The notes under the pieces: generated by a model
Seen by the model: only the letters and a program-made list of their open reading frames with translations
Told to the model about the DNA's origin: nothing
The model's database searches: none
In this document: positions 1-64,000 of the stretch, in pieces
Numbering within the stretch: the stretch's first letter is position 1
How the letters are laid out: every line of letters begins with the position of its first letter
Program-made: the position numbers and the translations under genes
DNA from: Burkholderia sp. BCC0322
Lineage (GTDB): Bacteria > Pseudomonadota > Gammaproteobacteria > Burkholderiales > Burkholderiaceae
NCBI RefSeq assembly: GCF_902833045.1
Contig: NZ_CADFDU010000017.1
Coordinates: forward strand, 58,974 to 122,973
Reading direction: 5' to 3'
Length of the DNA: 64,000 nt

Positions 1-1250
1 GGCTTCACGACCGTACCGCCATCCCCACCGAGATCGACCGCATAGGCGAGCGCCAGCTTGCCGAACTTCAGCGCGTGGTTCGCCTGGCGATCCGAATTCT
101 CCAGCGTGTCGTTCACGGTATGGATATACGGGCTGTCGTTCTGGTCGGCCTCGAACGGGAACGACGCCGGATACCCTTGCGCATTCCACGACGCGTGATC
201 CGAGCACGCATACCCGCACTGCGACGTGCCGATCGCGAGTTCCGGCAGGTAGGTCTTCGCCAGATTCGTCAGGTAGGTGTTCTGCGCCGCGTTCGTGTAG
301 TCGGTGATCAGGTAGATATCCTTCGGATCGCCATTGTAGTTCGTCATGTCGAGCTGCAGCACGCCGACCACGTTCGCATTCTGCGCGCGGAACTGCTTCG
401 CGATCGCCTTCGAGCCGAGCAGCCCGGCTTCCTCGGCCGCGTACCCGACGAACTTGATCGTCCGCTTCGGCTTGTAGTTGTTCGCCAGCAGCACGCGCAG
501 CGCCTCGGTCAGGCTCGCGATACCCGACGCATCGTCGTCCGCGCCGGGCGAGCGCGTGTTCTCCGTCGTGCGGCCGACCGTCGAATCGAGGTGGCCGCCC
601 AGCACGAGGGTGCCCGCGGCCGGATCGCTGCCACGGATCGTCAGGATCACGGATTTCTGCGGAAAGCCCGTGTGCGCGAACTGTTCGACGGTGACGTCGG
701 CGCGCGAACCCGCCAGTTGCTTCCACTGCAGTGCGAGCCAGTCCGATGCGGCGACACCGTGCGACGTCGTGTAGTAGCGGTTCGTGAAGCCGGACAGCGA
801 CGTGATTGTGCCGACGATGTTGCTGGCTTGCAGCTGCTGGATCCACGTGCCGATCTGCGGCGCGTTCGATACCTTGTACACGGCGGCGGTGGCCTGTTTC
901 GCGAGCGTCGGCGGCAACGGCTGCAGTGCCTGGCGCGCTTCGTCGAACGACGCATGCACGACATAGCCGGGCCCGTGGCCGCGCGTATGGTGAACGGCGT
1001 GGGCGAGCTCGCCGAGTCGCGAATCGTCGATTTCGACGACGTGAACGGTTTCGCGGCGAGCCGCGCCGTCGGCCGTCTTGCCGGCGTCGACCGTCGTGCT
1101 GTATTGCGCGGCGGCGCCGGCGTCGATCCGTTGCAGCTGGCGGAACGCGGCGTCACCGAGTGTGATCCACACCGGCGTCGCATGCGCGGCGGCGGTCAGC
1201 AGCATGCCGCCCAGTGCGACGCTCAGGCGGGTCAGTTTCAGAGTAGGCAT
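1..1250 (-). CDS. Secreted M28-family (leucyl) aminopeptidase, C-terminus beyond window
   Basis: This is a zinc aminopeptidase of family M28 that should remove N-terminal residues from peptides outside the cell. Residues 1-24 form a signal peptide ending in AAAHA. The metal ligands are visible in order: H220 in GGHLDS, the Asp cluster at 238-240 in GADDDASG, the catalytic E273-E274 in AAEEAG, D301 in LQLDMT, and H377 in YIHTVND. The reading frame is open to base 1, so at least 416 residues are present and only the extreme C-terminus is missing. The start at 1250 has a weak upstream GAG. It lies 79 bp downstream of the metalloprotease gene on the same strand, so the two are probably co-transcribed as a secreted endo/exo-protease pair. 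Family assignment is firm; substrate preference is inferred. Confidence 0.9.
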   Translation of the reverse strand, partial: MPTLKLTRLSVALGGMLLTAAAHATPVWITLGDAAFRQLQRIDAGAAAQYSTTVDAGKTADGAARRETVHVVEIDDSRLGELAHAVHHTRGHGPGYVVHASFDEARQALQPLPPTLAKQATAAVYKVSNAPQIGTWIQQLQASNIVGTITSLSGFTNRYYTTSHGVAASDWLALQWKQLAGSRADVTVEQFAHTGFPQKSVILTIRGSDPAAGTLVLGGHLDSTVGRTTENTRSPGADDDASGIASLTEALRVLLANNYKPKRTIKFVGYAAEEAGLLGSKAIAKQFRAQNANVVGVLQLDMTNYNGDPKDIYLITDYTNAAQNTYLTNLAKTYLPELAIGTSQCGYACSDHASWNAQGYPASFPFEADQNDSPYIHTVNDTLENSDRQANHALKFGKLALAYAVDLGGDGGTVVK

Positions 1251-1329
1251 GTTCGATCTCGTGAGGATGGCGATGTCGAGGAAGAGGGCGTGCCGCAGGC
1301 CGTGCGATGCGCCCCCGCCTGCTGCGGAA

Positions 1330-3042
1330 TTACGACTTCTTCGGTACGGTCACGCCGTACGTGCAACTCTGGTTGTACGCATTGCCGATCGCGGTGAGTT
1401 GCGCGTTGCTGTAGCCGAGCGCGGATGCGGCGGTCAGCACGGCCTGCGCGGCGGCCTTCTGGTTGGTCGAGCTGTTGGTCATCGACAACCCTTTCAGGAA
1501 CGCCTTGTCCATCGCCTGCGCACCGATCGCGTCGCGCGCGACGAGGTTGCACGAGGCCCAGTACTGGCCGGCCGTATGGATCTCCGCGCCGCGCGCCTGC
1601 GCATAGGTGCGCCCGACGTTCCAGTTGGTCACGCGGCCGCCCCAGAACTCGTTGTGGCCGTCCCAGTTGTAGACCCAGTGGTACTGCGCATCCGACGGGC
1701 TCCACTGGTTGAAGTCGCGGCTGTAAGCGGCGGCGAGATAGTCGCCGGTGCCTTCGGACAACCCTTCCTGCTGCGACAGGCCGCCGTTCGTCACCCAGTC
1801 GTGGATGCCGTGGCCGAGCTCGTGGATCACGACGTCCGCATCCTCCGCATCGTCGACGCCGCCTTGACCGAAGGTCAGCCGGCCGCTGCTCGACGAGTAC
1901 GACGAGTTGTCGTCGCCCGATTCGCCGTGCGGATCGTACTGCACGCCGCCCGTGTACTGGTACGGCAGCGCCTTGATGCCGAGTGTCTGGTTCACGTAGC
2001 GCAGGAACGTGTCGATGTGGTAGTACGCGTTCACGGCCTCGAAATACAGGTTGCCGCGCGTGAACTCGAACGCGGGCGTCGATTGCACGGGGCATGCCTT
2101 GTCGAGCGGCGCATCGAAATCGACGCATACCGCGTACGGGCCCGACAGCGAGTAGCGCGTGCCCGACTGCGCGAGATCCTTCAGCGTCACGCGTACGCGT
2201 GCGGCGGTGAGCTGCGACGAATCGGCGTCGCTGCTGTCCTTGTAGCCGGTGCTGCCGTAGCTGCTCCTGGTCGGCGATAGCGGATCGGGCCGGAATACGA
2301 AGCCCGTGCCGTCGGTCGCGTAGAACGCCTTGTCCTCGGCGCGCAGCACTTCGCCGCTGCCCGAGTCGATCAGCAGTTCCCAGTCGCCTTTCGGGCCGTC
2401 GTTCGGGCGGCCGCGCACCTTCCACGCGGTATGCGTGCCCGTCTTGTCGACGAACGCGACGAGCTGTGCATCGAGGTTCGTGAAGCCGCTCACGCCGAGA
2501 TACGCGCGTGCGCGGTCGAGCGCCTGCTGCTGGTCGACGGCCTGCGACTTGCGCGACGTCGCCACCACGCCGTTGATCGTGTTGCTCGCGACGTACAGGA
2601 TGCGGCCATCCTTCGCGACCGTCACCGCGATATCGCTGCCGTACACGGGCAATCCGGCCGCCTGCTGCTGCAGGCGCACGACGGTGAAGTCGGCATCGTT
2701 GCGCTCCGACGTGACGACGAGGCTCGCGAGCGCGGTTGCGTCGAGCCCGAGCTGCGTGGCCTGCGACGCGACGAAGTCGCGCGCGGTGGCGGCAGGCGTC
2801 GTGGCGGCTTTCTTCGCGCGATACGCGGGGTTGTACAGCGTGACCGCGACGCCGTCCGGGCGGAACTGCCCGGCGGCCGTGTCGGCCTTGGCGGCCGGCG
2901 GCGCGACGCCGCGCGTCAGGCTTTCGCGCAGGCTCGTTGCTTGCGGATTCGAGACTTTCGTATCGGCCGCCGTGCCGCCGACGATGCCGAAACCGAGCGC
3001 GAGACCCAGGGCGAGCGGCAGTGCTTTGCGTGATGTCTGCAT
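1330..3042 (-). CDS. zmpB: Secreted thermolysin-like (M4/M36-type) zinc metalloprotease, ZmpB-like
   Basis: A 570-residue preproprotease. Residues 1-25 are a signal peptide. Residues about 30-230 form an FTP/PepSY-type propeptide that normally acts as chaperone and inhibitor. The mature domain carries the zinc motif HELGH at 407-411, with the third ligand E430 in GLSEGTGDY. The start at 3042 is preceded by GAGG at good spacing. Size (about 60 kDa prepro form) and the neighbouring leucine aminopeptidase fit my memory of the ZmpB locus of B. cenocepacia, a quorum-sensing-controlled virulence protease. The symbol is therefore tentative. I did not find a clear lux-box-like palindrome in the upstream gap. 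The metallopeptidase call is secure; identity with ZmpB needs alignment. Confidence 0.85.
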   Translation of the reverse strand: MQTSRKALPLALGLALGFGIVGGTAADTKVSNPQATSLRESLTRGVAPPAAKADTAAGQFRPDGVAVTLYNPAYRAKKAATTPAATARDFVASQATQLGLDATALASLVVTSERNDADFTVVRLQQQAAGLPVYGSDIAVTVAKDGRILYVASNTINGVVATSRKSQAVDQQQALDRARAYLGVSGFTNLDAQLVAFVDKTGTHTAWKVRGRPNDGPKGDWELLIDSGSGEVLRAEDKAFYATDGTGFVFRPDPLSPTRSSYGSTGYKDSSDADSSQLTAARVRVTLKDLAQSGTRYSLSGPYAVCVDFDAPLDKACPVQSTPAFEFTRGNLYFEAVNAYYHIDTFLRYVNQTLGIKALPYQYTGGVQYDPHGESGDDNSSYSSSSGRLTFGQGGVDDAEDADVVIHELGHGIHDWVTNGGLSQQEGLSEGTGDYLAAAYSRDFNQWSPSDAQYHWVYNWDGHNEFWGGRVTNWNVGRTYAQARGAEIHTAGQYWASCNLVARDAIGAQAMDKAFLKGLSMTNSSTNQKAAAQAVLTAASALGYSNAQLTAIGNAYNQSCTYGVTVPKKS

Positions 3043-3532
3043 ACGTGATCCTCATCTCAACGGTTGGACACGCCCGCGCGTTCGTGGCGCGCAGGCACGA
3101 CACGGCCCGCGCGCCGATTCGATGGAACCGGCGCGGCGAAGCGGTGTTGGGGGTGTCGACTGACTAAGGAATACTAAATGTCAGGTCGAAAAGAAACAGG
3201 CGGGCGAAGAGCGGGGGGAGCGGACGAAGAAGCGAACGGCAGGCAGGTGCGGCGACGGCGAATCGAGCATCGTCATGTCATACCCCTCGGATCGGATCGA
3301 TATCGGTCGATAGCCCGCGTAGTGCGATGCGCGTCTGGACGAAGCATGCATGTCGTTAGGCTACCTATCTAACTTTTTTTGGTATGTTACAGAATATTTT
3401 CAGCGACATTCCAATTTATTTTCGATGACCGCTTCGGTTCGTCGATCAATCGCCTGAATTGTTCAGCGAGCGGCGGGAAACGCTGCCGGAACGTGCAATA
3501 CCGCGCTGGATTGTGCTTGAAACCGGCGGCAA
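3043..3532. other. Intergenic region upstream of the metalloprotease
   Basis: No convincing gene here. The part next to 3042 must hold the protease promoter and its ribosome-binding site. The stretch around 3360-3425 is distinctly AT-rich compared with its surroundings and could include the 3' end of the AraC-regulator transcript. Short open frames in this gap lack ribosome-binding sites and recognisable similarity. Confidence 0.5.
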
Positions 3533-4477
3533 TCAACGTGTCGCGCGCCGGTCGTTGCGCGGGCTCAACCCGAATCGCGTGCGATACGTGCGCGAGAAAT
3601 GCGAAGGCGATTCGAACCCGCACGCGACGCACACCGATGTGATGCTCATGTCGGTCTGCTGCAGCAGTTCGCGTGCGCGATCGAGGCGCAGGTTCAGGTA
3701 GAAATGCGTCGGCGTGTCGTTCAGCGTCGCGCTGAACAGCCGTTCGAGCTGGCGGCGCGTAATCGATACCTCTTGCGCGAGCGCATCGGAGCCGAGCGGG
3801 TTTTCCATGTGCCGCTGCATCGTGCCGATCACCTGGATCAGCTTGCGGTTGTGCACGCCGTAGCGCGCGGCGATCTCGAGCCGCTGGCTGTCGGAGCGCT
3901 GCCGGATCCGGCTGACGACGAACTGCTCGGAGATCGCTGCTGCGAGATCGGCGCCGTGCCGCCGCCCGATCAGGTCGAGCATCATGTCGATCGACGCGGT
4001 GCCGCCCGCGCACGTGATGCGCCGGTCGTCGATCTCGAACAGCTCCTGCGTCGCGTTCAGGCCGGGGTAGCGTTCGCGGAACGCGGCCAGCGCTTCCCAG
4101 TGCAGCGTGAGCGGTTGTGACGCGTCGAACAGCCCGGCTTCCGCGAGCACGAAGCTGCCCGTATCGATGCCGCCGAGCGTTGCACCATGACGGTGCTGGC
4201 GGCGCAGCCAGTCGCCGATCGCGCGCGTGTAGCACACGAGCGGATCGAAGCCCGCGACGACGAACACCGTATCGACGTCGTCGACCTCCGCGCACGCGGC
4301 TTCGGCGGCGACCGGAATGCCGTTGCTCGCGGCGACGGGCGCGCCGTCGGCGCTGATCACGTGCCACCGATAGAGCTCGGCGCGAAAGCGGTTCGCGACG
4401 CGCAGCGGTTCGACCGCGGACATGAAGCCGAGCGCGGAGAAGCCGGGCAGCAGCAGGAAGTGGAAATCCTCGGGCAT
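3533..4477 (-). CDS. AraC-family regulator with DJ-1/GATase-like sensor, GbdR/CdhR type
   Basis: A 314-residue transcription factor. The N-terminal half (about 5-185) is a class I glutamine-amidotransferase-like fold, recognisable from LLLPGFSALGF and GGIDTGSFVLAEAGL. The C-terminal half (about 215-305) holds two AraC helix-turn-helix units (ITRRQLERLF and CGFESPSHFSRTYR). The overall pattern, including EPLRVANRF and LHWEA, closely resembles the regulators of glycine betaine and carnitine catabolism (GbdR, CdhR). A carnitine operon is present at 17103-22831, separated by isocitrate lyase and the peptide-export island, so it may be the cognate activator. The start at 4477 begins the conserved fold; an upstream in-frame start would add 21 residues without similarity. 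Confidence 0.82.
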   Translation of the reverse strand: MPEDFHFLLLPGFSALGFMSAVEPLRVANRFRAELYRWHVISADGAPVAASNGIPVAAEAACAEVDDVDTVFVVAGFDPLVCYTRAIGDWLRRQHRHGATLGGIDTGSFVLAEAGLFDASQPLTLHWEALAAFRERYPGLNATQELFEIDDRRITCAGGTASIDMMLDLIGRRHGADLAAAISEQFVVSRIRQRSDSQRLEIAARYGVHNRKLIQVIGTMQRHMENPLGSDALAQEVSITRRQLERLFSATLNDTPTHFYLNLRLDRARELLQQTDMSITSVCVACGFESPSHFSRTYRTRFGLSPRNDRRATR

Positions 4478-4684
4478 CGGGGCAGGGGATGGGTTCCGGT
4501 GGTCGTCGCGTCTGGCACGCGATGGCGAACCGACGGGCACGCGCCGCGGCCGGCTCGCAGGCGCCGAACGGTCGGCGTCAGCGGAGGATTATCGCGGGTT
4601 TTGCGCGTCGACGGCGTGTTTTCGCGGCGCGCCCGGCCCGGCGCACGGTGGCCGACGGCGGTTCGTCGGCACGACTCGCCGGAC

Positions 4685-4716
4685 AAAAAAAACGCCAACC
4701 CGGCCGGGTTGGCGTT
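4685..4716 (-). terminator. Rho-independent terminator of isocitrate lyase
   Basis: A perfect GC-rich inverted repeat (arms around CGCCAACCCGG) is followed on the minus strand by eight T residues. It sits 22 bp beyond the isocitrate lyase stop codon, in the orientation expected for that gene. Confidence 0.9.
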
Positions 4717-4737
4717 TCGCTTCGGCGATGACCAGTA

Positions 4738-6321
4738 TCAGAACTGGTTCATCGTGTTGTCCTTGCCTGCCGCCTTCAGCGCTGCTTCGCCGCTGAAGTA
4801 TTCCTTGTGATCGTCACCGATGTCCGAGCCGGACATGTTCTGGTGCTTCACGCAGGCGATACCCTGGCGGATTTCCTTGCGCTGCACGCCGGCCACGTAG
4901 CCCAGCATGCCCTGGTCGCCGAAGTATTCCTTGGCCAGGTTGTCGGTCGACAGCGCGGCGGTGTGGTACGTCGGCAGCGTGATCAGGTGATGGAAGATGC
5001 CTGCTTCACGCGATGCATCGGCCTGGAACGTGCGGATCTTCTCGTCGGCCAGCTTGGCCAGTTCCGTCTCGTCGTATTCCACGCTCATCAGCTGCGCACG
5101 GTCGTAGGCCGACACGTCCTTGCCCTCGGCCTTCATCGCGTCGTACGCCTGCTGACGGAAGTTCAGCGTCCAGTTGAACGACGGGCTGTTGTTGTACACC
5201 AGCTTCGCGTTCGGGATGACCTTGCGGATCTCGCTGACCATGCCGCCGATCTGTGCGATATGCGGTTTTTCGGTTTCGATCCACAGCAGGTCGGCGCCGT
5301 TTTGCAGCGCGGTGACGCAATCCAGCACGCAGCGCGCTTCGCCCGTGCCGGCGCGGAACTGGAACAGGTTGCTCGGCAGGCGCTTCGGACGCAGCAGCTT
5401 GCCGTCGCGCTTGATGACGACGTCACCGTTGCCCAGTTGGTCGGCCGACAGTTCTTCGCAGTCGAGGAACGAGTTGTACTGGTCGCCCAGGTCGCCCGGC
5501 GTGTTGGTCACGGCGATCTGCTTGGTCAGGCCGGCGCCCAGCGAGTCGGTACGGGCCACGATGATGCCGTCGTCCACGCCCAGTTCCAGGAATGCGTAGC
5601 GGATCGCGCGGATCTTCGCGAGGAAGTCCTCGTGCGGCACGGTGACCTTGCCGTCCTGGTGGCCGCACTGCTTCTCGTCGGACACCTGGTTTTCGATCTG
5701 GATGCAGCATGCGCCTGCTTCGATGAATTGCTTGGCCAGCAGGTACGTGGCTTCCGCGTTGCCGAAACCGGCGTCGATGTCGGCGATGATCGGCACGACG
5801 TGCGTGACGTGGTTGTCGATCTTGTCCTGGATCGCGGCCTTCGCGGCAGCATCCTTGGCGGCGTCCAGCTCGCGGAACAGGCCGCCCAGTTCACGGGCGT
5901 CGGCCTGGCGCAGGAACGTGTACAGCTCGCGGATCAGCGCGCTGACCGAGGTCTTTTCGTGCATCGACTGGTCCGGCAGCGGGCCGAACTCCGAGCGCAG
6001 CGCGGCAACCATCCAGCCGGACAGGTACAGGTAGCGGCGCTCGGTGCTGTTGAAGTGCTTCTTGATCGAGATCATCTTCTGCTGGCCGATGAAGCCGTGC
6101 CAGCAACCCAGCGACTGCGTGTACTTGGTCGGGTCGGCGTCGTAGGCGGCCATGTCGGCGCGCATGATCTTCGCGGTGTACTTGGCGATGTCCAGGCCCG
6201 TCTTGAACTTGTTCTGGGCACGCATGCGGGCGGCGTACTCGGGGTTGATCGCATTCCACGCGCTGCCGTGGTTTTCTTTCAAACCGGCAACTGCCTTGAT
6301 GTCGTCTTGATACTGGGCCAT
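4738..6321 (-). CDS. aceA: Isocitrate lyase, long (subfamily 3) form
   Basis: Splits isocitrate into glyoxylate and succinate in the glyoxylate shunt, needed for growth on acetate, fatty acids and other C2 sources. The 527-residue product is longer than the E. coli enzyme and matches the long class found in Pseudomonas and Burkholderia. The catalytic-loop motif is present as KQCGH at 217-221, following the metal-binding DIDAGFGN. The start at 6321 has a clear AGGAG eight bases upstream, and the frame extends upstream without conserved sequence. It is monocistronic: a strong terminator follows. About 110 bp upstream there is a palindrome that is a likely operator. Acetyl-CoA from carnitine breakdown elsewhere in this window would be one source of substrate. 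Confidence 0.96.
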   Translation of the reverse strand: MAQYQDDIKAVAGLKENHGSAWNAINPEYAARMRAQNKFKTGLDIAKYTAKIMRADMAAYDADPTKYTQSLGCWHGFIGQQKMISIKKHFNSTERRYLYLSGWMVAALRSEFGPLPDQSMHEKTSVSALIRELYTFLRQADARELGGLFRELDAAKDAAAKAAIQDKIDNHVTHVVPIIADIDAGFGNAEATYLLAKQFIEAGACCIQIENQVSDEKQCGHQDGKVTVPHEDFLAKIRAIRYAFLELGVDDGIIVARTDSLGAGLTKQIAVTNTPGDLGDQYNSFLDCEELSADQLGNGDVVIKRDGKLLRPKRLPSNLFQFRAGTGEARCVLDCVTALQNGADLLWIETEKPHIAQIGGMVSEIRKVIPNAKLVYNNSPSFNWTLNFRQQAYDAMKAEGKDVSAYDRAQLMSVEYDETELAKLADEKIRTFQADASREAGIFHHLITLPTYHTAALSTDNLAKEYFGDQGMLGYVAGVQRKEIRQGIACVKHQNMSGSDIGDDHKEYFSGEAALKAAGKDNTMNQF

Positions 6322-6434
6322 GTCAATCTCCTGGGAGCAAAGCGCGTTTGAGTAACTGGTTGAGCGTGCCCGCTGCGTCTGTCGAAGCGAACTGCATGGG
6401 ATAAATAGTAACGCCGCCCGCCGAGCTTTTGGTA

Positions 6435-6459
6435 ATGTCTTATATAAGACATAAGACAT
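6435..6459. promoter_or_regulatory. Palindromic operator candidate upstream of aceA
   Basis: ATGTCTTATATAAGACAT (6435-6452) is a perfect 18-bp palindrome. A third half-site, ATAAGACAT, overlaps its right end at 6451-6459, so two half-sites lie in direct repeat. It is about 115 bp upstream of the aceA start. The form suggests a dimeric repressor, for example a GntR-type regulator of central carbon genes. The bound protein is not known from this sequence. Confidence 0.65.
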
Positions 6460-6877
6460 TATTTTTTGTTTATTTTCAACAAGTTACGCAGAGATTTTTG
6501 CAATGCAAAACAAGTTTTCAAGCGGCGAAAAGGTGTCGGCGCGGGAATTCGGCGCGAATTTCGCGATACGAAACGCGCTTTCGGCTGCTGGAGATCAGGC
6601 CAGCTTCACACGCGCCCGTGACACCCGTTCGTCGGGGCGGTGCGAGCGGCGCTGAACCGAAGCCGCGCTGGCTGTTGCTTTCGGTTAGATCCGGATATGA
6701 GCCCTGAACCCCCTTAGCGCCGAGGCTTTGCGACGGACGAATAGTGCAAGTAACGCGACCACGTAGCGATGGGCGTGCCATGCACGCATTGAGGGGGGGG
6801 CCGTCTACGTCTGGCCGTGAGCCCCGCGCCTCGCGAACGGATGCGTATCGAAACCGTCACTTCGCGCGGAGATATCG
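6460..6877. other. Intergenic junction between aceA and the peptide-export island
   Basis: No gene could be supported. The aceA promoter lies at the left end. The right end is a G-rich run near 6791 followed directly by the 3' end of the outer-membrane channel gene. Composition shifts across this gap, so it may be the left boundary of the island. No integrase, tRNA or matching direct repeat was found. Confidence 0.4.
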
Positions 6878-8350
6878 TCACGGCGCTTCAGCGTGCGGCG
6901 TCCAACGCTGACCGTCGAGCGTCCCAATTGAAAACGCCAGCACGAGCCTCGACACACGCCAATCAGCCTGTGATTGCACCACCTGACGTTGCGCCGTTGC
7001 GAGGGTGGTTTGTGCGTTCAGGACATCGAGCAGGGGACCGACGCCGGCACTGTAGCGTCTGCTCGCTACGTCGTACGCTTCCCGCGCGCTTTCCTGTGTC
7101 GACGAGGCAACCTGTAGATTCGCCATTTTCGTTATCACGTCCTGATAGCTGCGCCATACTGCCGACGCGACTTCCAGCTCGGCTTTATGCAGGCTTGCGC
7201 GGTCGATATCAACCTGAGCCTGCGATGCCTGATGGTGATACTCCTGACCAAACCCCGAAAAGATGGGGATGCTGATCTGAATTCCTACATATTTGCGGTA
7301 CGTGCGCGTGTCGCGTGGAAATGCGCCTAATGACTTGTCGTTGCTCAACGTGCCCGACAAGGAAATCGTGGGCAACTCCTCCCTGCGCGCAAGTTTCGCG
7401 TTCGCTTCGTCAGCTTCGATCAGTGCTTGCGCCTCGCGCAACTTCGGATTGACTGCTTTTGCCAGCGCCAGCAGATCAGCAATCGAAGACGTAAAATTCA
7501 CGTCCGGTTGAGCCCCCGCGCTCACATCAACTTCAATGGCAGTATCGACGGGAATTCCCATGCGTAGACACAAGGTGCCTTGCGCGGCCTTGAGCGCACC
7601 CGTCGCGTTTACGCGTGTGTAAATTGCCTCCTGCCATGCGGCCTTAGCCTGCAATTCATCGTTCAATGTACCGGCGCCCGCAAGGTGTTTGTGCCGGGCA
7701 ATCTGAAAGCTTCGTTCGGCATTCGCCTCGGCGTTGTTCGCCGCATCAAGTGTGCTTTGTGCAGTCCAGACCGCATAGAACGCGGCTGCAGCCTGTTCGA
7801 ACACAGATTGCAGTGCTTCGGTATGGCTCGCCTTGGAAAGCTCGAGAAGCCCCTTGTAATAGGCCAGGTTCGCGTCGCGCCTTCCGAAATCGAAGAGCAC
7901 CCACGACAGCCGTAACTCACCATAACGATCCGATGCGCGGCCCATCGCATCAGGCAGTGTCGGACCAGATAGGGTTTCAGTTTCAACCGTACGCGAACGT
8001 GTGCCACTGGCATCTAGCGTCGGCAACCACGCAGATTTTGCGACACCCACCTGAGCCGCGTTCAAGACCATGTTCGCCCAGCTTTCGCGCACGGTCGGAT
8101 CGCTACACAGAGCGCGACTGACTGCGTCATACAGGGAAACAGGCGAATGAAGGCTCGCCTCACTACAGGCGCCTGTAGTGCGTGCCATCCGGTTCAAATC
8201 GGGCGATACATCTTCCAGTCCTCTTCGTGTCGAAAATGGATCCAGTTGCGCATGCGTCAGCGGAACGACGAGCCCGGCGACCGCGAGGCAGGCAACAACG
8301 AGCGCACAACGGTATGAAAGCGTTCGAAGCGCGACATTCTTCTTTCTCAT
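6878..8350 (-). CDS. TolC-like outer-membrane efflux protein of the peptide exporter
   Basis: A 490-residue outer-membrane factor that should form the trimeric channel completing the type I secretion complex. It has a hydrophobic N-terminal signal (about 15-35) and two alternating helical OEP repeats; LSWVLFDFGRRDANL and IPIFSGFG are typical repeat-end motifs. Its start overlaps the stop of the ABC exporter gene by four bases (ATGA), so the two are translationally coupled. It is the last gene of the six-gene minus-strand unit. A dedicated TolC inside the locus makes the exporter self-sufficient. The family call is firm; its partner assignment comes from position. Confidence 0.9.
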   Translation of the reverse strand: MRKKNVALRTLSYRCALVVACLAVAGLVVPLTHAQLDPFSTRRGLEDVSPDLNRMARTTGACSEASLHSPVSLYDAVSRALCSDPTVRESWANMVLNAAQVGVAKSAWLPTLDASGTRSRTVETETLSGPTLPDAMGRASDRYGELRLSWVLFDFGRRDANLAYYKGLLELSKASHTEALQSVFEQAAAAFYAVWTAQSTLDAANNAEANAERSFQIARHKHLAGAGTLNDELQAKAAWQEAIYTRVNATGALKAAQGTLCLRMGIPVDTAIEVDVSAGAQPDVNFTSSIADLLALAKAVNPKLREAQALIEADEANAKLARREELPTISLSGTLSNDKSLGAFPRDTRTYRKYVGIQISIPIFSGFGQEYHHQASQAQVDIDRASLHKAELEVASAVWRSYQDVITKMANLQVASSTQESAREAYDVASRRYSAGVGPLLDVLNAQTTLATAQRQVVQSQADWRVSRLVLAFSIGTLDGQRWTPHAEAP

Positions 8351-10440
8351 GCCGTTTCCCGCACATGCCCAAGATCGATGACGCGATCAGCAGATGCGAT
8401 GGTTTCAGGACGGTGCGCGACAATGATCCGTGTGATATTCAGCTTGCGCATCGCTGAGTTCACGGCGCGTTCGTTGTTCACGTCAAGATGGCTCGTCGCC
8501 TCATCGAGCAGGAGCAGTTTCGGACGGCGGTAAAGGGCGCGTGCGAGCATCACGCGTTGCCGCTGACCTGCGGACAGGGCAGACCCCATGTCGCCGATGT
8601 AGGTGTAGTAGCCCATCGGCATCGCACGAATATCGGCATGGACGGAAGCCGTTTCCGCGCATTCCGTGATCCACGCGAAGTCGGGCGTTGGATCGAAGAA
8701 GCTGATGTTCTCGGCAATCGATCCCGCGAATAGTCGATCCTCCTGCATCACGACGCCGATCAGGGAGCGATAGTTCGCAAGACCCATTTGCCGAATCGGC
8801 ATGCCGCCTGCGATAATTTCCCCCGAATGAGGTGCCAACAAGCCTGCGAGCAGTTTCAGCAACGTCGTTTTGCCTTGGCCGGAGGGCCCGACAATTGCGA
8901 CGGCTTCGCCCGCCTCAACACGCAGATCCAGGTTATCGATGATCCTCTGCCCGTTCTTCGAATAGCTGTATGACAATTTCTTGACTTCGAGCGTCGGCAC
9001 AAATTCATCCACGTCCGGCGCTCGCATCACTTCATCCGGCTCCCGTTTCGAGAGCACGATATCCGCCAGCCGCGCCGCGTGAAGTTTGAGAATTCTCAGC
9101 TCGTACACTTTGTCGATCAGCGCAGTAAAGCGTGCGGTGAACTGCCCACGATAAGACAGGAAGGCGAACAGCATCCCGAGCGAGAGCGACCTGTCGATGA
9201 CGGCAAGCGCGCCGAAGTAGGTCACTAGAATCGCCTCGAGCCCGAAGATGAAATGATTGCTTGTGGTCGCGATCAGTTGAAGCCGTCGCGTTCGCAGGTC
9301 GGCGTTCTTCTCGCTTACGATCACGTTCAGCCAGCGGGCCAGCCGGTCCTCCGCCTTACCGAAAAGGCGCACGCTCTGAATGCCCCGGACCGATTCCATG
9401 AGCAGACTTTTGCCTCGTGCAGCGAAAACGATCTGCTTCTGATTCGACATGCGCAGCGCACCATAAATGCAGGCGCGCAAGATCGCGTAGAGCACGACGG
9501 CAACCACGCTGATAAGCGATAGCCGGGCGTTGTAGACGATCATGATAATGATGGTGCCGATCGACATGAGACCATCGAGCACGGATTCAACGAAGCCGAC
9601 CGTCAGCGCTTGCTGGATCGTATTGACGCTATCGAAGCGGGAAACGATATCGCCAATGTGGCGTTTTCCGAAATAGTCGAGCGGCAGATTCAGCAGATGG
9701 CGGAACACGTTCGCCAACCATTGCACATTCACGACCGTGCTGAACGTCGTTACAGCCCACGATCGCATTGCCTCTGTCGCGATATGGATCACCAGCACCA
9801 ACCCGAAACCCAGCGCTAAAATCAGAAGCAGGTGTCGATCGCCAGTTGTAATGGCTTGGTCAGTGACCCACTCGGGATAGAAGGGCGCAACAATGGTGAA
9901 GACTTCAAGCGCAAGGGCGAGCAAGAAGACTCTGAGCAACCCACGCCCGACACCACTTGCACGCCCCATCAGGGACCGCAGACCGATTTCCTGCTTATCC
10001 CGGCGAGGCTGAAAGGCCGGCGTCGGCACGAGTTCCAATGCCATGCCGCTGAAATGCAGCGACAATTCCTTGAGCGACATGCGCCGCGCGCCGAGCGCGG
10101 GGTCAACCAACATCACATGATCGCGGCCAACACGTTCGAGGACGACAAAATGCCGAAAATCCCAATGCAGAATGCACGGCAGGCGCAGCAGGTGAAGCTC
10201 TTCCGGTTCCAGCCGAACCGCGCGCCCGGCAAGATCGAGGGATGCGCCGATCTTGACAAGATCGAGCAGCGTAAGCCCCTTGAGTGATGGCGAAAAGCGC
10301 CGTCGCAACGTTGGCAGATCGGTGTCGTAGCCGTGAAACGTTGCGATCATGCTGATGCAGGCTAGTCCACATTCCGTTGCTTCGGTTTGCAAATGCACGT
10401 CAATACTGCGCCGAAATCCGAATTGAAGTTGGCGGTTCAT
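8347..10440 (-). CDS. C39-peptidase ABC exporter (CvaB/PCAT type)
   Basis: A 697-residue inner-membrane transporter that should cleave a double-glycine leader and export the mature peptide. The N-terminal C39 peptidase is intact: oxyanion Q18, catalytic C24 in TECGLAC, H97 in FRHFVVL and D113 in VDPALG. A six-helix transmembrane domain follows (about 165-450). The ATPase domain has the Walker A GPSGQGKTT, the signature LSAGQRQRV and the Walker B LLLLDEATS with the D-loop HLD. An active protease domain, as opposed to the degenerate one in HlyB-type exporters, predicts a GG-leader substrate. Such a precursor is encoded about 2.5 kb upstream in the same unit. A 33-bp gap separates it from the HlyD gene. 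Confidence 0.95.
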   Translation of the reverse strand: MNRQLQFGFRRSIDVHLQTEATECGLACISMIATFHGYDTDLPTLRRRFSPSLKGLTLLDLVKIGASLDLAGRAVRLEPEELHLLRLPCILHWDFRHFVVLERVGRDHVMLVDPALGARRMSLKELSLHFSGMALELVPTPAFQPRRDKQEIGLRSLMGRASGVGRGLLRVFLLALALEVFTIVAPFYPEWVTDQAITTGDRHLLLILALGFGLVLVIHIATEAMRSWAVTTFSTVVNVQWLANVFRHLLNLPLDYFGKRHIGDIVSRFDSVNTIQQALTVGFVESVLDGLMSIGTIIIMIVYNARLSLISVVAVVLYAILRACIYGALRMSNQKQIVFAARGKSLLMESVRGIQSVRLFGKAEDRLARWLNVIVSEKNADLRTRRLQLIATTSNHFIFGLEAILVTYFGALAVIDRSLSLGMLFAFLSYRGQFTARFTALIDKVYELRILKLHAARLADIVLSKREPDEVMRAPDVDEFVPTLEVKKLSYSYSKNGQRIIDNLDLRVEAGEAVAIVGPSGQGKTTLLKLLAGLLAPHSGEIIAGGMPIRQMGLANYRSLIGVVMQEDRLFAGSIAENISFFDPTPDFAWITECAETASVHADIRAMPMGYYTYIGDMGSALSAGQRQRVMLARALYRRPKLLLLDEATSHLDVNNERAVNSAMRKLNITRIIVAHRPETIASADRVIDLGHVRETA

Positions 10441-10473
10441 GGTTGCTTTGGTTAGGTGAAGCGTGAACTGCGG

Positions 10474-11799
10474 TCAGGGCGAGCGGCGGGTGAGCGTGTA
10501 CAGCGGTTCCAGTACCCATTCGTACAGCTTGCGCGTATCGAGCACTACGTCTGCGTCGACGCGCATCCCGTCCTGCAAGGGAATCGACTCGCCGTAGGCG
10601 TTGATGGTCTGTGAATCGAGCGCAACCGTGATCTGATACAGGTTCTCGGATCTGTCGGCATCACCCGTTTCGGTTGCGGTCTGCAATTGCGACGGGCTCA
10701 AGGCGGTGCGAGCGATCTGCGTGACCTTGCCCGCGTAGGCCCCGAATTTCTGATACGGGAACGCTTCGTATCGCAATTCGACGGGCGCGCCGATCTTGAC
10801 GAAACCGACTGCCTTGCTCGGCGCAAACAGTTTCACGTCGAGGCGTCCACCTTGCGGCAGCAACGACATCAAAGGCGTTGATCCGTTGACCGACTGACCG
10901 GGACGAGTGAGCAGGGCCGTAACGGTGCCTGCGATTTGCGCCGGTATCGTGATTTCTCGGTTGGATTCGTTGTCGGCGATTTCGCCGTCCACCTGTAGCA
11001 TCTGCCGGTGGATCGTGCCTAGTTGGTTTTGTTCATCAAGCGGTGCATTTCGAAGATCGGCCTTCACCTGTGCGAGTTCCGCGTGAGAGGCCGTGCGTTG
11101 CTTTCGCAGGTCTTCGAGTTGCGCTTGACTCGTCAACATGCTTTGCTCGTGCTGCTCGAATTCGGATTGGGACACCACATCGTCACGCCGCAATTGTGCG
11201 AACCGCGCGCTGTCGATTTCGGCAAGCTTCGATCGCGCGTCAAGCGTCGTGATTTCCGTATCCAGATGCTGAATACCTGCGCTCAGTTCGGTGGCCTTCG
11301 CCCGGAGCATCGCAATGTTCTGTTCGAAGATGCTTTGTATATGCCGCGAGTCGCTTTCCAGGCTGGAGCGCCGCGCATTCAGTTCAACGCCGATCTGCTG
11401 CCGCGCGTTGCCGCCCGCGATAGTGCGCTCTGTGGACACGACGACCAAAGGTTGGCCGACATTGACAACGTCCCCTTCGTTGACGAGCACGCGGATAACC
11501 GTGCCGACCGTCGGCGCGAATATTTCTGCCGCGCCGTTGTCGATCATGACCCTGCCTTGTACCTCTTCCTTGCGCGTGTACTCGCCGAAGATCAGGAACA
11601 ACACCACGGCGGTCGCGATTGCGAAGAACACGATGCTAGTCGTGAGGCTGCGTGCCGAACCTGTCAGAACGACCTCGCCGAGCCATTGATGCTGACGAAA
11701 TTCGAGCGCAGCGGGGCGGAACAGCAACGCACGCTTACTTTGCCGTGGCTGTTCCTCTTCAGGCTGCTCTGCGCTGGGGGCGGTCGATATCTCGCTCAT
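10474..11799 (-). CDS. HlyD/CvaA-family membrane-fusion protein
   Basis: A 441-residue periplasmic adaptor linking the C39 ABC exporter to the TolC-like channel. It has a cytoplasmic N-terminal tail, one membrane helix (about 50-72), a lipoyl half (GRVMIDNGAAEIFAPTVG), a long coiled-coil hairpin (about 130-270) and the returning beta-barrel domain. The CvaA-like layout, with the large hairpin and a C-terminal RVDADVVLDTRKLYEW segment close to the HlyD consensus, fits microcin and bacteriocin exporters. Its start lies 24 bp after the CPBP gene stop codon, consistent with one transcript. Confidence 0.92.
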   Translation of the reverse strand: MSEISTAPSAEQPEEEQPRQSKRALLFRPAALEFRQHQWLGEVVLTGSARSLTTSIVFFAIATAVVLFLIFGEYTRKEEVQGRVMIDNGAAEIFAPTVGTVIRVLVNEGDVVNVGQPLVVVSTERTIAGGNARQQIGVELNARRSSLESDSRHIQSIFEQNIAMLRAKATELSAGIQHLDTEITTLDARSKLAEIDSARFAQLRRDDVVSQSEFEQHEQSMLTSQAQLEDLRKQRTASHAELAQVKADLRNAPLDEQNQLGTIHRQMLQVDGEIADNESNREITIPAQIAGTVTALLTRPGQSVNGSTPLMSLLPQGGRLDVKLFAPSKAVGFVKIGAPVELRYEAFPYQKFGAYAGKVTQIARTALSPSQLQTATETGDADRSENLYQITVALDSQTINAYGESIPLQDGMRVDADVVLDTRKLYEWVLEPLYTLTRRSP

Positions 11800-11823
11800 G
11801 CTTATCTTGCGGTCAGCGGATGA

Positions 11824-12777
11824 TCACACGCGCTGAGCACCGACGGCGCTTGCGGCTTCTTTAGACACAAACCAGCCGTTCGTCTTCTTCAAAAGCCAAT
11901 ACATCAAAGCGAAAGGCAGGACACCTTTGAGAATGGCAAAGACAACCGCATCAGCTATCAGGCCTGGATTGTTTACGAATCCGGACGTTGAAATTTGCGC
12001 ATGTGGCTGCGCGTGGGTGAACAGGATCGGCAGCATCATTGCGCAGATGTTCATCATCGTATGTGCACCGATCGACAGTTCCAGTCGTTGATCGCGTAAG
12101 CTCAATGCAGAAAACCCAAGCGAGCAAAAAAACAATGTCGTTTTGATGGGCCAGTCGTACTGTGTGTGGTAGATCGCGAAGAGGGCGGCAACGATTGCGA
12201 CGACAATGAGCGGGGAACGCACATATTGCCCGAGCGTTTGCGTCAACCACCCACGGAAAAACAATTCCTCGGCGAACGCGAGAACGAGAATGCCGAGCCA
12301 CGCGGCGAGCATCCCGAGAATCCGACCGAAACCTGGAATGTCCTGCAGCGGTTGAAGATGCCCGAACGGAAGCGTCCATGTGCCAATTCGAATCGACGTA
12401 TAGATGGACATGACTGCGGCCGATATCACGAAGGCAGGCAGATAAAGAACCGCGCCGAACAGGCAACGCCGAAGTCTGAAACGCAGGTCGACGGAAATCA
12501 GGGAGAGGTACGGGCGTCGCAAGACGATCTTGCATGCAAGCCAGAAGCCTATGATGCCCGTGGTGCTGGCTGTATTGGTGTACAGCGAGATAGCTGCGCG
12601 AGCGGCATCAAAATTCTTGAAATACAGAGTCCAGCCCGAAAACATCAGGATCCCAAGCGTGCCGATGATACTCACGAGCGCGCTAAGAAGGATCGTCGAT
12701 GCGGTTGCTCGCCAATCAGTCCGGCCCAGCTTGGCAAGATCAATAAACGCACGCGTTATATCGTCTTTGGTTTTCAT
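11824..12777 (-). CDS. CPBP-family intramembrane protease-like protein, possible immunity or processing factor
   Basis: A 317-residue polytopic membrane protein of the CPBP (CAAX protease and bacteriocin-processing) family. The three motifs are present in order: EELFFRG (EExxxR), FAIYH (FxxxH) and HTMMN (HxxxN), so the catalytic residues appear intact. About seven hydrophobic segments are visible. In other bacteriocin loci such proteins act in self-immunity or in processing. Here it lies directly downstream of the GG-leader peptide gene (165-bp gap) and upstream of the exporter genes. Its role as immunity protein is inference from position. The start at 12777 is the first Met of the conserved frame; its ribosome-binding site is weak. 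Confidence 0.85.
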   Translation of the reverse strand: MKTKDDITRAFIDLAKLGRTDWRATASTILLSALVSIIGTLGILMFSGWTLYFKNFDAARAAISLYTNTASTTGIIGFWLACKIVLRRPYLSLISVDLRFRLRRCLFGAVLYLPAFVISAAVMSIYTSIRIGTWTLPFGHLQPLQDIPGFGRILGMLAAWLGILVLAFAEELFFRGWLTQTLGQYVRSPLIVVAIVAALFAIYHTQYDWPIKTTLFFCSLGFSALSLRDQRLELSIGAHTMMNICAMMLPILFTHAQPHAQISTSGFVNNPGLIADAVVFAILKGVLPFALMYWLLKKTNGWFVSKEAASAVGAQRV

Positions 12778-12942
12778 GGAATGCTGATCGAGTGAAACAA
12801 CGGTTGCTTGCTTTTAGCAACGCAATTGCGGTGTGCTGTGTGGTGCCATACCGATGAAGATCAGACGTCCAGTCGCGGGACCAGTAGCGCGCCGTCATTC
12901 ATCGATCAGGCTGGGTTCATAGCCTGTACATCAGGGCGCTGC

Positions 12943-13398
12943 TTAGTGGTTGTGACCGCCGCCACCGATGCCGAGCCCGTGTGCGGCAGCGCCAACCGCG
13001 TATCCTGCGGCGAAGCCGATCGGAGAAGATTGGAAGGAGGTGAGGTTGGCAGTTTCAGCCTGACCCAACGAAAGACCCTGTTGCGCGGCGTCATATCCGG
13101 CAACGGCCGCGCCGCCCCACGTAGACATTGATTCGTCCTGCAAGCCCTTCGTGGCTTCCGCGAGTTGGCCGTTGTTTTCAGCCTGCCCGATGGAATCGTT
13201 GGCATCGGAATTGAAGCCTGCGTCGGCCAACGACGTCGCGTCGCTGCCTACTGCCGAATCGGCGGCGGAATCACCGTCGCCGTCACCATCGCCATCGCCA
13301 TCGCCGTATCCGCCACCATCACCATCGCCGTCACCGCCGCCATCACCATCACCACCGGCCACGTAGCGCAGCAAATCCAGATCGTCAATCGTTTGCAT
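12943..13398 (-). CDS. Double-glycine-leader peptide precursor with Gly-Asp repeat (microcin-like)
   Basis: A 151-residue secreted-peptide precursor; I do not recognise a named family. The first 16 residues, MQTIDDLDLLRYVAGG, form a classic double-glycine leader, with V at -4 and L at -7. Cleavage would release about 135 residues. The mature part starts with about 27 residues of Gly/Asp repeat (17-43) containing one Tyr. A Ser/Ala/Asn/Gln-rich middle follows, then a small-residue hydrophobic segment (about 126-147) and the tail GGGGHNH. The start at 13398 has a good AGGAG; an upstream start would bury the leader. It is flanked by the fusion protein and the CPBP gene. Export by the C39 transporter downstream is strongly implied; activity is unknown. 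Confidence 0.85.
   Translation of the reverse strand: MQTIDDLDLLRYVAGGDGDGGGDGDGDGGGYGDGDGDGDGDGDSAADSAVGSDATSLADAGFNSDANDSIGQAENNGQLAEATKGLQDESMSTWGGAAVAGYDAAQQGLSLGQAETANLTSFQSSPIGFAAGYAVGAAAHGLGIGGGGHNH
13271..13357. repeat. Degenerate 6-bp tandem repeat coding for Gly-Asp
   Basis: On the plus strand the segment is built from near-identical hexamers of the type GCCATC/GCCGTC/ACCATC, which read Gly-Asp on the minus strand. The unit keeps the reading frame, so slippage would lengthen or shorten the Gly-Asp tract without breaking the peptide gene. Confidence 0.8.
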
Positions 13399-13497
13399 GT
13401 GATCCACTCCTGAAATAAGCGGGTTTGACGTGTACATCCACAATGGCACCCGCGCAGCCATTGATTCTCAATCGGTTGTCGAAACAAAGGTCGTGCG

Positions 13498-16296
13498 TCA
13501 GGATTCCGAGCGTTGCAGCACTTGCGACGGCGGTTGCGTGTGCGTCTGTTCGGTGAATGCGCCGCGCACTGGAAGGGGATTTGCACTGTCCGCTATCGCC
13601 CAGGTCAGGCAAGGAGCGACTTCCCACGTTGAGGCCGGAATATCCGGCAGCGCCGCGATGAACGACTCTTCGTCCGTCCACTGATGCAATGTCAATACAG
13701 GCAAGAAAGCTTGTACCTGATTTCCGTTTCGGCAGATCAGCGCATCCCGATCCATACGGAAGTGACCGCGATAGCGCGTGCGATCGACAGGACGGCCTTT
13801 GAATATCAGCGACAGGAACACGCGCGACGCACCGGTACATTGGTCAGACAGGGACTGTTGCAGATCATGAAAATTCGCCATCTTGGGCGCCGGCACAAGC
13901 TGTGTGGTGAACTCTGTATCCACGTACCGAGTGACGGCCAGAGCAGAAAGTCGATCTACCACGCCCGAGAACGAATCTTCCAGCTCGTCCTGCTTTCGTG
14001 GATCGAGCAACCGCGACACGAAGCGCGTTAGCGCCGTCGCGTCGTATGGAAGCGGAACACCATAGGCCGGCCACGACATATCATCTGTCTGTCGTTCAAC
14101 GGTATGGCGGTAAAGCGTGTGCCCTTCGCTGGGCGTCAGTCTGGCGTTGCGCAGCGCGTGCAGATATTGGCCGTGTTCGTTGCTATATTCAGGGGAGTTC
14201 GGCAGCCCGCCGCCGTGCTTGCCGCCTGCCGTTGCGCGCACGAGTATTCCGAATTTTTCGTGATCCAACTGGTCGACTGTGACTTGCTCAAGCGGTCCGA
14301 ACAGGCTCACGCTAACGGCGGTATCGCGCAGCGAATCGACGGCCAGGTTCGCGCACGCCTTCGTCACCGCCACGATGACAGACAACTCCGGTGATAGGTC
14401 GCGTGGGTCGAACGTCCATTGACCGCCGCGCCCGATGCGCTGCAAGGTCGCGCGATTTCGCAGGCTCACGAAGACACCACCTTGCGGGCGTGTTCCGGTC
14501 AATTTGTATCCTCGCGGATCAGGCAGAGCGGAGCGATTCGCAATTGCATCGACAGCAAGCCGTGCAAGCTGTAATGCGGTCACGTCAACCGGCGACTGCG
14601 CGTCTTGTGCTGGTTCGCGCATGACTGGCGGCGTCACAGACACGCCGTATAGGCGATTAGCCGTCGTCGCAACCGTGAGTATCTGATTGACCGCGTCGTA
14701 TTCGACGGATGTTGTCACGGCATCAGGAAGCTGGAATACGCCTGCGAGCGCAAACGTTTGAGGATCGATTGCGCGTACGCGCCCGTTCGTGCTTCCGAAC
14801 CAAATCCATGGGCCGATGCGGGCAGGCGACGAAAAAATCTTCGAGTGTGCGCCGATCTTGGCGATTCCTTCGCCGGTCGCCAAATCGATCACGTACAGGT
14901 ATTTGTCCGTAGAGCCGCAGTAGGCGCGAGCACCGTCGATCAGCGGTGTTGTGTAGACGGCGTTGCCGGTCTGGATGCAGAATTTCAGTTCGCCGCTATC
15001 GAGGCTCACGCCGCGAATGCCGCCGTCGAACGATCCGAACACGACTTGCCGGCGATCGGGATCGAATGCGGGCGCATGCTTGACCGCGCCGTTCGTCTGA
15101 AACTGCCAACGAAGTGCGCCGGTACGTGCGTCGAGCGCCAGCAGGGCGCCGTCGTTCGTGCCGCAGAGCACCAGCGAACCATCAGCGGCATAGAGCGGGG
15201 AGCCATGGACGTAGCAACGGACCGGGCATTCCCAGACCTTGTGACCGGTTTCAGCGTCGATCGCGGCTATGCCGCCGCCTCGCGTCGGACTGGCGTATTC
15301 AACGCCGATAAAGACCAGATTCAGGTCGGATGCATAGGCCGGTGAAGAGCCAATCCAATCGGGTTCGACGTATCGCCAGATTTCCCGGCCGCTTTGGGCA
15401 CACAACGCGTACAGGTTACCGTCGTAGCCGCCGAAGAAGACGCGCTCGGGCGTCACGTACGGCGTAGACCAAATCCCTTTCGAGCGCGCCGCCTCGATCT
15501 TGAAATTCCAGCGCGTTTCGCCGCTTGCGCCATCGATGCAACGCATTTCGCCGCTGTCGGTTCCGAAATAGATCAGGCCGCCTTGCGCGCGCGGTGCGGA
15601 TTTCGGTACGACATAGTGGTGATTCGCAGAGGCCGCTTTACTGAGCCAGCGCACGAGGAACGAAAGCTGCGTCGAATGGCTCTTCGGAATTGACAGTTTC
15701 AGGTCGAAATCACCGAGAACGTATGCAGATTCTACTGTAACGCCATGTCGCTTTTGCCAGTCCTCACCCGTATTGGACTGGTAGTCGATCACGCTCCATG
15801 CTTTCCAGATCGGGCGACCAATTTCCGCTAATACAACGCGTGATTGTTCAATGCTGGCGCCGCTGTTGAAAATATCATCCACGAGCAGAATGGGCGCATC
15901 CGAAACCTCGCCTTCGATCGCGTTCATCCGGCCGTAACGCTTACGCTCTTTATGAATGATGAAGCCGCCGAGGTTGTGCCCTTTTCGTGCGCCGGCCATA
16001 AGAATCGCAGCCACGAGCGGGACAGCGGCCATTTCCATGCCGCCGACCTGAAACGGCAATTGATCTGCATAACGATTCCAGAATAAATCCGCAAGTGTAT
16101 CGAGCCCTTCTGTAGAAAGGAGGATTGGCCGCAAATCGATAAGCCATTTAAGGGACTTTCCGCTCGACGATACAAGCTTGTGTTTCGGCGCGCGAAATAT
16201 GCATTTCGACTCAATTAGATCACGTAGCGCGGCCCACCTGTCCAGGCTGAAATCATTCATGTTTTTTAGTCGGTCGATTACTTCACGTGTCTCCAT
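13498..16296 (-). CDS. Multidomain protein: orotate-PRTase-like, PQQ-type beta-propeller, AMMECR1-like domains
   Basis: About 932 residues from the ATG at 16296 (a GTG at 16338 would give 946); neither start has a strong ribosome-binding site. Domains in order: an orotate-phosphoribosyltransferase-like fold (about 15-180) with the PRPP loop ILLVDDIFNSGAS; a PQQ-type beta-propeller (about 235-550) with repeats such as YALCAQSGREIWRY and LLALDARTGALRW; an AMMECR1-like domain (about 570-735) with GGVFVSL and FGILVRA; and a tail (745-932) that looks like a second, eroded AMMECR1 half (FLPVLTLHQWTDEESF). The usual AMMECR1 LRGCIG motif is replaced by LQRIGRGG, losing the Cys. No signal peptide, so it is probably cytoplasmic. 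It heads the unit, 99 bp before the peptide gene, which suggests a role in peptide modification or control. Function unknown. Confidence 0.75.
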   Translation of the reverse strand: METREVIDRLKNMNDFSLDRWAALRDLIESKCIFRAPKHKLVSSSGKSLKWLIDLRPILLSTEGLDTLADLFWNRYADQLPFQVGGMEMAAVPLVAAILMAGARKGHNLGGFIIHKERKRYGRMNAIEGEVSDAPILLVDDIFNSGASIEQSRVVLAEIGRPIWKAWSVIDYQSNTGEDWQKRHGVTVESAYVLGDFDLKLSIPKSHSTQLSFLVRWLSKAASANHHYVVPKSAPRAQGGLIYFGTDSGEMRCIDGASGETRWNFKIEAARSKGIWSTPYVTPERVFFGGYDGNLYALCAQSGREIWRYVEPDWIGSSPAYASDLNLVFIGVEYASPTRGGGIAAIDAETGHKVWECPVRCYVHGSPLYAADGSLVLCGTNDGALLALDARTGALRWQFQTNGAVKHAPAFDPDRRQVVFGSFDGGIRGVSLDSGELKFCIQTGNAVYTTPLIDGARAYCGSTDKYLYVIDLATGEGIAKIGAHSKIFSSPARIGPWIWFGSTNGRVRAIDPQTFALAGVFQLPDAVTTSVEYDAVNQILTVATTANRLYGVSVTPPVMREPAQDAQSPVDVTALQLARLAVDAIANRSALPDPRGYKLTGTRPQGGVFVSLRNRATLQRIGRGGQWTFDPRDLSPELSVIVAVTKACANLAVDSLRDTAVSVSLFGPLEQVTVDQLDHEKFGILVRATAGGKHGGGLPNSPEYSNEHGQYLHALRNARLTPSEGHTLYRHTVERQTDDMSWPAYGVPLPYDATALTRFVSRLLDPRKQDELEDSFSGVVDRLSALAVTRYVDTEFTTQLVPAPKMANFHDLQQSLSDQCTGASRVFLSLIFKGRPVDRTRYRGHFRMDRDALICRNGNQVQAFLPVLTLHQWTDEESFIAALPDIPASTWEVAPCLTWAIADSANPLPVRGAFTEQTHTQPPSQVLQRSES

Positions 16297-16338
16297 CGCG
16301 ATTCGCCTGCGCAGGCGGAATGCATCAATCCCCGTCAC

Positions 16339-17102
16339 ACTATGTGGGATTTGATGATCGCCAAGAATTTCATTTATAATAACGAAAGGTTACGGATGCA
16401 TTCCGCAGTTGGCGCGTAAAATCAATTGTGCAGCGCTCGAATTCTGCATTGCTCATACGAAATAAGGCTAAAATATTTTTAGAATATTTTAACGATGAAA
16501 ATTATTGCCTATTTTTTATTGGTGACATAGGTGGGTTTCTCCGGCGCGACAGAAGCGAAATATTCGATTTATCGATACTAAACATCGCTGTCGTCAAAAT
16601 TAAATTCTCGCTGAAACCGATATCGGCCGAGGCGGTACTTTGGAGCGTACGCCCTGTGTTCGCAAACTGAGCGGCCTGAGAGGGCCGCTAACACCCGCGT
16701 CTTTGTCTTGTAAAAGCGACAAAGTGCCGGGTGCACGGGGCGCGATCGGCAACCTGGCACCAAATGAAAGAACCGGCGGGAAAGCCGGTACGAGAGATTC
16801 GCGCTGTATCTGCGTGGGATGAAAAGGCTGTAGGGCAGCCATCCTTGGTTTTGTCCAGTCCTCCCCCACCAGCATCGCGCCGCATGCGGACAAGCCGAAT
16901 CCATCGGAAATGCGCGTGAAAACCCCGCCCACCAAGTCTCTCGGGAAACCTAGTGGTTTCCACTCATAGTCGCAAACAGTCAAGAACAGGTCGCCGCCGG
17001 TCTTCTCGCGGCCAATATGGCTCGTTACTTTTACTCCCACGATGCAGGCCGGGCACACCCCGCGCACCGGCTGCCGCGAGTCCCACCGGGAGGAAACGAA
17101 CC
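16339..17102. other. AT-rich then hairpin-rich gap between island and carnitine operon
   Basis: The left part (about 16360-16610) is AT-rich and should hold the promoter of the minus-strand island. From about 16650 the composition rises again and short inverted repeats occur (for example around GCGGCC...GGCCGC near 16670 and ACCGGC...GCCGGT near 16772). A minus-strand frame at 16600-17067 is open for 155 codons, but it has no clear start or family and I do not call it. The caiX promoter must lie at the right end; its ribosome-binding site GGGAGG is at about 17089-17094. Confidence 0.45.
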
Positions 17103-18056
17103 ATGAAGTCGACGAAGATCGCCGCGCTTGCCGCGGCCGTGCTGGCGACCGGCGCGTTCACACACGCGGCGCTTGCCGAAACGGATGCCGCGACCTGCCG
17201 CACCGTGCGTTTCGCGGATATCGGCTGGACCGACATCACGTCGACAACGGCGCTCGCGTCGACCGTGTTCGAGGCGCTCGGCTACAAGCCGACCACGACG
17301 ATCGCGTCGGTGCCGATCTCGTTCGCCGGCCTGAAGAGCAAGCAGCTCGACATATCGCTCGGCTACTGGTGGCCCGTGCAGCAGAAGCAGCTCCAGCCGT
17401 TCCTCGACAGCAAGTCGATCAACGTCGTCGAGCCGCCGAACCTGTCGGGCGCAAAGGCGACGCTCGCGGTGCCGAGCTACGAATACCAGGCCGGCCTGAA
17501 GACCTTCGAGGACATCGCGAAGCACCGCGCGGAACTCGACGGCAAGATCTACGGGATCGAGCCGGGCAGCAGCGCGAACGCGACGATCCAGAAGATGATC
17601 GACACGAACCAGTACGGGCTCGGCGGCTTCAAGCTCGTCGAATCGAGCGAGGCCGGGATGCTGGTGACGGTCGAGCGCGCGATCCGCGAGAAGAAGTGGG
17701 TCGTCTTCCTCGGGTGGGAGCCGCATCCGATGAACATCCAGCTCAGCATGAACTATCTCTCCGGCGGCGACGCGTCGTTCGGGCCGAACTACGGCGAAGC
17801 GCGCGTGTACACGCTCACGGCGCCGGACTTCATTTCACGCTGCCCGAATGCCGGCAAGCTCGTCACGAACCTGCGCTTCTCGACGCAGCTCGAGAACCAG
17901 CTGATGCAGTCGGTGATGAACAAGACGAAGCCGGCCGAAGCCGCGAAGGCGTACCTGAAGAAGAACCCGCAGGTGCTCGATCCGTGGCTCGCGGGCGTCA
18001 AGACGTTCGACGGCAAGGACGGGCTGCCGGCCGTGAAGGCATATCTCGGCCTGTGA
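17103..18056 (+). CDS. caiX: Carnitine/betaine ABC periplasmic binding protein
   Basis: A 317-residue substrate-binding protein of the ProX/OpuAC class that captures quaternary ammonium compounds for ABC import. Residues 1-26 are a signal peptide. Aromatic residues suited to a quaternary-ammonium cage are present in DIGWTDI, GYWWPVQ and FLGWEPHP. The start at 17103 follows GGGAGG with eight bases of spacing. It leads a plus-strand operon of carnitine-degrading enzymes. That matches CaiX, the carnitine-specific binding protein encoded next to cdhCAB in Pseudomonas, which uses a distant choline-type permease and ATPase. No permease or ATPase is encoded here, consistent with sharing a core transporter. 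Confidence 0.9.
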
Positions 18057-18135
18057 CGGCCTGCGCGCATCCACCGGTGCGCCCCGACGAAACACCCGCA
18101 ATGCGACACAACCCGATTCAAGCGAGGCAACCAGC

Positions 18136-19065
18136 ATGAACCACGAAGTCATCATCACCTGCGCCGTCACCGGCGCGGGCGATACGGTCGGCAAGCATCC
18201 GGCGATTCCGGTCACGCCGAAGGAGATCGCGGCCGCCGCGATCGAGGCCGCGAAGGCCGGCGCGACGGTGGCGCACTGCCACGTGCGCGACCCTCAGACG
18301 GGGCGCGGCAGCCGCGACCCGAACCTGTACCGCGAAGTGGTCGACCGCATCCGCTCGGCCGACGTCGACGTGATCATCAACCTGACGGCCGGCATGGGCG
18401 GCGATCTCGAGATCGGCCCCGGCGAAGACCCGATGCGTTTCGGCAAGGGGACCGACCTGGTCGGCGGCCTCACGCGTCTCGCGCACGTCGAGGAACTGCT
18501 GCCCGAAATCTGCACGCTCGACTGCGGCACGCTGAATTTCGGCGATGGCGACTACATCTACGTGTCGACGCCCGCGCAATTACGCGCCGGCGCGAAGCGC
18601 ATCCAGGAACTCGGCGTGAAGCCGGAGCTGGAGATCTTCGACACCGGCCATCTGTGGTTCGCGAAGCAGTTGCTGAAGGAAGGGCTGCTCGACGATCCGC
18701 CGCTGTTCCAGCTGTGCCTCGGCATTCCGTGGGGCGCCCCGGCCGACACGGGCACGATGAAGGCGATGGTCGACAACCTGCCGCCGGGCGCGCACTGGGC
18801 CGGCTTCGGGATCGGCCGCATGCAGATGCCGATGGTCGCGCAGGCGATGCTGCTCGGCGGCCACGTGCGGGTCGGCCTCGAAGACAACATCTGGCTCGAT
18901 CGCGGCGTGCATGCGACCAACGGCACGCTCGTCGAACGCGCGCGAGAGATCGTCGAGCGACTCGGCGGCCGCGTGCTGACGCCGGCCGAAGGGCGCCGCA
19001 AGCTCGGCTTGCCGGCACGCGGCGAGCGTCCGCTCGAACGCCGTGCGCTCGCCGAGTTCGCGTGA
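18136..19065 (+). CDS. cdhC: 3-dehydrocarnitine cleavage enzyme (BKACE family)
   Basis: A 309-residue beta-keto acid cleavage enzyme of the BKACE/DUF849 family. The family reaction transfers an acetyl group between the keto acid and acetyl-CoA. In carnitine catabolism it converts 3-dehydrocarnitine plus acetyl-CoA into betainyl-CoA and acetoacetate. Family motifs are [10 protein letters not shown] near the N-terminus, the metal-binding [10 protein letters not shown], and [11 protein letters not shown] near the C-terminus. It sits between the carnitine-binding protein and the dehydrogenase, the order known for cdhC. Operon context makes carnitine the likely pathway; BKACE enzymes vary in substrate. 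Confidence 0.9.
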
Positions 19066-19152
19066 GTTTTTCCCCGACTGATTGATACGACGCGGCGGCA
19101 CGCACGGGCGCGGCCGCCCGCCGATTTCCCCTGATTTGAAGGATGCGTTGAC

Positions 19153-20118
19153 ATGGCTGTGAAGACCGACATCAAGACGTTTGCCGCCATCGGCACCGGC
19201 GTGATCGGCAGCGGATGGATTTCCCGCGCGCTCGCGCACGGTCTCGACGTGGTCGTGTGGGACCCCGCGCCGGGCGCGGAAGAGCGGCTGCGCGCGAACG
19301 TCGCGAACGCGTGGCCTGCGCTCGAACGCGTCGGCCTCGCGCCGGGCGCCGATCCCGCGCGGCTGCGTTTCGCGGCGACGATCGAGGCATGCGTCGCCGA
19401 TGCGGATTTCATCCAGGAAAGTGCGCCCGAGCGCGAGGTGCTGAAGCTCGAGCTGCACGAGCAGATCAGCCGCGCGGCGAAGCCCGACGCGATCATCGCG
19501 TCGTCGACGTCGGGGCTGCTGCCGACGGATTTCTACGCAAGGGCGACGCATCCGGAGCGCTGCGTGGTCGGCCATCCGTTCAATCCCGTCTACCTGCTGC
19601 CGCTCGTCGAGGTGCTCGGCGGCGCGCGTACGTCGCCGGAAGCGGTCGAAGGCGCGATGGAGATCTATCGCGCGCTCGGCATGCGGCCGCTGCACGTGCG
19701 CAAGGAAGTGCCGGGCTTCATCGCCGACCGGCTGCTCGAAGCGTTGTGGCGCGAGGCGCTGCACCTCGTCAACGAAGGCGTCGCGACGACCGGCGAGATC
19801 GACGACGCGATCCGATTCGGCGCGGGCATCCGCTGGTCGTTCATGGGCACGTTCCTGACCTACACGCTCGCGGGCGGCGACGCGGGCATGCGACACTTCA
19901 TGCAGCAGTTCGGCCCCGCGCTCGAATTGCCGTGGACGAAGCTGGTTGCGCCTACGTTGACCGACGCGCTGATCGACAGCGTCGTCGAAGGCACGACCGA
20001 ACAGCAGGGCACGCGCAGCATCAAGGAACTCGAACGCTATCGCGACGAGTGCATCACCGAGGTGCTGAAGTCGATCGCCGCGGTGAAGGCGCGGCACGGG
20101 ATGCGATTCGAAGACTGA
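19153..20118 (+). CDS. cdhA: L-carnitine dehydrogenase
   Basis: A 321-residue NAD-dependent enzyme of the 3-hydroxyacyl-CoA dehydrogenase fold that oxidises L-carnitine to 3-dehydrocarnitine. The Rossmann motif GTGVIGSGW lies at about 13-21. The catalytic segment [15 protein letters not shown] and the C-terminal VPGFIADRL helix are typical. The length equals known bacterial carnitine dehydrogenases that lack a fused thioesterase domain; here the thioesterase is the next gene, 12 bp away. It acts in the cytoplasm, upstream of CdhC in the pathway. Confidence 0.93.
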
Positions 20119-20130
20119 GGACGAGAGACG

Positions 20131-20619
20131 ATGACCGGCGATACCCCGCTGACGATTTACCGCGACGCGGTGCGGCCCGAATGGGTCGACTACAACGGCC
20201 ACCTGCGCGATGCGTTCTATCTGCTGATCTTCAGCTTCGCGACCGATGCGCTGCTGGATCGCATCGGCCTCGATGACGCCGCGCGCCGTGAGCGGGGCCG
20301 CTCGGTCTATACGCTCGAAGCGCACGTGAACTACCTGCACGAGATCAAGGAGGGCACGCAGGTGCGCGTCGACGCGCGCGTGCTCGCGCACGACGCGAAG
20401 CGGCTGCACCTGTATCTCGAGCTGTTCGCGGCCGGGCACGACGATGCGGTCGCGGCGAGCGAGCAGATGCTGCTGCACGTCGATACGCGCGATGGCGCGA
20501 AATCGGCGCCGTTCGACGACGACGTGGCTGCGCGCGTGGCCGAGCTGCATGCGTTGCAGCGCGATGGCGCGGCGCCCGCGTATGCGGGCCGCGTGATCGC
20601 GCTGCCGCCGCGCCGTTAG
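20131..20619 (+). CDS. cdhB: Hotdog-fold thioesterase, betainyl-CoA thioesterase
   Basis: A 162-residue 4HBT-type hotdog thioesterase expected to hydrolyse betainyl-CoA to glycine betaine and CoA, closing the carnitine-to-betaine route. The catalytic-type segment is VDYNGHLRDAFYL, with Asp and His in family positions, and HVNYLHEIKEGT follows. In some bacteria this domain is fused to the carnitine dehydrogenase; here the genes are separate but only 12 bp apart. The betaine formed would need a demethylation pathway not encoded in the window. Confidence 0.88.
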   Translation: MTGDTPLTIYRDAVRPEWVDYNGHLRDAFYLLIFSFATDALLDRIGLDDAARRERGRSVYTLEAHVNYLHEIKEGTQVRVDARVLAHDAKRLHLYLELFAAGHDDAVAASEQMLLHVDTRDGAKSAPFDDDVAARVAELHALQRDGAAPAYAGRVIALPPRR

Positions 20620-20652
20620 CCGGCGCGAATCTTCAATCGCGGAGCGCACACG

Positions 20653-21609
20653 ATGCTCGAACCGGAAATCGCGACGTTCGTTGCAGCCGTCGACGCGTGG
20701 TATCCGGCCGATGCGGCCGCGCGCTCGCCCGGCGAGCAGCGCCGCCTGTACGACCGCTTCGCGGCCGAATGGACCCCGGCTGCGCTGCCGGCCGGCATCG
20801 TGCAGCAGGACGCCGTCTGGCAGGCGCCCGACGGCCGCGCGATCGCGTTGCGGCGCTACACGTCGGCGCACGGCGCGCCGCGCGGCACTGTGCTGTTCTT
20901 TCATGGCGGCGGCTTCGTCGTCGGCTCGCTCGACAGTCATGCGCTGATCACCGCGCAACTGGCGGCCGATACGGGGCTCGACGTGATCGCGGTCGACTAC
21001 CGGCTCGCGCCCGAGCATCGCGCGCCGGCCGCGCTAGAAGATTGCCTGGAGGTCACGCGCGCCGCGCGCGACGCGCGCTGGCCGTTCGGGCCGTGCGTGC
21101 ATCCGCTGACGCTCGCGGGCGACAGCGCGGGCGGCATGCTTGCGGCGGCCGCGGCCACCGCGTTGCGCGATGCGGGCGAAGGCGGTGTCGACGGCATCGC
21201 GCTCGTCTATCCGATGCTCGGGTTCGAACCGCAATCGCCCGCGCGCGAAACGGAAGCGCATGCGCCGATGCTGACGCTCGACGACGTCCATCGCTATCGC
21301 GCGCTGTATTGGGACGGCGGCCTGTCCGATGCGCTGGGAGACGGCAACCCGCTGCTGCGCGCATCGGTGCCGCTCGCGGCTTCGCGTTTCGACGGCCTGC
21401 CGCCCGTGCTCGCGATCGGCGCGGAACACGATCCGCTGCGTGACGATGCGCGCGTGTACGTCGAACGGATTCGCGCGGCCGGCGGTGTGGCGCACTACTG
21501 GATGGGAGAGGGGCTGGTGCACGGCTGCTGGCGCGCGCTCGGGACGAGTCCGCAGGCGGCGCGGCTGCACCGGACGGTCGGCGGGTTTCTGCTCGCACCA
21601 CACGCGTAG
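20653..21609 (+). CDS. Alpha/beta hydrolase (hormone-sensitive-lipase family esterase)
   Basis: A 318-residue esterase of the HSL family. The oxyanion motif FFHGGGF, the nucleophile elbow GDSAGG, the acid residue in EHDPLRDD and the histidine in LVHGCW are all in place. It lies between the carnitine thioesterase and the gamma-butyrobetaine dioxygenase, 33 bp after the former. It may release carnitine or butyrobetaine from O-acyl-carnitine or related esters, which would feed the pathway; that is inference from context. No signal peptide is seen, so it is likely cytoplasmic. Confidence 0.85.
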   Translation: MLEPEIATFVAAVDAWYPADAAARSPGEQRRLYDRFAAEWTPAALPAGIVQQDAVWQAPDGRAIALRRYTSAHGAPRGTVLFFHGGGFVVGSLDSHALITAQLAADTGLDVIAVDYRLAPEHRAPAALEDCLEVTRAARDARWPFGPCVHPLTLAGDSAGGMLAAAAATALRDAGEGGVDGIALVYPMLGFEPQSPARETEAHAPMLTLDDVHRYRALYWDGGLSDALGDGNPLLRASVPLAASRFDGLPPVLAIGAEHDPLRDDARVYVERIRAAGGVAHYWMGEGLVHGCWRALGTSPQAARLHRTVGGFLLAPHA

Positions 21610-21631
21610 CGGGCGTTTCCGGGAGGCAACG

Positions 21632-22831
21632 ATGCAGGCAGCGCAACAGCGTATCGAGGACTGGCGGACGTTTTCGGCGGACGCGGCCATTGCGGCGGCG
21701 ACGATTGGCGACGGCGCGGTGGACGTCGAATGGAGCGACACGCGACGATCGCCGTTTCATTTCGACTGGCTGCGCGACAACTGCGCGTGTTCCGCGTGCG
21801 TGCACGCCGTCACGCGTGAACAGGTGTTCGAGATCGCCGATGCGCGCGACGATCTCGCCGCGCTCGCGGTGCACGTCGAAACCGACGGCGCGCTGCATGT
21901 CGAGTGGAACGACGGACATCGCAGCGCGTGGTCGCCGGGCTGGTTGCGTGCGCATGCATATGACGACGCGTCGCGCGCGGAGCGCCAGGCCGCGCACGGT
22001 CGGCACGTGTGGGCCGGCGACGATGCGACGGCCATCGGCGTGTTCGCGTGGCGCGACGTGATGGAGGATGACGGCGCATTGCTCGCGTGGCTTGCCGCGT
22101 TGCAACGCACGGGGCTGACGCTCGTCGAAGGCGTGCCGGCCGAGCGTGGCCGTGTCGACCAGATCGCGCGCCGGGTCGGCCTGATCCGGGAGAGCAATTT
22201 CGGCGTGCTGTTCGACGTCGAATCGAAGCCGCGCCCGGACAGCAATGCGTATACGTCGCTGAACCTGCCGCCGCATACCGATCTGCCGACCCGCGAATTG
22301 CAGCCGGGCGTGCAGTTCCTGCATTGCCTCGCGAATGACGCCACCGGCGGCGACAGCGTGTTTCTCGACGGCTTCGCGCTTGCCGATGCGTTGCGGCGCG
22401 AGCATCCGGCCGATTTTGAACAACTCGCGTCGACGCCGTTCGAGTTCTGGAACAAGAGTGCGAACAGCGACTACCGCTGCTCGGCGCCGGTGATCGGGCT
22501 CGATGCGCGCGGCAACGTCACCGAGGTGCGCGTCGCGAACTTCCTGCGCGGGCCGCTCGATGCGCCGGCCGGCTCGGTCGCGGCCGTCTATCGCGCGTAC
22601 CGGCGGTTCCTCGCGCTGGCGCGCGAGCCGCGCTTTCGCGTGCAGCGCCGGCTGCGGGCGGGCGACATGTGGGCGTTCGACAACCGGCGCGTGCTGCATG
22701 CGCGTACCGAGTTCGATCCGTCGACGGGCCGCCGGCATCTGCAGGGCTGTTACGTCGATCGCGATGAGCTTTTGTCGCGGTGGCGGGTGTTGTCGCGGTC
22801 GGCGGTTGCTGCGGCCGCTGTGCCGCGCTGA
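21632..22831 (+). CDS. Gamma-butyrobetaine dioxygenase
   Basis: A 399-residue Fe(II)/2-oxoglutarate oxygenase of the BBOX family, hydroxylating gamma-butyrobetaine to L-carnitine. The N-terminal DUF971-like zinc domain has the cysteine cluster NCACSACVH. The TauD-like catalytic domain shows the iron facial triad: PHTDLPT (His and Asp) and the distal His in VLHARTEFDP, with the downstream Arg for 2-oxoglutarate in GRRHLQG. The start at 21632 follows GGGAGG at good spacing. As the last gene of the carnitine operon it extends the substrate range to butyrobetaine, so the host can go from butyrobetaine to carnitine to betaine. Confidence 0.93.
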   Translation: MQAAQQRIEDWRTFSADAAIAAATIGDGAVDVEWSDTRRSPFHFDWLRDNCACSACVHAVTREQVFEIADARDDLAALAVHVETDGALHVEWNDGHRSAWSPGWLRAHAYDDASRAERQAAHGRHVWAGDDATAIGVFAWRDVMEDDGALLAWLAALQRTGLTLVEGVPAERGRVDQIARRVGLIRESNFGVLFDVESKPRPDSNAYTSLNLPPHTDLPTRELQPGVQFLHCLANDATGGDSVFLDGFALADALRREHPADFEQLASTPFEFWNKSANSDYRCSAPVIGLDARGNVTEVRVANFLRGPLDAPAGSVAAVYRAYRRFLALAREPRFRVQRRLRAGDMWAFDNRRVLHARTEFDPSTGRRHLQGCYVDRDELLSRWRVLSRSAVAAAAVPR

Positions 22832-22947
22832 CGGGCGCGCCCGGCTTCATCATGTCCGCACGCGTACCTCGCAGATGAAAAAGCGCCCGGCCGCCAGGCG
22901 CCCGGGCGAAGCCACCCGTTGCCGGGCGGCGGAGGTATGCGTTTCAT

Positions 22948-22980
22948 AAAAAAGGACGAGCCCCGCAAGGGGGCTCGTCC
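22948..22980 (-). terminator. Rho-independent terminator of the DUF4148 gene
   Basis: The arms GGACGAGCCCC and GGGGCTCGTCC pair perfectly around a five-base loop and are followed on the minus strand by a run of T. It lies 54 bp beyond the DUF4148 stop codon. A second, weaker GC hairpin with a T run on the same strand lies near 22873-22902. Confidence 0.88.
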
Positions 22981-23033
22981 GGACTTTCCTGCTTCATCGC
23001 GCGACGCGCGGCGCCCGTCGAGGGCGCATCGGC

Positions 23034-23336
23034 TTACTGGCCGAAGAAGATCGAGTCGCGAGCGTTCGACGACGCTGCGGCAGCCGGGGCGCCCGAGTGG
23101 ACGAGCGGAGCCGGTTGCGCGCCGTAACCGCTGGCGTCGGCACCATGAACGCGCGCTTCGGCGCTCTGGATGTCGTTCGGGTAGTACGGGCTCGACACAC
23201 CCGGCTTATAGCCGGCTTGTTCGAGCTGGGCCAGTTCGTTCTTCACTTGCGCGCGGGTCACGGTGCTTTGGGCGAATGCGCCGAACGAAGCGGACAGGGC
23301 GGCAGCGGCAACGACTGCGGAAACGAGCGATTTCAT
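23034..23336 (-). CDS. DUF4148 small secreted protein
   Basis: A 100-residue exported protein of the DUF4148 family, which is very common in Burkholderia and related betaproteobacteria. Residues 1-22 are a signal peptide ending AFAQ. The conserved core VTRAQVKNELAQLEQAGYKP followed by YPNDIQSAEARV is clear. The start at 23336 has the ribosome-binding site GGAGG. It is a single-gene transcript with its own terminator. Function is unknown; family members are often envelope stress or regulator-controlled proteins. Confidence 0.9.
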   Translation of the reverse strand: MKSLVSAVVAAAALSASFGAFAQSTVTRAQVKNELAQLEQAGYKPGVSSPYYPNDIQSAEARVHGADASGYGAQPAPLVHSGAPAAAASSNARDSIFFGQ

Positions 23337-23550
23337 GATGACCTCCGGTGTTTTATTGAGTTCGCTCTCGACACCATGTCTTAAGCGATTGATCAAATCT
23401 TAGTCATCGGAAGGTTCAGGGTAAACGCTGGTTTTGACGATAGATTGTTTCCTGGGCGGTAACAGTAACGCGCCGAATCAGTCTTTCAACCAGCTTTCTT
23501 ATCGGTTGGCGCAACAAGTGGGAAGACTATTGCGGACGGCGATGGGCGGT

Positions 23551-24537
23551 TCAGCGCGCCTCGGCCGCCGTATCGAACGGCCGGCCCGGCGAGCGTCCGG
23601 CCGGCGCGCCCGAACTGAGGAAGCGCACGCCCGTCGCGGCTTCCGATGCTTCCCACAGCAGCGCCGCCGAGGCCACGTCGCGCGCCGCGCGCGGCACGCT
23701 CGCGGGCGCCGGCAGCCCGCGCGACTCGAACCAGCCGGACGGCCCGATATACGCGCCGCCGGCGAGATCGGGCGAGGTTGCGGCATGGATTGCGGGCAGC
23801 GCGCCCTGGTCGGCCGCTTGCGCGAGATAACGGTTCGCGGCGCGCATCAGCGCGGCACGGGCGGGCGAGCTGTCCATCGCCGGGCCGGCGAACTGCAGGT
23901 TGGTCGCCGCGTAGCCCGGATGCGCGGCCACGCTGATCCCGGCGAACGCCGCGCGCTCGAAACGGCGCTGCAGTTCGATCGCGAATACGAGATTCGCGAG
24001 CTTGCTGTCGCAATAGGCGAGATAGCGGTTGTAGCGGTGCTCGGCGCGCAGGTCGTCGACGCGGATCCGGCCGCCGCGGTTGAGGCCGCTCGACATCGTC
24101 ACGACCCGCGCCCGGCGCGCGGCGCGCAGCGCGGGCAGCAGGTGGCCGGTCAGTGCGAAATGGCCGAGGTGGTTGGTGCCGAACTGCATCTCGAAGCCGT
24201 CGTGCGTATGGCGCAGCGGCAGGAACATCACGCCGGCGTTGTTGCAGAGGATATCGACGCGGCCATGGCGTTCGGCCACCTCGGCCGCGAAGCGTGCGAT
24301 CGACGCGAGATCGGCGAGGTCGAGCGCGTCGACTTCGACGCGGGCATCGGGATGGCGCTGGCGGATCGCATCGGCCGCCTGGGCGGCGCGGGCCGCATCG
24401 CGGCAGCCCATCACGACCGTCGCGCCTTTCGCGGCCAGCGTTTCCGCCAGTTGCCAGCCGAGCCCGCTGTTGGCGCCGGTCACGACCGCGACCTTGCCGC
24501 CTTGCGCCGGGACGTGGCGCGCGCTCCATGCATGCAT
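23551..24537 (-). CDS. Short-chain dehydrogenase/reductase (retinol-dehydrogenase-like)
   Basis: A 328-residue NAD(P)-dependent oxidoreductase of the classical SDR type, long subgroup resembling WW-domain oxidoreductases and retinol dehydrogenases. The cofactor motif TGANSGLG lies near residue 20, followed by the structural NNAGVM and the active-site pair in YCDSK. The start at 24537 is chosen because GGAGG precedes it by five bases; an earlier in-frame Met four codons upstream covers that site. It stands alone between two small Burkholderia-type genes, so the substrate cannot be inferred. Confidence 0.85.
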   Translation of the reverse strand: MHAWSARHVPAQGGKVAVVTGANSGLGWQLAETLAAKGATVVMGCRDAARAAQAADAIRQRHPDARVEVDALDLADLASIARFAAEVAERHGRVDILCNNAGVMFLPLRHTHDGFEMQFGTNHLGHFALTGHLLPALRAARRARVVTMSSGLNRGGRIRVDDLRAEHRYNRYLAYCDSKLANLVFAIELQRRFERAAFAGISVAAHPGYAATNLQFAGPAMDSSPARAALMRAANRYLAQAADQGALPAIHAATSPDLAGGAYIGPSGWFESRGLPAPASVPRAARDVASAALLWEASEAATGVRFLSSGAPAGRSPGRPFDTAAEAR

Positions 24538-24704
24538 GTCTGCCTCCATCGGCGCGACCGGGCGGCCGCGGTGCGTAATCATTACATTGAATGGTGTAAC
24601 GATAGTGCGCGCAGGCGTGGCAGACAAGCGGGGGAATTAGGCCGGCGCTTCTACGGCCGGCGCATCGTGTGGCGACGCGTGCCGTGACGCTACGCCGGCA
24701 GGAT

Positions 24705-24995
24705 TTACCTGCCGCCGGCCAGCGCGAGTACTTCGGCGGCGGAGATCATCGCGGCCGCGTTCGCGGGCGCCGGGCGTTCGGCCGGACGGAAGACTTCGTC
24801 GCCGCGGTGGATGACCTGGCGCGACAGCGCGCAGGTGCCGGTGCGTTGCGCGAAGCGGCGGCGCCAGCGCTGTTCACCGTAGTGACAGCGGCCAGGTTCG
24901 ACCCAGCGGACGACGAGCAGCGTATCGGACTGTTCGAGGATTTCGACGTGGACGTCGGCGGGATCGAGCGCAGGCAGGGATTTGGAGGCCTTCAT
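24705..24995 (-). CDS. DUF3331 domain protein
   Basis: A 96-residue protein resembling the DUF3331 family found mainly in Burkholderia. The core VEILEQSDTLLVVRWVEPGRCHYGEQRW with several Arg and Trp residues suggests a small nucleic-acid-binding or SH3-like fold, but nothing is established. The start at 24995 has AGGA upstream; the frame extends further 5' without conserved sequence. Confidence 0.72.
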   Translation of the reverse strand: MKASKSLPALDPADVHVEILEQSDTLLVVRWVEPGRCHYGEQRWRRRFAQRTGTCALSRQVIHRGDEVFRPAERPAPANAAAMISAAEVLALAGGR

Positions 24996-25656
24996 TTGCC
25001 GTTTCCTAAAGCTCGTGCGGTTTCGGCCTTGGCAGTGGATGTCACTGCCCGATGGCGAATCCGTAGCGGTTTCCATGAGTGGTGCGCTAAATGTAAGCGT
25101 CTGTGACCGGAAAAAACATCCTGTCTGGCTCAAATTACCTTTTGCCGATTTAGAAACAATCCACGCTTATTTTCTTGGAAACCACAGACAAAAACGCCCC
25201 GGACGCGAAGTCCGGGGCGGGAAATCGGCCTGCGCGCCGTGTCTGCTCGCCCAGTCACGGAGCCCATCGCCGGGGGACGGAGGTGCCCGCAGGGATCGGA
25301 CGCGGGCGGGGTGGCGATGGACCGGAAGCGCAGTCCGGTAGCCATGATGGCGCGCGCATCCCGTTGAGACCCTGACGTGAACATGACTTTTTTGTCAGTT
25401 TGACGAGATGCCGCGCCCGGATGCGTGCGTTAAACCGTCCGGAAGGCCCGCCGGTACTGAGGCTGCGCGGGTTGCTGGACATCCCCCCTGGCGCCATCGA
25501 GCATCGAATCCTGGCTCAATCGCCCGATTTCGCCGCTCGGGTAAATACTGAATCCCGATTCCGTGACAAACGCGCCATCCCTTCCTATGATTGGTTGGAC
25601 CTTTAGTCCTTTGTGCCAATCGGCCGACGGGTGGCCGGCTTTTTCGGGAGGTGCTC
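24996..25656. other. Intergenic region upstream of the fucose operon, with an orphan terminator
   Basis: No protein gene is supported. The region holds the promoter of the plus-strand fucose operon at its right end. A strong minus-strand terminator at 25190-25218 has no recognised gene upstream of it, so an untranslated RNA or an unrecognised small gene may lie at about 25220-25400. Confidence 0.5.
25190..25218 (-). terminator. Orphan Rho-independent terminator
   Basis: The arms GCCCCGGAC and GTCCGGGGC pair around a five-base loop, followed on the minus strand by G and five T residues. No annotated minus-strand gene lies within 300 bp upstream. Confidence 0.8.
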
Positions 25657-26421
25657 ATGAGATTGCAGGGCAAACGCGCGCTGGTGACGGCGGCCGGGCA
25701 GGGCATCGGCCGCGCGACCGCGCTGCGGTTCGCGAGCGAGGGCGCCGACGTGCTGGCGACCGACATCAACGAAGCCGCGCTCGTGCGGTTGGAGGCCGAT
25801 GCCGAACGCGCGGGCGGCCGGTTGACCACGCGGCGGCTCGACGTCACCGATGCGCAGGACGTTGCCGCGCTCGCCGGGCGCGAGCGTGCGTTCGACGTGC
25901 TGTTCAACTGCGCGGGCTTCGTGCACCACGGCTCGATCCTCGACTGCGACGACGAAGCATGGGCGTTCTCGCTGAACCTGAACGTCACGTCGATGTACCG
26001 GCTGATCCGCGCGCTTTTGCCCGCGATGCTCGAGGCCGGCGGCGCGTCGATCATCAACATGGCGTCGGCCGCGTCGAGCGTGAAGGGCGTGCCCAACCGC
26101 TTCGTCTACGGCACGACCAAGGCGGCCGTGATCGGGCTGACCAAGGCGGTGGCCGCCGATTTCGTCGAGCGGGGCATCCGCTGCAACGCGATCTGCCCGG
26201 GCACGATCGAATCGCCGTCGCTGGAGCAGCGGATCGCGGACCAGGCGCGCACGCGCCACGTGTCGACCGACGAGGTGCGCCAGGCATTCGTCGCGCGCCA
26301 GCCGATCGGCCGCATCGGCCGCGCGGAAGAAGTGGCCGCGCTCGCGCTGTACCTCGCGTCCGACGAAGCGTCGTTTACGACCGGCGCGATTCACCTGATC
26401 GACGGCGGCTGGTCGAACTGA
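25657..26421 (+). CDS. 2-keto-3-deoxy-L-fuconate dehydrogenase (SDR)
   Basis: A 254-residue short-chain dehydrogenase that oxidises 2-keto-3-deoxy-L-fuconate to the 2,4-diketo acid with NAD. The motifs TAAGQGIGRA, FNCAGFVHHG and YGTTK, and the wording around SSVKGVPNR, resemble the DHRS6-like group annotated with this activity. The start at 25657 follows GGGAGG. It leads the L-fucose operon, upstream of the diketo-acid hydrolase that uses its product. An earlier in-frame GTG adds residues with no similarity. Confidence 0.9.
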   Translation: MRLQGKRALVTAAGQGIGRATALRFASEGADVLATDINEAALVRLEADAERAGGRLTTRRLDVTDAQDVAALAGRERAFDVLFNCAGFVHHGSILDCDDEAWAFSLNLNVTSMYRLIRALLPAMLEAGGASIINMASAASSVKGVPNRFVYGTTKAAVIGLTKAVAADFVERGIRCNAICPGTIESPSLEQRIADQARTRHVSTDEVRQAFVARQPIGRIGRAEEVAALALYLASDEASFTTGAIHLIDGGWSN

Positions 26422-26462
26422 CCGCGCGTTCCCCTACACGTTCCGTTTCCGCTCAAGACGAC

Positions 26463-27305
26463 ATGAAACTGCTGAGATTTGGCGACAAGCACCATGAAAA
26501 GCCGGGCCTGCTCGATGCGCAGGGCCACATTCGCGACCTGTCCGGCGTGATCGACGATATCGCCGGCGATGTGCTGGCGCCGGCGTCGCTCGCGCGGCTG
26601 CGCGACATTCCGCCGTCGTCGCTGCCGCTCGTCGAAGGCACGCCGCGGCTTGGCGCGTGCGTCGGTCGCGTCGGCAAGTTCATCTGCATCGGGCTCAACT
26701 ATTCCGACCACGCGGCCGAATCGGGGATGGAAGTGCCGAAGGAGCCCGTCGTGTTCGGCAAGTGGACGAGTGCGATTTCGGGGCCGAACGACGACGTCGA
26801 GATTCCGCGCGGCTCGGAGAAAACCGACTGGGAAGTCGAACTCGGCGTGGTGATCGGCCAGGGCGGCCGCTATATCGCGGAAGCCGATGCGCTGTCGCAC
26901 GTCGCCGGCTACTGCGTCGTGAACGACGTATCGGAGCGCGAATTCCAGCTCGAACGCGGCGGTACGTGGGACAAGGGCAAGGGCAACGATACGTTCGGGC
27001 CGCTCGGCCCGTGGCTCGTGACGGCCGACGAAGTGCCCGATCCGCATGCGCTGCGGCTGTGGCTCGACGTCGACGGCCATCGCTACCAGAACGGCACGAC
27101 CGCGACGATGGTGTTCCGCGTGCCGCACCTGATCAGCTACCTGAGCCGCTTCATGAGCCTGCAGCCGGGCGACGTGATCTCGACCGGCACGCCGCCGGGT
27201 GTCGGTCTCGGGCAGAAACCGCCCGTTTATCTGCGCGCCGGGCAGGTGATCACGCTCGGCATCGACGGGCTCGGCGAGCAACGCCAGCGCACCGTGCAGG
27301 CCTGA
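26463..27305 (+). CDS. 2,4-diketo-3-deoxy-L-fuconate hydrolase (FAH family)
   Basis: A 280-residue fumarylacetoacetate-hydrolase-family enzyme. It should cleave 2,4-diketo-3-deoxy-L-fuconate into pyruvate and L-lactate, the last step of the oxidative fucose route. The FAH core begins at GKFICIGLNYSDHAAE, with metal-ligand acidic residues in DWEVELGVVIG and VNDVSEREFQ, and ends in STGTPPGVGLG. The FAH group covers several diketo acids; assignment to fucose comes from the neighbouring dehydratase, dehydrogenases and lactonase. Confidence 0.9.
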   Translation: MKLLRFGDKHHEKPGLLDAQGHIRDLSGVIDDIAGDVLAPASLARLRDIPPSSLPLVEGTPRLGACVGRVGKFICIGLNYSDHAAESGMEVPKEPVVFGKWTSAISGPNDDVEIPRGSEKTDWEVELGVVIGQGGRYIAEADALSHVAGYCVVNDVSEREFQLERGGTWDKGKGNDTFGPLGPWLVTADEVPDPHALRLWLDVDGHRYQNGTTATMVFRVPHLISYLSRFMSLQPGDVISTGTPPGVGLGQKPPVYLRAGQVITLGIDGLGEQRQRTVQA

Positions 27306-27328
27306 TTTCCTTTCGCGGACGATTCGTC

Positions 27329-29426
<2,098 letters not shown>

Positions 29427-29438
29427 GGGCCGTGCGCC

Positions 29439-30977
29439 ATGCAACCCGACCTGAACCCGAACACCGCGCCGCCGTTGATCGCATTGACCGGTATCGGCAA
29501 GCGCTTCCCGGGCGTGCAGGCGCTCGACGATTGCCGTTTCGACCTGCGTGCCGGTGAAGTGCATGCGCTGATGGGCGAGAACGGCGCCGGCAAGTCGACG
29601 CTGATGAAGATTCTCGCGGGCGTCTACCCGCGCGACGGCGGCGAGATCCGGATGGATGGCCGCGCGGTGGAGATCGCCGACCCGCGTGCCGCGCAGGCGC
29701 TCGGGATCGGCATCATCCATCAGGAGCTGAACCTGATGAATCACCTGAGCGTGGCGCAGAACATCTTCATCGGCCGCGAGCCGCGCGGCCGCTTCGGCGT
29801 GTTCGTCGACGAAGCGGCACTCAACCGCGACGCGGCCGCGATCTTCGCGCGGATGCGGCTCGATCTCGACCCGCGTACGCCGGTCGGACGGCTGACGGTG
29901 GCGAAGCAGCAGATGGTCGAGATCGCGAAGGCGCTGTCGTTCGACTCGCGCGTGCTGATCATGGACGAGCCGACCGCCGCGCTCAACAACGCGGAGATCG
30001 CCGAGCTGTTCCGCATCATCCGCGATCTGCGCGCGCACGGCGTCGGCATCGTCTACATCTCGCACAAGATGGACGAGCTGCGCCAGATCGCCGATCGCGT
30101 GACCGTGATGCGCGACGGCAAGTATGTCGCGACCGTGCCGATGGCGGACACGTCGATGGACGCGATCATCGCGATGATGGTCGGACGCCAGCTCGCAACC
30201 GAATGCCGCACGCCGCCCGATACGTCCGCGAACGATGTCGCGCTCGAAGTGCGCGGGCTGTCGCGCGGCCGTGCGATTCGCGATGTCGGCTTCACGCTGC
30301 GGCGCGGCGAGATTCTCGGCTTCGCCGGGTTGATGGGCGCGGGCCGCACCGAGGTCGCGCGCGCGGTGTTCGGCGCGGACTCGGTCGACGCGGGCGAGAT
30401 CCGCGTGCACGGCAAGACCGTGACGATCCGCACGCCGGCCGATGCGGTGAAGCACGGCATCGGCTACCTGTCCGAGGATCGCAAGCACTTCGGGCTTGCG
30501 GTCGGGATGGACGTGCAGAACAACATCGCGCTGTCGAGCATGCGCCGCTTCGTGCGCCGCGGCGTGTTTCTCGATGCGCGTGCGCTGCGCGACACCGCAC
30601 AGGCGTACGTGCGGCAGCTCGCGATCCGCACGCCGTCGGTGACGCAGCCGGCGCGGCTGCTGTCGGGTGGCAACCAGCAGAAGATCGTGATCGCGAAGTG
30701 GCTGCTGCGCGACTGCGACATCCTGTTCTTCGACGAGCCGACGCGTGGCATCGACGTCGGCGCGAAAAGCGAGATCTACAAGCTGCTCGACGCGCTTGCC
30801 GCCGACGGCAAGGCGATCGTGATGATCTCGTCGGAGTTGCCGGAAGTACTGCGCATGAGCCACCGGATTCTCGTGATGTGCGAAGGGCGCGTGACCGGCG
30901 AATTGCGCGCGGCCGACGCCACGCAGGAAAAGATCATGCAGCTCGCGACGCAGCGCGAGTCGACCGAATTGTCCTGA
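29439..30977 (+). CDS. Sugar ABC importer ATPase, double-cassette (RbsA/XylG type)
   Basis: A 512-residue protein with two fused ATPase domains. The first cassette has the canonical Walker [10 protein letters not shown] and Walker [12 protein letters not shown]. The second keeps GLMGAGRTE and LLSGGNQQK with [12 protein letters not shown]. It powers uptake of a monosaccharide, most likely L-fucose given the surrounding enzymes. It begins 12 bp after the fucose dehydrogenase stop and is followed at 17 bp by the permease gene. Confidence 0.93.
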
Positions 30978-30994
30978 TTCAGCCCCCTACGATC

Positions 30995-32032
30995 ATGTCC
31001 AACGATACGCATCCCGTTCCGCCTCTCGCCTCCGGCGACACGCCGGCCGGCGCACCCGGCTTCCGAGCCCGCTTCTTCAACCCGGCCGCGCGCCAGAAGC
31101 TGCTCGCGTTCGCGAGCCTCGTGCTGCTGATCGTGTTCTTCAGCATCGCATCGCCGAACTTCCTCGAAGTCGACAACCTCGTCGCGATCCTGCAGGCCAC
31201 CGCGGTGAACGGCGTGCTGGCGGTCGCCTGTACCTACGTGATCATCACGTCGGGCATCGACCTGTCGGTCGGCACGCTGATGACGTTCTGCGCGGTGATG
31301 GCGGGCGTCGTGCTGACGAACTGGGGCATGCCGCTGCCGCTCGGGATCCTGGCCGCGCTGTTCTTCGGCGCGCTGTCGGGCTGCGTGTCGGGCTTCGTGA
31401 TCGCGAAGATGAAGGTGCCGCCGTTCATCGCGACGCTCGGCATGATGATGCTGCTCAAGGGGTTGTCGCTCGTGATCTCGGGCACGCGGCCGATCTACTT
31501 CAACGACACGCCGGGCTTCACGTCGATCGCGCAGGATTCGCTGATCGGCAACCTGATCCCGGCGCTGCCGATTCCGAACGCGGTGCTGATCCTGTTCCTC
31601 GTCGCGATCGGCGCGTCGATCGTGCTGAACCGCACGATCTTCGGCCGCTATACGTTCGCGCTCGGCAGCAACGAGGAGGCGCTGCGGCTGTCGGGCGTGA
31701 ACGTCGATGCGTGGAAGATCGCGGTCTACACGTTCAGCGGCGCGGTGTGCGGGATCGCCGGGCTGCTGATCGCATCGCGGCTCAATTCCGCGCAGCCCGC
31801 GCTCGGGCAGGGCTACGAGCTCGATGCGATCGCGGCCGTCGTGATCGGCGGCACGTCGCTGTCGGGCGGCGCGGGCAGCATCGTCGGCACGATCATCGGC
31901 GCGTTCATCATGAGCGTGCTGACGAACGGCCTGCGCATCATGTCGGTCGCGCAGGAATGGCAGACGGTTGTGACGGGCGTGATCATCATCCTCGCCGTCT
32001 ACGTCGATATCCTGCGCCGGCGGCGCCGCTGA
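30995..32032 (+). CDS. Sugar ABC importer permease (RbsC type)
   Basis: A 345-residue inner-membrane permease of the ribose/xylose class, which works as a homodimer. About ten hydrophobic segments are visible; the family motif GIDLSVG lies in ITSGIDLSVGTLM, and GGTSLSGGAGSIVGT is in the C-terminal half. It is the partner of the double ATPase and the binding protein on either side. The start at 30995 gives the normal cytoplasmic N-terminal tail of about 35 residues. Confidence 0.93.
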   Translation: MSNDTHPVPPLASGDTPAGAPGFRARFFNPAARQKLLAFASLVLLIVFFSIASPNFLEVDNLVAILQATAVNGVLAVACTYVIITSGIDLSVGTLMTFCAVMAGVVLTNWGMPLPLGILAALFFGALSGCVSGFVIAKMKVPPFIATLGMMMLLKGLSLVISGTRPIYFNDTPGFTSIAQDSLIGNLIPALPIPNAVLILFLVAIGASIVLNRTIFGRYTFALGSNEEALRLSGVNVDAWKIAVYTFSGAVCGIAGLLIASRLNSAQPALGQGYELDAIAAVVIGGTSLSGGAGSIVGTIIGAFIMSVLTNGLRIMSVAQEWQTVVTGVIIILAVYVDILRRRRR

Positions 32033-32120
32033 CGTACGCGTTCAAGCAGGCATGTGCTTCATCGCCGGTTCCGGCCGGCGTCCCAGTCGTTCCAGTCGAT
32101 ACGAAAAAAGGAGACGCGAA

Positions 32121-33062
32121 GTGATCAGGAGCAAGGTGTTGAGCGCGATCGTCGGGCTGACGTTCGCCGTCGGCGTCACGGCCGGCGCGCAGGCGCAGGA
32201 AACCTATATCCCGCTGATCTCGAAGGGCTTCCAGCATCAGTTCTGGCAGGCCGTGAAAGCGGGCGCGATGCAGGCCGCGAAGGACTACAAGGTGAAGGTG
32301 ACGTTCGAAGGCCCCGAAACCGAAGCGATGGTCGACAAGCAGATCGACATGCTGTCGGCCGCGATCGCGAAGAAGCCGGCCGCGCTCGGTTTCGCTGCGC
32401 TCGACAGCAAGGCCGCGCTGCCGCTGCTGAAGAAGGCGCAGGCCGAGAAGATCCCGGTGATCGCGTTCGACTCGGGCGTGGACAGCGACATCCCGGTGAC
32501 GACGGCCGCGACCAACAACAAGGCCGCGGCGTCGCTCGCGGCCGACAAGCTTGCCGCGCTGATCGGCGACGAAGGCGAGGTGGCCGTGGTCGCGCACGAC
32601 CAGACGAGCCGCACCGGCATCGACCGTCGCGACGGCTTTCTCGAACGAATGAAGTCGGCGCATCCGAAGGTGCAGGTCGTGACCGTTCAGTACGGCGAAG
32701 GCGACCAGCTGAAGTCGACCGAGGTGACGAAGTCGATCCTGCAGGCGTATCCGAAGCTCAAGGGGCTGTTCGGCACCAACGAAGGCTCGGCGATCGGCGT
32801 GGTCAACGGCGTGCGCGAGATGAAGCGCAAGGTCGTGATTGTCGGGTACGATTCCGGCAAGCAGCAGAAGGACGCGATCCGCAGCGGGCTGATGGCCGGC
32901 GCAATCACGCAGAACCCGATCGGAATCGGCTACAAGACGGTCGAGGCGGCCGTGAAGGCGATCAAGGGCGAGAAGCTGCCGAAGGTCATCGATACCGGTT
33001 TCTATTGGTACGACAAGACCAATATCGACGATCCGAAGATCGCGGCGGTGTTGTACGACTGA
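32121..33062 (+). CDS. Periplasmic sugar-binding protein, probable L-fucose
   Basis: A 313-residue type I periplasmic binding protein of the ribose/galactose family. Residues 1-25 form a signal peptide ending AQAQ. The fold starts with YIPLISKGFQHQFWQAVKAGA and shows the hinge and ligand elements AFDSGVDSD and VGYDSGKQQ. The start codon is GTG at 32121, with a strong AAAAAGGAG site. Substrate identity is inferred from operon content. Confidence 0.92.
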   Translation: MIRSKVLSAIVGLTFAVGVTAGAQAQETYIPLISKGFQHQFWQAVKAGAMQAAKDYKVKVTFEGPETEAMVDKQIDMLSAAIAKKPAALGFAALDSKAALPLLKKAQAEKIPVIAFDSGVDSDIPVTTAATNNKAAASLAADKLAALIGDEGEVAVVAHDQTSRTGIDRRDGFLERMKSAHPKVQVVTVQYGEGDQLKSTEVTKSILQAYPKLKGLFGTNEGSAIGVVNGVREMKRKVVIVGYDSGKQQKDAIRSGLMAGAITQNPIGIGYKTVEAAVKAIKGEKLPKVIDTGFYWYDKTNIDDPKIAAVLYD

Positions 33063-33125
33063 GCGTTGCTTCGAGCGGCGGTGGCCCGCGCCGCCGCCGC
33101 CGCGCCGACCGAACACGAGGGCATC

Positions 33126-34016
33126 ATGGGCGCAGTGCGTATCGATTCCCATCAGCACTTCTGGCGCTATCGCGCCGCCGACTACCCGTGGATCGGCGCC
33201 GGGATGGAGGTGCTCGCGCGCGACTACCTGCCCGATGCGCTTTGGCCGCTGATGCATGCGCAGGCGATCGGCGCGTCGATCGCGGTGCAGGCGCGCGCCG
33301 GGCGCGACGAGACGGCGTTCCTGCTCGATCTCGCGCGCGACGATGCGCGCATCGCGGCGGTGGTCGGCTGGGAGGATCTCGCCGCGCCGGAGCTTGCCGA
33401 GCGTGTCGCCGAATGGCACAGCCCGAAGCTGCGCGGCTTCCGTCACCAGGTGCAGGACGAAGCCGATGCCGGCGCGTTCGTCGCGGAGCCTGGCTTCAAT
33501 CGCGGCGTCGCGTGGCTGCAGGCGAACGGCTACGTGTACGACGTGCTCGTGTTCGAGCGCCAGTTGCCGGACGTGCATGCGTTCTGCGCGCGGCACGACG
33601 CGCACTGGCTCGTGCTCGATCACGTCGGCAAGCCCGCGCTCGCCGACTTCGAGCACGACGACACCGCGCTCGCGCGCTGGCGCGCCGCGTTGCGCGAGCT
33701 GGGCGCGCTGCCGCATGTCGCGTGCAAATTGTCGGGGCTCGTGACCGAAGCCGACTGGAAGCGCGGCCTGCGCGGGAAGGACGTCCGGCATATCGAGCAG
33801 TGTCTCGACGCGGCGCTCGACGCGTTCGGCCCGCAGCGGCTCATGTTCGGGTCGGACTGGCCCGTGTGCCTGCTGGCCGCGTCGTATGACGAAGTCGCGT
33901 CGATCGTCGAGCGCTGGGCCGAATCGCGGCTGTCGGCGGCCGAGCGCAACGCGCTGTGGGGCGGCACCGCCGCGCGTTGCTATGCGGTGCCGGGTGCGGC
34001 GAAGCGCGGCATATAG
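33126..34016 (+). CDS. L-fucono-1,5-lactonase (COG3618 amidohydrolase)
   Basis: A 296-residue member of the amidohydrolase superfamily, group COG3618, which opens sugar lactones. The metal-site motif is DSHQHFW, later His residues lie in GFRHQ and VLDHVGKP, and the terminal Asp is in FGSDWPV. In Burkholderia multivorans a close relative hydrolyses L-fucono-1,5-lactone. Here it fills the one step otherwise missing between the fucose dehydrogenase and the fuconate dehydratase. Confidence 0.92.
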   Translation: MGAVRIDSHQHFWRYRAADYPWIGAGMEVLARDYLPDALWPLMHAQAIGASIAVQARAGRDETAFLLDLARDDARIAAVVGWEDLAAPELAERVAEWHSPKLRGFRHQVQDEADAGAFVAEPGFNRGVAWLQANGYVYDVLVFERQLPDVHAFCARHDAHWLVLDHVGKPALADFEHDDTALARWRAALRELGALPHVACKLSGLVTEADWKRGLRGKDVRHIEQCLDAALDAFGPQRLMFGSDWPVCLLAASYDEVASIVERWAESRLSAAERNALWGGTAARCYAVPGAAKRGI

Positions 34017-34084
34017 AATAGGCGCGAACGGTCTGTTCGATTCGTCAGACCGTCCGGAACGAAACCGATCACCTGCATCAACGT

Positions 34085-34840
34085 ATGTCCATCCAGCCGA
34101 TTCAGAACCGCCGCCTCTACCAGCAGATCGCCGACAAGCTCAGTGCGATGATCGCGTCCGGCGATTTTCCGCCGGGCAGCTATCTGCCGCCCGAGCGCGA
34201 ACTCGCCGAACAGTTCGGCGTGTCGCGCACGTCGGTGCGCGAGGCGCTGATCGCGCTCGAAGTGAGCGGGCTCGTGAGCGTGCGCGTCGGCGACGGCGTG
34301 AAGGTGCGTCATCCTGAAGCCACAGCGGCACCCGAACCCGATACGAAAGCCGCGCCGTTCACGATCGTCGAGATCGATCCCGAACTCGGCATCGCACTCG
34401 ATCTCGATACTGAAATCCCGCCGTTCGCGCTGCTGCAGGCGCGCCGGCTGATCGAGCCGGAAGCGGCGTCGCTGGCCGCGAGGCACGGCTCGGACGAGCA
34501 GATCGAAGGGATCCACGAGGCGTTCCTGCGCAACCAGGAAGACAACCGCAGCGGTTCGCTCACGCACCCGGGCGACCGGCTGTTTCATATCCGCATCGCG
34601 GAGGCGAGCGACAACGCCGCGTATGCGCTGATGATCAAGCAGTTGCTCGCGCACAAGTACGACCTGATGTTCCAGCGGCTGCAATCGCTGTACATGCCGG
34701 ACGACATGCCGCACCGCTCGGAACTGGAGCACCGCGCGATCCTCGATGCGATCCGCGCACGCGATCCGGACGCCGCGCGCCGCGCGATGGCCGAGCATCT
34801 CGACGAAGTGATCCGCATCTTCGGGCGCGCGCTCGATTGA
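34085..34840 (+). CDS. FadR-type GntR regulator of the fucose operon
   Basis: A 251-residue transcription factor. The N-terminal winged helix has LPPERELAEQFGVSRTSVREALIAL; the C-terminal all-helical FCD domain holds the metal-binding His residues around DRLFHIRIAEASDN and ELEHRAIL. FadR-group regulators normally repress sugar-acid operons and release DNA on binding a pathway acid. It is 68 bp downstream of the lactonase on the same strand, so it is likely autoregulated with the operon. An intermediate such as L-fuconate or its ketodeoxy product is a plausible effector. Confidence 0.92.
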   Translation: MSIQPIQNRRLYQQIADKLSAMIASGDFPPGSYLPPERELAEQFGVSRTSVREALIALEVSGLVSVRVGDGVKVRHPEATAAPEPDTKAAPFTIVEIDPELGIALDLDTEIPPFALLQARRLIEPEAASLAARHGSDEQIEGIHEAFLRNQEDNRSGSLTHPGDRLFHIRIAEASDNAAYALMIKQLLAHKYDLMFQRLQSLYMPDDMPHRSELEHRAILDAIRARDPDAARRAMAEHLDEVIRIFGRALD

Positions 34841-34863
34841 GCGCGCCGTGATGCACGACCTGG

Positions 34864-36105
34864 TCAGAAACGATCCACCCGATACGGCGCCGGATCGGTG
34901 AACGGTGCTTCGCCCGTCATCATCTCGGCCAGCAGGCGGCCCGTGACGGGGCCGAGCGTCAGCCCGTGATGGTTGTGCCCGAACGCGAACCACAGCCCGC
35001 GATGCGCGGGCGCGGGGCCGATCACCGGGCGCATGTCGGGCGTGCACGGCCGGAAGCCGAGCCACGGTTGCGGATCGAGCCGTTCGCCGAAACCGAACAC
35101 GGGGCGCGCGACGCGTTCCGCGCGTTCGAGCTGCACGCCGGTCGGCGGCACGCCGCGCCGCGCGATCTCGACGCCGGTCGTCAGCCGCAGCCCGCGCTTC
35201 ATCGGTGCGATCACGTAACCGTATTCGCGATCGACGATCGGCGCCGACGGCACGCCGCGCGCGGACGGCGCGTAGTGCATGTGATAGCCGCGCTTCTCGC
35301 GCAGCGGGATCGTGTAGCCGAACTTGCCGAACACCGTGTCGGACCACGGCCCGAGCGCGACGACCACGGCCGGTGCGGCGGCCATGCCGTCCTGCGTCCT
35401 GACCTGCCAGCCCGGCGACAGTGCGTCGAGGCTCGCGGCGTCGCCCGCCAGCAGCGTGCCGCCGCCTTGCACGAACAGGTGTGCATACGCTTTGACGAGC
35501 GCGGACGGGTCGACGACGCTTTTCGGGTCGAGCCAGTGCAGCGCGCCACAGAAGCCGGGGGCGAGGCTCGGTTCGTGCGCGGCCAGCGCGGCCGCATCGA
35601 GCGGCGTGATGCCGAGCCCGTGGCGGCGGGCGGTGAGTCCGGCCTCTGCCACGCCGCGTTCGAATGCGGCCGGCGTACGGAACGCTTCCAGCCAGCCGTT
35701 CGCGCGGACGAGCTCGCCGGCGCCGGCCCGCGCGATCAGCGCGTCGTGCTCGACGATGCAGCGCTCGATCAGCGGCAGCATGTCGCGCGACGCCGCCGCG
35801 TGGCGCAGCGGCGCCGATTCCCACCAGAAACGTGCAAGCCATGGCGCGAACGCCGGTAGCGACGCGCTGTGCCAGTAGAGATCGGTCGAGCGGTTCAGTG
35901 CATAGCGCATCAGCGTGAACGGGCTGCGCGGGAACGGATACGGTTCGACCGACGAGCGCTCGATCAGCCCCGCGTTGCCGAAGCTCGTGCCTTCGCCGGG
36001 CGCGCCGCGATCGACGAGGGCGACCTTGCGCCCGCGATCCTGCAGGTGGAGGGCTACGGAGACGCCGACGATGCCTGCGCCGAGAACGATGACGTCGAAA
36101 TCCAT
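34864..36105 (-). CDS. DadA-like FAD-dependent D-amino-acid dehydrogenase/oxidoreductase
   Basis: A 413-residue flavoprotein of the DAO fold. The FAD-binding motif VIVLGAGIVGVSVALHLQDRG is followed at once by VALVDRG. The C-terminal GFRPCTPDMRPVIGPAP and GHNHHGLTLGP motifs are those of DadA-type enzymes that deaminate D-amino acids and pass electrons to the respiratory chain. It converges with the fucose regulator, only 23 bp between stop codons, and is not part of that operon. Substrate is unassigned; related enzymes also act on hydroxyproline epimers or sarcosine. Confidence 0.85.
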   Translation of the reverse strand: MDFDVIVLGAGIVGVSVALHLQDRGRKVALVDRGAPGEGTSFGNAGLIERSSVEPYPFPRSPFTLMRYALNRSTDLYWHSASLPAFAPWLARFWWESAPLRHAAASRDMLPLIERCIVEHDALIARAGAGELVRANGWLEAFRTPAAFERGVAEAGLTARRHGLGITPLDAAALAAHEPSLAPGFCGALHWLDPKSVVDPSALVKAYAHLFVQGGGTLLAGDAASLDALSPGWQVRTQDGMAAAPAVVVALGPWSDTVFGKFGYTIPLREKRGYHMHYAPSARGVPSAPIVDREYGYVIAPMKRGLRLTTGVEIARRGVPPTGVQLERAERVARPVFGFGERLDPQPWLGFRPCTPDMRPVIGPAPAHRGLWFAFGHNHHGLTLGPVTGRLLAEMMTGEAPFTDPAPYRVDRF

Positions 36106-36399
36106 CGAGGGTGGTGAATGACGGTTGGCGGAGCATCGGTTTTGTGTTCGCCGTGCCGCCGCGTGTTGGAGTTGGAGAGCGTTCGAAGCACAAGCATACC
36201 CGCGGTGGGCACAGCGCGCATCAACTCATCGAGAACAGCGCTCCCTACTGTGCCAGCACGCGTGTATCGACGCCCGCCATCCTCGGCGTGTTCCACACGG
36301 CGGTCGACACCGTGTCGTCGGCCGCGATCCCGGCCGCCAGCTACTCGACCATCTGCACGATCATCACGACGACCATCGTCAGCACCGGCACGATTGCGA
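36106..36399. other. Upstream region of the DadA-like gene, degenerate
   Basis: This stretch contains the promoter of the minus-strand oxidoreductase. The minus strand also shows a short hydrophobic stretch (around FAIVPVLTMVVVMIVQMVE) that ends in a stop, then a further in-phase run. It may be the tail of a lost membrane protein; nothing intact is present. Confidence 0.35.
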
Positions 36400-36705
36400 A
36401 CACCGGCGCGCCGAGCGCGGCTCGCACCCCCACGCTTGTGTGGTGCGCAGTTCGATCACGCCGTGCGCGTCCTGCGGCACGTAGCGCTGCACGAAGAGAA
36501 TGCTCTTCATCCGGAACAGTTTCGCGGTGTCGGCGCGGCGCAGTTCGCCGAGCCACGTTTCGAGCGCGTCGAGATCGACGTCCGCATCGACTTCGATACC
36601 GACCGACGACACGCTGTCGTCGTGTTCGTGATGGTCGTGACCGTCGTCGCGTGCGTGTGTTTCGTGAGCGCGGCCGTCGTGCTCATGCTCGTGCGCAAGC
36701 GGCGC
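36400..36705 (-). pseudogene. C-terminal remnant of a CobW/COG0523 GTPase (metal chaperone)
   Basis: The reading frame matches only the C-terminal part of a COG0523 metal chaperone. It has a histidine-rich loop (HEHEHDGRAHETHARDDGHD), then VSSVGIEVDADVDLDALETWLGELRRADTAKLFRMKSIL in the typical CobW C-terminal fold (quoted here only as landmarks at its start and end: DSVSSVG and FRMKSIL). The N-terminal GTPase domain with its P-loop is absent and the 3' end is garbled after RTTQAWG. No ribosome-binding site or start fits. It is a decayed zinc/cobalt chaperone gene. Confidence 0.7.
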
Positions 36706-36988
36706 GCACTGGAAAGCGATCCCGCGCGCCGCTGAAGAACGTATGAAGTTTGACGTGCGCACCCGTCCAATCCGCTGATCAATCCACCGGCGTCGAGGCT
36801 GCATCGACACCCGCTGACGCGAGGACCGATTCCGCATACTTTCAGACCGTTCTCGCGGGTGTTTCCCACTGGTTGGTCATGCGAATTTTTACCTAAGATG
36901 AAGCAATCGTGCGCGTGATACGGTGCCTGCTCGCGCACGGAGGGAGGCAGGAGGCAGCGCCGGAGCAACGCCAGCGGATGTTGCCATC
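36706..36988. other. Intergenic region upstream of the yfiRNB operon
   Basis: No gene is supported. The promoter of the plus-strand YfiR-YfiN-YfiB operon should lie here, between the CobW remnant and 36989. Confidence 0.4.
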
Positions 36989-37693
36989 ATGGATGCGAAA
37001 GTGTGCGCGGCGGCGGGTAGTCTTGCGACTGCAACGATGCCGACGGGTGCGGCGCTCATCGCCGCGCGGAAGACGGTACGATCCGGCCGTACCGCCTGGC
37101 TGCGCCACGCGCTGTTGGCAATCGTTTGCGCATTGGGTGCGGCCCCGGCGGTACTCGCCGGGGCGCAGGCAGACGCGGAGGATGCGGCCGACACCGTGCG
37201 TGTCGTCGCCGCCGCGAGCCCTGCCGATCCTCCCGATTCCGCCGTTTTGTCACATGACTCCGCCGTGCGTCAGGTCGTGCTGGGCATCATCAGCTTCACG
37301 CGCTGGCCGACGACGCCCGTGCGCCTGCATTTGTGCGTGACGGGCCGGCCCGACTACGCGCGCGGCCTGACCGATACGCTGCAGGCAGGCTCGACGCTAC
37401 TTGACGTGCAGCGCGTTCGCTTCGACGATCCGTCGCTCGGCATCGCCTGCGACGTCGTCTATCTCGGCGCCCTGGGCAACGACGAGAGAACGCGGGTGAG
37501 AGCCGCGGTGGCCGGCCATCCGGTCCTGACGATCGCGGAACACGATCCGTCCTGCACCGCAGGCAGCATGTTCTGCCTCAATGTCGACGGCGAACGCGTG
37601 TCGTTCGACATCAATCTCGACGCCGTGGCGCGCAGCGGTGTGCGCGTGCATCCGAACGTACTCAATCTCGCGCGACGGCAGGGGGCGCCATGA
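36989..37693 (+). CDS. yfiR: YfiR-like periplasmic inhibitor of the diguanylate cyclase
   Basis: A protein of about 234 residues, DUF4154/YfiR family, which in Pseudomonas binds the periplasmic domain of YfiN and keeps it inactive. After a cationic N-terminal region and a hydrophobic export segment (ALLAIVCALGAAPAVLAGA), the YfiR core starts at VRQVVLGIISFTRWP. Cysteines in CVTG, IACDVVYLG, SCTAG and MFCLN match those that form disulfides in the family. The start is uncertain: no Met has a good ribosome-binding site, and 37037 is an alternative. Its stop overlaps the start of the cyclase gene by four bases. Confidence 0.85.
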   Translation: MDAKVCAAAGSLATATMPTGAALIAARKTVRSGRTAWLRHALLAIVCALGAAPAVLAGAQADAEDAADTVRVVAAASPADPPDSAVLSHDSAVRQVVLGIISFTRWPTTPVRLHLCVTGRPDYARGLTDTLQAGSTLLDVQRVRFDDPSLGIACDVVYLGALGNDERTRVRAAVAGHPVLTIAEHDPSCTAGSMFCLNVDGERVSFDINLDAVARSGVRVHPNVLNLARRQGAP

Positions 37694-38958
37694 CACGGTT
37701 TGCGCCTCACTTTTCCCCTTCGCGGGTAGCGCGCCCGACGCTGCAAAGCGTGTTGCGTCGCGCGCACCTGCGCCTTGCGTTCGTTGCCGTCACGATGGCC
37801 GCCGTATCGTTGATCGTCGTCGCCGTGATCGCATTGCGTGCGTATGCCGGCAACAACCTGAACCTGCTGGCGCGCTCGCTCGGTTATACGGTCGAGGCGG
37901 CGCTCGTGTTTGGCGACCGCGACGCGGCGAGCGAGGCGATCGGGTTGATCGCCGGCGACGAGGACGTCGCGCAGGTGGTGGTCACGGACAGCAAGGGCCA
38001 GCCGTTCGCGACGTGGCAACTGCCCGCCGGAAACGGGATCGCCCGGCTCGAGCGCGGCGTCGCCGACCTTGCGTTGCCCGGGCCCGTGACGGTTCCGGTG
38101 ATGCATGACGGCATCGTCGTCGGCCACGTCGTCGTGCGCGGCCGCGGGCATCAGTTCTTCGGTTTCCTGCTCGGCGGCGTTGGCGGCATTCTCGGTTGCC
38201 TGGCGGTCAGCGTGCTCGGCGCGTACGTCAGCTCGAAGCGCTTGTTGCGCAACATCGTTTCGCCGTTGCGCGCGCTGGCCAGCGTGGCACACGCCGTGCG
38301 GCGCGAGCGTGCGTTCGCGCAGCGGGTCGAGCCCGTTGCGATCGCCGAACTGAACCAGCTCGGCGACGATTTCAATGCGTTGCTCGACGAATTCGAAGGC
38401 TGGCAGAACACGCTGCGTGACGAGAACGCGTCGCTCGAACACAAGGCGACGCACGATGCGCTCACGGGCCTGCCCAACCGAATGCAGTTCGAGTCGCGCC
38501 TCGCGCTGGCGCTTCGCGAAGCCGGGGTGACGGGCCAGCGCGTCGCCATCCTGTATCTCGACTGCGACCGCTTCAAGGAGATCAACGACTGTCACGGCCA
38601 CGACGCCGGCGATGCGGTGCTGATCGGCGTCGCGGCGCGGCTGCGCAAGCAGGTGCGCGAGACCGATCTGGTCGCGCGCCTGGGCGGCGACGAATTCGCG
38701 GTGATGCTGCCGGCGGTGCGCGAAGCGGGTAGCGTGTGTCGTGTCGCCGACGAGATTCTTTCCGGCATGGCGCCGTCGATCGAGCTGTCCGACGGCCGCA
38801 TGGTGGCCACCATGATGAGTGCCGGCGTTGCGCTGTATCCCGATCACGCGTCGGACGCAGGCGGCCTGCTGCGTGCGGCGGATGCCGCGATGTACCGCGC
38901 CAAGCGTGCGCGGCCGGGGTCGTGGCAGTTGGCTGAAGGGGTGGTCGGGTCGGCCTGA
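37690..38958 (+). CDS. yfiN: YfiN-like membrane diguanylate cyclase
   Basis: A 422-residue inner-membrane enzyme making cyclic-di-GMP from two GTP. A first membrane helix (about 31-50), a periplasmic PAS-like domain (51-155), a second helix (about 156-180) and a HAMP linker precede the GGDEF domain. The active site GGDEF lies at 332-336, and the product-inhibition site RETD at 323-326 is five residues before it, so both catalysis and feedback should be intact. It is translationally coupled to yfiR (ATGA overlap). Envelope or redox signals sensed by YfiR and YfiB would control biofilm formation through this enzyme. Confidence 0.93.
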   Translation: MTRFAPHFSPSRVARPTLQSVLRRAHLRLAFVAVTMAAVSLIVVAVIALRAYAGNNLNLLARSLGYTVEAALVFGDRDAASEAIGLIAGDEDVAQVVVTDSKGQPFATWQLPAGNGIARLERGVADLALPGPVTVPVMHDGIVVGHVVVRGRGHQFFGFLLGGVGGILGCLAVSVLGAYVSSKRLLRNIVSPLRALASVAHAVRRERAFAQRVEPVAIAELNQLGDDFNALLDEFEGWQNTLRDENASLEHKATHDALTGLPNRMQFESRLALALREAGVTGQRVAILYLDCDRFKEINDCHGHDAGDAVLIGVAARLRKQVRETDLVARLGGDEFAVMLPAVREAGSVCRVADEILSGMAPSIELSDGRMVATMMSAGVALYPDHASDAGGLLRAADAAMYRAKRARPGSWQLAEGVVGSA

Positions 38959-39045
38959 TGTTTGTCGATTCCCGCTGCGGGCGAGGCCGCGGCGGTTCAA
39001 TGAAAAAATGCGCACGCAATGCGGGCGCCCTCGAAGGGGTCGATG

Positions 39046-39555
39046 ATGAAAAACGCGTTTCCTGTGAGCATGGGGCGGATAGGCATCGGCAGCACGCTGC
39101 TGCTGTGCATGCTGCTCGCGGGCTGCAAGGCGCCGCCGCTTCACCGCGGCCTGACGCAGACGCAGGTCACGGTGCTCAAGTCGGCCGGTTTCCAGGAAAC
39201 CGGAGCAGGGTTCGAGTTCGGTTCGACCGGGCCGATTTTGTTCGACTTCGATCGGTATAACCTCAAGCCCGACGTGCGGCGGATCGTGGAAAGGATCGGG
39301 CGGACGCTCAGGTCGGCGGGGATTAACGGGGTACGGGTCTATGGGTACTCGGATCAGGAAGGGGCGGTTGATTACGACCTCGAACTGTCGAGACGGCGGG
39401 CCGAGGTCGTGGCGATCGAGCTTGTCGATGTCGGGCTGGATCCGAAGCGCATTGTGATCGCCGGGAAAGGGAAAAGCGATCCGGTAGGGGATAACCAGAC
39501 GCCGGCCGGGCGGGCGCAGAATCGGCGGGCGGCGATCGTGGTTTCGCCGCGGTGA
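39046..39555 (+). CDS. yfiB: YfiB-like OmpA-domain lipoprotein
   Basis: A 169-residue outer-membrane lipoprotein with a C-terminal OmpA peptidoglycan-binding domain. The lipobox LLAGC ends the signal peptide; the OmpA part runs from FDFDRYNLKPDVRRI through VYGYSDQEG to ELSRRRAEVV and QNRRAAIVV. In the known system YfiB sequesters YfiR and so switches on YfiN. It follows the cyclase gene by 87 bp. An alternative ATG lies three bases upstream; GAAGGGG serves either. Confidence 0.9.
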   Translation: MKNAFPVSMGRIGIGSTLLLCMLLAGCKAPPLHRGLTQTQVTVLKSAGFQETGAGFEFGSTGPILFDFDRYNLKPDVRRIVERIGRTLRSAGINGVRVYGYSDQEGAVDYDLELSRRRAEVVAIELVDVGLDPKRIVIAGKGKSDPVGDNQTPAGRAQNRRAAIVVSPR

Positions 39556-39639
39556 GGGGGGGCGTCGTCCGCCGACAAGCGAGCCGCTCACCCCGTCGCT
39601 GAAAATGCCGATACCGGGATGTCACGCTGCGGTCGGTTG

Positions 39640-40070
39640 TCAGTGTCGACACGGTTCGTCAGACTTCCGATGCGGACCTGTTCCGTAGTGTCGGACCGGG
39701 ACTGATCCAACTGACGCGGCTCTGCGCCCGCTGGGCGGAATCCTCGGTCGACGCCGGGCGGCGCTTCGATGCGCTCGTCTCGTTGTCGGCCGTGAGCGTT
39801 CGGCGCTGGATGCCCGGCAAGCCTGCGTCGGCGTTCGTGCAGGGGCTCGAAGTGCTATGGGTGGTCGATGAACAGTGTTTCGCCGGCTTCAGTCTCGGCG
39901 GACCCGCGCACGTGCTCGAGAGATGCTTCGCCCCCTACGTTCCTGTAACAAGTTTCGTGCAGATTGTGCTGTTTTCAGCGCAAACCGGCCGCGCCGCTAC
40001 GCCGTGGCCAACCCTGCCCCGGCGTCCAGCCGCCGGCCTGTTTTTTTCGATTTTCGGGGCGCGAACGTAA
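39640..40070 (+). pseudogene. C-terminal fragment of T6SS baseplate protein TssF
   Basis: The frame from about 39640 to the stop at 40070 reads like the end of TssF/ImpG. Landmarks are FVQGLEVLWVVDE, the pair ...GPAHVLERCFAPYVPVTSFVQ and WPTLPRRPA, matching the conserved VLxxFFxxYVSxNSFTQ region. The N-terminal 450 or so residues are absent and no start or ribosome-binding site is seen. It lies about 105 bp upstream of vgrG and marks the edge of a rearranged type VI secretion locus. Confidence 0.65.
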
Positions 40071-40175
40071 ACGTTTGCGGGTGCCTTTCGCGCGGTCGGA
40101 ATTTGTCCTACATTAACGGGGCTTCGGGCCGGCCAGTCGGCCCACGGAACCTGAGATCACACGCAAGGAACAAGA

Positions 40176-42314
40176 ATGAGTTTCGCTCCGAACGGGGGTA
40201 TTCCCAATGGTTTGGGCGGCGGCGCGCTCGGCTCCTTGAGCGCGCTCGGCGGCCTGGCAGGCCCGGTCGCCTCGAGTGTTGCCGGAAGCGTCGGCCCGCT
40301 CGCGGGCCTGGCCGGGCATGTCGACACCGTCCAGCGTGCGCTGCAACTCGCGCAAACCGGCTTCTCGCTGATGGACAAGACGCCCGGCGCGGTAGCCGAA
40401 GCGATCAACGGCGCCGCCAACCCCGCGCGCCTGACCCAGCTCAATCGCTACGTCACGCTCGACACGCCGCTCGGCCCGGATGTGCTGCTGGTCAGCGCCG
40501 CCGTGGTCGACGAATACGTGAACCGGTTGCCGGAAATCCACCTCGACCTGCTGTCGCACCGCCACGACCTGCGCCCCGACGACCTGATCGGCCAGCAGGT
40601 CAAGATCCGGTTCGATCAGCAGGCGCGCTTGTCGACGCTCGAACGCGTCGTTGCATCGAATGCCGGCGACAACGACCGTTATTTCGACGGCTACGTCGCG
40701 TCGTTCGACCGCGCCGGCAATCCCGGCAATGTCACGCAGTACCACCTGACGGCCGTGCCGTGGTTCTGGTTCCTGACGCGCTCCACCGACTGCCGGATTT
40801 TCCAGAACAAGACCGCGCAGGACATCCTTACCGAGATTTTCCAGGAGCACGGATTTTCCGATTTCGTGTTCGACATCCGGACGAGCCAGAAGCCGCTCGA
40901 ATACGTGGTGATGTACCAGGAGTCCTACTACAACTTCTGCGCGCGGTTGATGGAGCAGGAGGGGCTGGTGTGGACGCACCGCTACGAGAAGGACAAGCAC
41001 GTGCTCGTGATCGGCGACACGAATTTGCTGTTCCGCCCGATCGACGGGCTGGCAACTGTGCCGTTCGCCGCCACCGAGGCGAGCGAGGACAGCGGCATCG
41101 ACCAGTTGCACGAAGGCCGGCGCTTCGGCGTGGGGAAGGTCACGTTCCGCGATTTCAATCATCAGAACCCGTCGTCACCGCTGATGCTGGTGGAAGCCGG
41201 CCCGCAGAACCTCAAGCATGCGCGGCTCGACTCGACCGAGCGGTTCGAGCACCAGTCGCTGTACGACCACGGCGACGACGGCAACCGCTACGCGCGTTTT
41301 GCGATGGAGGCCGAGGAGGCGCAGGCCCATCGCTATACCGGCGGCGGCTACGCGTGGCGCATGACTACCGCCGGCGCCGTCAACGTGGCGAATCACCCGG
41401 TCCTCGAGAACAACCAGGAATACGTGATCCTGCACGTGCGTCACGAGGCGGTGAACGACTACACGCAGCACAGCGCGAAACTGCCGTACCGCAACAGCTT
41501 CGCGTTGCTGCCGAAGAAGATTCCGTATCGTGCGCCGCGCGCCACGCCGAAACCGGTGATTCACGGCACGCAGTCGGCGATCGTCGTCGGCCCCAAGGGC
41601 GAGGAAATCTACACCAACGGGAGTGCCGTGAAGGTGCACTTTCCGTGGGACCGGCGCGGCAAGAAGGACGGCTCCGACTCGATGTGGGTGCGCGTGTCGC
41701 AGCCGTGGGCGGGTGACGGTTGGGGCGCGGCTGCCATTCCGCGGATCAAGCAGGAAGTGCTCGTCGCGTTCAATCAGGGCGATCCGGACAACCCCGTGAT
41801 CGTGGGCCGCGTGTTCAACGGCGAGCAGGGCAACCCGTACCACGGGGCTGCCGGCCAGACGATGGGGATCAAGAGTCAGACGCACAAGGGGCAGGGGTCG
41901 AACGAGATCCGCATGACCGACACGAACGGCATGCAGGAATTCTTCATGCACGCGCAGAAGGACATGAACACCGTCGTCGAGAACAACGAGACGCACAAGG
42001 TGCTCGGGCCGATGCGTACCGTCCTGGTGGCGACGGGGAGCGAAGAAAAGCAGATTCCGCAGGGCAACCTGACCGAGACGATCGCCGAGAAGCGCAGTAC
42101 GACCGCGACCACCGTCGAGGTGACGACGCCTGCCAAGGACGGGGGCGGCGGCACGCAGGTCTACGTGGCCGAGCGCGGCATCCTGCTGAAGGTGCAGGAC
42201 AGCTCGATCTCGCTCGCGCCCGAAGGCATTCGCCTCGAGCACAAGGGCTCCGTGATCCTGATGACCGACGACGGCGTGATGGTCAACGGCCAGCGCATCG
42301 ATCTCAACAAATAA
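40176..42314 (+). CDS. vgrG: VgrG (TssI) type VI secretion spike protein
   Basis: A 712-residue trimeric spike protein. After a Gly-rich N-terminus, the gp27-like part follows (CFARLMEQEG-type motif seen as FCARLMEQEGLVW). The gp5/OB domain has VHFPWDRRGKKDGSDSMWVRVSQPWAG. The beta-helix then runs into DUF2345-like repeats and a C-terminal coil ending VMVNGQRIDLNK. It has a ribosome-binding site AAGGAA. It is directly followed by an EagR chaperone and a PAAR-Rhs effector, so it is dedicated to loading that effector. Confidence 0.95.
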   Translation: MSFAPNGGIPNGLGGGALGSLSALGGLAGPVASSVAGSVGPLAGLAGHVDTVQRALQLAQTGFSLMDKTPGAVAEAINGAANPARLTQLNRYVTLDTPLGPDVLLVSAAVVDEYVNRLPEIHLDLLSHRHDLRPDDLIGQQVKIRFDQQARLSTLERVVASNAGDNDRYFDGYVASFDRAGNPGNVTQYHLTAVPWFWFLTRSTDCRIFQNKTAQDILTEIFQEHGFSDFVFDIRTSQKPLEYVVMYQESYYNFCARLMEQEGLVWTHRYEKDKHVLVIGDTNLLFRPIDGLATVPFAATEASEDSGIDQLHEGRRFGVGKVTFRDFNHQNPSSPLMLVEAGPQNLKHARLDSTERFEHQSLYDHGDDGNRYARFAMEAEEAQAHRYTGGGYAWRMTTAGAVNVANHPVLENNQEYVILHVRHEAVNDYTQHSAKLPYRNSFALLPKKIPYRAPRATPKPVIHGTQSAIVVGPKGEEIYTNGSAVKVHFPWDRRGKKDGSDSMWVRVSQPWAGDGWGAAAIPRIKQEVLVAFNQGDPDNPVIVGRVFNGEQGNPYHGAAGQTMGIKSQTHKGQGSNEIRMTDTNGMQEFFMHAQKDMNTVVENNETHKVLGPMRTVLVATGSEEKQIPQGNLTETIAEKRSTTATTVEVTTPAKDGGGGTQVYVAERGILLKVQDSSISLAPEGIRLEHKGSVILMTDDGVMVNGQRIDLNK

Positions 42315-42327
42315 CACGAACACAACC

Positions 42328-42786
42328 ATGCACTACGCTATCCACGAAGGCACCTTCGAACTGCCGGACGCGGCGCTCGACCGCACCGTCAACATCCTCG
42401 TGATGAACGCCGGCCCCGGTGGCCTCAACCTCGTGATCGCCCGTGGGCGGCTGCGCGACGGGGAAGATATCGACGCGTTCGTCGCGCGCGAATGGGAAGT
42501 GGCGTCGCGCGACGCGAAGATGCTCACCGAGAAGGCACGCCGGGCTGTGACGGTGGCGGGCCGTTCGGGCATCCAGATCGATTCCACGCTCGAGCGGGAT
42601 GGCCGGCTCTGGCATCAACTGCAGACCATGTTTCCGTCGGACGACGCCGGCCGCGTGCTGGTGATGACGTTGACCAGCGCGGCACCGCTGACCGAAGAGC
42701 AGCAGGCGATCGCCGACCGCATGCTGGCCAGTTTCCAGCCGCGCGCGGCTCGACCAACCCTGCTCGGCCCGGGTGACGCGTCGTGA
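42328..42786 (+). CDS. eagR: EagR-type (DcrB/DUF1795) effector chaperone
   Basis: A 152-residue cytoplasmic chaperone of the DUF1795 family. It begins HYAIHEGTFELPD and contains VNILV and GLNLVIARGRLRDGED, the family signature. EagR proteins shield the N-terminal transmembrane segments of Rhs effectors and help mount them on VgrG. The gene lies between vgrG (13 bp) and rhs (overlapping GTGA), exactly the expected place, and the partner Rhs protein does have hydrophobic N-terminal segments. Confidence 0.93.
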   Translation: MHYAIHEGTFELPDAALDRTVNILVMNAGPGGLNLVIARGRLRDGEDIDAFVAREWEVASRDAKMLTEKARRAVTVAGRSGIQIDSTLERDGRLWHQLQTMFPSDDAGRVLVMTLTSAAPLTEEQQAIADRMLASFQPRAARPTLLGPGDAS

Positions 42787-45700
42787 GCGCAGAACACTTC
42801 GCGGCCGCGCGCTTCGAAGACCCGATCCAGCACACGTCGTTCTGGGGTGAGCTTGCAGGCACGGTCGGGTCGGTGATCGGTGGTGCCGTTGTCGGTGCAT
42901 TGGTGGCGGAGGCGATGGAGGGGCTCGTGTTCGTCGGCCTGGCCGCGCTCGAAATCGGTACGGCAGGGCTGGCGACACCGCTGGTTATCGCGATCGGTGT
43001 GGGCGTGGCGGTCGGCTCGGGCGCGCTGATGGAAGCGAGCGGCATGAACGAAGCCATCGACGACGGCGCCAAGGCGCTGGCCAATTCGATCGCGCCGCCC
43101 GAGATCAAAGGCAAGATCGCCAGCGGTTCGGGCAACGTTTATGTCAATAACAAGGCGGCTGCGCGGGCGGCGCGGCCGGGGGATCTCGATACCGTCGCGT
43201 GTACGGATCATCCCGGGCCGCAGATGATTGCCGACGGGTCGGGGAGCGTTTACATCAACGATCACCCGGCCGCGCGCGTCGGCGACAAGACGACTTGCGA
43301 CGGGACGATTGCCGAAGGTTCCGACAACGTTTTCATCGGCGGCGGCACGCAGCGGGTGCGGGACGTCAAGTCGGCGAGCCGGCTCGGGTGGTTGGGTGCG
43401 GCGCTCGGGATTGCGCTGGCGGTCTGTGGCCGCGGGAAGATGAGCTGGGGGCAGTTTCTGAAAGGCAAGCTGCCTTGTATCGCGATCAATTTTGCGGCCG
43501 GCGCCTTCGGTACTTGGCTCGGCAGTTTGGCGAGGCCGTCGGCCGGTCACCCGGTCAACGTCATTACCGGCGGCAAGTTTCTCGATGGCACGGACGATAC
43601 CGACTTCACATTGCCTGGGCCGCTGCCGATCGTGTGGCGGCGTTTTTACAGCAGCCATGATGATCGTGCTGACAGTTTGTTCGGGCCGGGTTGGAGCGTG
43701 CCGATCAGCGTCGAATTGCGGCTTGCGCGTGAGCATGGCGAGGTCACGTCGATCACGTATTGGGACGAGCAGGGCCGCGACATCGTGTTCCCGGCCGTGC
43801 CGCCGGGTGAGAGCCATTTCAGCGTTCCCGAAGGCATTTACCTGATCTGTACTGCCGGCGGGCACTACGTGGTCGAGACGGTCGATGGGCTGTATCGTGA
43901 TTTCGGTCGTGCTCGCACTAATGCAGACACCGAGATGCTCAAGCTGTGGCGTCTCGAGGATCGCAACGGTAACTGGATCGAGGTGGAGCAAGAAGCGGCT
44001 GGTGAGGTTGTGCGGCCGGCTCGGCTGCACGACAGCGCCGGGCGCATGCTGACGCTGGCGTACGATAAATCGAACGCTCGACGCATTGCCGCGATCGAGC
44101 TGACTCGTGGCGTGGACGGTGAGCAACCCGACACGCTGGTGCGTTATTCGTACAACGATGCCGGCGAGCTGATGGCTGTTACCGATCGCAGTGGCCACAC
44201 CGGGCGACGCTTCGGCTACGAACACGGGCTGATGGTCCAGCACACATTGCGCGGCGGACTGCAGTGCTTTTATGCGTGGCAGGGCGTTGGCCGCGACGCG
44301 CGTGTCGTGCGCCACTGGACCGATGACGGCGAGGCGTACACGTTCAATGCGGATCTTGCGCAGCGTACGGTAACGATCACCGACCAGATCGGCCGAGTGA
44401 CGCAGTGGACGTGGAACGAGGATCAGCAGCCGACGAGCCATACGGATGCGGAAGGCCACGTTTGGCAACTCGAGTGGAATGCGATGCGGCAGTTGGTCAG
44501 TACGACCGATCCGGCCGGGCATACGACGCGCTTCGAATATGACGAGCGGGGGCGCCAGACCCAGCGTATCGACGCGCTCGGGCAGGTTGAGCGGACCGAG
44601 TGGAACGCTTACTACGACCTGCCTGTTGCGGAAACCGATCCGGCTAATTCGCGCTGGATCTACCGCTACGACGATCGCGGCAACCTGACGATGACGCGCG
44701 ATCCGGCGGGATTTGCGACCGAGTATCACCGGGACGAGCGCGGGCTGGTGCACACGATTCGCGACGCGCGCGGCGGTTACAAGTTCCTCGAGTGGAATGG
44801 CCGTGCGCAGCTGACTTCGTATACCGATTGTTCCGGCAAGGTCACGCGGTTCGGGTATGACGCACGTGGCGCGCTCGCGCGTGTGACCGATGCGGCGGGC
44901 CAGTCAACCGTGTATGAAGCGGATGCGATGGGGCGGGTCACGGGGATTGGAACGGCCGATGGCGCGCGTCAGATGTTCCGATACGATGCGGCCGGGCGTC
45001 TGGTCGAGGTCGTTGACGCGAACCAGCGCAGCACGCGTTACGAACTCAATCCGCGTGGATTGCTGCTGTCACGGACGGACGCGGCTAATCGTGTGGTGCG
45101 ATTCGGTTACGACGATGCGTTCAGGCTCGCGAGTTTGACCAACGAGAATCGGGAAACCTATCGCTTCCGTTACGACCGACGTGATCTGCTGACCGAGGAG
45201 GTTGGGCTAGACGGTAGCGTCCGCTCGTATGAGTACGATGCCCGTGGACTGGGCATCGCGCTTAGAGAGGGGAAACTTCAGACCACCTATGAGCGCGACG
45301 TGCTCGGGCGGTTGGCGGCGAAGGTCTCTGGACGCGAACGTTGCGAATACCTGTACGACAAGGCAAGCCGAATTACGTCCGGAGAGCTGTACGCGCTAAC
45401 TGCCCGTGGTCCGTCGCTGAAAAATCGGGTCAACCTGAAATACGACGCGCGCGGCGAGGTACTTGAGGAGTACACGCCGACGGGCTGGCTCGCGCACACT
45501 TATGACGAGCTCGGCAATCGCGTCAGCACCACGATTTCCGGCGAGCGCACGATCGACTGGCTGCATTACGGCTCTGGTCACGTGCACCAGATCCGTGTCG
45601 ATGGTGCGGCGATCACCGACATCGAACGCGACGACCTGCATCGGGAGGTGCTGCGCACGCAGGGCAGACTGACCAGCCAGTTTGGATATGACGCGGTCGG

Positions 45701-47105
45701 CCGCCGTGCGCGATTTGCTGCGCAGGGTGGCGCTGCTGTGGAGGCGTTGCTCGCCAAGCAGTGGCAATACGATGCGACTGGAGATGTGATCCAGAAGCGC
45801 GACCAGCGCTATGGCACGACCAACTATCGCTACGACTCGACCGGGCGTATCGAGCAGTCGATGGGACCGGGGTTGCCGTCTGAGGTATTCCGTTGGGATG
45901 CGGCGGCGAACCTTGTGTCGAGCGATCATCCGGGCGGCTATGTGGAGCACAACCGGCTCAAGATGTTCGAAGACAAGCGCTTCGAATACGACGCATATGG
46001 GCGGCTTGTTCGCAAGCTCAGCGGTCACGGGCCTGCCAAAGAGTTGAACCTCGAATACGACGACTGGCATCAACTGAAGACCGTCGTAACGAAGGACCGC
46101 CTTGGCATATCGACGACGCATTTTGAATATGACGCGTTCGGTCGCCGGATTCGTAAGCTCAATGGCGGGTACGCGAGTACGGATTTCCTGTGGGATGGCA
46201 TGCGGCTCGTGCAGGAGACGTATCACGACCGTCAGGGCGAGGAAGCACTGACGTACTTGTACGAGGCCAATAGCTATGTGCCGCTTGCGCGGATCGACCA
46301 GAGGATGCCAGCGGCGAATGACGCCGATGCAAGGGGCGCGGTCTACTACTTCCACAACGACGTGTCGGGATTGCCGGAAGAACTAACCGACGCCGACGGC
46401 GAATTGATCTGGCAGGCCCGCTACAAAGTTTGGGGCAACGCGGTGCAGGAGGAATGGATTGCGCGGACGTCCCAGCCGCCGCCGGCGTGGGGGCAGGTGC
46501 ACGATGTGATGCAGACGCCTGTCCACGTGCCACGGCCGCAAAACATTCGTTTCCAAGGACAGTACTTGGACCGCGAAACCGGTCTGCACTACAACACTTT
46601 CCGGTTCTATGATCCTGACATTGGTCGCTTCATCAACCCCGACCCGATTGGGTTGATGGGGGGATCAAACTTCTATGCCTACGGTCCTAACCCACTTGTT
46701 TGGATCGACCCGTGGGGCCTTGCTCTCCAGGGAGTTGATTTCACAGGTAGTCCAGATCTGTTTCCAGTAACTGGGAAGCAATCAAACATCGTTCAAATTG
46801 TGATGCAAGGGACACGTGGTCGCGACTTTACGCTTGCTTATCAGCAGGCAGGATTTACACCAAAAGAAGCAGCCGCGGCAAAGACGGCGGGATATACATG
46901 GCATCATGTGAGAGATTTTGATCCCGAGACTGGGAAAACGACCATGCAATTGGTGAAGCGAAGTGCACACGAAGCAACTTACCCTCATGCTGGTTCGGTC
47001 GAGCAGTTTGAAAAGCACTTGGGCGCGAAGTATGGCCCTGAGGGCGTAATGGCTGCGGAGCAGAAAGGATGGATTAAGGGTAGGAAGCCAGTGGGTTGCA
47101 TTTGA
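42783..47105 (+). CDS. rhs: PAAR-Rhs effector with C-terminal HNH/WHH-type nuclease toxin
   Basis: A 1440-residue T6SS effector starting at GTG 42783. Residues about 22-85 contain two hydrophobic segments (pre-PAAR), followed by a PAAR domain (about 105-195) and two further hydrophobic segments (about 200-245). RHS/YD repeats fill about 250-1285. The self-cleavage motif DPIGL precedes the core end WIDPWGLA. The last 126 residues (from base 46725) are the variable toxin: GYTWHHVRDF, then MQLVKRSAHEA and PHAGS, fitting the His-metal finger of WHH-type HNH nucleases. GC falls sharply in this tail, the usual mark of toxin exchange. The SUKH immunity gene follows at 12 bp. Confidence 0.93.
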   Translation: MSAEHFAAARFEDPIQHTSFWGELAGTVGSVIGGAVVGALVAEAMEGLVFVGLAALEIGTAGLATPLVIAIGVGVAVGSGALMEASGMNEAIDDGAKALANSIAPPEIKGKIASGSGNVYVNNKAAARAARPGDLDTVACTDHPGPQMIADGSGSVYINDHPAARVGDKTTCDGTIAEGSDNVFIGGGTQRVRDVKSASRLGWLGAALGIALAVCGRGKMSWGQFLKGKLPCIAINFAAGAFGTWLGSLARPSAGHPVNVITGGKFLDGTDDTDFTLPGPLPIVWRRFYSSHDDRADSLFGPGWSVPISVELRLAREHGEVTSITYWDEQGRDIVFPAVPPGESHFSVPEGIYLICTAGGHYVVETVDGLYRDFGRARTNADTEMLKLWRLEDRNGNWIEVEQEAAGEVVRPARLHDSAGRMLTLAYDKSNARRIAAIELTRGVDGEQPDTLVRYSYNDAGELMAVTDRSGHTGRRFGYEHGLMVQHTLRGGLQCFYAWQGVGRDARVVRHWTDDGEAYTFNADLAQRTVTITDQIGRVTQWTWNEDQQPTSHTDAEGHVWQLEWNAMRQLVSTTDPAGHTTRFEYDERGRQTQRIDALGQVERTEWNAYYDLPVAETDPANSRWIYRYDDRGNLTMTRDPAGFATEYHRDERGLVHTIRDARGGYKFLEWNGRAQLTSYTDCSGKVTRFGYDARGALARVTDAAGQSTVYEADAMGRVTGIGTADGARQMFRYDAAGRLVEVVDANQRSTRYELNPRGLLLSRTDAANRVVRFGYDDAFRLASLTNENRETYRFRYDRRDLLTEEVGLDGSVRSYEYDARGLGIALREGKLQTTYERDVLGRLAAKVSGRERCEYLYDKASRITSGELYALTARGPSLKNRVNLKYDARGEVLEEYTPTGWLAHTYDELGNRVSTTISGERTIDWLHYGSGHVHQIRVDGAAITDIERDDLHREVLRTQGRLTSQFGYDAVGRRARFAAQGGAAVEALLAKQWQYDATGDVIQKRDQRYGTTNYRYDSTGRIEQSMGPGLPSEVFRWDAAANLVSSDHPGGYVEHNRLKMFEDKRFEYDAYGRLVRKLSGHGPAKELNLEYDDWHQLKTVVTKDRLGISTTHFEYDAFGRRIRKLNGGYASTDFLWDGMRLVQETYHDRQGEEALTYLYEANSYVPLARIDQRMPAANDADARGAVYYFHNDVSGLPEELTDADGELIWQARYKVWGNAVQEEWIARTSQPPPAWGQVHDVMQTPVHVPRPQNIRFQGQYLDRETGLHYNTFRFYDPDIGRFINPDPIGLMGGSNFYAYGPNPLVWIDPWGLALQGVDFTGSPDLFPVTGKQSNIVQIVMQGTRGRDFTLAYQQAGFTPKEAAAAKTAGYTWHHVRDFDPETGKTTMQLVKRSAHEATYPHAGSVEQFEKHLGAKYGPEGVMAAEQKGWIKGRKPVGCI

Positions 47106-47117
47106 AGGAGAGGAGCG

Positions 47118-47627
47118 ATGGAAATCAACGAATTTGAAAACTGTGCCGCGAAAATCAGCATTATTGATTTTGAAAATATCGAAAAAGAAATAGGGCATAA
47201 ATTGCCGGTGGAATTTCGCGATCATTATTTGAAAAATAATGGGGGGAATCCTGAGAATGCGTTGTTCGATAATTCGGGTGAGGGCGAGCCTTTTGAGGTC
47301 GTGGGATTTTATCCGATCAAATACAACACCGCGGCTTACGAGACGAAGGATTCGCTGCTCGTTGAACACTATAAATCGATGCTTGATCGGAGTGTGATTC
47401 CAAATAATTTGCTTCCATTTGCCCACGATCCAGGGGGTAATTTCTTTTGCCTTAATCTGGATGACGGGAGTGTTGTTTTTTACGCGACGGATGCTTTTGA
47501 CTCAGATTTAAGTGCAGAACAGAACCATGCCGTATTGCAGACCATGCTGGCGAGCTCGTTTGAGTCGTTCATGAACCAGTTGAGTCGAGACTCTAGCTTG
47601 GACTCGGATGAATGGCCGGAAGATTGA
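47118..47627 (+). CDS. SMI1/KNR4 (SUKH) immunity protein for the Rhs toxin
   Basis: A 169-residue acidic protein of the SUKH superfamily, which neutralises many nuclease toxins. The start of the fold reads FENIEKEIGHKLPVEFRDHYL with NNGGNP, and the later LPFAHDPGGNFFCLNLDDG is the characteristic core. A strong GGAGAGGAG lies before the ATG. It is encoded directly after the Rhs toxin tail and has the same low GC, so it is the cognate antidote. Confidence 0.92.
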   Translation: MEINEFENCAAKISIIDFENIEKEIGHKLPVEFRDHYLKNNGGNPENALFDNSGEGEPFEVVGFYPIKYNTAAYETKDSLLVEHYKSMLDRSVIPNNLLPFAHDPGGNFFCLNLDDGSVVFYATDAFDSDLSAEQNHAVLQTMLASSFESFMNQLSRDSSLDSDEWPED

Positions 47628-47840
47628 TTGGATTTTGCCTGGAGTGGTGGGTTAAATTAATTTAATAAATGACGGCGGCCAGTTGCTGTGCAGGGGTGCG
47701 GATAAAGTGAGGGGGCTATAGCTTGGTCTCGGTCAAACGGTTTTATCGGTTGATGTTTCGCAGAAAATTCTAGTCTGATCGTGGTCGCGCTATAAGGGTG
47801 GTGGTTGAGTATGAGGGTGAGACGGAAAGAGGTTGATCCA

Positions 47841-48232
47841 ATGGATCAAATAATTGGAAAGGGTGAGCTTGTTAATCTGATAATTGAGAGTGCTGGTGCT
47901 TATCCAAATTTCTTGAGGCGCGCCAAGGAGAGCGCTAAATCCGAAAGATGGGGTTACGGGATTGATGCGCCGCTTTCTATTGAACCTTATTGTACTGAGC
48001 TCGGAGAATGCTGCAACTCGGTACGTATTTTGGAAATGCATTTGGGGAGAATCCTGATTCTCAATTGACGCGCGTTGTGCGGTTGAATTATGTGGGCGGC
48101 AAGGTTTCTAGTGTATTTCAGCTCGAAAAAAGAAATCTTGAATACACGGAGGTGATTTATTCGTATGGCGCCTATGTGAGGATTTTTGAAATTCGTGACC
48201 AAAGAAAGGTTCCCGTTAATCCAGAGCCTTGA
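47841..48232 (+). pseudogene. Frameshifted small protein, probable lost immunity gene
   Basis: Two partly overlapping frames appear to be one broken gene. The first begins at ATG 47841 (GAGG site upstream) and runs MDQIIGKGELVNLI to CTELGECCNS. The second continues from about 48010 as NAFGENPDSQLTRVV to RKVPVNPEP. A single-base change near 48005-48020 would join them into about 130 residues. Family unknown. Its AT-rich composition and place in the toxin/immunity array suggest an immunity protein. Confidence 0.5.
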
Positions 48233-48240
48233 TGCGATAG

Positions 48241-48504
48241 GTGATTGGGGCAACTTGGGTGGCAAAAGCAAAGTGTTTCATGCAGCAATTTGTCATCCGC
48301 TTCGTGAACGTTGCGAATGGTCATCAAAGATACTATGGCACTAACGCGCTGCATCCATATTTGCCGAACGCACATCCCGTGAACCCGGTGAATAGAGATA
48401 CATTTAATGCGGATCGAGAGGAATATTGGAAACAGCGTGCTGCTAATGAAGTGGAGCGAAGAAAATCTGCTGGGCGATGTGGAGGACAATACGTTAACAA
48501 ATAA
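48241..48504 (+). pseudogene. Orphan Rhs-type toxin C-terminal fragment
   Basis: An 87-codon frame whose second half (NALHPYLPNAHPVNPVNRD, then FNADREEYWKQRAANEV) has the look of a polymorphic-toxin tail detached from its Rhs core. No Rhs repeats, cleavage motif or secretion signal precede it, and no good ribosome-binding site is seen. The immunity gene that overlaps and follows it supports the reading as a displaced toxin cartridge. Confidence 0.45.
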
Positions 48505-48922
48505 AATTATCTCTTTTTGCAAAGGTAAGAACTGGTGGTTTGACGATGTTGAGCCGACATATAGGGATGCCCTCTTAAGGATGGGGATTGACATATCTTC
48601 GGATTTCTCGCAATTCTATCTGCACGTTGAGGACGGTCCAACATTCACATCAAAAAACGGGGAAATATATCAAATTTGCTGGTTTTTAAATAACTCGGAT
48701 TATGATATTAGATTGAGAATGACCCGTGAGGTTCTTAATGTTCCGGAGCCATATATCCCGCTGGATTCGTTCTCTGGAGAGCGGGGGTATTTCTATAACA
48801 CTGAAACCGATGAGGTTTTTGATCTTGGTTTAGGGGGTAGCCTGAAAAGATTCATGGGCGGTGGTATTAATCCTCGTTGGAATAATTTCAACGAATTCAT
48901 TGAGTGGTTTTTTGATATTTAA
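48449..48922 (+). CDS. Orphan SUKH-like immunity protein
   Basis: About 157 residues from ATG 48449, though the true start may be a few codons further on, because a GGAGG lies at about 48479. The C-terminal part GYFYNTETDEVFDLGLG with WNNFNEFIEWFF is typical of SUKH/SMI1-type immunity proteins. It overlaps the orphan toxin fragment and so forms a second, displaced toxin/immunity pair. The protein appears complete at its 3' end. Confidence 0.65.
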   Translation, partial: KWSEENLLGDVEDNTLTNKIISFCKGKNWWFDDVEPTYRDALLRMGIDISSDFSQFYLHVEDGPTFTSKNGEIYQICWFLNNSDYDIRLRMTREVLNVPEPYIPLDSFSGERGYFYNTETDEVFDLGLGGSLKRFMGGGINPRWNNFNEFIEWFFDI

Positions 48923-49730
48923 TTTTGGGAGTGTTTTTCTGGGGGCCTTCCGATGAGGGGGCTAATATTCGAATGAGTTGACAGCCTGTTGCGATGAGCT
49001 TTGCTGTTCGATGTGGCGATGTGGCGATGTGGTTGTTGTGGCTGCATAAGAGGCCGTGAAGGCGGTTAGAGATCGATTGGATCTCCGGGTCATCCATTTC
49101 ATTGGTGCGCGCTGAAGGTGATAGCGCATGCCATCAGTAATGACGATGTTCTATGTGCTCACTCAGAAGAGTCTGGGTGTTACTTGATAATTCATCTGAT
49201 ATGGAGTGGGGGCGAAGATGCCTACGACGTCGATGGAAATGCGATGCGCATCGCCTTCCTGATTGTCAACTTCGATGACGGCTTCGCCGAATATAAGGGT
49301 GACTACTAGAGTCAAATAGACCAACACCTTGTCTCTAAACCCGTCCAGGGCGTGGGCATCGTCTTTTATAACCAGCAAACTGCACGTGTCTATGCGGAGC
49401 GCCTCGGTGGTTAACGAGGCGAACTGGCTGGAACTTGGGCCGGAGTGACTCGCTTTCAAACACCGGGCCCATCAATGGACCGAAGGTATGGCCTTTGTAC
49501 CTTGGAAGCGGCCGTTGAGGATACAGCGGGTCGACCGGCAGGAATGGGTCGGCTTCCGTAGGACGGCCGCCTCCCCGGTGGTAGCCGGCCTGGTTAAGCC
49601 ACAAACGGTCGTTCGACATCTTTGGGGAGATTGCAGAAAATCCACCAAAGATGGGCGAATTTCAAACGAGGATCAGATGCGCTGGCGTTGAGTCCACACA
49701 AGGTCCGGCTGCGATACAACAGGAAGCTCT
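48923..49730. other. AT-rich to mixed region with degenerate fragments
   Basis: No intact gene is supported. A short plus frame at 49118-49309 (ending DVDGNAMRIAFLIVNFDDGFAEY) may be the tail of another immunity protein. The part 49340-49690 is open on several frames without a recognisable family. The region reads as debris of earlier effector exchanges. Confidence 0.4.
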
Positions 49731-50105
49731 ATGCCAAATTTCTCATGGGAACCGTCGGATTTTCTTGAAGCACTTGAAACCATTCCGGTAGTGGGCGAGT
49801 ATGGAATTTACTATCAGTATCTCGTTTCGAGAGCGCCTCTTTCCTTGAGTCTGACGATATGGCCGCTCGATTGCGACGTCGAGGTCTTGCTTAAGAATGA
49901 AGGGGTTTCAGAGCCGTTTGTTCGGCTCAACCTGCTCGATTGTCCAGGGGCACGTGTCATCCGAGAAGATAAGCGCACATATATCGAATTTTCTGCCGCA
50001 CGGCTGTTCGGAGGGCGTTTCGATCATGCACATACGCCGCCCTACGGATTTCAATTGCAAATTCAACCGTTTATCCAGATTTCGACGTTTTCATATCCCG
50101 TCTAA
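49731..50105 (+). CDS. Small hypothetical protein, possible orphan immunity protein
   Basis: A 124-residue protein of unknown family, starting MPNFSWEPSDFLEALE, with a good AGGAAG site seven bases before the ATG. It is rich in beta-prone and aromatic residues and lacks a signal peptide. Position within the toxin/immunity array downstream of the Rhs gene suggests an immunity role, but nothing in the sequence proves it. Confidence 0.55.
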   Translation: MPNFSWEPSDFLEALETIPVVGEYGIYYQYLVSRAPLSLSLTIWPLDCDVEVLLKNEGVSEPFVRLNLLDCPGARVIREDKRTYIEFSAARLFGGRFDHAHTPPYGFQLQIQPFIQISTFSYPV

Positions 50106-50691
50106 TGAAATTTGAACGTTGTCGGCAAGGTTCGTCGTGGTCAATTGCCTCGGGTAGGGCCTGGCCCGCTCCAATGATTCGGGGCATTCAAGCTAACCGC
50201 TTCGGGTCGATATCGGTCTGATTGAGATACTGAAACCGGACATAACCCGCAGCAATATCCTGAAGCCCCGAGCGACAACAAAGATTGAGCAGCAGTCGCA
50301 TCCATATCGAGACGAACTCATACAGTTCGTCCGATCCAATCGAACTGTTTCGAATCGTCAAGTTCTGATCAATCGTTCGCTGTGACAGATCGACATTCGC
50401 CATCAGCGCTCGCAATGGCTGTGAGCATTGACCTCGTTGCGTGCCTATAACCAACGGCTAACGTGCGCCCAAGCAACGAACACTGTCTAATAGGCAATGT
50501 CCAGCGATGATGATCGCGCGCGTGGATGGATACGTCGCACGTCCTGATCCACACGTCGAACCCCGTTCCCACCAAACCACCAACAAAGGAGGAATCCAAA
50601 CCATCAAAACGCCGCGGTAAACGAGCGCGGGCCGCAAGTGCTAGGAACACTCACGACCCGCTAACCACAGCCAACTGAACAGGAGTTGCCC
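50106..50691. other. Gap before the SymE-like gene
   Basis: No supported gene. An 88-codon minus frame (50188-50454) lacks a ribosome-binding site and a family. The right end (about 50600-50690) carries the upstream region of the SymE-like gene; an antisense regulator of the SymR kind would be expected near its start, but I cannot point to one. Confidence 0.4.
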
Positions 50692-50910
50692 ATGGCTAAG
50701 CCGAATCATAAAGCACGACCACCGAAGACGGAACGTTTCGTAACGATCCAGGAAATGTGGGGTACGCCGAAAACGTACGTAAAGCCGGAGAAGTTCTACC
50801 CGTACATGAAGATTGGTGGAATGTGGCTGATCAGCGATGCGTGTTTTGTTCCGGGCCGAAAGGCGCGAATCGATATTGAGCCTGGCAGGCTGATCATCAC
50901 GCAGTTGTAA
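50692..50910 (+). CDS. SymE-like toxin family protein
   Basis: A 72-residue protein whose C-terminal half, MWLISDACFVPGRKARIDIEPGRLIITQ, has the SymE/AbrB-like fold motif (G-x-W-L...GF-x-PG...PGRLVI). SymE proteins are SOS-associated toxins, normally held down by an antisense RNA, and related genes often occur beside Rhs loci in Burkholderia. The start at 50692 has AGGAG seven bases upstream. Whether this copy is toxic is not shown. Confidence 0.75.
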   Translation: MAKPNHKARPPKTERFVTIQEMWGTPKTYVKPEKFYPYMKIGGMWLISDACFVPGRKARIDIEPGRLIITQL

Positions 50911-51003
50911 GAGCGACGCCGCAGGATGCGGCCGCGCTGCGCGACGTCGCGCAGCGCGCCGGGTAGGGCAATGGCTATCAGCTGTATCACCCGCCCCAGC
51001 GCA

Positions 51004-51627
51004 TCACCACGCGATATTGCAAGACGACCGCGAAGTCCCCGCACCGCTCGTTGCCGTGCAATGTGTGCCCGCGCCGTTGTCGTAGAACGTGCGCGTCTCA
51101 GGTTGCGGCACAGACGGATCAAACGGATTAGGCGCACCATGCGGGCCACGCGCAGCATCGTACGGACGAGCCGGCGCATACGAGCCGCCACTTCCAGCCG
51201 GTCGCGATCCGTTAGCCCGCAGATATTCATTCCAGTTCTGCTCGCGCTGCTCGTATCCGGGCAACGCGCGACCGAGACTATCGCTGCCACCCGCGCCGAG
51301 CGCGACGCGATTCGCGGGCAAGACCCAATCGGGTTCGTGTTCCGACAAAGGCTGCGGTGCCACAAGCGTATCGCCCGACACACGCAGCGGCCGCGTATCC
51401 GGCGTATCGAACGGGCTTCGCTCCACGGGCGCGGCATACTGCACGCGGCGTCGGCTCATACGTGCCGCATGCCCATCATCACGAGCAGCGGCACGCCGCT
51501 CCGAGCGAAACACATTGGCACCCGCCGACCGATCGGCCAGCGTATCGCGACCCGACGCATCGGCAGCAGAAACAGAAAGCGCACACGCAAACGCGGCGGC
51601 GGAAGGAAGACGGAAAGGATGATTCAT
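51004..51627 (-). CDS. Secreted hypothetical protein, low-complexity
   Basis: A 207-residue protein with a plausible signal peptide (FRLPSAAAFACALSVSAADA) and a Pro/Arg/Gly/Ser-rich mature part of low complexity. Two cysteines near the C-terminus (HCTATSG and SSCNIAW) could form a disulfide. I recognise no family. Ribosome-binding site is weak (GGGA). Codon usage is GC-rich like the chromosome, unlike the toxin array next to it, so it probably belongs to the resident backbone. Confidence 0.6.
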   Translation of the reverse strand: MNHPFRLPSAAAFACALSVSAADASGRDTLADRSAGANVFRSERRAAARDDGHAARMSRRRVQYAAPVERSPFDTPDTRPLRVSGDTLVAPQPLSEHEPDWVLPANRVALGAGGSDSLGRALPGYEQREQNWNEYLRANGSRPAGSGGSYAPARPYDAARGPHGAPNPFDPSVPQPETRTFYDNGAGTHCTATSGAGTSRSSCNIAW

Positions 51628-52122
51628 CAGCGATCCCAATCAGGTGATGTGCATTGAAAAAACGGCAGATCACTGGCTGGCGGCTGGGCAACGGACGGCC
51701 GTCGAAGCGGCCCTGAAGCGACTACGAAGCGCGGCGGACGCGGCTCGGAGGAAGGCTGGCTGGATTGCAGAGGCGAATTCGTATTATTTCATATTAATAA
51801 CGAAGACCTTTCTGATCGACGAAAACCGTCGGCAAACGGAAGGCGTGAGCCGCTCAGCCCAACGCACTGCAATGGTGCCCACCAACCCAATCATCAGTTG
51901 ATTGAAGCACGACGATGCGACCCTTTACCCACCCCGACACAAGCCGTGCAAGATCGCCTGTCACCTGATCTCAATCCCGACAAGGCACAGCGCTAGAAAA
52001 CCCTCACCGATAGCAACCAAATTGCACCCCCAGCAAACGTTCCCGCGCTGCCAAGGTTGCGCCGTCATCGCTACCGACCGCCACCCCATCCCTACGTGTT
52101 TTCCCTCACTCGACCGGCATTT
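51628..52122. other. Intergenic region without supported genes
   Basis: A divergent intergenic region between the secreted hypothetical protein and the liv operon leader. Only short frames with no family or ribosome-binding site occur. A moderately AT-rich stretch at about 51775-51810 may contain the promoter of the minus-strand gene. Confidence 0.4.
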
Positions 52123-52153
52123 TTGACAGACGATTTAAAAACGCCCATATAAT
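52123..52153 (+). promoter_or_regulatory. Sigma-70 promoter candidate for livKHMGF
   Basis: A perfect TTGACA (52123-52128) and a perfect TATAAT (52148-52153) are separated by 19 bases, slightly longer than the optimum. It faces the liv operon, with the expected start about 52160, 280 bases upstream of livK. Confidence 0.7.
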
Positions 52154-52159
52154 TTCGAC

Positions 52160-52438
52160 TGCCTTGCCAATGGCTGTCGGACCATCCCTCCGATCAAGCG
52201 ATTTGGCAAGCGGGGCAGGCGAAACGCTTGCGCAATGCAAGACGCATCACGATGTCTTTCCGAACCAGACGTCCCCTTCGGGGACTGCAAGAGCCGGGCC
52301 CCGCTACGCAACATTCCGCTGGAGTTCCGTCTTCTATGTGTCTCGGGCGTGTCCCATGTCCTCGCCCCGGGTGCTGTTCGATTGCGCAAGTCATGCCGCC
52401 TTTGCCCGTATGACTAAACAACATCGAGGAGCTCCCAG
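52160..52438 (+). ncRNA. Structured 5' leader of the liv operon (candidate regulatory RNA)
   Basis: If transcription starts near 52160, the leader is about 279 bases long. It contains an extended stem, CTTGCCAA (52163-52170) pairing with TTGGCAAG (52203-52210), and a tight hairpin GTCCCCTTCGGGGAC with a UUCG loop (52271-52285). No matching riboswitch class is recognised. The livK ribosome-binding site GAGGAG follows. Either a leader that controls translation or a separate small RNA is possible. Confidence 0.45.
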
Positions 52439-53557
52439 ATGACGCTGTCCCGTCTTACGTCCATTTCCGTCGCCGCCGTGCTGTTCGCCGCGGGCGCCGC
52501 CGCCGCGCAAGCGGAAACCGTGAAGATCGCCATCGCTGGTCCGATGAGCGGCTCGGTCGCCCAGTATGGCGACATGGTGAAGGCCGGCGCGCTGACCGCG
52601 ATCGAGCAGATCAACGCGGCAGGCGGCGCGGGCGGCAACAAGTTCGAAGTCGTGATGATGGATGACGCATGCGAGCCGAAGCAGGCCGTCGCCGTCGCCA
52701 ACAAGATCGTCAGCCAGAAGATCAAGTACGTGATCGGCCACGTATGCTCGGGTTCGACGATTCCCGCGTCCGACATCTACGAGAACGAAGGCATCGTGAT
52801 GGTCACGCCGTCGGCCACCGCGCCGCAGCTGACCGAAGGCAAGAAGCGTCACTTCATCTTCCGCACGATCGGCCGCGACGACCAGCAAGGCCCGGCCGCC
52901 GCGCATTACATCATCAACAACGTGAAGCCGAAGAAGGTCGCCGTGCTGCACGACAAGCAGTCGTACGGCCAGGGCATCGCGTCGTCGGTGAAGAAGGACC
53001 TCGAAGCCGCGAAGATCCCGGTCGTGCTGTTCGAAGGCATCAACGCTGGCGATTCCGACTACTCGGCGATCATCACGAAGCTGAAGTCGCAAGGCGTCGA
53101 TTTCGTCTACTTCGGCGGCTACCACCCGGAAATGGGCCTGCTGATGCGCCAGGCGCGCGAGCAGGGCGTGAAGGCCACGTTCATGGGCCCTGAAGGCGTG
53201 GGCAACAAGGACGTGACGGCGATCGCCGGCCCGGCTTCGGAAGGCATGCTCGTCACGCTGCCGGCCGACTTCTCGGCCGATCCGGCCAACGCGGCGCTCG
53301 TGAAGGCGTTCGCGGACAAGAAGCGCGATCCGAACGGCCCGTTCCAGATGCCGTCGTACGCAGCGGTGAAGATCATCGCCGACGCGATCGCGGGCGCGAA
53401 GACGACCGATCCGACCAAGGTCGCCGCGTACATGCACAAGACGACGTTCGACACGCCGATCGGCAAGGTCGCGTATGACGCACAGGGCGACCTGAAGGCG
53501 TTCAAGTTCGTCGTCTACACGTGGCACAAGGACGCGACGAAGACCGCCGCCAAGTAA
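52439..53557 (+). CDS. livK: Branched-chain amino-acid ABC binding protein
   Basis: A 372-residue periplasmic binding protein of the Leu/Ile/Val family. Residues 1-25 form the signal peptide (ending AAQAE). The fold begins VKIAIAGPMSGSVAQYGDM and has the ligand-site segment GHVCSGSTIPASDIY, followed by VMVTPSATAP. Two cysteines (DDACEPK and HVCSG) match the conserved disulfide of LivK/LivJ. It is the first gene of a five-gene importer operon and is separated from the permease by a strong hairpin that may lower downstream expression. Confidence 0.94.
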   Translation: MTLSRLTSISVAAVLFAAGAAAAQAETVKIAIAGPMSGSVAQYGDMVKAGALTAIEQINAAGGAGGNKFEVVMMDDACEPKQAVAVANKIVSQKIKYVIGHVCSGSTIPASDIYENEGIVMVTPSATAPQLTEGKKRHFIFRTIGRDDQQGPAAAHYIINNVKPKKVAVLHDKQSYGQGIASSVKKDLEAAKIPVVLFEGINAGDSDYSAIITKLKSQGVDFVYFGGYHPEMGLLMRQAREQGVKATFMGPEGVGNKDVTAIAGPASEGMLVTLPADFSADPANAALVKAFADKKRDPNGPFQMPSYAAVKIIADAIAGAKTTDPTKVAAYMHKTTFDTPIGKVAYDAQGDLKAFKFVVYTWHKDATKTAAK

Positions 53558-53580
53558 CACGGAGTACCCGCCCGCGCAAT

Positions 53581-53610
53581 CCGCCCCGTCCGAGACCCGG
53601 ACGGGGCGGG
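53581..53610 (+). terminator. Stable hairpin between livK and livH
   Basis: Two 12-base arms (CCGCCCCGTCCG and CGGACGGGGCGG) pair perfectly. No T run follows, so it is more likely an RNA-processing or mRNA-protecting hairpin that makes livK more abundant than livHMGF, a common arrangement for binding-protein genes. Confidence 0.6.
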
Positions 53611-53741
53611 TGCGTATTGGCTGCGCATCTGTCCATTGCGCGGCCAGCGGGCGGCCCGAGACGACACCGTGCGTTGCGCGCGGCCGAACGCCGTGATCCG
53701 GCGGCGGCACGCGACCCAGCGCCAACGGGAGCTTCCCGCAC

Positions 53742-54668
<927 letters not shown>

Positions 54669-54679
54669 CGGAGACGCAG

Positions 54680-55951
54680 ATGAGTACAGTCATTTCCGTT
54701 CGCCGCCCGGCCGCCGACGCATCGTTCGGCCAGGCGCTGAAAAATGCCGTGGCCGCCGCGTTCCTGACGGCGATCCTCACGATCCCCGTGCTCGGGCTGC
54801 AGTTGAAGCTCGACGGCTACCAGGTCGTGCTCACGCCGCACTGGCGGCCGGTGTGGATCGCGGTCGCGGCCGTGTTCCTGTTCCAGTTGTTCAAGCCGTG
54901 GCTCGTGCGTGCGAAATCGGCAGTGAAGCTGCCGGCAATGCCCGCGATGGGCGCGCAGCAGCAGCGCGTGGTCGTGTGGGTGCTGCTCGCGGTCGGGCTC
55001 GTGTGGCCGTTCTTCGGCTCGCGCGGCGCGGTGGACGTCGCGACGCTCGCGCTGATCTACGTGATCCTCGGCCTCGGGCTGAACATCGTGGTCGGTTTCG
55101 CGGGGCTGCTCGATCTCGGCTATGTCGGGTTCTACGCGGTCGGCGGCTATACGTACGCGATGCTGAACCAGTATTTCGGGCTGTCGTTCTGGGAATGCCT
55201 GCCGCTCGCCGCGATCGCGGCGGCGACGTTCGGCTTCCTGCTCGGCTTCCCGGTGCTGCGGCTGCGCGGCGACTATCTCGCGATCGTCACGCTCGGCTTC
55301 GGCGAAATCATCCGCCTGCTCGCGAACAACCTGACGAGCGTCACCGGCGGCCCGGACGGCATCTCGGGCATCGCGAAGCCGACGGTGTTCGGTTTCGAGA
55401 TGGCGCGCTCGGCGAGCGTCGAAGGCGCGAAGACCTTCCATGAACTGATCGGGCTGGAATACAGCGGCGAGCACATGGTGATCTTCCTGTACCTGATCGC
55501 GCTGCTGCTGGTGGGCTTCACACTGTTCGTGACGAGCCGCCTGATCCGCATGCCGATGGGCCGCGCGTGGGAAGCGCTGCGCGACGACGAGATCGCGTGC
55601 CGGTCGCTGGGCCTGAACCCGACGCGCATCAAGCTGTCGGCGTTCACGCTCGGCGCGGCGTTCGCGGGCATCGGCGGCGCGTTCTTCGCGGCGCGCCAGG
55701 GTCTCGTGAATCCTGAATCGTTCACCTTCATCGAATCGGCGCTGATCCTCGCGATCGTCGTGCTCGGCGGGATGGGTTCGCAGCTCGGCGTGATTCTCGC
55801 GGCGATCCTGCTGACCGTGCTGCCGGAAGTCGCGCGCGGCTTCGCCGAGTACCGGATGCTGATCTTCGGTCTCGTGATGGTGTTGATGATGATGTGGCGT
55901 CCGCAGGGCCTGCTGCCCGCGAGCCGTCCCCACGTGGAGCTGCCGCAATGA
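54680..55951 (+). CDS. livM: Branched-chain amino-acid ABC permease LivM
   Basis: A 423-residue permease, long form with an N-terminal extension of two extra helices as in E. coli LivM. The core has [24 protein letters not shown]-type sequence (landmark [10 protein letters not shown]) and the C-terminal [13 protein letters not shown]. It begins 11 bp after livH with a GGAG site, and its stop overlaps the start of livG (ATGA). Confidence 0.94.
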
Positions 55952-56720
55952 GCACGAATGCAGAACTGTTGAAGGTCGCCGGGCTGCAGATGCGCTTCGG
56001 CGGGTTGCTCGCGGTGGACGGCATCGATTTCGACGTGCGCCGCGACGAGGTGTTCGCGATCATCGGGCCGAACGGCGCGGGCAAGACCACGGTGTTCAAC
56101 TGCGTCGGCGGCTTCTACAAGCCGACGGGCGGCGCGGTCGAACTCGACGGCCACCCGATCGCGGGGCTGCCGAGCCACAAGATCGCGGTGAAGGGCCTGG
56201 TGCGCACGTTCCAGAACATCCGCCTGTTCAAGTCGCTGACGGTCGTCGAGAACCTGCTCGTCGCGCAGCACCGCAAGGTGAAGTCGGGGCTGCTGCCCGG
56301 CCTGTTCGCGACGCCGGCCTATCGCCGCGCCGAGAAGGAGGCGCTCGAACGCGCGGCCGTGTGGCTCGAACGGATGGGGCTGAAGGCGGTCGCCAACCGG
56401 CCGGCCGGCACGCTGTCGTACGGGCATCAGCGGCGTCTGGAGATCGCGCGCTGCATGATCACCGAGCCGCGTCTCTTGATGCTCGACGAGCCGGCGGCCG
56501 GCCTCAACCCGCAGGAGAAGATCGAGCTTCAGCACCTGATCGACAAGCTGCGCCGCGAGTTCGGCGTATCGGTGCTGCTGATCGAGCACGACATGAGCCT
56601 CGTGATGGGCGTGTCGGACCGCATCCTCGTGATGGAGCACGGCCGGCCGATCGTGATCGGCACGCCGGAAGCGGTCCGCAACGACCCGCGCGTGATCAAG
56701 GCGTATCTGGGGGAAGAGTG

Positions 56721-56721
<1 letters not shown>
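55948..56721 (+). CDS. livG: Branched-chain amino-acid ABC ATPase LivG
   Basis: A 257-residue ATPase. Walker [10 protein letters not shown], signature LSYGHQRR and Walker [13 protein letters not shown] are intact, and the LivG-typical linker [16 protein letters not shown] is present. It starts at 55948 inside the end of livM, and its stop overlaps the start of livF (TGATG), so livM, livG and livF are translationally coupled. Confidence 0.95.
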
Positions 56722-57422
<701 letters not shown>

Positions 57423-57430
57423 CGCCGGAT

Positions 57431-57467
57431 GCCGCCGGCCCGCAACGGGCCGGCGGCGCTTCTTCTT
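57431..57467 (+). terminator. Terminator of the liv operon
   Basis: The arms GCCGCCGGCCC and GGGCCGGCGGC form a strong stem with a short loop, followed by a T-rich CTTCTTCTT stretch. It lies nine bases after the livF stop codon. Confidence 0.75.
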
Positions 57468-57504
57468 GCGCTGGCTCGTGCCGGGCCGGTTCCCGGCCTG
57501 GCCT

Positions 57505-58359
57505 TCACAGTCCGATCCTGAACGTGCTTTTCAGTACGTCGCGCAGATGCAGCGCGGCGCGATTGCTGTCGTCCGTCAGGATGGTGATCAGGTGCGGCGG
57601 AAGATCGGGCAGCACGATCCCGGCGACGTGGCTTGTCAGGTTGCCGGAGACGCGATCGTGTTCGATGAGGCCGACCGCGAGGCCGTTGGCGATGCACGCT
57701 TCGACTGCCGGCGAACTGGCGCTTTCGAGCAGCATCCGGTGCGCGATCTTCGCCTTCTTCAGCGCGTTCAGCGCGGTGTCGCGGTACGGGCAGCCCTGCA
57801 ATTGCACGGCGATCGGCAGCGGCGCATCGGGATTGAACTTGAAGGTCCGCGCGGCCACCCACACCGGATGCGTCTTGCTGAGCAGCTCGCCGTGCGGCGG
57901 CACTTTCTGTACCACGGCGATCGTGATGTCCAACTGGCCGCGCGAGAACAGCGACTGCAGCTCTTCGCTGGAGCGCGCTTCGACGGTCAGCTCGAGCAGC
58001 GGGCGGTCGGCGGCGAAGCGCGGCAGGAATTCCGCCATGAAGTGCGCGGCGTACGAATCGGGGATGCCGAGCCGCAGCTTGCCGGTCAGCATCTGCGGCG
58101 ACAGCGATTCGACGAGCCGGTCGTGGCTCAGCAGGAACTCGGTGGTGTCGCTCAGCAGCTTGTGGCCGTACTGCGTGAGTTCGACGGCCTGGTTGTTTCG
58201 CGTAAACAGGCGCTGCGCGACCATTTCCTCGAGCTTCTGAATCTGCGCCGTGACCGATGACGGGCTGCGATTCACATGAGCGGCCGCATCCTTGAAGCGG
58301 CCGAGCTTCGCGACGGCGTGGAAGGTACGCAGCAGGTCGACGTCCAGGGTGCGCGGCAT
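57505..58359 (-). CDS. LysR-family transcriptional regulator
   Basis: A 284-residue regulator. The N-terminal helix-turn-helix reads LLRTFHAVAKLGRFKDAAAHVNRSPSSVTAQIQKLE in essence (landmarks FHAVAKLGRF and SSVTAQIQKLE). The C-terminal half is the periplasmic-binding-like effector domain (about 90-280). It is divergent from the methyltransferase-oxygenase-exporter cluster, 132 bp apart, the classical arrangement for a LysR protein that controls its neighbour. An upstream in-frame ATG at 58380 would add seven residues; neither has a strong ribosome-binding site. Confidence 0.88.
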   Translation of the reverse strand: MPRTLDVDLLRTFHAVAKLGRFKDAAAHVNRSPSSVTAQIQKLEEMVAQRLFTRNNQAVELTQYGHKLLSDTTEFLLSHDRLVESLSPQMLTGKLRLGIPDSYAAHFMAEFLPRFAADRPLLELTVEARSSEELQSLFSRGQLDITIAVVQKVPPHGELLSKTHPVWVAARTFKFNPDAPLPIAVQLQGCPYRDTALNALKKAKIAHRMLLESASSPAVEACIANGLAVGLIEHDRVSGNLTSHVAGIVLPDLPPHLITILTDDSNRAALHLRDVLKSTFRIGL

Positions 58360-58491
58360 GATTTGGTTTTTCCGAATCATTGATTCAGGTAATGTCGATT
58401 GACGGAATTATTGGGCATCCCATATTCTCGGTCAACAGGCAGACAACGGCAGGCAGCCGGTCGCGCGTTGCACGTATCCGGGGAACGATTC

Positions 58492-59472
58492 ATGTCGATC
58501 AATGATTTCGTTGTAGATGCATTGGTGCGGGACAGGAAGTTGAAGGCCGAGTCGGTATGGACGGTCGAGAATCACGAAAAGTATTCGACGCTGAAGCGCA
58601 GCGACGATGATGCGAGGAGAAAGGAAGCCGGGCGCGAGGTGTTTTCGCTGATGCGGAACCTGAACGAGCTGGGCGTGCGGAGTCCCGCGCTGTGCGCGGA
58701 CCGCGACGGCAACGGTTCGTTGCGCGAAGCGATCGGCAAGTTGAGCGAGCGGCTCGCGACGTTGTCGCGCGGCCGCGATGTGCATTACATCGAGCTCGGG
58801 CCGGAGCCGGTCAAGACGACCGAACTCATGAAGGCCGTCAGCGGTGGCGGCCCGGACCATCTGCGCTACACGGCCGTCGACATCAACGAGTCGTCGGAAG
58901 ACGCGATGCGGCACGCGATCATGCCGTTCCTGAAAACGCCCGGCTGCTTCAACTACATCGCCGACGATTACCGGAACGTGCAATGGAACCGCATCGACGC
59001 GGGCCAGGACGTGACGTTCATCACGATGCTCGGCTTCCAGGAAGGCAACGAGCTGCCCGTGACGATCGGCCGGCTCATCCGTAATCTCGGCGGCAAGTCG
59101 ACCTACGTCGTGTCGGAGATGCAGTTGCTGGTCGAGGGGCGGGAAGAGCCCATCTACAACTTCTACCGTAACGAGAACATGGTGCGGTTTTCCGAAGTCG
59201 TCAGCCGGCAGCAGGGCTTCGAGCCGCTTGGCGAGCACCATGTGTCGATCGTCCGGCTCAATCTGCTCGGCGACCAGTTCCATGTGGCGGTCACGCTTCA
59301 GCCCGTATCGAAAGCCGGGGCCGACGGGCATCTGATCACCAACGTCTGCCTGAAATACACGCCGGAGCAATTCCGCCATGTCCGCCACAGCCACGCCAAT
59401 TGCCGCGTGATCGACGAACTGCACAGCGGCGACGGCAGCGTCGTGTACCAGATCGCCCAGTTCAAGGGCTGA
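58492..59472 (+). CDS. EgtD-like (histidine-specific type, DUF2260) SAM methyltransferase
   Basis: A 326-residue predicted S-adenosylmethionine methyltransferase of the EgtD/Methyltransf_33 fold. Landmarks in the family order are YIELGPEPVKTTELM (SAM loop), YTAVDINES, FNYIADDY and FITMLGFQEGN. In EgtD this fold trimethylates the alpha-amino group of histidine; the residues needed for histidine recognition were not checked, and substrate is unknown. It starts at 58492 with GGGGAA upstream. The 2-oxoglutarate oxygenase and an exporter gene follow on the same strand, so it may act on a small amino-acid-like metabolite. Confidence 0.75.
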   Translation: MSINDFVVDALVRDRKLKAESVWTVENHEKYSTLKRSDDDARRKEAGREVFSLMRNLNELGVRSPALCADRDGNGSLREAIGKLSERLATLSRGRDVHYIELGPEPVKTTELMKAVSGGGPDHLRYTAVDINESSEDAMRHAIMPFLKTPGCFNYIADDYRNVQWNRIDAGQDVTFITMLGFQEGNELPVTIGRLIRNLGGKSTYVVSEMQLLVEGREEPIYNFYRNENMVRFSEVVSRQQGFEPLGEHHVSIVRLNLLGDQFHVAVTLQPVSKAGADGHLITNVCLKYTPEQFRHVRHSHANCRVIDELHSGDGSVVYQIAQFKG

Positions 59473-59501
59473 ATGCCGCAACGACGACAGCGAGGCACGC
59501 G

Positions 59502-60488
59502 ATGAACAAGGGAAATGCATTGCCGGTGTTTGCGCGAGGGTTCGATCGGGTGAGGCTTGCGCTGCAGACGTCGCTGTCCGGCGGCGCGAATGTCGACGGC
59601 ACGCTGGACGCCGCGACGGAACCGATGCGCTGGACCCGCGCATGCCTGCGCGACGGTTACGAGGTGCGATACCGGCGCAACCTCGACGATCTCGGCTATC
59701 GTGATGTGCCGATGCGCGGCACGCGCTCGGATGCGCTCAACGCGGTGTGCCATCTTCGCGGATTGTTTTCCGGCGAAGCGATTCATGCGTTGCGCGAGAT
59801 CGGCCGCGCGCTGGAGCGCAGCGCGTCGAGCAGCAACTGGATCATCTCGAAGCGCGTGCGTGCGGTGACGGAGCGCTCGCGGTTCGTCGACGACATGATG
59901 CACGACCGCGCGTTCCTGCTGAGGGTGTCGTGTCTGGCCGGCGTACCGCTGATTCCGTATCCGATGGTCAATGCGCGGTCGCAGTTCAACTACTACTATC
60001 CGACGGACCGGCGCGACGGCAAGGAACAACTGGGGATGTGGCACACCGACGGCACCAGCTTCGTGCTGAATATCGTGCTGTCGGATCGATCCGACTACGA
60101 GGGCGGAAACTTTCTGTTCTACGAATCGACCGCGGAGACGTTCGACCGCCACGATCGCGAGCGCCGGCACGTGAAGGCCGCGAATCTGGACAACGCGGGC
60201 GACGCATTGCTCATCTATGGCAGCAAGCTGTTCCATGGCGTCGAACCGGTCGAGTCGGGGCGCCGCATGTCGCTGGTGCTGTCGTTCCATTGCCCGTACA
60301 CGCGGGAGGACGACAACGGGTTCTGGCATCTCGCGTCGGACGACGGCATCCCGCGCACGGTCGTCAACTGGCTGGCGCTGCAGCGCGCGCTCAGGGGCGA
60401 CGCCGAACTGCAGTACCGCCGCCTCGGGCTCGAACCGATCCGCCCCGAGGATCTGCAAGACCAGCGCCTGTCCCCGGCAACTTTCTGA
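59502..60488 (+). CDS. 2-oxoglutarate/Fe(II)-dependent oxygenase
   Basis: A 328-residue oxygenase-like protein. The iron triad is readable as WHTDGTSF (His, Asp) and FHGVEPV (distal His), followed by the 2-oxoglutarate Arg in GRRMSLVLSF. The N-terminal 150 residues do not match a family I know. It begins 29 bp after the methyltransferase and ends 13 bp before the exporter gene, indicating one transcript. Expected reaction is hydroxylation, desaturation or ring formation on a metabolite; the substrate is not known. Confidence 0.8.
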   Translation: MNKGNALPVFARGFDRVRLALQTSLSGGANVDGTLDAATEPMRWTRACLRDGYEVRYRRNLDDLGYRDVPMRGTRSDALNAVCHLRGLFSGEAIHALREIGRALERSASSSNWIISKRVRAVTERSRFVDDMMHDRAFLLRVSCLAGVPLIPYPMVNARSQFNYYYPTDRRDGKEQLGMWHTDGTSFVLNIVLSDRSDYEGGNFLFYESTAETFDRHDRERRHVKAANLDNAGDALLIYGSKLFHGVEPVESGRRMSLVLSFHCPYTREDDNGFWHLASDDGIPRTVVNWLALQRALRGDAELQYRRLGLEPIRPEDLQDQRLSPATF

Positions 60489-60501
60489 GAGCCGTCGCCC
60501 C

Positions 60502-61428
60502 ATGCCACTATTCCTGCTCCAGCTCGTCTTCGTGTTGTCGTGGAGTTCCGGTTTCATCGGCGCCAAGCTCGGCGCGGAGACGGCTGGCGCGTTCAACCTG
60601 CTGTTCTGGCGGTTCCTGCTCGTCACGCTTTGTCTCGCGATCGTCCTCAACCGGCAGCTCGGGCGCCTGACGTGGGAGAAGCTTCGCTATCACGCGGTGA
60701 TCGGCTTCCTGTCGCAGTTTCTCTATCTGGCCTGCGTGTACGTGGCGATTCAGCATGGCCTGCCGCCCGGCATCGCCGCGATCGTCGCCGCGTTGCAGCC
60801 GCTCATGACGGCCGCGATGACGTCGCTCGGAGGCAGCGAGCGCAGCGGGGCGCGACAGTGGGCCGGGCTCGTCGTCGGGTTCGTCGGCGTGGGGATCGTG
60901 ATCGGCGGGCAATATGCGTTGCCGGCCGGGTCGGTCGGGCTCGTCATGTACCTGCTGCCGCTGGTGTCGGCGCTGGGGCTGTCGATCGCGACGATCTATC
61001 AGCGGCGCCGTGCGCTGACGGCCGCGCGCAGCAACGAGGACGGGCTGTTCCTGCCGCTGTTCGTGCAGGGCTGCGTGAGCCTCGTGCTGTTCGCGGCGTG
61101 CGGGGTCGTCACGGGCGACCTGCACGTGCCGACCCAGCCGAACGTGTGGGTCTCCGTCGTGTGGCTGACGGTGTTCTCGACCTTCGTCGCCTACCTGTCG
61201 TTGTGGGCGCTGCTCAAGCGCATGCCCGCGACGCGCGTGGCGACCCTCGTCTATCTCGAACCGCCGGTGACGCTGATGTGGGCCGCGTGGATGTTCGGCG
61301 ACCGCATCGTCGTGACGACCTATCTCGGCATCGTGGTCGTCGCGATCGGCGTGTGGCTGGCCGGCAAGCAGGTCGAGCGGCCCCCCGCGCGGGCGCGGCG
61401 GGCGAACATGGAGGCGGCCGGCCGCTGA
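60502..61428 (+). CDS. EamA/DMT-family transporter
   Basis: A 308-residue inner-membrane protein with ten hydrophobic helices in two EamA repeats (first repeat begins LVFVLSWSSGFIGAKLG, second near LLPLVSALGLSIATIYQRR). DMT proteins usually export amino acids or other small metabolites. It lies 13 bp after the oxygenase gene, so export of that pathway's product is a reasonable inference. Confidence 0.9.
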   Translation: MPLFLLQLVFVLSWSSGFIGAKLGAETAGAFNLLFWRFLLVTLCLAIVLNRQLGRLTWEKLRYHAVIGFLSQFLYLACVYVAIQHGLPPGIAAIVAALQPLMTAAMTSLGGSERSGARQWAGLVVGFVGVGIVIGGQYALPAGSVGLVMYLLPLVSALGLSIATIYQRRRALTAARSNEDGLFLPLFVQGCVSLVLFAACGVVTGDLHVPTQPNVWVSVVWLTVFSTFVAYLSLWALLKRMPATRVATLVYLEPPVTLMWAAWMFGDRIVVTTYLGIVVVAIGVWLAGKQVERPPARARRANMEAAGR

Positions 61429-61496
61429 CGCACACTGGTTGCGCGCGCGATTCCGGTGTAGCGTCGCGGTACGGTCATGCCCCGCGAAGGAACCCG

Positions 61497-61847
61497 ATGA
61501 AAGTCAAACGAATCGTCGCCAATATCGACACCCGGTCAGTCGACGACGCAAAACGCTTCTACCAGCGGATCTTCGGCCTCGACCTGCTGATGGATCACGG
61601 CTGGATCGCAACCTACGGCAATGCCGAGCAGATGGACGTGCAGATCAGCTTCGCATCGCAGGGCGGATCGGGCACGCCGACGCCCGATCTGTCGATCGAG
61701 GTCGACGACGTCGATGAAGCGCTCGCCCGCGTCAATGCGGCCGGGATTCCGGTCGAATACGGCCCGGCCGACGAGCCCTGGGGCGTGCGGCGGTTCTATG
61801 TGCGGGATCCGTTCGGCAAGCTCGTCAACGTGCTCGCACATCGCTGA
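61497..61847 (+). CDS. Glyoxalase/bleomycin-resistance fold protein
   Basis: A 116-residue vicinal-oxygen-chelate protein. Features are RIVANIDTRSVDDAKRFYQRIFGLDLLMDHGW at the N-terminus and the C-terminal VRRFYVRDPFGKLVNVLAH. It is 68 bp after the transporter and may be part of the same cluster, possibly for resistance or a small-molecule step, but such proteins are common as solitary genes. Start at 61497. Confidence 0.85.
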   Translation: MKVKRIVANIDTRSVDDAKRFYQRIFGLDLLMDHGWIATYGNAEQMDVQISFASQGGSGTPTPDLSIEVDDVDEALARVNAAGIPVEYGPADEPWGVRRFYVRDPFGKLVNVLAHR

Positions 61848-61877
61848 TCCGGAACGGCGGGGCGGCTGAGGCGGCGT

Positions 61878-62285
61878 TTACGCATGCAGCGCCAGCCCCT
61901 TCACGGCCTTGTCGACGGCCTTCTTCGGCCCGTGCAGCGCCAGACCGACCAAATCCAGATGCTCCGCATCCTCGGCGCGAAACACCTCGCGGTTGGCTGC
62001 ATCGTGCCCGGTCGAGAACATCGCGCGCACGTAGGGCACGATCTTGAGTTCGCGCGACAGCGCCTGCCGATGCGCGGCCTGCAGGCCGTTCAGGTCGGCC
62101 GCGAACACCAGCATCGGCTGGCCCAGCATGCGGCCGTAGCGGCGTCCCGCCGCATCCTCGTAAGGCTCGCCGAGCGCTTCGGGCGCTTCGGCCGCGACGC
62201 CCGTCGCGAGAAACGCGACGACATTGAGTTTCTGCCACGCCGCGAGATCGTCGCGCACGATCAGTGCCACCTTGGTATCGAACAT
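61878..62285 (-). CDS. DUF2000 family protein
   Basis: A 135-residue protein of the DUF2000 family: FDTKVALIVRDDLAAWQKLNVVAFLATG at the start, YGRMLGQPMLVF in the middle, and a C-terminal GLALHGPKKAVDKAVKGL. Related proteins have a peptidyl-tRNA-hydrolase-like fold; function is unknown. It lies 44 bp downstream of the AraC regulator on the same strand and may be its target. Confidence 0.87.
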   Translation of the reverse strand: MFDTKVALIVRDDLAAWQKLNVVAFLATGVAAEAPEALGEPYEDAAGRRYGRMLGQPMLVFAADLNGLQAAHRQALSRELKIVPYVRAMFSTGHDAANREVFRAEDAEHLDLVGLALHGPKKAVDKAVKGLALHA

Positions 62286-62329
62286 GCTTGCTCCTCATTG
62301 GGGCACTCATGATCGGATGCCGCGTGCGA

Positions 62330-63187
62330 TCAGTCTGGAACGTTTGTGCACATCTGCCGGTACGCGGCCGGGGTGATCCGGTACGCGCGACGAAACCAGC
62401 GGCCCAGATGGCTCTGGTCGGCGAAGCCGACGTCCGCGGCCGCCTGCGCGGGCGTACGGCCGGCCGCCAGCAGCCGCCGCGCGGCACGTAACCTCAAGCG
62501 CACCAGATACGCGTGCGGCGACGTGCCGAACGCGTGCTGAAACAGCCGGGTCAGCCGGAACCGGTCGATCCCGGCGACGCTGGCGAGTTCGTCGAGCCCG
62601 ATGTTGCCGTCCATCTGCGCATGCAGCAGGTCGCGCACGCGCGCGATCGCGGGCGGCACGACACCGCTTTCCAGCGCGAGCGGGCCGCGCAGTTCGCCGC
62701 CGAGCCGCGTCAGCAGGCGGTCGAGCGTCTGGTCGCGCGCGAGCCGGCCCTCGTTGCCGTGGATCGCGAGAAATGCGTGGCGAATCGCGTCGACGAGGCC
62801 GCGATCGTCGACGAGCGTATGGCCGAACGAGGCCTCGACACCGCCGAGGCCCGGCAGGTCCAGCCGGCGCGCCGCGCGCTCGACCCATGCTTGCGGCAGG
62901 TACAGCATTCCGTAGGTGAAGCCGCCCGCTTCGGGCGCATGGCCGTCGTGCATCGCGCCCGGCTCGATCAGGATCGCGCGGCCGGGCACGCTCGTATGCA
63001 GCGACCGGTGGCACTGGAATTGCTGCACGCCCTGTTCGGTGAAGCCGACCAGCATGTCGTCGTGATCGTGCGCGTCGTACGCATGGCCGTTGAAATGCGC
63101 ATGCAGGCTTTCGATGCCGGTTTCCTGATCGCGCCGAGCGACGAGCCAGTGGTCGGGCGTGTCGATGTCCTTTGCCGTTTTCGTCAT
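62330..63187 (-). CDS. AraC-family regulator with N-terminal cupin-type arm
   Basis: A 285-residue regulator. The N-terminal half is a cupin-like sensor (HAYDAHDHDDMLVGFTEQGVQQF). The C-terminal AraC domain has LDELASVAGIDRFRLTRLFQHAFG and the second helix-turn-helix AQAAADVGFADQSHLGRWFRRAYR. The start at 63187 gives a full-length arm. It is likely to control the DUF2000 gene directly downstream. Confidence 0.9.
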   Translation of the reverse strand: MTKTAKDIDTPDHWLVARRDQETGIESLHAHFNGHAYDAHDHDDMLVGFTEQGVQQFQCHRSLHTSVPGRAILIEPGAMHDGHAPEAGGFTYGMLYLPQAWVERAARRLDLPGLGGVEASFGHTLVDDRGLVDAIRHAFLAIHGNEGRLARDQTLDRLLTRLGGELRGPLALESGVVPPAIARVRDLLHAQMDGNIGLDELASVAGIDRFRLTRLFQHAFGTSPHAYLVRLRLRAARRLLAAGRTPAQAAADVGFADQSHLGRWFRRAYRITPAAYRQMCTNVPD

Positions 63188-63341
63188 CGGATACCTCGTG
63201 CGTCGTTATGGCATGCCCGATAGCTTACGCAAGTCGCGTGATGCAGGCGGCAGGGGCGGCCCGTTGATCCGGCGATCTGGCGCGCCGCGGCGCGAGACCC
63301 TTGCATGCAGCGCGTGACGCGCAATGGCGTGCGTGCGCGAT

Positions 63342-63917
63342 TCATTCCCCGTTCGCCACCGCCTGTTCGTCACGCGCATATTGCGCGGGCGGCCGCCCGA
63401 CATGCCGCGTGAACGCGACGCTGAACGTGCTCGCGGAACTGTAGCCGACGCGCCCCGCGATCTCGGCGATGCGGCCTTCGTTGCGGCGGAGCAGGTCCTT
63501 CGCGAGCGCCATGCGCCACGTGAGCAGATATTCCATCGGCGCGACGCCGACCGCGCGGCTGAAGCGTTCGAAGAACGTCGAGCGCGACAGCGCGGCTTCC
63601 TTCGCGAGTTCGACGACCGTCCACGGATAGGCGGGGCGCGCGTGCATGCCACGGATCGCGGCGGCGAGTCGGTTATCGGCGAGCCCGCGCACGAGGCCGG
63701 GCGATGCGTTCGTGCCGGCCGTGAACCGCAATGCCTCGATCAGCAGCACTTCCAGCAGGCGTGCCAGCACGATCTCGCGCGCGGGGCGATGCGCGCGCGA
63801 CTCGTCGCGCACCAGTTGCACGAGCGTGGTCAGCCGCGGTTCGCCGCGCACGTGCACGAATTGCGGCAGCAGCGACACCAGCAGCGCTGCATCTGGCGTA
63901 AGGTAGCTGTATCGCCT
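63342..63917 (-). pseudogene. AraC-family regulator truncated at its N-terminus
   Basis: The frame encodes the C-terminal cupin strand and a complete AraC DNA-binding domain (LAKEAALSRSTFFERFSRAVGV, then IAEIAGRVGYSSASTFSVAF). A normal cupin-AraC protein needs about 100 more N-terminal residues. Upstream the similarity goes as far as YSYLTPDAALLVSLLPQ and then ends at an in-frame stop near 63920, where the sequence becomes AT-rich. A GTG at 63878 could start a shorter 178-residue protein. Disruption by an inserted element is the likely cause. Confidence 0.6.
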
Positions 63918-64000
63918 TATAAATCAACAACTTACGGTTAATTTTGGGCAGTTGGGCAATTCATTGGGCAAATTGGTAGGTTTTTGGCAAAGGGTGCTTT
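63905..64000. other. AT-rich junction at window end, possible edge of an inserted element
   Basis: Composition drops abruptly to AT-rich, with repeated GGGCA(A/G)TTGGGCAA-like strings. This interrupts the AraC gene. No terminal inverted repeat or integrase can be seen because the window ends here. Confidence 0.4.

Follow-up and report, generated by a model that had tools for sequence, protein, structure and literature searches.

In the part of the Cdz paper available to us, Cdz-like toxins are described by four criteria: a length of 60–151 residues, a leader ending in G[G/A/S], a glycine zipper that is flanked but not interrupted by a proline or charged residue, and a short charged or polar C-terminus (PMC5380434). 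In the same text, mature CdzC and CdzD consist of 75% glycine plus alanine, valine and isoleucine, and CaaX proteases are common in glycine-zipper bacteriocin islands. Confirmed immunity proteins of class II microcins have 51–216 residues, as far as the accessible part of that account goes (PMC9746304), and in the mcb locus of Moraxella the gene directly after the peptide gene is the immunity gene (PMC2761928, likewise in excerpt). The bacteriocin-like Naps of gonococci play a role in autolysis, and the available part of their description records no detectable antimicrobial activity (PMC11798529).

Here we describe a six-gene operon of Burkholderia sp. BCC0322, located in a stretch of 64,000 nucleotides (hereinafter the window), which joins a putative bacteriocin and its export genes to a large fusion protein. 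We recognised no description of such a fusion or locus in the open-licence literature searched.

Results

The window locus contains six ORFs on the minus strand, each open from start to stop, in the transcribed order fusion protein, double-glycine precursor, CPBP membrane protein, HlyD-type adaptor, C39 exporter and outer-membrane channel (OEP). Gaps of 99 bp (fusion to peptide), 165 bp (peptide to CPBP), 24 bp (CPBP to HlyD) and 33 bp (HlyD to C39) separate the genes, and the C39 and OEP genes overlap by 4 bp. A search of genome contigs with the precursor returned three further loci, in B. seminalis (L001), B. puraquae (L002) and Paraburkholderia solitsugae (L003). All three match the window in gene content and gene order, except that the CPBP gene is doubled in L003. 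An earlier reading made from the sequence only had proposed six tightly spaced same-strand genes, and all of them are present with full reading frames. It had started the fusion at 16296, an ATG not kept in L001 and L002, and this start is replaced by the conserved ATG at 16260 (920 aa). The precursor begins with an ATG at 13398, with AGGAG upstream. The features are as follows.

6667..16870, no strand: inserted segment of about 10.2 kb, as defined against the empty sites of five genomes
16261..16817, minus strand: region upstream of the operon, presumed promoter region, partly AT-rich; common to L001 (to 16770) and L002 (to 16817)
13498..16260, minus strand: fusion protein, 920 aa, with OPRT-type PRTase, PQQ-like propeller, AMMECR1-like and C-terminal domains
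15646..16260, minus strand: PRTase domain, residues 1–205, with the PRPP loop LLVDDIFNSG at residue 125
14617..15645, minus strand: PQQ-like beta-propeller, residues 206–548, by Pfam
14056..14583, minus strand: divergent AMMECR1-like domain, residues 560–735, RGCIG signature lost
13501..14055, minus strand: C-terminal domain of the fusion, residues 736–920, of no assigned family, with weak hints of a second AMMECR1-like unit
12943..13398, minus strand: double-glycine precursor of 151 aa, with 135 aa left after the predicted cleavage
13351..13398, minus strand: precursor leader MQTIDDLDLLRYVAGG, 16 aa, invariant in 4/4 orthologs
13270..13350, minus strand: Gly-Asp tract, precursor residues 17–43, of differing length among orthologs
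12991..13017, minus strand: glycine zipper GFAAGYAVG, precursor residues 128–136, preceded by SSPI
12946..12966, minus strand: polar tail GGGGHNH, precursor residues 145–151, invariant in 4/4 orthologs
11824..12777, minus strand: membrane protein of the CPBP family (PF02517), 317 aa, candidate for immunity
10474..11799, minus strand: HlyD-type periplasmic adaptor, 441 aa, by Pfam and NCBIfam
8347..10440, minus strand: C39 peptidase ABC exporter, 697 aa, triad intact, by Pfam, NCBIfam and PDB match
6878..8350, minus strand: TolC-like outer-membrane channel (OEP), 490 aa, by Pfam and NCBIfam

Five of the genes are assigned by Pfam and NCBIfam, the precursor being the exception. Specifically, Pfam matches OEP (8.7e-58), HlyD_3 (1.2e-15), CPBP (PF02517; 6.7e-15) and, in the exporter, Peptidase_C39 (6.4e-32) together with ABC_membrane and ABC_tran. 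The exporter keeps the proposed C39 triad (C24, H97 and D113) and has the ABC motifs, and its residues 8–688 of 697 match solved ABC-type bacteriocin transporters (4ry2, 8.5e-88). The operon thus holds the set of class II microcin parts, namely a double-glycine precursor, a C39 exporter with the Cys/His/Asp triad, an adaptor and a TolC-type channel, and the view of it as a self-contained export locus is supported. Scans for promoters and terminators gave counts within the spread of shuffled sequences.

The precursor is built of a 16-residue leader, the Gly-Asp tract, a polar middle, the zipper and the tail, with leader, zipper and tail identical in the four copies. It has 151 residues in the window, 150 in L002, 153 in L001 and 156 in L003. 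The leader has hydrophobic residues at −4 and −7 and begins with MQ, as do two leaders encoded next to related exporters, MQELNQQEVALVSGG (L078) and MQQLTAQEIDMVSGG (L083). The net charge is −21 without histidine, and 63 of the 135 residues of the predicted mature form (47%) are glycine, alanine, valine or isoleucine. Hydrophobicity of the precursor is mild, the best 19-residue Kyte-Doolittle mean being 1.25.

The precursor has no match in Pfam at E 0.1. NCBIfam hits to Sdr/Clf adhesins (E 0.005–0.02) are far below the cut-offs and reflect Gly-Asp repeats. The calcium-binding RTX nonapeptide consensus includes a hydrophobic repeat position. The Gly-Asp tract lacks this position, and an RTX protein was rejected as an identity on this ground and on the lack of a Pfam match. 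All four published Cdz-like criteria describe the window precursor, a likeness drawn from these criteria. The length lies within 60–151 residues in two of the four copies and slightly exceeds it in L001 and L003; the leader MQTIDDLDLLRYVAGG ends in G[G/A/S] in all four; SSP-I-GFAAGYAVG, invariant in the four copies, is the flanked zipper; and GGGGHNH is the polar C-terminus. The earlier suggestion of a possible new class of exported peptide is not supported, the precursor fitting the published Cdz-like description (PMC5380434, as far as available). The peptide appears to be a variant of an already described type, and the new element is the fusion.

All six genes of the operon are under purifying selection, with dN/dS of 0.04–0.26 for all genes and all pairs computed. 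The values are 0.13–0.22 for the fusion and 0.06–0.13 for the precursor, and the precursor, its simple sequence notwithstanding, is therefore a translated and selectively constrained reading frame. Identity to P. solitsugae is 53% for CPBP, 75% for the fusion, 81% for OEP, 84% for the precursor, 87% for HlyD and 92.5% for the exporter. CPBP is thus the fastest-changing gene of the operon (53% versus 75–92.5% for the other five).

The operon is rare. In 398 Burkholderiaceae genomes, the precursor profile has two true matches. Six further matches past E 0.001 (21–26 bits) were rejected, as they cover only columns 16–67, mostly the tract; two of the six were inspected, and one of these (L036) is a six-base simple repeat, judged by its translations. 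The C-terminal part of the fusion is present in 2/398 genomes of the family and 2/65 of the genus, and in 0/398 genomes across the phylum, a draw that held no known positive. Precursor and fusion have their matches in one and the same pair of genomes (G229 and G092), and only these two among the 398 Burkholderiaceae genomes have the operon version of the exporter (98%). All sets contain one genome per species, and the frequencies are species-level rather than strain-level. Co-occurrence of C39 exporter, fusion and double-glycine peptide, suggested earlier as a check, is seen in 4/4 copies (the window and L001–L003), a count that is partly selection since L001–L003 were found via the peptide. 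The exporter and fusion C-terminal searches of the 398 Burkholderiaceae genomes recovered operon versions only in peptide-bearing genomes. The fusion is indeed unusual, as had been thought, and was not found away from the peptide in the family, genus and phylum searches.

An empty site is present in 5/30 Burkholderia genomes, in which the flanks of the operon (the isocitrate lyase side and the substrate-binding-protein side of the window) lie 33, 30, 54, 202 and 204 bp apart and the operon is absent. The insert in the window therefore spans about 6667–16870. In the other 25 genomes the best flank matches are far apart or on separate contigs, or, in two of the 25, the isocitrate lyase side lacks a full match. 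The GC content of the operon is 57.7%, compared with 64.7% to its left and 67.1% at 16401–40000. Of window positions 4001–20000, only 6872–16770 are common to L001 and only 6872–16817 to L002. The shared bases are limited to the operon and its upstream region, and therefore the L001 and L002 copies sit in other neighbourhoods. These comparisons indicate that the operon is a mobile, horizontally moved cassette.

Near the L002 operon there are transposase-type and phage-type integrase genes, and near the L003 operon genes that resemble ParA and, weakly, ParB. The stretches searched at the insert edges contain neither direct nor inverted repeats of at least 10 bases, no integrase gene is among the six genes of the insert beside isocitrate lyase, and no tRNA gene was found in the window or in L001–L003. 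Plasmids gave no match to the peptide and none to the fusion C-terminal part at E 1, and a search of viral contigs with two patterns confirmed no fusion relative. The whole fusion matches 85 plasmid records; among the best 40 of the 85, the matches lie mainly on the propeller, and two (H1 and H2) begin inside the PRTase part. Match H13 was rejected as a fusion relative, being a stand-alone propeller protein with unrelated neighbours. Match H5 carries no annotation.

The sequence-only reading described the fusion as an OPRT-propeller-AMMECR1 protein, of which the first two parts stand and the third is marginal. The PRTase part matches the pyrE model (8.2e-16, 58.3 bits, below the model cut-off of 106.8) and PDB phosphoribosyltransferases (2p1z, 2.6e-10; 2wns, 1.2e-8). 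It keeps the PRPP loop LLVDDIFNSG and, with its similarity to solved OPRTs, has both features used to recognise an orotate-type PRTase. The propeller is matched in Pfam by Beta-prop_ACSF4 (9.4e-46) and PQQ_2 (1e-26). AMMECR1 (PF01871) scores 23.9 bits in the full protein and 28.3 in the isolated C-terminal part, against a cut-off of 25. That isolated part matches in 4/4 orthologs at E 1 or better, and hhalign of the AMMECR1-like region with four ordinary AMMECR1 proteins gives E 0.015. A PF01871 search of genomes did not recover the fusion in G229 and G092. The fusion has LQR-IG where ordinary members have RGCIG, so the signature is lost; GCIG is present in 4/4 ordinary members compared and is preceded by LR in 3/4.

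By domain, identity to L003 is highest for the propeller (87%), followed by the PRTase (80%), AMMECR1-like (75%) and C-terminal (56%) domains. A second AMMECR1 copy in the C-terminal domain was considered and is hinted at only weakly: hhalign gives E 0.065, with 10/500 and 6/500 shuffles scoring equally, and E 0.3 against the AMMECR1 region of the fusion itself. The AF2 model of the whole fusion has a mean pLDDT of 50.8, with the propeller best modelled, and is too uncertain for fold conclusions. So is that of the C-terminal 368 residues (pLDDT 59.7), in which both halves are helix-strand-strand-helix-strand, a hint only. Neither Pfam nor NCBIfam finds a recognised RiPP enzyme domain in the fusion. 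A defence role was rejected, PADLOC giving only PsyrT (E 0.012) for the fusion. Two loci were examined as possible distant fusion relatives; L043 was rejected, as it holds an ordinary orotate phosphoribosyltransferase gene, and L042 has nothing relevant among the matches listed.

No signal peptide is evident by eye at the N-terminus of the fusion, which has one weak hydrophobic stretch, so we place the protein in the cytosol. That the fusion is linked to the precursor speaks for a role on this cargo, and it may prepare or control the cargo before export.

The exporter search, which scored at most two candidates per genome, found 71 exporters besides the two operon copies, among the matches listed, with 42–54% identity to the window exporter. 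Sixty of the 71 loci were compared with their flanks, some of which end at contig ends. Matches to HlyD are present in 59/60 and to OEP in 52/60, while tblastn (E 1e-3) matched the PRTase part, the C-terminal part, the precursor and CPBP in 0/60. The more sensitive profile search found CPBP in 1/60 (L081), with Pfam agreeing. Retention of peptide and fusion beside the exporter, the neighbourhood on which the earlier proposal had staked itself, thus holds in 4/4 operon copies and does not extend to relatives at 42–54% exporter identity (0/60). At least 16 of the 60 related loci have double-glycine-type cargo candidates with a glycine zipper by pattern search. A 17th match, L132, looks like a transporter part and was left uncounted. 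The pattern misses some cargoes; that of L070 was spotted by eye.

In the exporter trees, L069 and L070 group with the window clade (FastTree 0.998; IQ-TREE UFBoot 100; both midpoint-rooted). In L069 the cargo combines a double-glycine leader and a glycine zipper with a Gly-Asp tract at the C-terminus. That of L070 (288 aa) has a double-glycine leader, a long Ser/Thr-rich tract, a glycine zipper with a weak Pfam match (PF13441, 7.7e-4, under the cut-off) and an acidic tail; its net charge is −36. ORFs with Gly/Asp runs of at least 14 are present in all four operon copies and in 1/60 other loci (L069). The Gly-Asp cargo had been taken as a novelty, a view not supported in the light of the polar low-complexity tracts of these two sister cargoes, which come without the fusion. 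With such tracts in the sister cargoes, the Gly-Asp tract looks exchangeable in this exporter branch.

The sister loci, both in genomes of the same family, resemble the window in their exporters and in having a double-glycine leader, a zipper and a Gly-Asp or Ser/Thr plus acidic tract. They differ in that they have no fusion or CPBP match and have a TraB/PrgY/GumN protein instead; of the two, only L069 encodes a 2OG-Fe(II) oxygenase together with a DUF6817-GNAT protein. At L069:3755-11806 (G003), these two and the TraB/PrgY/GumN protein lie in one same-strand cluster, the oxygenase and DUF6817-GNAT genes sitting between those for C39 and HlyD. Accessory enzymes are thus found beside a sister exporter, which for the role of the fusion is no more than suggestive. 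From its gene content, L069 is a candidate modified bacteriocin locus of its own. At L070:4260-11123 (G270), the TraB/PrgY/GumN protein is near the sister exporter. L081:5800-12066 (G338) encodes a double-glycine-type peptide candidate, CPBP, HlyD, C39 and OEP, which is the window order without the fusion; the L081 peptide candidate has a leader ending in CGA and lacks a zipper.

The CPBP motifs EELFFR, FAIYH and HTMMN are intact in the window, and EExxxR and FxxxH are kept in all six CPBP proteins compared. The CPBP gene directly follows the peptide gene in the window and in L081. The CPBP pair of L003 (L003:10691-12579) consists of neighbouring genes that share 45% identity. In Gram-positive bacteria, CPBP/Abi proteins act as bacteriocin immunity proteins. 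By analogy, our best guess is that CPBP is the immunity protein of the operon, because it is the fastest-changing gene, is duplicated in L003, and directly follows the peptide as in L081. Its 317 residues lie above the range of confirmed class II microcin immunity proteins in the available account (PMC9746304). Alternatively, CPBP could be a protease that processes the cargo, or could be just an island gene.

Discussion

We propose, with a probability of about 0.6, that the operon encodes a bacteriocin system of the Cdz-like or class II-microcin type, in which CPBP provides immunity and the fusion is a cytosolic accessory protein. We infer cleavage, export, killing, immunity and the role of the fusion from sequence. 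By family, the C39 exporter would cut the 151-residue precursor after Gly16, and the 135-residue product would pass through HlyD and the operon's own TolC-like channel. The acidic Gly-Asp segment is probably a soluble, unfolded spacer, and the C-terminal glycine-zipper segment may insert into target membranes or aggregate at them. The likeliest immunity protein is CPBP, whose gene directly follows that of the peptide, and the fusion may act in the cytosol before export as a cargo accessory, namely a tailoring enzyme, a folding guard or a metabolite sensor.

We favour a bacteriocin because of the C39 triad, the likeness of the exporter to solved bacteriocin transporters, the invariant leader, the Cdz criteria, the zipper cargoes beside related exporters and the cargoes of the sister clade. 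The gene order shared with L081, the fast change and duplication of CPBP, the accessory enzymes at L069 and the purifying selection on all six genes also speak for it. The proposal is weakened by the strong acidity of the peptide and its mild hydrophobicity compared with CdzC and CdzD, by the two copies longer than the published range, by the lack of a zipper in the L081 candidate, by the chance that CPBP is a protease or an island gene, and by the gonococcal Naps, which, in the available part of their report, had no detectable antimicrobial activity (PMC11798529).

The alternative that survives best, although we consider it unlikely, is that the fusion is a true tailoring enzyme, whose PRTase and AMMECR1-like parts would modify the precursor, for example at Asp or His, before C39 cleavage. 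The fusion gene opens the operon and is found only beside the peptide; the protein keeps the PRPP loop; and the cargo offers many modifiable Asp residues and the conserved GGGGHNH tail. Similarly, the sister locus L069, which has a Gly-Asp cargo, has the 2OG-Fe(II) oxygenase and the GNAT-type protein in its export cluster, but searches with these two proteins matched neither in the other 59 of the 60 loci. The loss of the AMMECR1 signature and the lack of a recognised RiPP domain in the fusion also count against tailoring, as does the fact that, to our knowledge, known PRTases act on small molecules.

Less probable again is that the exported protein is a surface, aggregating or signalling protein, serving autolysis, adhesion or metal binding, with CPBP processing it. 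The acidic Gly-Asp tract and the HNH tail could bind metal, and the EExxxR and FxxxH motifs are kept in all six CPBP proteins compared. Neisseria Nap peptides act in autolysis, with no antimicrobial activity detectable in the available part of the report (PMC11798529). The glycine zipper, the mobile and patchy distribution and the fast-changing CPBP, however, fit bacteriocin loci better. That the fusion is an unrelated passenger gene moved along with the operon is improbable: related exporters do without it (0/60 loci match), but it is kept in 4/4 copies, in two genera, at the same position and with dN/dS of 0.13–0.22, and the family, genus and phylum searches found no copy away from the peptide.

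More speculatively, the fusion might found a new kind of peptide-tailoring enzyme, which would use PRPP or a PRPP-derived nucleotide by way of its PRTase part, with the propeller as cargo platform, to decorate the Gly-Asp cargo; we regard this as doubtful. If the fusion does tailor its cargo, the locus would make a modified, exported glycine-zipper bacteriocin, and L069, with its oxygenase, would have reached the same end in parallel within a sister lineage.

Returning to our preferred interpretation of the operon as a bacteriocin system, Gram-negative C39-exported glycine-zipper bacteriocins would be more modular than the available parts of published accounts describe (PMC5380434, PMC9746304, PMC2761928). 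Specifically, polar tracts (Gly-Asp, Ser/Thr) would be swapped in, accessory cytosolic proteins would join the operon, and immunity-type membrane proteins would vary (CPBP, perhaps TraB/GumN). The fusion would also be a concrete test case for the roles of AMMECR1-like and orphan PRTase domains.

Of the described systems, the mcbABCI locus of Moraxella shares with the window the secretion genes and a double-glycine peptide followed directly by an immunity gene, in the window a candidate one, as far as its available description goes. It differs in that McbI has 74 residues and is not a CPBP protein, and OEP and fusion genes are not in that part of the description (PMC2761928). A Moraxella catarrhalis plasmid (NC_011131.1) has a C39 exporter 45.5% identical to that of the window.

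Compared with Cdz (cdzABCDI, Caulobacter), as given in the accessible text, the window too has a type I exporter, a small double-glycine-leader cargo, a proline-flanked zipper and a polar tail, and Cdz is likewise horizontally acquired, with CaaX proteases often present in such islands (PMC5380434). The window differs from Cdz in its single cargo, its 27-residue acidic Gly-Asp tract and its lower hydrophobicity, and in having OEP and CPBP genes in the operon plus the large fusion protein. With class II microcins (microcin V/CvaAB-TolC), again as described in the available text (PMC9746304), the window shares the double-glycine precursor, the C39 triad exporter, the adaptor, the channel and a candidate immunity gene; it is set apart from them by the channel gene inside the operon, the net charge of −21 and the fusion protein.
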